From a virus: DNA of 24,596 nucleotides. Location: positions 1 through 24,596 of the IMG/VR virus record IMGVR_UViG_3300035670_001193. The stretch is one strand, 5' to 3'. Made by a program: the position numbers and the translations under genes. This document shows, one piece after another, positions 1 through 24,596 of the stretch. Below the pieces are notes generated by a model that worked only from the letters and a program-made list of their open reading frames with translations, was not told the DNA's origin and did no database searches. Within the stretch, counting starts at the first letter, position 1. Each line of letters opens with the position of its first letter.

Positions 1-24
1 GAGTACGACAGGATTGGAGTATGA
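1..24 (+). CDS. 3' end of an upstream gene (partial)
   Basis: The first reading frame is open from the window edge and ends at a TGA at 22-24 after seven codons (EYDRIGV). The stop overlaps the ATG of the next gene in an ATGA arrangement, the same junction seen repeatedly downstream, so this is probably the tail of a real gene. Nothing can be said about function. Confidence 0.45.
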   Translation, partial: EYDRIGV

Positions 25-182
25 AGATTGAAGTTGTTAGTTTTGATGAAGCGGCAGGGGTGGCGGAGGTAGACGCCGATGAAGAAGGCAGGCAGTACCT
101 TCTGGAGTTGGGGTTCAACGCCCTGATTATGAAAGCCTTGGAGGGACTAGAAGATGAACGAGAAAAGAACCAAAGCGTTTAA
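21..182 (+). CDS. small acidic phage protein, 53 aa, unknown function
   Basis: This ORF is shorter than usual gene-caller limits. It starts at ATG 21 after a good Shine-Dalgarno run (GGATTGGAGT) and ends at TAA 180-182. The protein is acidic, begins MKIEVVSFDEAAG and has a likely helical second half (LLELGFNALIMKALEGL) followed by a charged tail. I know no function. It reads like one of the small early proteins that phages place ahead of replication genes. It overlaps the next gene by 29 bases, and the good ribosome site makes translation likely. Confidence 0.6.
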   Translation: MKIEVVSFDEAAGVAEVDADEEGRQYLLELGFNALIMKALEGLEDEREKNQSV

Positions 183-333
183 CGAGTGGTGGTTGTTGAA
201 GGCTACCCCCGATGGGCGCATGACACCTAGTGCAATCTGGGATGCAGCTTGCGACTGGATGAAGCAAGAAATGCTTTACGAACTTAAAAGGTGGACTGAT
301 GAGGAAGATGAAGGCGGAAATGGACAAGGTTGA
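154..333 (+). CDS. small charged protein, 59 aa, unknown function
   Basis: ATG at 154 lies inside the previous gene, behind a purine-rich stretch (GAGGGACTAGAAG), and the frame ends at TGA 331-333. The protein is rich in tryptophan and acidic residues (EWWLLKATPDGRMTPS, then WDAACDWMKQEM) and ends in a glycine- and glutamate-rich tail. No family was recognised. It sits in a chain of overlapping small genes, which suggests co-translation. The tryptophan-rich helical part could be a protein-binding surface, but that is only inference. Confidence 0.55.
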   Translation: MNEKRTKAFNEWWLLKATPDGRMTPSAIWDAACDWMKQEMLYELKRWTDEEDEGGNGQG

Positions 334-502
334 ATACGTTCTTGCGCAAGCCCAGTCCGCAGAAAATGTTGTAGTAATCTGTTTTGACGTTGACGGCGAA
401 ATGGCTTTGTATTCAACTATCACTAATGGCCCTGAAATTTTGTGGTCACTCGAGATAGCTAAATCTCAAGTTCTTGAGATGGGTCAACCGGAGGATGCGT
501 GA
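299..502 (+). CDS. conserved-looking small phage protein, 67 aa
   Basis: The frame starts at ATG 299 (Shine-Dalgarno AAGGTGG about six bases upstream), with in-frame alternatives at 308 and 320. The core (VVVICFDVDGEMALYST) looks like two beta strands joined by a turn, followed by a helix (GPEILWSLEIAKSQVLEM). This fits a small alpha-beta fold. The sequence style is familiar from uncultured phage genomes, but I know of no function. It overlaps the previous gene by 35 bases, and its stop shares a base with the next start (TGATG). Confidence 0.6.
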   Translation: MRKMKAEMDKVEYVLAQAQSAENVVVICFDVDGEMALYSTITNGPEILWSLEIAKSQVLEMGQPEDA

Positions 503-615
503 TGGCTCTAGATATTATTACGTGGCTTATGTTGTACATCATGTTTTTGGCGGCTATGTTGCTCACCTTCCTAGGTATTGACGCATACAAAGAATGGAAG
601 AATAGAAATGATTGA
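502..615 (+). CDS. single-pass membrane peptide, 37 aa
   Basis: ATG 502 shares its A with the previous stop (TGATG), and the frame ends at TGA 613-615. GGAGG at 490-494 is a plausible ribosome site. The product is one hydrophobic helix (residues 4-25, about 22 residues of I, L, M, F, W, A) followed by a short charged tail (DAYKEWKNRND). It is most likely an inner-membrane peptide with a cytoplasmic C-terminus. Phages use such peptides for many ends, such as superinfection exclusion or holin-like roles. Nothing here decides between them. Confidence 0.5.
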   Translation: MALDIITWLMLYIMFLAAMLLTFLGIDAYKEWKNRND

Positions 616-790
616 CTTCATGCAGAAGCAGTTTGACATTAGTCAAGAACTAATTCGGCTTATGAATCGTGAACACGAACAGCGAAACCGTATCCTTGAA
701 CGGTACGAGGATGAACTACGAGAAAAAGACAGGCAAATTGCCAAACTTCAATCAACTATTGAGGCGCTAGAAGTTTTAGTGAAAAAATAA
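608..790 (+). CDS. small coiled-coil protein, 60 aa
   Basis: The best start is ATG 608 (GGAAG Shine-Dalgarno seven bases upstream). A longer frame from TTG 578 would run through the membrane peptide gene and has no better site. Almost the whole chain is a predicted charged amphipathic helix (ELIRLMNREHEQRNRILERY, then DELREKDRQIAKLQST), so a coiled-coil dimer is likely. It overlaps the membrane peptide gene by eight bases. The pair may be translated together, and a membrane peptide plus a cytoplasmic coiled coil could work as partners. Function is unknown. Confidence 0.6.
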   Translation: MIDFMQKQFDISQELIRLMNREHEQRNRILERYEDELREKDRQIAKLQSTIEALEVLVKK

Positions 791-958
791 ATGAACACGA
801 TATACATCTGGTTTAACCTACTAATAGTTATAAACGGTCACTGGGTGTATATAGATTCATTTGAAACCTTAGAAGAGTGCCAAGCAGAACGTGCCGAATT
901 AGAAAAAGAATACCAAGGAAACTACTACTGCTTACCTGCGAACGTAAAGAAAGTATGA
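791..958 (+). CDS. small secreted or membrane-anchored protein with two cysteines, 55 aa
   Basis: ATG 791 follows directly on the previous stop, and the frame ends at TGA 956-958. Residues 3-20 are hydrophobic and aromatic (IYIWFNLLIVINGHWVYI), like an uncleaved signal or anchor. The rest holds two cysteines about 18 residues apart (EECQAERAELEKEY, then YYCLP). This pattern (short hydrophobic start, a glycine-tryptophan turn, then E-C and later Y-C-x-P) recurs in small phage and bacterial proteins thought to lie outside the cytoplasm, where the cysteines may pair. No biochemical role is known to me. Confidence 0.55.
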   Translation: MNTIYIWFNLLIVINGHWVYIDSFETLEECQAERAELEKEYQGNYYCLPANVKKV

Positions 959-961
959 GAC

Positions 962-1291
962 ATGCGGGAAAAACAGCGGATAGCAGCACGAAAGCATTAC
1001 GCCAATAACAAAAAGAAAGTAATAGCCAAAGTACAAGCGTACAAGGCTAAGAAGCGAGAAGAGTGGTGGGAGTATAAAAAAACTTTGAGTTGCACTAGTT
1101 GCGGAGCCACGCACCCTGCTATCATTGACTTCCATCATGTCGATAGAAACGACCCCCACAAACAAAAAGTGCATCAATTAGTACAGAGCGGTAGATATCA
1201 CGCCGCTTACGAAGAGATAAAAAAGTGCCTCATCCTATGTGCCAATTGCCATAGGATTCATCATTGGGAAGAACGTAATCAAGAACTATGA
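962..1291 (+). CDS. HNH-like nuclease or zinc protein, 109 aa
   Basis: The N-terminal 40 residues are a lysine- and arginine-rich helix likely to bind DNA. The core carries C44-x2-C47, then F-H58-H59, then C93-x2-C96-H97 and H100 (ILCANCHRIHHW). This is the layout of small phage HNH-like proteins, in which two Cys pairs hold structural zinc, the FHH supplies the catalytic histidine and a late His completes the metal site. The usual middle asparagine is not obvious, so activity is uncertain. It starts three bases after the previous stop, and its TGA overlaps the next ATG. Such proteins can nick DNA in packaging, recombination or homing. The flanking genes look intact, so an intron role is not supported. 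Confidence 0.75.
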   Translation: MREKQRIAARKHYANNKKKVIAKVQAYKAKKREEWWEYKKTLSCTSCGATHPAIIDFHHVDRNDPHKQKVHQLVQSGRYHAAYEEIKKCLILCANCHRIHHWEERNQEL

Positions 1292-1617
1292 ATTGCAAAT
1301 GCGGAGCGGAGACTAAAGTTGTAGATACCCGACCTGTCGGGGGCAAACAAAAGCGGCGTAGAGCCTGTTTAGAATGTGGCAATCGGTTCAATACGTTTGA
1401 AGTTCTTGAGTCCGAACTGACACTACACGGCGTTGATATACCCGAAGAAAAACCAAAGAACGTAGAAAAGACTCCTTACGTTCGTAAAGAAGTCGCAGAA
1501 AAAATAAACGAAAACAAAAAGAAAGCGCGACACCTCATTGAAGATATGAAGTGGCAGCGCGACATGGAAGAAGATTTATTCTGGAACGGAGATTACCAAG
1601 ATGAGCACGCATACTAA
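1288..1617 (+). CDS. NrdR-like zinc-ribbon protein, 109 aa
   Basis: The N-terminus matches the zinc-ribbon half of the ribonucleotide reductase repressor NrdR: Cys3-x-Cys5, the VVDTRP strand, a basic KRRRAC segment, C27-x2-C30, then the RFNTFE end. NrdR continues into an ATP-cone that senses dATP. Here that domain is absent and is replaced by about 65 charged, helix-prone residues rich in Lys and Glu. The first Cys pair is also spaced CxC, where the family has CxxC. It could bind DNA at NrdR boxes or act on host transcription, but this is inference. It overlaps the previous gene by 4 bases and the next by 17. Confidence 0.7.
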   Translation: MNCKCGAETKVVDTRPVGGKQKRRRACLECGNRFNTFEVLESELTLHGVDIPEEKPKNVEKTPYVRKEVAEKINENKKKARHLIEDMKWQRDMEEDLFWNGDYQDEHAY

Positions 1618-1861
1618 TGAGGCTGTAGACCACCCCGAGCATTACCAAAGCCCTTTTCAAATCGAGTGTATCGACGCCATCGCTGCGGCCACTCATGGGC
1701 TTGAAGGTCTAGAGGCAGTCTGTGTAGGCAACTCCATCAAATACTTATGGCGTTGGAAGAGAAAGGGCGGGGTCAACGACTTGCGTAAGAGTCGCTGGTA
1801 CCTCGACAAACTCATCAACCACCTAGAGTCGGAGATTGCCAAGAATGCCGAAACTACTTGA
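1601..1861 (+). CDS. DUF3310 family protein, 86 aa
   Basis: The sequence shows the hallmarks of DUF3310, a small family widespread in phages: VDHPEHYQ near the start, IECIDAI, a VGNSIKYLWRWKRKGG block, then DLRKSRWYLDKLI. Length is normal for a stand-alone copy. Its biochemical role is not established; some databases label members nucleotide kinase-like, which I do not rely on. GGAG lies ten bases upstream of ATG 1601, inside the end of the zinc-ribbon gene (17-base overlap). It sits next to replication genes, which fits a part in phage DNA or nucleotide metabolism. Confidence 0.85.
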   Translation: MSTHTNEAVDHPEHYQSPFQIECIDAIAAATHGLEGLEAVCVGNSIKYLWRWKRKGGVNDLRKSRWYLDKLINHLESEIAKNAETT

Positions 1862-2153
1862 CCAAATCTTATACAAGCATTCGTCCGACCAAGTAAAAAT
1901 ATTGCTAGACCGGATGGATAGTCATCCCGACGAGTTCACTAAGCAACGGATAGGGGTATGGGGTTCTAGAGACCTGCAATGGATGGAGTTGGCTGAACAC
2001 GGTACCTTCGGTTCGTTTGAAAGGTGGGCCGTAAACCGCAAACTAAAAGCACTAAACATCAAAGCAAGTAGAGACCGCATACTAGACCTTCTTATAAATA
2101 GCGGCGACTCTGGCGAAGAAGACTACCCAAAAAAGAAGTGGATAAAGACGTGA
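1845..2153 (+). CDS. hypothetical protein, 102 aa
   Basis: I chose ATG 1845 (MPKLLDQILYK) over an in-frame TTG at 1836 because it is a stronger codon and GGAG lies about ten bases upstream. The protein is mixed alpha-helical, with LLDRMDSHPDEFT, a tryptophan-containing middle (GVWGSRDLQWMELAEHG), a basic helix (RWAVNRKLKALNIKASRDR) and a lysine-rich end. No family was recognised. It overlaps DUF3310 by 17 bases, and its TGA overlaps the polymerase ATG (TGATG), so it is probably co-translated with the replication genes. Confidence 0.6.
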   Translation: MPKLLDQILYKHSSDQVKILLDRMDSHPDEFTKQRIGVWGSRDLQWMELAEHGTFGSFERWAVNRKLKALNIKASRDRILDLLINSGDSGEEDYPKKKWIKT

Positions 2154-3997
2154 TGCAAATCATCACCATAGATTTTGAGACGTACTACTCACGGGAGTTT
2201 TCTTTGTCGAAGGTTACGACAGAGGAGTACGTGCGGTCTTCTGAGTTTGAAGCCATTGGCGTGGGAGTTAAGGTAAATGACGAAGATGCAATATGGTTCT
2301 CGGGTTCGCACAGTGATATTCAACAATTTTTGCAGAGTTATGATTGGTCTCAATCTATTGCTGTGGCCCACAATGCTCCTTTTGATGCCGCTGTACTTAC
2401 ATGGCGTTTTGGCATTAGCCCTTACATGTGGGTCGATACTCTTGCTATGGCTCGTGCTATCGAAGGACTGGAGCAAGGTAACAGCCTCAAGAAATTGGCG
2501 GAAAGGCACAATCTGGGCGTCAAGGGCACGGAAGTTCTGGATGCGCTAGGCAAAAGACGGCGTGACTTTTCCCCCCAAGATTTAGCGCAGTACGGTGAGT
2601 ATTGTAAGAACGATACCGAACTGACATTCAAACTCTTCAACGTATACCTATCACAAGTCACACCGCAAGAACTACAGATTATTAGCCTCACGACCAAGAT
2701 GTTCTCTGAGCCGGTCCTCGAATTAGACGTTGAGCTATTAGAACAACATCTTGAGGCAGTGCGGGATAGAAAGTCGAAACTGTTGGAAGCAGCAGAGGCT
2801 GACCGCGAAACACTCATGTCAAACGATAAGTTTGCAGAGTTATTGAAGTCCATCGGTGTAGACCCCCCGCGCAAGATTAGCCCGACTACCGGCAAGGAGA
2901 CTTGGGCGTTCGCTAAGACGGACGAGGGATTCAAGGCTCTGCTTGAGCATGAGGACGAGACGATACAGACATTAGCCGCAGCTCGGCTGGGCACTAAGTC
3001 CACACTTGAAGAGACCCGCACACAACGGTTCATCAACATCGCCAAGCGTGGCAACCTCCCTGTTCCTCTCCGATACTACGCAGCACACACTGGCCGGTGG
3101 GGCGGAGATGACAAACTCAACCTGCAGAACCTGCCGTCTCGCGGTACAAATACTCTTAAGAATGCAATCATCGCCCCGGAAGGATACGTAATCATTGACG
3201 CCGACTCCTCGCAGATTGAGGCACGGGTGTTGGCGTGGTTGGCAGGACAAGTGGATTTAGTTGAGATTTTTGAAAAGAACAATGCGGAAATTTTGGCGGG
3301 CGTAAAGAAGAAAGACTATAAATATGACCCGTACAAACTAATGGCGTGTCAGATATACAATAAATCTCCAGAAGACGTAACAGACCAAGAGCGGTTCGTG
3401 GGTAAGACTACGATTCTTGGCGCAGGGTACGGCATGGGTGCTGAGAAGTTTAAGATTCAGTTGAAGAACTTCGGCGTGGATGCTTCGATTGAAGAGTGCC
3501 AGCGCATCATCTTTGTGTACCGGCAGACCTACCCCCGCATTCCTGAATTATGGAAACAAGCTGGACGTTGTCTAGACGCAATGATTCAAGGAGCAGTTGC
3601 TCCCATCGGGGTTCAACCTCAAGCACTGAGTATGGACGAGCGCGGGTTCCGGCTACCTAACAACTTTCACATCAAGTACAACGACCTCCGTAGCGAGATG
3701 GATGGCTATACATATAAATCACGCAATGGACGAACCAAGGTCTACGGTGGTAAGGTAGTAGAGAATCTATGCCAAGCGATAGCGCGGTGTGTGATTGCCG
3801 AGCAGATGATTCTTATGAGTGAACGGTATCGAGTAGTACTTACCGTGCATGATGCTGTTGCATGTGTTGCGCTAGAGCAAGAAGCTGAAGAGGCCAAGAA
3901 GTACATAGAAAAGTGTATGCGGACCAAGCCGGAGTGGGCAGCAGAGTTACCACTTAATTGCGAATCCGGATATGCACGAAGCTACGGAGAGTGTTAA
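2153..3997 (+). CDS. family A DNA polymerase with 3'-5' exonuclease, 614 aa
   Basis: This is the replicative or repair polymerase of the phage. Residues 1-160 form a DnaQ-like proofreading domain: D7-x-E9 (TIDFET), H73-N74-x3-D78 (AHNAPFDAA) and Y150-x3-D154 (YCKND). The polymerase domain has GRWGGDDKLNLQNLPSRG, motif A with catalytic D351 (DADSSQIEARV), motif B K418-TTI-L422-GAGYG, and motif C with H566-D567 (TVHDAVAC). No 5'-3' exonuclease domain is present, as usual in phage enzymes. Leu422 sits where E. coli Pol I has Phe762. Motif C reads HDA instead of HDE, though the metal-binding Asp is kept. I prefer ATG 2153, which overlaps the previous stop, over GTG 2138. The stop overlaps the next ATG. 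Confidence 0.95.
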   Translation: MQIITIDFETYYSREFSLSKVTTEEYVRSSEFEAIGVGVKVNDEDAIWFSGSHSDIQQFLQSYDWSQSIAVAHNAPFDAAVLTWRFGISPYMWVDTLAMARAIEGLEQGNSLKKLAERHNLGVKGTEVLDALGKRRRDFSPQDLAQYGEYCKNDTELTFKLFNVYLSQVTPQELQIISLTTKMFSEPVLELDVELLEQHLEAVRDRKSKLLEAAEADRETLMSNDKFAELLKSIGVDPPRKISPTTGKETWAFAKTDEGFKALLEHEDETIQTLAAARLGTKSTLEETRTQRFINIAKRGNLPVPLRYYAAHTGRWGGDDKLNLQNLPSRGTNTLKNAIIAPEGYVIIDADSSQIEARVLAWLAGQVDLVEIFEKNNAEILAGVKKKDYKYDPYKLMACQIYNKSPEDVTDQERFVGKTTILGAGYGMGAEKFKIQLKNFGVDASIEECQRIIFVYRQTYPRIPELWKQAGRCLDAMIQGAVAPIGVQPQALSMDERGFRLPNNFHIKYNDLRSEMDGYTYKSRNGRTKVYGGKVVENLCQAIARCVIAEQMILMSERYRVVLTVHDAVACVALEQEAEEAKKYIEKCMRTKPEWAAELPLNCESGYARSYGEC

Positions 3998-4197
3998 TGA
4001 CAACCAAGCTAGAGAAGAAAGTAGAGAGGGAAACCGCAATCATCGAGAAGATGGTCCCGCTGATTGTGTCTCTTTATCCAAATAACACTATGGGATTCCG
4101 GCTCAAACATAAGCACGAAGAAATCATCGTGGACCTTGAGACCATTTACCGGTATGCCAAAAACCTAGCCATCGCAGGGAAAGCAAGGGTCGTATGA
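3997..4197 (+). CDS. small basic helical protein, 66 aa, unknown
   Basis: ATG 3997 shares its A with the polymerase stop, and GGAGA lies seven bases upstream, which makes it a better start than the longer in-frame ATG at 3958 inside the polymerase. The protein is lysine-rich and mostly helical (KLEKKVERETAIIEKMVPL, then EEIIVDLETIYRYAKNLA). No family was recognised. It lies between the polymerase and a nuclease with a four-base overlap on the nuclease side (ATGA), so it may be a small accessory factor of either. This is position-based inference only. Confidence 0.6.
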   Translation: MTTKLEKKVERETAIIEKMVPLIVSLYPNNTMGFRLKHKHEEIIVDLETIYRYAKNLAIAGKARVV

Positions 4198-4862
4198 CAG
4201 ATTACACTTGGTCTTATTCAGCACTGTCCACGTTTCAACAATGTCCCCGTAAGTACTACCGAATCAAAGTTGTTAAGGACATCAAGGAACCGATGTCCGA
4301 AGTCATCCTATACGGGCAAGCGCTCCACAAAGCAGCAGAAGATTACGTTGGCAAGAGCAAACCAATTCCGGAGAAGTTCTCGTTTATTAAGCCTTATCTG
4401 GATGTGTTCCTGACTATCGAAGGTGAGCGCTACTGCGAATATCGTATGGGGCTGACCAAGGAACTGGAACCTTGCGAGTTCTTTGCTAAGGATGTGTGGC
4501 TACGAAGCGTGGCTGACCTGCTGATTATTAGTGGAGACACCGCCTTCTTGGTTGACTATAAAACCGGCAAGTCCCAGTACGCCGACACCAAACAGTTAGA
4601 ACTGATGGCGCTCTGTGTATTCAAGCACTTCCCGCAAGTTAAGTTAATTAAGGGTGGACTGCTGTTCGTGGTAACCCAAGAATTCATCGAGGCCGAATAC
4701 ACCCCCGAAGGACAGAAGGAAGCATGGATGAGTTGGTTCGATGAGTTGATTCGCCTTGAAGGTTGCTACGACTCAGAGACATGGAACCCCAGCCCTAACT
4801 TTACTTGTAAGAAGTTTTGCCCCGTAACGGATTGCGAGTATCATGGCAATAATGGCCGTTAG
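4194..4862 (+). CDS. Cas4/AddB-like PD-(D/E)XK nuclease with probable Fe-S cluster, 222 aa
   Basis: This belongs to the RecB-like nuclease superfamily. Visible motifs are the N-terminal SALSTFQQCPRKYY with C17, GQALHKAAEDY with H45, D108 in SVADLLII, D121-Y-K123 in LVDYKTGK, and Q134 in the QLELMAL helix. Three cysteines close the chain (C205, C209, C214 in FTCKKFCPVTDC). One early Cys plus three late ones is the 4Fe-4S arrangement of AddB and Cas4. Such enzymes degrade or resect DNA ends for recombination, and in phages they sit in replication modules. No cas1 or cas2 is present, so a CRISPR adaptation role is not suggested. It is coupled to the previous gene by ATGA. Confidence 0.9.
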   Translation: MTDYTWSYSALSTFQQCPRKYYRIKVVKDIKEPMSEVILYGQALHKAAEDYVGKSKPIPEKFSFIKPYLDVFLTIEGERYCEYRMGLTKELEPCEFFAKDVWLRSVADLLIISGDTAFLVDYKTGKSQYADTKQLELMALCVFKHFPQVKLIKGGLLFVVTQEFIEAEYTPEGQKEAWMSWFDELIRLEGCYDSETWNPSPNFTCKKFCPVTDCEYHGNNGR

Positions 4863-4871
4863 GAGGACACC

Positions 4872-5147
4872 ATGCCGTACGTAAACAAACCGAGACCTTA
4901 CAAGAAAGAGTGGGAGCAGCAGAAGGAACGCAACGAGAAAAAGCCCCGTGCTGCAAGGGAACGCGCAAGATATGCGATGGACAAGAAAGGGGTAGACCGG
5001 ACAGGAAAGGATATCGACCATGTCATTCCGTTATCCAAAGGGGGCACCAACTCGCCCAGTAATCTTCGGCTCAAATCTCCAACAAAAAACCGTTCCTTCT
5101 CCCGAAACTCAGACCATACCGTCAAACGGAACAAGCCCAAGCGATAA
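4872..5147 (+). CDS. HNH endonuclease, 91 aa
   Basis: A near-perfect Shine-Dalgarno site (TAGGAGGACACC), whose first bases are the stop of the nuclease gene, precedes ATG 4872. The first 45 residues are strongly basic. The HNH core follows: D49-H50 (DIDHVIPLSKGG), N60, N64 (SPSNLRL) and N73 near the end (PTKNRSF). This is the classical short HNH of phages. It is a different subfamily from the HNH-like protein at 962-1291, because it lacks the zinc cysteines. Its TAA overlaps the helicase ATG. It may nick DNA during replication, recombination or packaging, or be a free-standing homing enzyme. Confidence 0.88.
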   Translation: MPYVNKPRPYKKEWEQQKERNEKKPRAARERARYAMDKKGVDRTGKDIDHVIPLSKGGTNSPSNLRLKSPTKNRSFSRNSDHTVKRNKPKR

Positions 5148-6700
5148 TGGAAATTATCAAAGACAAGGTGTTGTTGGTGAGAACCAAGACACCGGAGAGA
5201 ATAACCGAGACGATTGAGGGTAGTAAGGCGCTGACAGAAAATGACGGTATCCATATGGTTGCCGTCAACTGGAACTTAAATGCAGCACAGTTGCTGAAGC
5301 GACTAAAGTTTAAGTCCGTGCCGTCGCCAATTAATCGAGACTACAACTGGCCGGGGGTATACCCCCCTATGCAGCACCAACGAGAAACTGCTGCGTTCTT
5401 AACTCTTCACCCCCGCTCCTTCTGTTTCAACGAACAAGGTACGGGTAAGACTGCGGCGGCTATCTGGGCATCTGACTACTTACTGACACAAGGTGCAGTT
5501 AACCGAGTCTTGATTGTATGCCCGCTGTCCATCATGCAGTCCGCATGGCAGGCAGACCTGTTTAAGTTTGCAATCCACCGAAAGGTAGGTGTTGCTCACG
5601 GGCCAAGAGAAAAACGGAAGGAAATTATTTCCGCGCCATACGAATACGTCATCATCAATTATGACGGTGTAGAGATAGTCGCAAAAGAAATCGAGAAGGG
5701 TGGCTTCGACCTTATTATCATAGACGAGGCAAACGCCTATAAAAATCCCGGCACTAAGCGATGGAAGATTATGCGGAACTTAGTGAAGCCGGAAACTTAT
5801 CTTTGGATGATGACTGGCACCCCTGCAGCCCAATCACCCGTTGACGCATACGGTCTAGCAAAGCTGTGTGTACCGGACAACGTACCCAAAGTATTCGGTG
5901 CTTTCCGTGACCGAGTCATGGAGCAAATCAATAAGTTTAAGTGGATTCCCAAGCATAACGCTAGTGAGACAGTACACGCTACTTTGCAACCGGCTATCCG
6001 GTATACGAAGGAAGAATGTCTAGACCTACCTGACATCGTGTACGTCGAACGTGAAGCTCCACTCACTCCGCAACAGAATAAATACTACAAAGAAATCAAG
6101 AACAAACTAGCAGCAGAAGCGGTTGGTGAAGAAATCAGCGCTGTTAACGCAGCAGCTAAACTGACCAAACTTCTACAAATCTCTGGTGGTGCGGTATACG
6201 CTGACTCGGGTACGGTCATTGAGTTTGACGTTTCAAACCGACTACAGGTGGTCAAAGAAGTAATCGAAGAGGCATCCCACAAGGTTCTTGTCTTTGTGCC
6301 TTTCCGCCATACCATTGATTTACTCGATGAGTATTTAACGCAGAACGGGATTCGAACCGAGATTATATGTGGTGACGTATCTGTAAGTAAGCGTACAGAC
6401 ATTTTCAATAGGTTCCAGACCCAAGATAACCCGCAGGTTCTGATAGTCCAACCACAGTCAGCAGCCCACGGCGTCACCCTCACCGCTGCAAATGTAATTA
6501 TCTGGTACTCGCCTGTAACTTCTATCGAGACGTATCTGCAAGCCAACGCCCGTATCAATCGCAAGGGGCAAAAGAACTCCATGACGGTCGTCCACATACA
6601 AGGCAGTGCTGTCGAGCGCGACCTGTACAAGATGCTCAGCAAGAAACTTGATACTCATCAAAGCCTTGTTGACCTGTACAAAAATGCGGTCAGTACTTGA
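5147..6700 (+). CDS. SNF2-type DNA helicase/translocase (SF2), 517 aa
   Basis: This is an ATP-driven double-strand DNA translocase by family. Motif I is NEQGTGKTAAA with K101, motif Ia region VLIVCPLSIMQSAW, motif II D193-E194-A195-N196 (IIIDEANAYKN), motif III MMTGTPAAQ, motif IV region KVLVFVPFRHT, motif V around VIIWYSP, and motif VI QANARINRKGQ with two arginines. Motif II is usually DEAH or DEAQ, so DEAN is a small departure. Length matches short phage SNF2 proteins without extra domains. Phages often place such enzymes with Cas4-like nucleases, and here the two are separated only by a small HNH gene. Likely roles are fork or branch remodelling and recombination. The gene's stop codon lies within the promoter that follows. 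Confidence 0.93.
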   Translation: MEIIKDKVLLVRTKTPERITETIEGSKALTENDGIHMVAVNWNLNAAQLLKRLKFKSVPSPINRDYNWPGVYPPMQHQRETAAFLTLHPRSFCFNEQGTGKTAAAIWASDYLLTQGAVNRVLIVCPLSIMQSAWQADLFKFAIHRKVGVAHGPREKRKEIISAPYEYVIINYDGVEIVAKEIEKGGFDLIIIDEANAYKNPGTKRWKIMRNLVKPETYLWMMTGTPAAQSPVDAYGLAKLCVPDNVPKVFGAFRDRVMEQINKFKWIPKHNASETVHATLQPAIRYTKEECLDLPDIVYVEREAPLTPQQNKYYKEIKNKLAAEAVGEEISAVNAAAKLTKLLQISGGAVYADSGTVIEFDVSNRLQVVKEVIEEASHKVLVFVPFRHTIDLLDEYLTQNGIRTEIICGDVSVSKRTDIFNRFQTQDNPQVLIVQPQSAAHGVTLTAANVIIWYSPVTSIETYLQANARINRKGQKNSMTVVHIQGSAVERDLYKMLSKKLDTHQSLVDLYKNAVST

Positions 6701-6725
6701 CACAGTAAAATAACTAGACTAGCAT
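6697..6725 (+). promoter_or_regulatory. sigma70-like promoter
   Basis: A perfect -35 box TTGACA (6697-6702) is followed, after exactly 17 bases, by TAGCAT (6720-6725), a four-of-six match to TATAAT. It lies in one of only two real gaps in the left arm and ahead of four genes read the same way. The -35 box overlaps the helicase stop codon. It would start transcription near 6732, giving a leader of about 37 bases. This is a sequence match only. Confidence 0.6.
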
Positions 6726-6732
6726 TCACACA

Positions 6733-6748
6733 TCGGGCATAGACCCGA
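6733..6748 (+). other. small leader hairpin TCGGG/CCCGA
   Basis: A five-base-pair stem (TCGGG, six-base loop, CCCGA) lies between the putative promoter and the ribosome site of the next gene. It has no T-run, so it is not a terminator. It could protect the mRNA 5' end or be chance. Confidence 0.3.
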
Positions 6749-6768
6749 GATACTTAGAGAGGTAATCC

Positions 6769-7179
6769 ATGACTGACGAAACAGCAGTAGACACTGACGT
6801 TCTTGTCTCGGCCTACGTGGCTATCCGAGATGAGAAGCATGAAATCAAGCGAGACATGGAAGAGAAACTCAAGGCACTCGACGTGCAACTTGAGGAAATC
6901 TCCCGTGCACTTCTGGAAATCTGCGAAACCAACAAAGCCGAAAGCATCCGCACCGCACATGGGACGGTTAGTCGTACTGTAAAGACCGACTACTGGACCA
7001 GTGATTGGGAGTCGATGTACAACTTCATCAAGGAGCACGATGCGTTCAACTTGTTGCATAAGCGCATCAATCAGACTTCTATGAAGCAGTTTCTGGAAGA
7101 GAACCCCGATATCCATCCAGAAGGCTTAAATGTCAATCGGGAATACGAAATCCGCGTCACTCGTTCGCGCAACTCTTAA
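6769..7179 (+). CDS. coiled-coil phage protein, 136 aa (Gp157/Gam-like layout, unproven)
   Basis: It starts at ATG 6769 behind AGAGAGGTAATCC. Residues 15-58 are a long charged amphipathic helix (IKRDMEEKLKALDVQLEEIS). A compact C-terminal part follows, with beta-like AESIRTAHGTVSRTVKTDYW and a helical KQFLEENPDIHPEG segment, then a basic strand (NREYEIRVTRSR). A coiled coil followed by a small beta domain is also the layout of phage Gp157 and Mu Gam-type proteins, which interact with DNA ends or host nucleases. I cannot show homology, so this is only a resemblance. It is the first gene after the promoter and sits just before the ssDNA-binding candidate. Confidence 0.65.
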   Translation: MTDETAVDTDVLVSAYVAIRDEKHEIKRDMEEKLKALDVQLEEISRALLEICETNKAESIRTAHGTVSRTVKTDYWTSDWESMYNFIKEHDAFNLLHKRINQTSMKQFLEENPDIHPEGLNVNREYEIRVTRSRNS

Positions 7180-7190
7180 GAGGTAATCAA

Positions 7191-8105
7191 ATGTCTAACG
7201 TCACCCTTTTCAAGAAGTCGGGTATCCCTGAGCACCTTCGCAACATCGGGGTCAACGACCTTACTAAAGCCCTTGCTCCGGGCGTCAACAACAGCCCGCT
7301 AAAGCGTATCTCCATCCGTGGTCGTGTCTTCCGCCTTGTTGTCAACGGTGAGGAAATGACCAAGAATGAGAGCAACAGCATGGAAGTGGTTATCGTCAAC
7401 GCTTCCAAGGACATCTCGCGTAGTTTCTATGCTGGTGCCTACGACCCGAAGGCCGAAGTTACTTCGCCGGATTGCTGGTCTCCTGATGGAGTGAAGCCTG
7501 ATGCCAGTGTCGAGAACCCGCAGCACCACAACTGCAAAGACTGCCCGAAGAACATCAAGGGTTCTGGAACTGGTGGCTCTCGCGCTTGCCGCTTCTCTCG
7601 CCGTCTTGCTCTGGCACTTCCTAATGATTTGGGAAGCGTCTACCAACTCGTCTTGTCTGCTACCTCCATCTTCGGGACCGGCGACCAAGAGCACATGCCA
7701 TTTAATCAGTACCTGACATACGTTGTCTCGCAGGGGTTCAGCATTAACGCCCTCGTTACCGAGATGAAGTTTGATAGCAACAGCGACACCCCGAAGCTTG
7801 TGTTTAGCCCTGTCCGCTTCTTGGACGAAGAAGAATACGAGCAAGCTGTACGCCTTGGTGATACACAAGAAACCAAGATGGCTATCTCGGCACCGAAGAT
7901 TCAAGCCAAGGCCCCTGCCGCCCCTGCCCTTGCCGCACCGGTCAAGGAACCCGCTGTTCACGAAGAGGAAGATGAGGAAGATATCCCTCCCCCGAAGGCC
8001 AAGAAGGCTGCACCTGCTGCAGCGGTGCCTAACATCAAGCCGGAACTGCAGGACATCCTTAGCAAGTTTGCCGCCAGTAAGTCGAAGGCCGTAGACGATG
8101 AGTGA
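7191..8105 (+). CDS. candidate ssDNA-binding protein with zinc site and acidic tail, 304 aa
   Basis: The N-terminal 200 residues look like an OB-type beta domain (RISIRGRVFRLVVNG, SMEVVIVNA). It is interrupted by a four-cysteine cluster C95, C115, C118, C133 (DCW, then HHNCKDCPKN and RACRF) that should hold zinc. A low-complexity Ala/Pro/Lys and Glu/Asp linker follows (residues 236-275), then a final helix and an acidic end (VDDE). Zinc in the core recalls T4 gp32, and the flexible linker with acidic tip recalls SSBs in general. Its place between replication genes fits a strand-protecting role. This rests on architecture, not on a recognised family signature. A recombination mediator is the main alternative. 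The leader shares GAGGTAATC with the gene before it. Confidence 0.6.
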   Translation: MSNVTLFKKSGIPEHLRNIGVNDLTKALAPGVNNSPLKRISIRGRVFRLVVNGEEMTKNESNSMEVVIVNASKDISRSFYAGAYDPKAEVTSPDCWSPDGVKPDASVENPQHHNCKDCPKNIKGSGTGGSRACRFSRRLALALPNDLGSVYQLVLSATSIFGTGDQEHMPFNQYLTYVVSQGFSINALVTEMKFDSNSDTPKLVFSPVRFLDEEEYEQAVRLGDTQETKMAISAPKIQAKAPAAPALAAPVKEPAVHEEEDEEDIPPPKAKKAAPAAAVPNIKPELQDILSKFAASKSKAVDDE

Positions 8106-8355
8106 TACGGACTACCGAGGCTATAGCCAGAGAGTTGTTGACGCAAACAAGCTCGCTGACATTAGTAGTCTCGGTGTTCGTCTTGGTGCTTACTGCATAT
8201 CTCGGGACATTCCAGTTGTAGACATCTCCGAGTATTTCGGAGTGTCGAAGATGACGGTTTACAACTGGTTTACCGGCAGGGTTATTCCACGTAAGACACA
8301 AGAAGAACGCATCCGAGAAGTACTAATGAGGGCGGGGGTGATAGACCAAGACTAG
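8098..8355 (+). CDS. small helix-turn-helix protein, 85 aa
   Basis: Residues 39-63 (PVVDISEYFGVSKMTVYNWF, then TGR) form a helix-turn-helix of the XRE/Cro or excisionase kind, followed by a basic RVIPRKTQEERIREVL helix. It begins inside the last codons of the ssDNA-binding candidate (ATGAGTGA, eight-base overlap). Its translation therefore probably depends on that gene. It could be a repressor of the promoter at 6697, a regulator of the late arm, or an origin-binding factor for the primase-helicase that follows. No inverted-repeat operator was identified. Confidence 0.75.
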   Translation: MSDTDYRGYSQRVVDANKLADISSLGVRLGAYCISRDIPVVDISEYFGVSKMTVYNWFTGRVIPRKTQEERIREVLMRAGVIDQD

Positions 8356-8363
8356 AGGCCGCT

Positions 8364-11198
8364 ATGGCTATTCGTGAATTGTTAGGGCTAGTGCTCAGCG
8401 ATGATGGGTGGTATTGCATCGCGGGTTTGGCTCCTGACGGAAGTGATAAAAAACCACGGCGGTTCTTCACCCAGTCTCTTGATGAAGTAGAAGGGTATGC
8501 AGCCCAACTTGTATCCGAGGGATATAACGCCTTCTTTTCCTTGGCTAAGTTTAAGGAAGGGCGAGGCCCCGAGGCTAAGCGTACGTACGCTAATGCGCTT
8601 AACAACAAGGCGTTTTGGTTAGATATCGACTGCGGTGTAGGTAAACCATACGAGTCGCAGGAAGAAGGGCTTAAGGCTCTGTCTGAATTCTGTGCCTCGT
8701 CTGGCTTGCCCGTGCCCACCATTGTTGATTCTGGCCGTGGACTGCATGTCTACTGGGCGTTAACAGAAACGCTGGAACCTGCGGAGTGGAAGCCTATAGC
8801 AGAACGCCTTGTACGCCTCTGTGACAAACACGGGCTTCAGGCTGATAACGTCTGCACGATTGATGCTGTCCGCATTCTGCGTATCCCCGACACTCTTAAC
8901 TTTAAGTCCGACCCCCCGTTACATGTAACGGTCGTTCACTGGGGTGAAAATGTTGAATTAGAGCTACTCAAAAGTTGTTTTGGAGAACTATCTTCATCTT
9001 TAAGTGAACTGGGCGGTTTCGCTCCGGGGGCTGCGCGACCCAACGAACTGACAATGTCTCTCATCGCAAATCGTCAAGCTGTGTTTGCGAATATTGTTGA
9101 CAAGATTGTTAGTGGGGAGGGCTGCAAGCAACTTGAAAATATCCTCATCAACCAAGCTGACATTGAGGAGCCTCTATGGCGTGCAGGTCTTTCTATCGCC
9201 AAGCACTGTAGTGATGGGCAGCAAGCAGTACACATCATTTCAGAACAGCACCCCGACTACGACGCGCGTAACACCGAGCGTAAGGTGGCATCCATCGCCG
9301 GACCTTACACATGCAGCAAGTTTGAGTCGCTAAACCCCAAGGGGTGTGAAGAGTGTAAGTACCGTGGGCGCATCAAATCACCCATCGTGCTTGGTAACGA
9401 AATTGTACCCGCGAACGAATCCACAATTGTGGAGCAAGAGCCTAGCGGAGCCATACGCAAGTATGAAATCCCCGAGCTACCGTATCCATATTTTGCCGGT
9501 AAGTTTAAGGGTATCTACCGCAACGTACCCGAAGCTGACCCTATTTTGGTCTATGAGAACTATCTCTTTGTAGTAAAGCGACTTCACGATAAGGAAGGCG
9601 ACGGCGAGTGTATTCACATGCGGCTACACCTGCCGGTAGACGGAGTACGTGAATTCACAATCGTAGCCTCTGATATTGGCTCCAAGGAAGAGCTTCGCAA
9701 GATACTGGCGCATCACGGTGTTGTCTGCGGTGCAGAACAGATGAAGCTAATCATGGCTTATATCATCGACGTTATTAAGGACCTACAAATACAAAGGGAA
9801 GCAGAAATCATGCGTAATCAATTCGGATGGGCTGACGACGACACTAAGATTATCTTGGGCAGTAAGGAAATCAGCGCCACGGAAGTTAAGTACAGCCCCC
9901 CTTCGGCAGCGACCAAGGCTCTTGCCGCTTGGATGGAACCCAAAGGTACTCTGGAGGGCTGGAAGAAGTGCGCCAACGTCTACAACATGCCCGGCTTTGA
10001 GGCACAAGCTTTCGGCTTTCTGACAGGCTTCGGCGCACCACTTATGAAGTTTTTAGGTATGCGCGGTGCTCTGATTAATCTAATCAACAAAGAGTCTGGT
10101 ACAGGCAAGTCCACTGTCCTCAAACTGTGCAACAGCATCATCGGGCACCCAGAAGAACTTATGTCTCAGTGGAAGGACACCTACAACCACAAGATTCACC
10201 GCCTCGGCTTGCTTAATAACCTTGCCTATACCTGCGATGAAGTAACCAAGATGACTGGCGACGAGTTCTCAGACTTCTCCTACAGTATCACGCAGGGACA
10301 CAACAAAGGCCGGATGCAGTCACAGACCAACGCCGAACGCCCTAACAAGACCACGTGGGCAACCATCGGACTGTGCAGTTCTAATGCCTCGTTCTATGAC
10401 AAGCTCCGTGCGTTGAAGGCTACACCCGACGGCGAGATGATGCGGCTTATCGAGTTTACGGTTAACCGTACGTCAAACCTAACCAAAGAAGAAGCTGATG
10501 AAATCTTTCAGCAGATGTATGAACACTACGGCCACGCAGGTCCTATCTTCTTTGAGTACGTACTGAAGAACAAAGAGCTTGTTTTGGAAACTCTCCGCTC
10601 CGTGCAGAAGAAGATTGATAAGCTTGTGGGTTTGGAAAGCCGAGAGCGTTATTACTCTGCTACCGCCGCAGCCAACATCACAGGTGGTCTAATCGCCAAG
10701 GAATGTGGGTTGATTGACTACGACATGGCGCGAATCTTCAACTGGACTGTTGAGATGTTGAAGTCGTTGAAGAACTCAATCATTGCACCGAATGAGGATT
10801 ACGGCTCCACGATTGGTGAGTTTATCAATGAGAATTGGTTCAAGGTTCTGGTCATCAACGACCTTGCCGATAACCGCACGGGTATGGACCAGATTCCAAT
10901 GATTGAACCAAAGCAGGAGCTGATTATTCGTATCGAACCTGACACGAAGAAGACCTATATCTCGGCTAAACACTTACGGGCGTTCTGCAGTAAGCAACAG
11001 ATTCCGCTTCAAGATATGTGTATCAAGCTCAGGGAGATGGGTGCTTACGAAGGGTCCACTAAGAAGCGTATGTCCAAGGGCACCAAGATTCCTTCGCCAC
11101 CTGTGGAAGCGTTCGTGTTCAACGACAAGATTATTGACCCCGAGGCGTTTATTCCGTCACTGACTGAGAAGGCCAATCTGGATGTTCCGGTGGAATAA
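8364..11198 (+). CDS. bifunctional primase-helicase (AEP primase + P-loop helicase), 944 aa
   Basis: The N-terminal third is an archaeo-eukaryotic-type primase: D87-I-D89 in FWLDIDCG, S-G-R-G-L-H128 in VDSGRGLHVYW, and D167 in TIDAVRILRIPDT. A cysteine site follows (C317, C328, C331 in CSKFESLNPKGCEEC), as seen between primase and helicase parts of related phage proteins. The C-terminal half is an SF3/DUF927-like ATPase with Walker A ESGTGKST (K582), Walker B D625-E626 (YTCDEVTKM) and a sensor asparagine near N674 (GLCSSNASF). One chain can thus lay primers and unwind DNA for the family A polymerase upstream. AGAGG lies about five bases before ATG 8364. It is the last gene of the left arm. 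Confidence 0.92.
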   Translation: MAIRELLGLVLSDDGWYCIAGLAPDGSDKKPRRFFTQSLDEVEGYAAQLVSEGYNAFFSLAKFKEGRGPEAKRTYANALNNKAFWLDIDCGVGKPYESQEEGLKALSEFCASSGLPVPTIVDSGRGLHVYWALTETLEPAEWKPIAERLVRLCDKHGLQADNVCTIDAVRILRIPDTLNFKSDPPLHVTVVHWGENVELELLKSCFGELSSSLSELGGFAPGAARPNELTMSLIANRQAVFANIVDKIVSGEGCKQLENILINQADIEEPLWRAGLSIAKHCSDGQQAVHIISEQHPDYDARNTERKVASIAGPYTCSKFESLNPKGCEECKYRGRIKSPIVLGNEIVPANESTIVEQEPSGAIRKYEIPELPYPYFAGKFKGIYRNVPEADPILVYENYLFVVKRLHDKEGDGECIHMRLHLPVDGVREFTIVASDIGSKEELRKILAHHGVVCGAEQMKLIMAYIIDVIKDLQIQREAEIMRNQFGWADDDTKIILGSKEISATEVKYSPPSAATKALAAWMEPKGTLEGWKKCANVYNMPGFEAQAFGFLTGFGAPLMKFLGMRGALINLINKESGTGKSTVLKLCNSIIGHPEELMSQWKDTYNHKIHRLGLLNNLAYTCDEVTKMTGDEFSDFSYSITQGHNKGRMQSQTNAERPNKTTWATIGLCSSNASFYDKLRALKATPDGEMMRLIEFTVNRTSNLTKEEADEIFQQMYEHYGHAGPIFFEYVLKNKELVLETLRSVQKKIDKLVGLESRERYYSATAAANITGGLIAKECGLIDYDMARIFNWTVEMLKSLKNSIIAPNEDYGSTIGEFINENWFKVLVINDLADNRTGMDQIPMIEPKQELIIRIEPDTKKTYISAKHLRAFCSKQQIPLQDMCIKLREMGAYEGSTKKRMSKGTKIPSPPVEAFVFNDKIIDPEAFIPSLTEKANLDVPVE

Positions 11199-11241
11199 CA
11201 CCACTTCTTGCAATTAAATCAAACACATCCTACAATTCGCT

Positions 11242-11255
11242 TGCCCGCAAGGGCA
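11242..11255. other. small hairpin with GCAA tetraloop
   Basis: TGCCC and GGGCA form a five-pair stem closed by GCAA, a GNRA-type loop on the + strand, in the short gap after the primase-helicase gene. No T-run follows on either strand, so it is not a terminator by itself. It may add stability to the 3' end of the transcript. Confidence 0.35.
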
Positions 11256-11274
11256 CTTGGTTATCTCTCTCCTT

Positions 11275-11302
11275 GGCCCCGCCCCGTGCGGGGCAATTTT
11301 TT
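11275..11302 (+). terminator. intrinsic terminator of the left arm
   Basis: A GC-rich hairpin (GCCCC, loop GTGC, GGGGC at 11281-11294, or an alternative longer-loop pairing of 11276-11281 with 11289-11294) is followed by AA and six Ts (11297-11302). It lies 80 bases after the primase-helicase stop. The T-run overlaps the stop codon of the convergent 2115-residue gene. The reverse strand has no matching T-run, so it should act on left-arm transcripts only. Confidence 0.8.
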
Positions 11303-14300
11303 AGTCTTCGTCTTCTGCGTACTCGGTCATTTCTGCAGCGCGACCAAGGAAGGCTTTATTAACTCGTAAGCCACCAGCGCCTTCGGCCATCGCACGGACC
11401 TTAGCTCGCTTCTTCAAAGAATTTATAATTGTAGAGGGCTTGATGACTTTCTCAGGATTTGCCATGTTGAAGTCACCAATTTTTTCGAGCACTTCTGCTA
11501 CGGCATCCCCATCCCCTGCTTCATAAGCCATAGCCAAGAAGTTCAACAAATCTTGCCTGCGGTTGTCGATTGACACTTCCATAGCCTTGGCTTCGATGTT
11601 GGCTGCTTGTCGTTGGGCCAAACGTTCCGGAGTAAAGCCAAGCATTTGGATGAAGGCTTCCTTACCTGATATGTCATCCAACAAAGTATCGCCCTTCATG
11701 GTCAGCGCACCCTCGGACGCAATACGCGAACCGGCAAGCAAATTCTTAAGAACCGCTGGGGAGACTGCTTCGAAGGCGCGGTAAGTATTACCGTCGTTAT
11801 ATCTCTTGACCGCCTCGGCAGCATTGATACCCATGCCCGCAACCGGACCTAGCAGGTTAATCATCACATTCTGCACATAGGACACTTCGTCTTGGTTACG
11901 CTTGATATCGCGGAACCACATGTCGGTTAGGTTAGTGCTCATGCGGTCAGACAGGGAAGCGCCGGTAAGTTGCGGCACAACGCCACGAGCAATCGAATCA
12001 CCCACCACCCCGCCGAATACGGAGTGCAGCCAATTCTTGTACCAGTTTTCAACGTCGTACTCTTCTTCATCATCACCAAATACAGCAGCGAAAGCGTTTG
12101 CAATACCGCTGAAGATGAACCACACCGGCATACCCATCGTGCCAGCGAACAAGAACGACATACCCATCATGCCAGTAAATGCACGGCGGGCGTCTTGACG
12201 CATACGGATGGACTCTTCCATTAACTGTTGTGCTTCTTCAGTCTTACCAGCCGCCATCAGCGCTTTGTATTCTTCTTGACCAATCAGGCTAGTAGATTCA
12301 TACGCAGTGCGAAACAGCAGGTAAGTCATGTGCTGTGCATATTGCTTGAACTGCAACAGAATCTTTGGCAGGTCGCCTTGGAAATAGCGCGGCTTGTTGA
12401 CCGTCGAGTAGTCGAACATCGACTTGTAGGTCAGTTTCTTTGCCTGTTCAACAGCGTCCTTAAAGTTACCGCCGTTCTTCTTGTACGCTAAATCAAAAGC
12501 AGCCATGACCGTAACTTCGCGGTTGAAGCGCTCCGCCTTGTGGAAGGGGAACGAAGCGAAGGTCATAATCTTGTGCCAGCGTCCGGTGTAGTCGTTACTG
12601 GGTTGCTCTGCCAGACCCGCGATGTCGTGAGTCATGGAGATGTCGATAACACCAGCGTCCACGAATGCTTGATACGCCTTCTTCTCTACTTCGCTGAGAG
12701 CGGGACTTCTACCTACTGACGGGGTGTCAAACTTACCTGCCTCGTCCTTCCAGCCAGCACCGCTAAGCGCCTTCATATATTTGGTAAGCGACTGACGTGC
12801 AGGACCCCAACCATAAGGACCGGCAAGTACCGGGTACCCAATCGTAGGTACCGCCAGCATGTTGACAATGGCAGATGCAGGGGCCGTAAGATAAGTCAGG
12901 AAGCTTAGATTAGAGAGTAGAGTCGTAATCCAGCTTTGTTCGGCTGGGCTTAGTGCTGTCTCAACACGCTTACGAATCTCATTAAGATAGTCGTTCAGAA
13001 CACGGTTTTGTACATCTTGCTGTTCTGAAATAACTTCACCCGGCGCAGGCTTCAAATAACTTTCGGCTGCACTGAGGTTGTCCAGAATCTTTGGCGAGTA
13101 CTCGTACCGTGCTTGTTGATATGCCATATGGAACATCGAGTGCGCGAAACTACGTACCATATCTGCACTGGCACCCGGCACATTCTTACGATGCAAGAAC
13201 ATATTGCGGATACTCTGGGACGGCAGGGTGGTGATAAACAACTCACCAAGCTCATCAAGAATACGCTCACGTAACTGTTCAGCAGACTCACCCGGAGTTG
13301 TACCAATCTTACTCTTGAGTTCTTCAAACAACCGTGCATTCTGCAAAGCCGTTGCAGTCATCGACCTGACATCGTTACCAGATGCAAACGCCTCTGAAGG
13401 ATTCTTTTTTCTAGCGTCGGCCAACGCCTTATCTCTAGCAAAAGCACTCTCGAACATATAGAACTTCATGTTCACGCCGCTGCCTTCTTTGTACCAAAAA
13501 TTCCCAAAGCGCTTCAGCGGGAAGTATGGGTCAATCGTATCTTTGAATTGGTCTTCAATCTTGGCATCAGCAAGAACTTTAGCCAGCGCGGTGTCTGCCG
13601 TTTCCTTACCAGAAGCAATTAGCTTCTGAGCTTGTTGAGCAACTTCATCTTCAAGCATCTGACGGATTTCTTCTTCCGTCTTTGTGGCGTAGGTCTTTTT
13701 GTAAACGGGCAGATTGCGTTGGATATATTCTTGAGCAGCACGCTCAGCGGCTTCTTTGGAGCCGAGGATACGACGAAACTCTCGTTCAATAGAGATTCGC
13801 TTGTAGTTATTTAGCGTGTCCTTGTAGAACTGCCGCATCTCGCCATACAGTTCTTGGGCTATCGCACCGTCCTTCATCTTGCCAAGACGTTCCCAATCTG
13901 CACGGAGTAGGGTATATAACTTCTTCTTGGTCTTATCTGAAGGTTCGTTAGGACTAGACGGGTCTACTTGATTTGACGTAGCCGTTTGAATAATCGTAGT
14001 AAGAAGTTGAGATGTAGCTTCGTTAGAGCTGTAGAGTTTCATCAACTTATCAAGGATAGGCTTGCCCTTTTGGATAGTCTTGTTGCGGCTATCCTGCATG
14101 CCTTCGATACTGCGAATAAGCTGAGACACTTGAGGAATCTTGGCCTCAAACCCAGCCTTACCAAACTCCACACCCATCATTTCTTCAATCTGACGCAGGG
14201 TGAATGCACCGAGCCAGTACTTGCGAGTCTGGTCCTTCATGGTCGCCCATGAGTTAGACAGAACGAACTTGATGTCGTCGAATGACTTAGAGTTTCTAAT

Positions 14301-17300
14301 CTGGTCGCCGATGAACCTGATTGCACTAGGTTCTTCGTTGGAGTTGTTCTCATAGTACCCGCGCTTGGCTGCTCGGGGCGTGATGGTGCTGAAGGTATTG
14401 GGGCGCTTCGGAGCATCAAACAGCATTTCTACGTTACGCATAGTTTGGGACAGAACATTCTCCATACCAAACAGACGCATGACGTACTGCATGAACTTGC
14501 TCCACAAGTCTTTAGAAGTGTTCTTGTAGGGTATGCTTTGCAGTAACTTTTGGAACTCGTGGTTGGTAAAGGCTTCAGCTACAAACTCGTCTAAGTTAAC
14601 AAACCCATACTTCTTCACACCAGAAGTGGTCTTGGCGTACTCGTAAAGCTTCTTCAGTTCTTTTACTGCACGGACCTGCTTATCCCCAAATGCTTCTGGG
14701 TTTTCGATGATTCTAGTTGTTGCCGCATGCATGACTTCGTGTAAGAACACGTAGTTCGTCTCTGCCATGCTGTCGTTTTCAGGGAGGAGGGAGATAGAAT
14801 CTGTATCAGGGAAGTAAAGCCCTGCCCCCTTAGTAGTATCTGAGTACATCCCAGCTACATATTTTTGTAGTTCTTGAATAACTTCGTATAAATTTTCTGA
14901 GCCTTCTTTACCTTTAACTAAATCCAAAGCCATAGTTAAAGTGTCGTTCATCACATACAACCGCTCACGGTTGTTAATATTGGGGCTAGTAATATCTTCC
15001 ATATTCTTGGCGGCTTCTTTGTACCCAAGAATATCTAAGCTTCTGCGGATGTAATCAAAATCCCTTACCATCCTAGAGTCCGGAGTAAAGTAGGATGCGA
15101 GGTTTTGCTCTAGATTGTCAAACCCAACCGAGGATTTAAGTTTGAGAGAAAGAAGTCTGGTAACAAGCTGTCTTTGGTAAGGGGTTAGATTCCCAACAGC
15201 CATCATCGCACGCAACGCACCATTGAGGTCGTTGTTTTTGATAGCCGACTGAACAGCCGGGTGCATAGTTCTGTTGAGAGGCCCAGTTACCTTTTCGGAT
15301 GTGGGGAAAAACTCACGACGAGTTTCTCTTTCGGCTTCTTCGTATTCGCGTACGGTTGCGGCCTCTTCTTCCAGATACTCGCTGCGCTCTGCACGTTGAC
15401 GGTCAATCTCTGCATCACGACGAGCGCGATTCTCATATGCCTTGCGGTAATTCTCAAACTTGCGGTTTACTTCCGGGGTGGAGTTAAGCAGCAGCCACTC
15501 TTGGAAGAACGGGGCCGTAGTTGCCCCCTGCCCGCTAAACAACTCATTACGAGGTGTGCCATATGCCATATCGAAGGCAGCGGCACGGAGTGCGGTATCA
15601 AAGTCGAACCGGCGGAAATAGTCGTGCGCAGCACGTTCAGCCTTATCTAACTTAGATGGGTCTTGGGCCTTTTGGCGTAAGCGAGCAAGGCTTTGCTTAG
15701 CCTGTGCGTAAGCATTAGTACCCGGAGTAACACCGAAGCCCTTAAGCTGCTGTTCTGATACGAAGTCGTTGAACGCCGTGCGTAGTTTATTTACGCCGTC
15801 GTAAGTGGTGAGGTCGGGAAGCTTGGTGTGACGCTGCAGAAAATCTTTCTGCTGTTCCGGTGACATAGCACCGATATTCTCAAACTCACGTGCAACTTCA
15901 GGACTTACTGGCTTGAAGTACTTACCAAAGAATTCTTTAACCAGTCCGGTGTAGTACGGCAACTCTTTGTCGTCAACACCAAGGTCTTCGTACATATCAC
16001 GAATATCCCGGATAAGGCCCTTGTCTTCCGAGATGGCGCTGCGTTGCTTGTTCCCTTCAATTTCAGAAGGCGAGCTGGGTTGGATAGATGCAATGAACCG
16101 TTCTAAAGGAGCGGCACTAACATCAGTAACAAGGGCGTCGGATGGCGTGACAGTTTCAATCTTGGGGGCACCACGCTCTTCTTGCTCAACAGGCGCACCG
16201 AGGTCCAGCCCTTGCTGGGGAGTGGGGGCAGTGGTAGTTACCGGCGCAGTTCTTTGTTCCTGAGAAACTGGCTCACCTAAATCAAACCCTTGTTGTTCCC
16301 CCATAGCGGCACGGGGGGTAGATGGAAAGGCATCCGCAGGCATCTGGTCAATCTGTTCTGCCAAGTCCATCTGCGCCGTGTCAATTTCTTGTAGGCGGCT
16401 TTGAGTCTCAGGGGTTTGTTCTGCCTCCAACAAAGACCGACGTTCGGTTTCTAGCTGGTCGTATTGTTGCTGTAGAGTCTGAGCAGAGGGGAACGCAGCT
16501 TCGGCAGCAGCATCAATCGCGGCTTGTTCTTCTGCGGAAACGGACGGTGTAGTGGGCGTTGTAGCACCAGCAGCCTCGGCTTGGATAGCTGCGCGTTCGT
16601 CCTCATCCAACTCATCAAAAGCGTTCTTACCGGCGGGCACACCTTCACGAGCTTTCTTTTCTTCTCGGAACGCCGCCTTCTCTCGTGCGCCTTGAGCAGC
16701 GCCAGCAACACCACCGAAGAGCACCGAACCAGCGGCACCTGCGATACCTGCATCAACTACACGTTGAAATTCTTTGCTACCCCAGACATCAGAGTTCTCT
16801 GCAACAAACCTCTCTGCCGCAATACTAATTGCTTCTTGTGCGCCTTCGGTTAGACCTTCTGTAGCAACACCAATACCGATGTTACGCAGGGCGGACTTGA
16901 TGATGCTGGGTTCTGCTCCCGATTTCTCCAGCACTTTCTCAACTACTTTCTGCTTGACTGGGCCAGTCAGCTTATTCAACACATACGCAGGGAATGCGGA
17001 ATCAAGCGCAGCGGACACCGAGCCATAGAGCATGGCTACTCCCGGCTCCATCTGACCAGTTTCTTGGAATACGTTTTGAAAGATTTCGGGGGAGTTAAGT
17101 GCGTACGAGCCTAAATAAACACCAGCCGCTTGCCCTGCTTTTTGCCCAAGCGCTTGTTTGGCAAGTACTTCAGCGCCTTTCTCCGCAGCCATGCGACCAG
17201 CAACTGCGCGGCCAGCCATACCAGCGGCACCGCCCGGAATAAGTACAGTAGCAACGTTAGGGATTTGCTCAACACCGGCTTCAAGCAGATATGGCAGAAC

Positions 17301-17648
17301 ATCACCAAGCCCTTGCACATTACGATAGCTTTCGTATCGCGGGGCATACTTCTCTTGAATTTCTTTCTGGCTAGCGGCAGCTTCTTCCATCTGCCGTTGT
17401 GCATACTCATCCGCACCAACAGCCTTTGCTGCCATAGCGGGAATAATATCGCCGAAGGTAACACCCAATTGCTTGGTGCCCCGAGCAAGGGCACGACCTG
17501 TCATATCTAACAGGCCCATTTCTTCGGGTGGTTGTTGCTGAGCGTATTGGGGTAGTATCTTGTTTTTAATCGCATCCTCTATGTCCGCAGTTGACATAGT
17601 GTCTGGAAACCTAACGTCTCCAACATTAGGAATGCGAATGACAGGCAT
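11301..17648 (-). CDS. giant polyvalent virion protein with HExxH metallopeptidase motif and PLxRFG domain, 2115 aa
   Basis: This chain takes up a quarter of the window. It starts at ATG 17648 behind AAGGGG. Residues 1-30 are a small motif seen at the front of phage ejection-type proteins (IPNVGDVRFPDTMSTADIED). An Ala/Gly-rich region follows (to about 330), then a Glu/Gln/Pro-rich linker with an internal repeat. A zincin-like motif H970-E-V-M-H974 is followed by DEFVAEAF (E1021, E1025), which could supply the third ligand. PLKRFG at 1377-1382 matches the PLxRFG domain of polyvalent proteins. Hydrophobic segments lie near 1583-1612 and 1820-1855. By family such proteins are packaged and delivered with the DNA. 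The membrane segments and last-in-operon place fit a T7 gp16-like ejection role, but that is inference. Confidence 0.85.
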   Translation of the reverse strand: MPVIRIPNVGDVRFPDTMSTADIEDAIKNKILPQYAQQQPPEEMGLLDMTGRALARGTKQLGVTFGDIIPAMAAKAVGADEYAQRQMEEAAASQKEIQEKYAPRYESYRNVQGLGDVLPYLLEAGVEQIPNVATVLIPGGAAGMAGRAVAGRMAAEKGAEVLAKQALGQKAGQAAGVYLGSYALNSPEIFQNVFQETGQMEPGVAMLYGSVSAALDSAFPAYVLNKLTGPVKQKVVEKVLEKSGAEPSIIKSALRNIGIGVATEGLTEGAQEAISIAAERFVAENSDVWGSKEFQRVVDAGIAGAAGSVLFGGVAGAAQGAREKAAFREEKKAREGVPAGKNAFDELDEDERAAIQAEAAGATTPTTPSVSAEEQAAIDAAAEAAFPSAQTLQQQYDQLETERRSLLEAEQTPETQSRLQEIDTAQMDLAEQIDQMPADAFPSTPRAAMGEQQGFDLGEPVSQEQRTAPVTTTAPTPQQGLDLGAPVEQEERGAPKIETVTPSDALVTDVSAAPLERFIASIQPSSPSEIEGNKQRSAISEDKGLIRDIRDMYEDLGVDDKELPYYTGLVKEFFGKYFKPVSPEVAREFENIGAMSPEQQKDFLQRHTKLPDLTTYDGVNKLRTAFNDFVSEQQLKGFGVTPGTNAYAQAKQSLARLRQKAQDPSKLDKAERAAHDYFRRFDFDTALRAAAFDMAYGTPRNELFSGQGATTAPFFQEWLLLNSTPEVNRKFENYRKAYENRARRDAEIDRQRAERSEYLEEEAATVREYEEAERETRREFFPTSEKVTGPLNRTMHPAVQSAIKNNDLNGALRAMMAVGNLTPYQRQLVTRLLSLKLKSSVGFDNLEQNLASYFTPDSRMVRDFDYIRRSLDILGYKEAAKNMEDITSPNINNRERLYVMNDTLTMALDLVKGKEGSENLYEVIQELQKYVAGMYSDTTKGAGLYFPDTDSISLLPENDSMAETNYVFLHEVMHAATTRIIENPEAFGDKQVRAVKELKKLYEYAKTTSGVKKYGFVNLDEFVAEAFTNHEFQKLLQSIPYKNTSKDLWSKFMQYVMRLFGMENVLSQTMRNVEMLFDAPKRPNTFSTITPRAAKRGYYENNSNEEPSAIRFIGDQIRNSKSFDDIKFVLSNSWATMKDQTRKYWLGAFTLRQIEEMMGVEFGKAGFEAKIPQVSQLIRSIEGMQDSRNKTIQKGKPILDKLMKLYSSNEATSQLLTTIIQTATSNQVDPSSPNEPSDKTKKKLYTLLRADWERLGKMKDGAIAQELYGEMRQFYKDTLNNYKRISIEREFRRILGSKEAAERAAQEYIQRNLPVYKKTYATKTEEEIRQMLEDEVAQQAQKLIASGKETADTALAKVLADAKIEDQFKDTIDPYFPLKRFGNFWYKEGSGVNMKFYMFESAFARDKALADARKKNPSEAFASGNDVRSMTATALQNARLFEELKSKIGTTPGESAEQLRERILDELGELFITTLPSQSIRNMFLHRKNVPGASADMVRSFAHSMFHMAYQQARYEYSPKILDNLSAAESYLKPAPGEVISEQQDVQNRVLNDYLNEIRKRVETALSPAEQSWITTLLSNLSFLTYLTAPASAIVNMLAVPTIGYPVLAGPYGWGPARQSLTKYMKALSGAGWKDEAGKFDTPSVGRSPALSEVEKKAYQAFVDAGVIDISMTHDIAGLAEQPSNDYTGRWHKIMTFASFPFHKAERFNREVTVMAAFDLAYKKNGGNFKDAVEQAKKLTYKSMFDYSTVNKPRYFQGDLPKILLQFKQYAQHMTYLLFRTAYESTSLIGQEEYKALMAAGKTEEAQQLMEESIRMRQDARRAFTGMMGMSFLFAGTMGMPVWFIFSGIANAFAAVFGDDEEEYDVENWYKNWLHSVFGGVVGDSIARGVVPQLTGASLSDRMSTNLTDMWFRDIKRNQDEVSYVQNVMINLLGPVAGMGINAAEAVKRYNDGNTYRAFEAVSPAVLKNLLAGSRIASEGALTMKGDTLLDDISGKEAFIQMLGFTPERLAQRQAANIEAKAMEVSIDNRRQDLLNFLAMAYEAGDGDAVAEVLEKIGDFNMANPEKVIKPSTIINSLKKRAKVRAMAEGAGGLRVNKAFLGRAAEMTEYAEDED
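16168..16296 (-). repeat. two-copy protein repeat in the linker of the giant protein
   Basis: Two 18-residue copies, QQGFDLGEPVSQEQRTAP and QQGLDLGAPVEQEERGAP, lie about 8 residues apart in the low-complexity linker between the Ala/Gly-rich region and the peptidase region. The DNA of the copies has diverged (TTTGATTTA against the other copy's codons), so the duplication is not recent or the protein sequence is under selection. Confidence 0.75.
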
Positions 17649-17657
17649 GACTACCCC

Positions 17658-19442
17658 TTACTCTATTTTGCCGGTCTTGGGATTATACGTGCCAGCAATT
17701 CCGCTTGTACCCAACGCGCTTTCCGTTGACAAGACCCTGTTAATTTCTTCATTCAGGATATTGTTTTGTGCGTCCTTATCACCAGCCTTGACCGCTTTGA
17801 TATAGTCCGGACGCAGGGACGCACGTTCAATGGCCTTATCTCTAGCACGAAGTTTAGCTGCTTCTAGAGTAGATGTGCCACCCATCAGAGCAAACTGTCT
17901 AGCGGCGTATTCGGTTTGCTTTTCAATATCGTTCGGGAATAGCCTCTTGGCGTTATCAATAACGAACGACGCTTGCGTCGGACGCGCCGCCGCTGCGGCC
18001 TGTGCTTCGGCACTGAGCTTACTGATATCAAGCTGACGCAACTTGATTGCGAGGTCCCGTTCCGCTGCTTCTTGAGACAGATTAGTCGTTTGAATTCGAC
18101 CTGCCTCTGCGAGCTGGGCCTGAACATCACTACGTTCAAATACTTGCGACTGTCTCTGTGCAGCGACCCTATCCTTTGCAACTTCTCGCTTGGCTTGAGC
18201 TACATCACGGCGGTTTTCTCTAAGGTCAGCAGCGGCTTCCTTACTACCTTCCTGACGGAAGCGATTTTGAGCATCGGCAAGTGCGAACTGAGCAGCATCA
18301 AGTTTTTCTTGCGAAGCATCCAGTTTTTCACGGGCGTCTGTGTAAGCTTGTAGGCCCTTCATAGCACCCTGACCAATATTAGTGAGTGCAAACGGAGAGG
18401 TGCCAGCAGCGGTAGCAAAGCCAGCTTGCATAACTGCTTCCCAAATACCTTGGGCGCGACGCTTCTCAATATCACCTTCCCGTTTCTTTAGGCGTTCCGC
18501 TTGTTCAGTATATGGCGCTTCACTAACCCCAAACGCTGCTTGCACATCCTTAACCCGTTGTGCGGCTTCCTCCGTCTTCAACTCAGGCGGAACATAGGTC
18601 TTTTCATCAAGATAAATCGGCTTGCTAAGGTCTTTTAGTTGCTGCATAACTTCTGGGGTATACACAGAAGTAGCCCGGCCAAGCTCAGTAGAAATACCAC
18701 CAGAACCCGGAAGACTTGGGGTAGGAGGGGGTGGGGGGACTAAATCACGAATGCCACCTTCGGGAGAAGGCGGTCCGGGGGGCGGCGGAGGAGGCGGCGA
18801 GACAGCGGCAGGAGCGGGAACAGGTGGCTTAGATTCTCCAAAAATAGCACGACCTAACGGACTCGAAGTTTCTTCTGGTTTAGCCGACCGCATAACTTCA
18901 GCGCGTTGTGTTTTTAAAGCGTCTAATTGTTTATTAAGGGCGTCATAAGCAGCTCGTTGTTCTGGATTTTGCTGGGATAACCCAAAAAACCCACCAAGTT
19001 GCCTGAGCTTGGCTGTAATAGCAGCCATTTGAGCGTCGATTTCTCTAAGAGCTTCATTACGCGCTGTTACCAAATTACCAGTTTGGAACCGCTGAACTTC
19101 CCCACCATCTTCAAACGCAACGATGCCGCCGCCTGCCATGCTTTGTTCTTGGAACATGGTATCTGGTACGGGGAGAGCAGCAACACCCGGTTGCATTTGG
19201 GGTTGCATTTGGGGCTGAGGCTGTAACTGTGCGATGCCTTGTTGGGTAAGGTCCTCTGCTACGGTCTTTTGTGGAGCCTGCGCTTGAGATTGTTGGAACT
19301 CCTGCCGCATATTCTGACGACGCTGCAACTCGCCCAAAACAAGGTACTGCGGAACCTCGCCACTGGGGTTCTGTGCATATTGGACAAGCGCCTTGTCAGG
19401 CAAGCCTTTAAGCTGGTCTTGAAGTTTAAGGATGTTTGCCAT
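17658..19442 (-). CDS. virion-associated coiled-coil protein, 594 aa
   Basis: It starts at ATG 19442 behind AAGGA. Residues 1-50 hold a motif common in this kind of phage protein (LKGLPDKALVQYAQNPSGEV, then PQYLVLGELQRRQNMRQEF). Next are a Gln/Pro repeat (QPQMQPQMQP), a glycine module (AGGGIVAFEDGGEVQRFQTG, residues 103-122), a long polyproline stretch (PPPPPPPGPPSPEGG) and a long Ala/Glu/Arg-rich helical region (about 260-520) that should form coiled coils. No enzyme motif is visible. Together with its two upstream neighbours and the 2115-residue gene it forms a block resembling internal or ejection proteins. This is inferred from position and composition. The 2115-residue gene starts nine bases after its stop. 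Confidence 0.65.
   Translation of the reverse strand: MANILKLQDQLKGLPDKALVQYAQNPSGEVPQYLVLGELQRRQNMRQEFQQSQAQAPQKTVAEDLTQQGIAQLQPQPQMQPQMQPGVAALPVPDTMFQEQSMAGGGIVAFEDGGEVQRFQTGNLVTARNEALREIDAQMAAITAKLRQLGGFFGLSQQNPEQRAAYDALNKQLDALKTQRAEVMRSAKPEETSSPLGRAIFGESKPPVPAPAAVSPPPPPPPGPPSPEGGIRDLVPPPPPTPSLPGSGGISTELGRATSVYTPEVMQQLKDLSKPIYLDEKTYVPPELKTEEAAQRVKDVQAAFGVSEAPYTEQAERLKKREGDIEKRRAQGIWEAVMQAGFATAAGTSPFALTNIGQGAMKGLQAYTDAREKLDASQEKLDAAQFALADAQNRFRQEGSKEAAADLRENRRDVAQAKREVAKDRVAAQRQSQVFERSDVQAQLAEAGRIQTTNLSQEAAERDLAIKLRQLDISKLSAEAQAAAAARPTQASFVIDNAKRLFPNDIEKQTEYAARQFALMGGTSTLEAAKLRARDKAIERASLRPDYIKAVKAGDKDAQNNILNEEINRVLSTESALGTSGIAGTYNPKTGKIE
19189..19212. repeat. perfect tandem 12-bp repeat
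   Basis: GGTTGCATTTGG occurs twice in direct tandem (19189-19200 and 19201-19212). In the gene on the minus strand it encodes the repeated Gln-Pro-Gln-Met. Copy number could change by slippage without breaking the frame. Confidence 0.85.
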
Positions 19443-19451
19443 ATTCGTTCC

Positions 19452-20567
19452 TTACCTCATAACCTTGTCTAACATAAGCTTAGCTAGCCCGGTGTTGTAA
19501 TTGCGCTTTACTTGGCCGCCCTTGGCAAAACCTGCGGCACGACTCAAACCGTACGCACCCGCCCCAAGACCCGCTATTTGAGAAACAATATTAGGGCCGG
19601 GTTGCGTAGTCTGTTGAACAGTGCCAAACAACGGGGCATTACCACGAACGATATCTGAATAAAATGCAATCTGTTCACGCGGGTAGCCGCGCTGTGCGAG
19701 GAAGTCTTGATACCGTTGGTCAAGAATGCGTTGCTCACGGGCCTGAATCTCGCTAGCAATCTGACGTTGTGCTTCAAGACGAGCGAGGTCTGCACGCTGA
19801 CTAGCCCCAGCCAATTCACCTAAACCAAGAGCGGATTGCAGAGACGTACCTAAACCGGCTTGACCAACTTGTGCCCCCAAACCAGCAGCACCAGCAGCGG
19901 CTGCACGGTCACGTTCAAACTGTTCTTGGGCACGGAGGAAGGCGGCTTCGCTACCACGGGCTTGAATGTCCCCGCGTTGAGTCATTAAGTTACGTGCGAG
20001 TTCAGCGCGTTGAAGCGCTTCAGCAGAACCTCCGGCAACACCACGACCCGCTGCTTGCAGTCCAATATTCCTACGCTCAATATCAGCCGCACGTTGTGCT
20101 TCACGAAGGGCGATGTCGGTGACGTTTTGCTGGTACGGAGACATGTAATAGCCAGCTTCACGCTGACCAAACGTACCGGGGGTATAGGCTAAAGCACGAC
20201 CCAAACCTTGTTGTGCTGTACCAAAACCTAAAGCCCCCGTGCCTTGAGCGCCAGCCATAGCCGTTTGATACTGTTCGGGAGTGCGCAACCCCATGACTTC
20301 TGCTTGAACAGCTTGTTGCTCCGGTGCAAACTCAGCAATACGTTGGCCTTGATACGGTACATACGGGAGCGCCGCTACCTTTTGGCCTTCTTGAATTACT
20401 TCGCGTACATACGGCACGAGTTCCGGAGGAACAGACTGCTGAACAGTCGTAGTGCTAGACCCACCGCCCTTGCCACCGCCCCCTTCGGGCTTGATGCGCT
20501 TGTCACCAATGTGCTTGAAAGCCTCTGGCGGTAGGTCGGGAATATCTAGAAGAAGTCTGCGGTCCAT
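19452..20567 (-). CDS. virion-associated Ala/Gln-rich protein, 371 aa
   Basis: ATG 20567 follows a good AAGGAAAGC site. The front is glycine- and serine-rich (KPEGGGGKGGGSSTTTVQQS), then comes PPELVPYVREVIQEGQKVA and the block YYMSPYQQNVTDIALREAQ, which I associate with uncultured aquatic phage structural proteins. Residues 140-300 are Ala/Arg/Glu-rich and helical (ARGSEAAFLRAQEQFERD). The end has a small hydrophobic patch (IAGLGAGAYGLSRAAGF) and the motif FAKGGQVKRNYNTG at 347-360. Function is unproven. A T7 gp14-like ejection or internal virion protein is a reasonable guess from length, helicity and position. The gap to the next gene is nine bases. Confidence 0.6.
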   Translation of the reverse strand: MDRRLLLDIPDLPPEAFKHIGDKRIKPEGGGGKGGGSSTTTVQQSVPPELVPYVREVIQEGQKVAALPYVPYQGQRIAEFAPEQQAVQAEVMGLRTPEQYQTAMAGAQGTGALGFGTAQQGLGRALAYTPGTFGQREAGYYMSPYQQNVTDIALREAQRAADIERRNIGLQAAGRGVAGGSAEALQRAELARNLMTQRGDIQARGSEAAFLRAQEQFERDRAAAAGAAGLGAQVGQAGLGTSLQSALGLGELAGASQRADLARLEAQRQIASEIQAREQRILDQRYQDFLAQRGYPREQIAFYSDIVRGNAPLFGTVQQTTQPGPNIVSQIAGLGAGAYGLSRAAGFAKGGQVKRNYNTGLAKLMLDKVMR

Positions 20568-20576
20568 GTGCTTTCC

Positions 20577-21803
20577 TTAAGCTGGCATGTACTTTTCGGG
20601 CTTGATTTGCTTGCCCTGCTTGGTCGTACCAGTACGTGCCTTGCGAACTTTGTCCATCATACTGTAGAGGCGCTGCGCACCGGCCTTAGTAGAGCCATTA
20701 CCAAGGTGGGAAACGACATCGGCGGGTACAACAAACTCACCATCAGCGAGACGGGCGGGCTGCTTGCCTTCAATAGTAGCGGGAATATCATCGCTCATCC
20801 CATCACCCGGACCATCAAGGTAGCCGCCTTTCTTATACCCACCCATCGGCTCACCAAATTCGCGGTTGGCGTTGCGTGCATCAAATACACCCATCATCGG
20901 GTTCAAAGACGCAACACCCCCTTGGGCATAACCCATACGGTCAGCATATTGACGGCGGCGTTCAGACAGCGGAGTAAATTCACCAAAGCCAAATGACTGC
21001 TGCGGAGCGCCCATAGGTTCGGGAGTTAAAGCAGTTATTGCAGGAGCTAGAGCAGAACCTGTTTGAAAAAGAGCTTTTCCGGGGCCACCCGCAGCTTCAA
21101 CAAATCTATCTATACCGCCGGGGGAAACAAGCGACTTCAACCCACTACCAGCGGCGGAAAGATTTTGAGAGAAGGCGTCGGTCAGGCTGGGGGTTGTTGG
21201 TAAAGGAACATTAATCCCGGGTAGTGGTGCAGCACCGCCGGGGGTTCCGGGCAAAGCTTGGATACCTGTAGTGCCCGCAGTTAAATTAGGCTTTAACGAA
21301 AATGCTACGTCGTCAACAAGATTAGGAGCTAATCCACTTTGCGTGCCCATTGCTCCTGCAACACCAACAGCTTGCCCCCCACCAGTTGCTAGGCTTTTAC
21401 CTACTTCAATACCTTGCGTTAAAGGACTAGTGGTAGCGGGCGCTCCGGCTTTCATCAAAGAAGAACCAAATTGGTTAGCGCCGTACTGCATACCAGCAGA
21501 CATAAGAGCTTGTAGCGGGTCGCCGGTTTGAACTAGCGTCTTACCGCCAGAGTAGGCAACGGCTAGATGTGGATTGCCCGAAAGAGTTAATGCGGTGGGA
21601 ACAACGTAGTCTGCAATAAAATCCAGAAACCCTGCTTCCGGAAGGCCCGTATCGGGGTTTATAGTTAAACTACCACCAGCAGCCATAGCTAAATTTTGAA
21701 GCCCCGAAACTTCTCTAGGGGTAACGTGCATCAGCATAGTGTCCCTACCGCGACCTAAAGCGGCTAGACCTTGGGCTGCATCTTTCGGATTTAGTGTATT
21801 CAT
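20577..21803 (-). CDS. tail or internal virion protein with glycine module, 408 aa
   Basis: ATG 21803 (MNTLNPKDAAQGLAALGRGR) is preferred over a TTG at 21839 that would run into the neighbour. The ribosome site is weak. Residues 20-60 (LMHVTPREVSGLQNLAMAAG, then SLTINPDTGLPEAGFLDF) and a Gly/Ala/Pro-rich middle look like an extended structural protein. From residue 292 there are two glycine motifs (YAQGGVASL, YKKGGYLDG), then GDGMSDDIPATIEGKQPARL and DGEFVVPADVVSHLGNGS, a C-terminal module I recall from many phage virion proteins. The basic end (KARTGTTKQGKQIKPEK) may touch DNA. No enzyme motif was seen. The exact virion location is unknown. Confidence 0.6.
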   Translation of the reverse strand: MNTLNPKDAAQGLAALGRGRDTMLMHVTPREVSGLQNLAMAAGGSLTINPDTGLPEAGFLDFIADYVVPTALTLSGNPHLAVAYSGGKTLVQTGDPLQALMSAGMQYGANQFGSSLMKAGAPATTSPLTQGIEVGKSLATGGGQAVGVAGAMGTQSGLAPNLVDDVAFSLKPNLTAGTTGIQALPGTPGGAAPLPGINVPLPTTPSLTDAFSQNLSAAGSGLKSLVSPGGIDRFVEAAGGPGKALFQTGSALAPAITALTPEPMGAPQQSFGFGEFTPLSERRRQYADRMGYAQGGVASLNPMMGVFDARNANREFGEPMGGYKKGGYLDGPGDGMSDDIPATIEGKQPARLADGEFVVPADVVSHLGNGSTKAGAQRLYSMMDKVRKARTGTTKQGKQIKPEKYMPA

Positions 21804-21819
21804 GGTCTGATTATATGTG

Positions 21820-22449
21820 CTAAGCGATTGCCGACACAAGGTTAATTGTAAGAATCACGGACGGAATCTCGGGGCGAGTTGGACTAGTTCCGCCAGCGTA
21901 ATGTTCTAAAACCACGTCTGCACCGTCTGACCACCACGCAATCTCAAGATACTCTGTCAGAGGGTCGTTAACTGTGAAGATGCCGGACTTAACCGCAACC
22001 ACGTGGCTATACACAGAAACACTTTTACGGGCAGCTATATCAAACCGAGAACCACTAAGCGGGTAGTTAGTACCGGCATCCTTAGCCCACACTTCGATAA
22101 TCTGTGCGGCGTTACCCCGATTGGCAAACTGCAAAGACATTGTTACCAGATACTGTCCGGGGTAGTAAGGCTGGATGCGCGTGTCATTAGGGCCAGTGAC
22201 TGCAATGTTGTTGGTGAAGACCGGAGTATCAAACCTAATCAAATTCTCAGACGTAGTACCCGCGCTCAACTGGTCTTGGTTCGACATCAACATGGCATAC
22301 GGCGACACGTTCTTTGTGCCATCCCAATACGCCGAATCAAGCTGAGAAAAATAAAGTTTTAGCGCCCGTTGAAGCTGGTCCTGCTGGCCTTCGTTGTAGT
22401 CCTTTGTAGGCAGGGGTAGCGCAGGGGAGCGAAACTTTAACATCCCCAT
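21820..22449 (-). CDS. beta-sandwich (C1q/TNF-like) structural protein, 209 aa
   Basis: A strong GGAGGGG site lies eight bases before ATG 22449. The first 45 residues are helical (GQQDQLQRALKLYFSQLDSA). The rest is almost all beta: GQYLVTMSLQFANRGNAAQI, IEVWAKDAGTNYPLSGSRF, then SVYSHVVAVKSGIF, YLEIAWWSD, VVLEHYAGG and SVILTINLV. The order of strands, with a polar sugar-binding-type turn after the VW strand, recalls C1q/TNF-like jelly rolls in phage head-decoration or fibre tips. I infer this from the pattern. Its N-terminal helix may anchor it to the virion. It sits one base after the stop of the 521-residue gene. Confidence 0.6.
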   Translation of the reverse strand: MGMLKFRSPALPLPTKDYNEGQQDQLQRALKLYFSQLDSAYWDGTKNVSPYAMLMSNQDQLSAGTTSENLIRFDTPVFTNNIAVTGPNDTRIQPYYPGQYLVTMSLQFANRGNAAQIIEVWAKDAGTNYPLSGSRFDIAARKSVSVYSHVVAVKSGIFTVNDPLTEYLEIAWWSDGADVVLEHYAGGTSPTRPEIPSVILTINLVSAIA

Positions 22450-22451
22450 AC

Positions 22452-24017
22452 TTAACCCCTCCGACCATCGGGACGAGCATCAATACGCGGCATGCCCATC
22501 TGCCACTGCACACCCAGACCATCCGAAGCAATCTTGTACTTCATCTGACGACCACGGGCACGCAGGAAAACTTGATTGGTGTACTGGTCGATGATAGCGG
22601 TGGCTTGGTTGCGGCTGGCAGTTACGGTTCTGGTAAGACCGGTGCCTTCAAGATTATCGGTGGCGTAAAGCTGACCGGGGAAGTTGTGCGGTTGAATGGT
22701 CAGCTTAACTTCTGGACTATTTGATGTCGAACCCACAAAGTTAATGTCGGGAATAATCCGGCGGATAAGCATGAACTGCTCACCGTCCTCAATATCAATG
22801 TCACCCGAAGAGATGTAGGCTTCAAGCGGCAGGCCATCTGCATCAACCCCGCGCTCTTGGTCAAACAACCACCCACTAGTAGAAGCACCTTGGGGGTAAG
22901 TACGCAGGGGTGAATCAAGCCAAGCAGTGCGCTCAAGCTGGCCGTAGTACCAGATTTGTTCTTGGTAGTTGTAGATTACGTAGCGGTCAACTTCGGTAGA
23001 ATTTTGGCTCGGATAGAACCATACAATCTCGTTGAACTGCTCGTTAGTACCGCAGATAGTTTGAATCTGGGTTTGGCGGTTGATGTCTTGGAAGATGTAT
23101 TGGCGCAGGGTGCACGGCAGCGTATCGACGCGGCCATTGTAGATATAGAACTTATCCCAGCCCATCCAGTATGTAACGTTGTTTACCGTGGTCAGGGCAG
23201 CGGGGGAAATGATAGAGATGTTGTCTGCCAGTTCATACAGACCAAATACTTCAGATGTACCCAAGAAGCGCAACGAGTACAAAGTAGAGTCTGTAAATAC
23301 AAGAATTTCTTCCCGCGTGCGGGTGGCCCGTACAATCTCAGAGCCGTTAGTTACCCGTAAGAAACCAGCGCTGTTGGTGGTAGAAGGCGTGAAGTTCCAA
23401 GGTTCGTCTTGGTTAGCCCATCGAATACCCAGCGGGTCGTAGACAGCCGTACCATATGCGGTACCACCGAAAGCCAGCAGGTGTCGGTCCTGCTGCGAGA
23501 AAAGAATACTACCTACGATTTGCGGAACGTCGGAAGCATTAGGTACGGAGGACAGAAGAACGGCGCGGGTATCAAAGGTGTTGACGTAATCCCAGTAGTA
23601 AATGTCACCGTTGCGGATACAGAAAAGAAGGTCGTTGTTGAACCGGTCTTGTGTATACAGACGAGGGGGAATAATCACAGGTACGTTAGTACCAGAACCC
23701 CAAGCACCCCGAGACCATGTGCCTGCACCCCAGCCGTAACCACCAGCACCAGTAGCCGCGCCTGCATGGATATCAAAAACAAACGATATGGGGGCGGTGT
23801 ACGAAGCAGCGGAAGAAGCGGCTGTGGTTGTAGTGACAGTAAAGGTGTTTACCGTTACGTTTGAGATTATGTGGTTGGTGTTGATTTCAGACGCAGGGAT
23901 TCCACCAACGGCAGTGTTTACGTTTTCAATAAGTACATAGTCCCCGTTCAACGCACCGTGGCTGTTCAGGGTAACAGTGATTTGGTTAGACCCGGCGGCA
24001 GTGTTTAATACGCTCAT
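22452..24017 (-). CDS. stabilization/tail nozzle-like structural protein, main part, 521 aa
   Basis: The chain is almost all beta. It has the block GGYGWGAGTWSRGAWGSGTN near residue 95, then RFNNDLLFCIRNGDIYYWDY, HLLAFGGTAYG, EILVFTDSTLYSLRF, VTYWMGWDKFYIYNGRV and EIVWFYPSQN. Repeated WxYYxG-type strands suggest a beta-propeller, as in P22 gp10 or T7 gp12-like proteins that close the portal or build the tail tube. I assign it to this class by style, not by search. The start ATG 24017 overlaps the stop of the 138-residue gene (ATGA) with GGTGG upstream. In related proteins I recall the two parts as one chain, so this looks like a split gene. Confidence 0.7.
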   Translation of the reverse strand: MSVLNTAAGSNQITVTLNSHGALNGDYVLIENVNTAVGGIPASEINTNHIISNVTVNTFTVTTTTAASSAASYTAPISFVFDIHAGAATGAGGYGWGAGTWSRGAWGSGTNVPVIIPPRLYTQDRFNNDLLFCIRNGDIYYWDYVNTFDTRAVLLSSVPNASDVPQIVGSILFSQQDRHLLAFGGTAYGTAVYDPLGIRWANQDEPWNFTPSTTNSAGFLRVTNGSEIVRATRTREEILVFTDSTLYSLRFLGTSEVFGLYELADNISIISPAALTTVNNVTYWMGWDKFYIYNGRVDTLPCTLRQYIFQDINRQTQIQTICGTNEQFNEIVWFYPSQNSTEVDRYVIYNYQEQIWYYGQLERTAWLDSPLRTYPQGASTSGWLFDQERGVDADGLPLEAYISSGDIDIEDGEQFMLIRRIIPDINFVGSTSNSPEVKLTIQPHNFPGQLYATDNLEGTGLTRTVTASRNQATAIIDQYTNQVFLRARGRQMKYKIASDGLGVQWQMGMPRIDARPDGRRG

Positions 24018-24430
24018 GTGATATCCACCGTTACTGAACCAAGTGCAGAAGTGCCTTCAAGTCCGGTTACTGAAAAAGAAGTGTTGGGTACAACAACTGA
24101 ACCAATAGCGCCTGTAGCGCTGACCCCGGCGGGGACAATAACAATTAAACGTGTGGGGGTAATATCAAAGAGAGTCTGACCTGCTTCTACATAGACCTTT
24201 ACGTTTGTAGCAATACTTAGCAGGTTGTTGCCGTCAGTAGCCACCCAGTTAAACAGCGAACGGCAAATGCCTAAGAACTCAGAAGTAGTGTAGCGCTCCC
24301 ACCCACCAATCTTTTCGGGGAACCCCGAGCGGAAACGCACCTTGTCGCACTCGTACCAGCCCCCTTCAGACGCATAGTTCGTCTGGTCTCTATTGATGCC
24401 GGGTTTGAGTACGAGCTTGGATAAGGCCAT
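24014..24430 (-). CDS. N-terminal part of split stabilization/tail nozzle-like protein, 138 aa
   Basis: The start (MALSKLVLKPGINRDQTNYA) and the following EGGWYECDKVRFRSGFPEK, IGGWERYT and CRSLFNWVATDGNNLLSIAT are what I expect at the front of the protein whose body is encoded next. From residue 102 it changes to two copies of a short repeat (GVSATGAIGSVVV and GLEGTSALGSVTV) and stops at TGA 24014-24016. No clear Shine-Dalgarno precedes ATG 24430, but a stop codon lies two bases upstream (TAA-AA-ATG), so translation may continue from the upstream frame. It probably assembles with the 521-residue product in the virion. Confidence 0.75.
   Translation of the reverse strand: MALSKLVLKPGINRDQTNYASEGGWYECDKVRFRSGFPEKIGGWERYTTSEFLGICRSLFNWVATDGNNLLSIATNVKVYVEAGQTLFDITPTRLIVIVPAGVSATGAIGSVVVPNTSFSVTGLEGTSALGSVTVDIT
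24026..24127 (-). repeat. two-copy GVSATG-type repeat at the end of the 138-residue protein
   Basis: Residues 102-114 and 123-135 share the pattern G-(V/L)-x-(A/G)-T-x-A-(I/L)-G-S-V-x-V with a spacing of 21 residues. Such units recur in phage tail and fibre proteins. Here they occupy the exact point where the reading frame breaks. Confidence 0.7.
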
Positions 24431-24432
24431 TT

Positions 24433-24596
24433 TTATTGGGCGTTTGTTTGATTTTTTATTACTTGGTACGCATCTCGGCAGGAGTTGTACGCGGCTTGGA
24501 GTCGTTCGGCGTCGGCAGCATACCCCGCAAGAAATTCTGCATCTGGTCTAGCCAACTGCGCTCCGGTGCATCCAACAACATCTCCGGTACTGTCGG
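24433..24596 (-). CDS. C-terminal end of a gene entering from the right edge (helical; spanin-like?)
   Basis: This frame is open from the edge (first full codon at 24594) for 53 codons and ends two bases before the next gene's ATG, the tight packing typical of this phage. The visible part is helical, with two cysteines (VVGCTGAQLARPDAEF, then LQAAYNSCRDAYQVIKNQ). It could be the coiled-coil end of an inner-membrane spanin (Rz-like). The membrane segment that would prove this lies outside the window. It overlaps a second open frame. Confidence 0.5.
   Translation of the reverse strand, partial: DSTGDVVGCTGAQLARPDAEFLAGYAADAERLQAAYNSCRDAYQVIKNQTNAQ
24459..24596 (-). CDS. second, nested open frame at the right edge (proline-rich)
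   Basis: A different frame is also open from the edge for 45 codons to TAA 24459-24461. It is proline-rich at the end (MLPTPNDSKPRTTPAEMRTK). Relative to the helical frame it is +1 and ends 26 bases earlier, as an Rz1-like outer-membrane spanin does relative to Rz. It may instead be the only real gene here, or chance. An internal ATG at 24581 has no usable ribosome site. Confidence 0.35.
   Translation of the reverse strand, partial: PTVPEMLLDAPERSWLDQMQNFLRGMLPTPNDSKPRTTPAEMRTK

What the first reader, a model, noticed from the sequence alone, without database searches (positions are those of the whole stretch)
11301..17648. 2115-residue virion protein combines an HExxH peptidase motif, PLxRFG and membrane segments
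Seen: HEVMH at residues 970-974, DEFVAEAF about 45 residues later, PLKRFG at 1377-1382, and hydrophobic segments near 1600 and 1840. Known: PLxRFG and zincin domains belong to polyvalent proteins, thought to be delivered with phage or plasmid DNA and to act on the host at once. Inference: the virion injects a protease together with a membrane-spanning ejection module. A protease that cuts host defence proteins, or the phage's own ejection proteins, would be new biology. The roughly 390 residues between the two motifs, and much of the C-terminal third, have no assignment I can make.
Basis: partly seen in the sequence, partly recalled or inferred. Interest (0 to 1): 0.62.

Follow-up and report, generated by a model that had tools for sequence, protein, structure and literature searches.

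The report
Phage ejection protein with built-in metalloprotease
This giant gene encodes the largest of three proteins that a short-tailed phage probably shoots into its host ahead of its DNA; it carries a conserved zinc-protease domain of a kind already described in phage polyvalent proteins, and the same domain is found, labelled 'endolysin', in well-studied laboratory phages.

Summary
The motifs are real, on the minus strand (the finding gave no strand). HEVMH (970-974) lies in a zincin-like domain (about 797-1072). A 28-sequence model is confident there (mean pLDDT 84) and resembles the ejection protein of phage PhiM1, anthrax lethal factor and PPEP peptidases. H970, E971 and E1021 are invariant in 28 relatives, H974 in 27; E1025 is not. 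Relatives fetched with the N-terminal module alone all keep HExxH or HExxxH where that region is present.
The 'unassigned' parts are known domains: LPD39 (1138-1308) and NCBIfam tail-700 (1374-2089), which begins with PLxRFG. Membrane-spanning segments near 1600 and 1840 are not demonstrated.
Best reading: the largest protein of a three-gene podophage ejection operon, in the position of T7 gp16, phiKMV gp37 and N4 gp50. All three window proteins lack cysteine (0 in 3,080 residues), as do nearly all ejection proteins checked in nine podophages.
Zincins in polyvalent proteins, with self-processing and host targets as possible roles, were described in 2017, so the kind is known. Apparently unreported in the papers I could search: the 'endolysin' domain of PhiM1 gp48 and phiKMV gp37 is this zincin, and ejection proteins exclude cysteine. 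Activity, substrate and virion presence are untested.

The parts
11301..17648 (-). 2115-aa ejection protein (position of T7 gp16, phiKMV gp37, N4 gp50), no cysteine
16689..17516 (-). conserved N-terminal module, residues 45-320, Ala/Gly-rich, borderline hydrophobic stretches; marks the family
   Evidence: best segments 33-57% identical in all but one of the loci found; no match in the annotated phage collection
15261..16658 (-). variable slot, residues 331-796; no detectable similarity except in the closest relatives; other relatives carry a polyvalent ART or a GHKL-type ATPase in the stretch before the zincin
14397..15260 (-). zincin-like metallopeptidase domain, residues 797-1084 (confident model to about 1072)
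14727..14741 (-). HEVMH, residues 970-974 (two zinc ligands and catalytic Glu)
14586..14588 (-). E1021, invariant third-ligand candidate
13725..14237 (-). LPD39 (PF18858), residues 1138-1308; below the gathering cut-off here (23.7 of 27 bits), above it in relative L002 (37.9)
11382..13529 (-). tail-700 domain (NF032893), residues 1374-2089, mostly helical; begins with PLKRFG
   Evidence: (E 4.8e-148)
13503..13520 (-). PLKRFG, residues 1377-1382
17658..19442 (-). 594-aa second protein of the operon, no cysteine, no family match; the gene in this position carries an SLT transglycosylase domain in relatives L014 and L016
19452..20567 (-). 371-aa first protein of the operon: DNA ejection protein (phrog_4287), no cysteine
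   Evidence: (E 8e-14)

Best explanation
The gene encodes the largest ejection protein of a short-tailed phage. It is stored in the capsid, goes through the tail unfolded with its two smaller partners (371 and 594 aa), and refolds in the envelope as part of the channel through which the DNA enters. The N-terminal module is the best candidate for membrane association, residues 331-796 are a slot where relatives can carry extra activities, and LPD39 plus tail-700 form the helical scaffold. The zincin-like domain is an intact metallopeptidase that most likely works after ejection, locally, on an envelope protein of the host or on the ejection channel itself. Shown by computation: zincin motif, fold resemblance and ligand conservation, domain make-up, gene order, homology of the zincin to solved ejection proteins, absence of cysteine. 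Inferred: packaging, ejection, membrane contact, proteolysis, its timing and substrate. My odds: ejection protein about 0.9; competent zinc site about 0.8; acts as a protease after ejection about 0.5.
For: Zincin: model mean pLDDT 84, HEVMH on a helix, E1021 on a following helix, short strands before them; VIA-align matches PhiM1 ejection protein Z 10.3, anthrax lethal factor Z 8.0, PPEP-3 Z 6.6, PPEP-1 Z 6.0; profile matches to solved phage proteins 9sfn_G (4.6e-22), 8vb2_A (1.8e-14), 23sg_S (2.4e-9); hhalign to phiKMV-group ejection proteins 99.3%, E 1.8e-20, to N4 vRNAP C1 95.6%, E 1.1e-8. Retention: all relatives found with the N-module alone and reaching this region keep HExxH or HExxxH, against about 1% per shuffled sequence. 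Ejection: upstream DNA-ejection protein, same three-gene arrangement in phiKMV, PhiM1, N4, PEp14, phi14:2 zincin protein annotated from virion MS/MS. Cysteine: 0 of 3,080 in the window trio, 6 of 66,550 in the family, 15.2 per 1000 in long minus-strand ORFs of the same loci; 0 in trios of N4, LIT1, EE36phi1, phiKMV, PhiM1, PEp14, Skulduggery and P22, 1 in T7, 9 of 2,255 in P1 DarB. Timing: N4 gp50 is packaged unprocessed and recombinant gp50 shows no degradation; PhiM1 gp48 is modelled in the virion over 1,103 of 1,263 residues.
Against: No zinc, activity or substrate is shown for any of these ejection proteins in the papers read. Foldseek alone gave no match below E 0.001; Z of 6 to 10 is middling by the tool's own note. 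T7 gp16 does not have a recognisable copy of this domain, so it is not essential to ejection in general. Neither neighbour matches a solved ejection protein, and the 594-aa one matches nothing.
Confidence: 0.7

Rival explanations
1. Self-processing polyprotein: the zincin cuts its own chain, before packaging or after injection, to release the N-module, the slot domain and the C-terminal scaffold as separate proteins.
For: Proposed by Iyer et al. 2017; phage P1 DdrB is proteolytically processed before packaging. The zincin sits between a variable slot and a C-terminal module, and some relatives carry enzymes in the slot.
Against: N4 gp50 is packaged unprocessed and recombinant protein shows no degradation. 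PhiM1 gp48 is largely intact in the virion. The compact proteins of phiKMV and PhiM1 (1,337 and 1,263 aa) keep the zincin although much shorter. The stretch before the zincin is not conserved across the family, so no common cut site is evident there.
Confidence: 0.2
2. Injected anti-host effector: the zincin enters the cytoplasm and cuts host defence or regulatory proteins.
For: Offered as a possibility by Iyer et al. 2017. Relatives carry other effector-like domains, such as a polyvalent ART.
Against: The zincin core is retained across phages of Pseudomonas, Pectobacterium, Klebsiella, Xanthomonas, Proteus, Providencia and Cellulophaga, unlike the slot, which turns over; that favours a general infection step over a host-specific target. 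No substrate known.
Confidence: 0.15
3. Structural or inactive zincin: the fold and perhaps the zinc are kept for assembly of the ejection protein, without proteolysis.
For: The MPTase region of N4 vRNAP is required for encapsidation. One relative has HExxxH (L002).
Against: The catalytic Glu (E971) is invariant with the ligands in all 28 aligned sequences although mean column identity is 26%, which a purely structural zinc site would not demand. HExxxH is a described polyvalent variant.
Confidence: 0.15
4. Peptidoglycan hydrolase, as the labels 'endolysin' and 'exotransglycosylase' on related proteins suggest.
For: PhiM1's authors assign residues 268-528 of gp48 as endolysin/exotransglycosidase-like; many records carry such labels.
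Against: That stretch contains HEAAH at 385 and matches our zincin profile. A muralytic domain lies in the partner protein in phiKMV and PhiM1 and in relatives L014 and L016. No glycosidase family matched here.
Confidence: 0.07

Closest known systems
PhiM1 gp48 / phiKMV gp37 (largest ejection protein of these Autographiviridae; PhiM1 structure 8vb2)
   Same: Largest of three ejection genes, homologous zincin with HExxH and downstream Glu, no cysteine
   Different: 1,263-1,337 aa; not the N-module of this family; the C-terminal half only weakly similar to tail-700 (hhalign probability 43%); annotated as endolysin domain
N4 virion RNA polymerase gp50 (Schitoviridae)
   Same: Giant, cysteine-free, third ejection protein; homologous zincin C1 followed by about 1,100 helical residues; N-terminal part incorporated into membrane nanodiscs
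   Different: RNA polymerase occupies the middle; the C2 domain shows no detectable similarity to tail-700
DarB-like giant proteins of PEp14, Lastavirus and Skulduggery type phages (phrog_10089, NF032893 tail-700)
   Same: Same C-terminal 700-900 residues, PLxRFG, an HExxH 450-520 residues upstream, same operon order, no cysteine
   Different: 3,700-4,900 aa, different N-terminal two thirds; the PEp14 gene is annotated as putative DNA methylase
Polyvalent proteins with zincin-like MPTase domains (Iyer et al. 2017)
   Same: Large multidomain phage protein with zincin and LPD domains; HExxH and HExxxH variants both described
   Different: This domain set and its place in a podophage ejection operon are not singled out in the passages I read

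Membership tests
Zincin-like metallopeptidase | HExxH on one helix, third acidic ligand on a following helix | tested here: met
   H970, E971, E1021 invariant in 28, H974 in 27 of 28; helices in the model
Zincin-like metallopeptidase | zincin fold | tested here: inconclusive
   Best structural match is the PhiM1 ejection protein, with zincin peptidases among the top rows, Z 10.3 to 6.0; Foldseek E above 0.001
Zincin-like metallopeptidase | bound zinc and peptidase activity | not testable with these tools
   needs purified protein
Polyvalent protein (Iyer 2017) | several unrelated domains including LPD or MPTase in one large phage protein | tested here: met
   zincin, LPD39, tail-700; ART-PolyVal and LPD38 in relatives
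Polyvalent protein (Iyer 2017) | delivered with the DNA | not testable with these tools
   inferred only
tail-700 / PLxRFG domain (NF032893) | score above the curated cut-off of 100 bits | tested here: met
   494.6 bits
LPD39 (PF18858) | score above the gathering cut-off of 27 bits | tested here: not met
   23.7 bits in the window, E 4e-5; 37.9 bits in relative L002
Podophage ejection protein, T7 gp16 position | third of three consecutive ejection genes in the late operon | tested here: met
   371-aa phrog_4287 protein, 594-aa protein, then this one; same order in L001, L012, L015; that the 594-aa protein is an ejection protein is inferred from position and absence of cysteine
Podophage ejection protein, T7 gp16 position | sequence homology to a solved ejection protein | tested here: met
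   zincin region only; the C-terminal module gives weak or no match
Podophage ejection protein, T7 gp16 position | presence in the virion | not testable with these tools
   no proteomics for this phage

The most novel reading that the evidence does not exclude
A metallopeptidase is a widespread, general working part of podophage ejection channels, mislabelled as endolysin in model phages. It acts on the envelope or the channel after ejection, and ejection proteins are under near-absolute selection against cysteine because they cross the oxidising periplasm unfolded.
Probability: 0.35. Interest if true: 0.75.

Novelty: new member of a known kind. Interest (0 to 1): 0.45.

Why it matters
How podophage ejection proteins cross the envelope and what the largest one does at the inner membrane is an open question. 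If the zincin is active, cultivated phages such as phiKMV, LUZ19, PhiM1 and N4 carry an untested enzyme in that very protein, and a single catalytic-residue change would test its role. Absence of cysteine offers a simple sequence mark for ejected podophage proteins in uncultured genomes.

Tried and rejected
Membrane spans at 1600 and 1840: borderline hydrophobicity, mostly with Gly and Pro, model broken or of low confidence there; not established, not excluded. Homology of the C-terminal module with N4 C2: hhalign 0.1%; a motif that looked alike by eye was dropped. Homology with phiKMV gp37 C-terminus: collinear but 43%, left open. Fold of the C-terminal module: no strong match; T7 core protein 9jyy_I (Z 4.7, 184 residues) and cyanophage A4 9k3a_A (Z 4.2) are listed but weak. 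HERLH in T7 gp16 at 559 lacks the zincin surroundings, taken as chance. No solved relative of the N-module or the two smaller proteins. Terminase PF03237 search gave nothing above the cut-off; PHROGs found terminase, portal and head genes in the L001 genome instead. Zincin-profile scans with alignments A3 and A4 failed for lack of a conserved stretch. The collections of bacterial and metagenome contigs were not searched.
Full report
Observation. The 2115-residue ORF lies on the minus strand of 11301-17648. HEVMH is at 970-974, PLKRFG at 1377-1382 and DEFVAEAF at 1020-1027. By composition the protein would be expected to hold 0.008 HExxH and 0.0012 PLxRFG. The record is a 24.6-kb IMG/VR virus fragment.

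Domains. NCBIfam tail-700 (PLxRFG domain-containing protein) covers 1374-2089 with E 4.8e-148. Pfam LPD39 covers 1138-1308, below its cut-off here but above it in relative L002. PHROGs give the DarB-like and related giant proteins for the C-terminal part, and the N4 virion RNA polymerase for 859-1091. Residues 331-796 remain without assignment.

Family. The N-terminal module (45-320), which holds no zincin, was used alone to scan IMG/VR and gave 34 loci. Every one whose contig reaches the region encodes HExxH, or HExxxH in L002/L024. After removal of duplicates there are 31 sequences with the window; the chance of any HExxH in a shuffled sequence is about 1%. In 28 alignable zincins H970, E971 and E1021 are invariant and H974 is present in 27; in L038 and L041 the motif lies in a region I could not align with confidence. 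Most relatives have zincin plus tail-700, whereas L004, L005, L032, L034 and L035 have no detectable tail-700; LPD38 was found in the three of these that were scanned (L004, L005, L032). The stretch between N-module and zincin differs from phage to phage: a polyvalent ADP-ribosyltransferase in L011 and a GHKL-type ATPase in L019.

Structure. AlphaFold2 with 28 sequences gives mean pLDDT 84 over 797-1113, low after about 1072. The second-look aligner puts the PhiM1 ejection protein first (Z 10.3), with zincin peptidases (lethal factor, PPEP-3, PPEP-1) at Z 8.0 to 6.0 among the top rows. Foldseek alone was not significant, so the fold rests mainly on profile matches and motif conservation. The profile finds three solved phage proteins: 9sfn_G 'internal virion protein' (4.6e-22), 8vb2_A PhiM1 gp48 (1.8e-14) and 23sg_S 'gp10' (2.4e-9). 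9sfn_G has the length of phiKMV gp37 (1,337 aa), which carries HEAVH at 423.

Reach of the domain. The zincin region alone matches 257 annotated phage records, many named 'internal virion protein with endolysin domain', 'internal core protein' or 'peptidoglycan lytic exotransglycosylase'. Nine were read; all have HExxH with a downstream Glu. The PhiM1 paper assigns this stretch as endolysin/exotransglycosidase-like, and its main text nowhere mentions a protease or peptidase. In phiKMV and PhiM1 a lysozyme domain is in the partner protein, as is an SLT domain in relatives L014 and L016. So I read the 'endolysin' label on this domain as probably wrong.

Ejection. Directly upstream lie a 594-aa protein and a 371-aa DNA-ejection protein (phrog_4287). 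Three consecutive genes with the largest third is also the arrangement in phiKMV, PhiM1, N4 and PEp14. The genome of relative L001 has terminase, portal and head genes; tail type was not proven. The zincin protein of Cellulophaga phage phi14:2 is annotated as structural from MS/MS, and the giant DarB-like protein of phage JC1 was found in virions (PMC9144972); I did not test JC1 for tail-700.

Cysteine. The three window proteins have none in 3,080 residues; the family has 6 in 66,550; long minus-strand ORFs of the same loci, mostly the convergent replication genes, have 15.2 per 1000. Trios of N4, LIT1, EE36phi1, phiKMV, PhiM1, PEp14 and Skulduggery have none; P22 none in 1,309 and T7 one in 2,261. 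Other virion proteins of N4, LIT1, EE36phi1, T7 and P22 have 2.5-7.2 per 1000. P1 DarB, from a phage with a contractile tail, has 9 in 2,255. The crAss-like zincin proteins have a few. The N4 and DEV papers do not mention it, and one literature search found nothing; that is not proof of novelty. Shared ancestry means these are not independent counts.

Mechanism. An ejection role is well supported. For the zincin, cleavage before packaging is disfavoured by N4 gp50 and PhiM1 gp48, which are found essentially intact. Retention of the catalytic Glu argues for chemistry. Retention across unrelated hosts and slot contents argues for a general step after ejection. The substrate is unknown, and a structural role remains possible.

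Novelty. Zincins in polyvalent phage proteins, including HExxxH forms and both proposed functions, were published in 2017. This protein is a new member of that kind. What adds to it is the link to solved and cultivated ejection proteins and the cysteine pattern.

Noticed in passing
window 11301-20567 minus strand: No cysteine in any of the three ejection proteins; the same pattern, with one exception in T7 gp14, in ejection trios of nine reference podophages.
   Followed up: partly
window 22452-24017 and 24014-24430 minus strand: Two ORFs overlapping by 4 bases match successive parts of one virion protein family (phrog_3287, 8-114 and 103-524): a split gene, a frameshift or a sequence error.
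   Followed up: no
NC_041854 (L043) 3358-7149 and NC_005045 (L042) 3256-7269: PhiM1 gp48 and phiKMV gp37 are annotated with an endolysin domain, but the stretch matching our profile is zincin-like with HExxH.
   Followed up: partly
L019 5342-14152: Relative with about 850 extra residues between N-module and zincin, holding a GHKL-type ATPase match and a second HELAH.
   Followed up: partly
L038 8848-18783: Relative with LPD1 and Strawberry-notch/type III helicase domains in the same protein.
   Followed up: no
window 20577-21839 minus strand: 420-aa protein with a weak match to a phage spike domain (PF18781, below cut-off).
   Followed up: no
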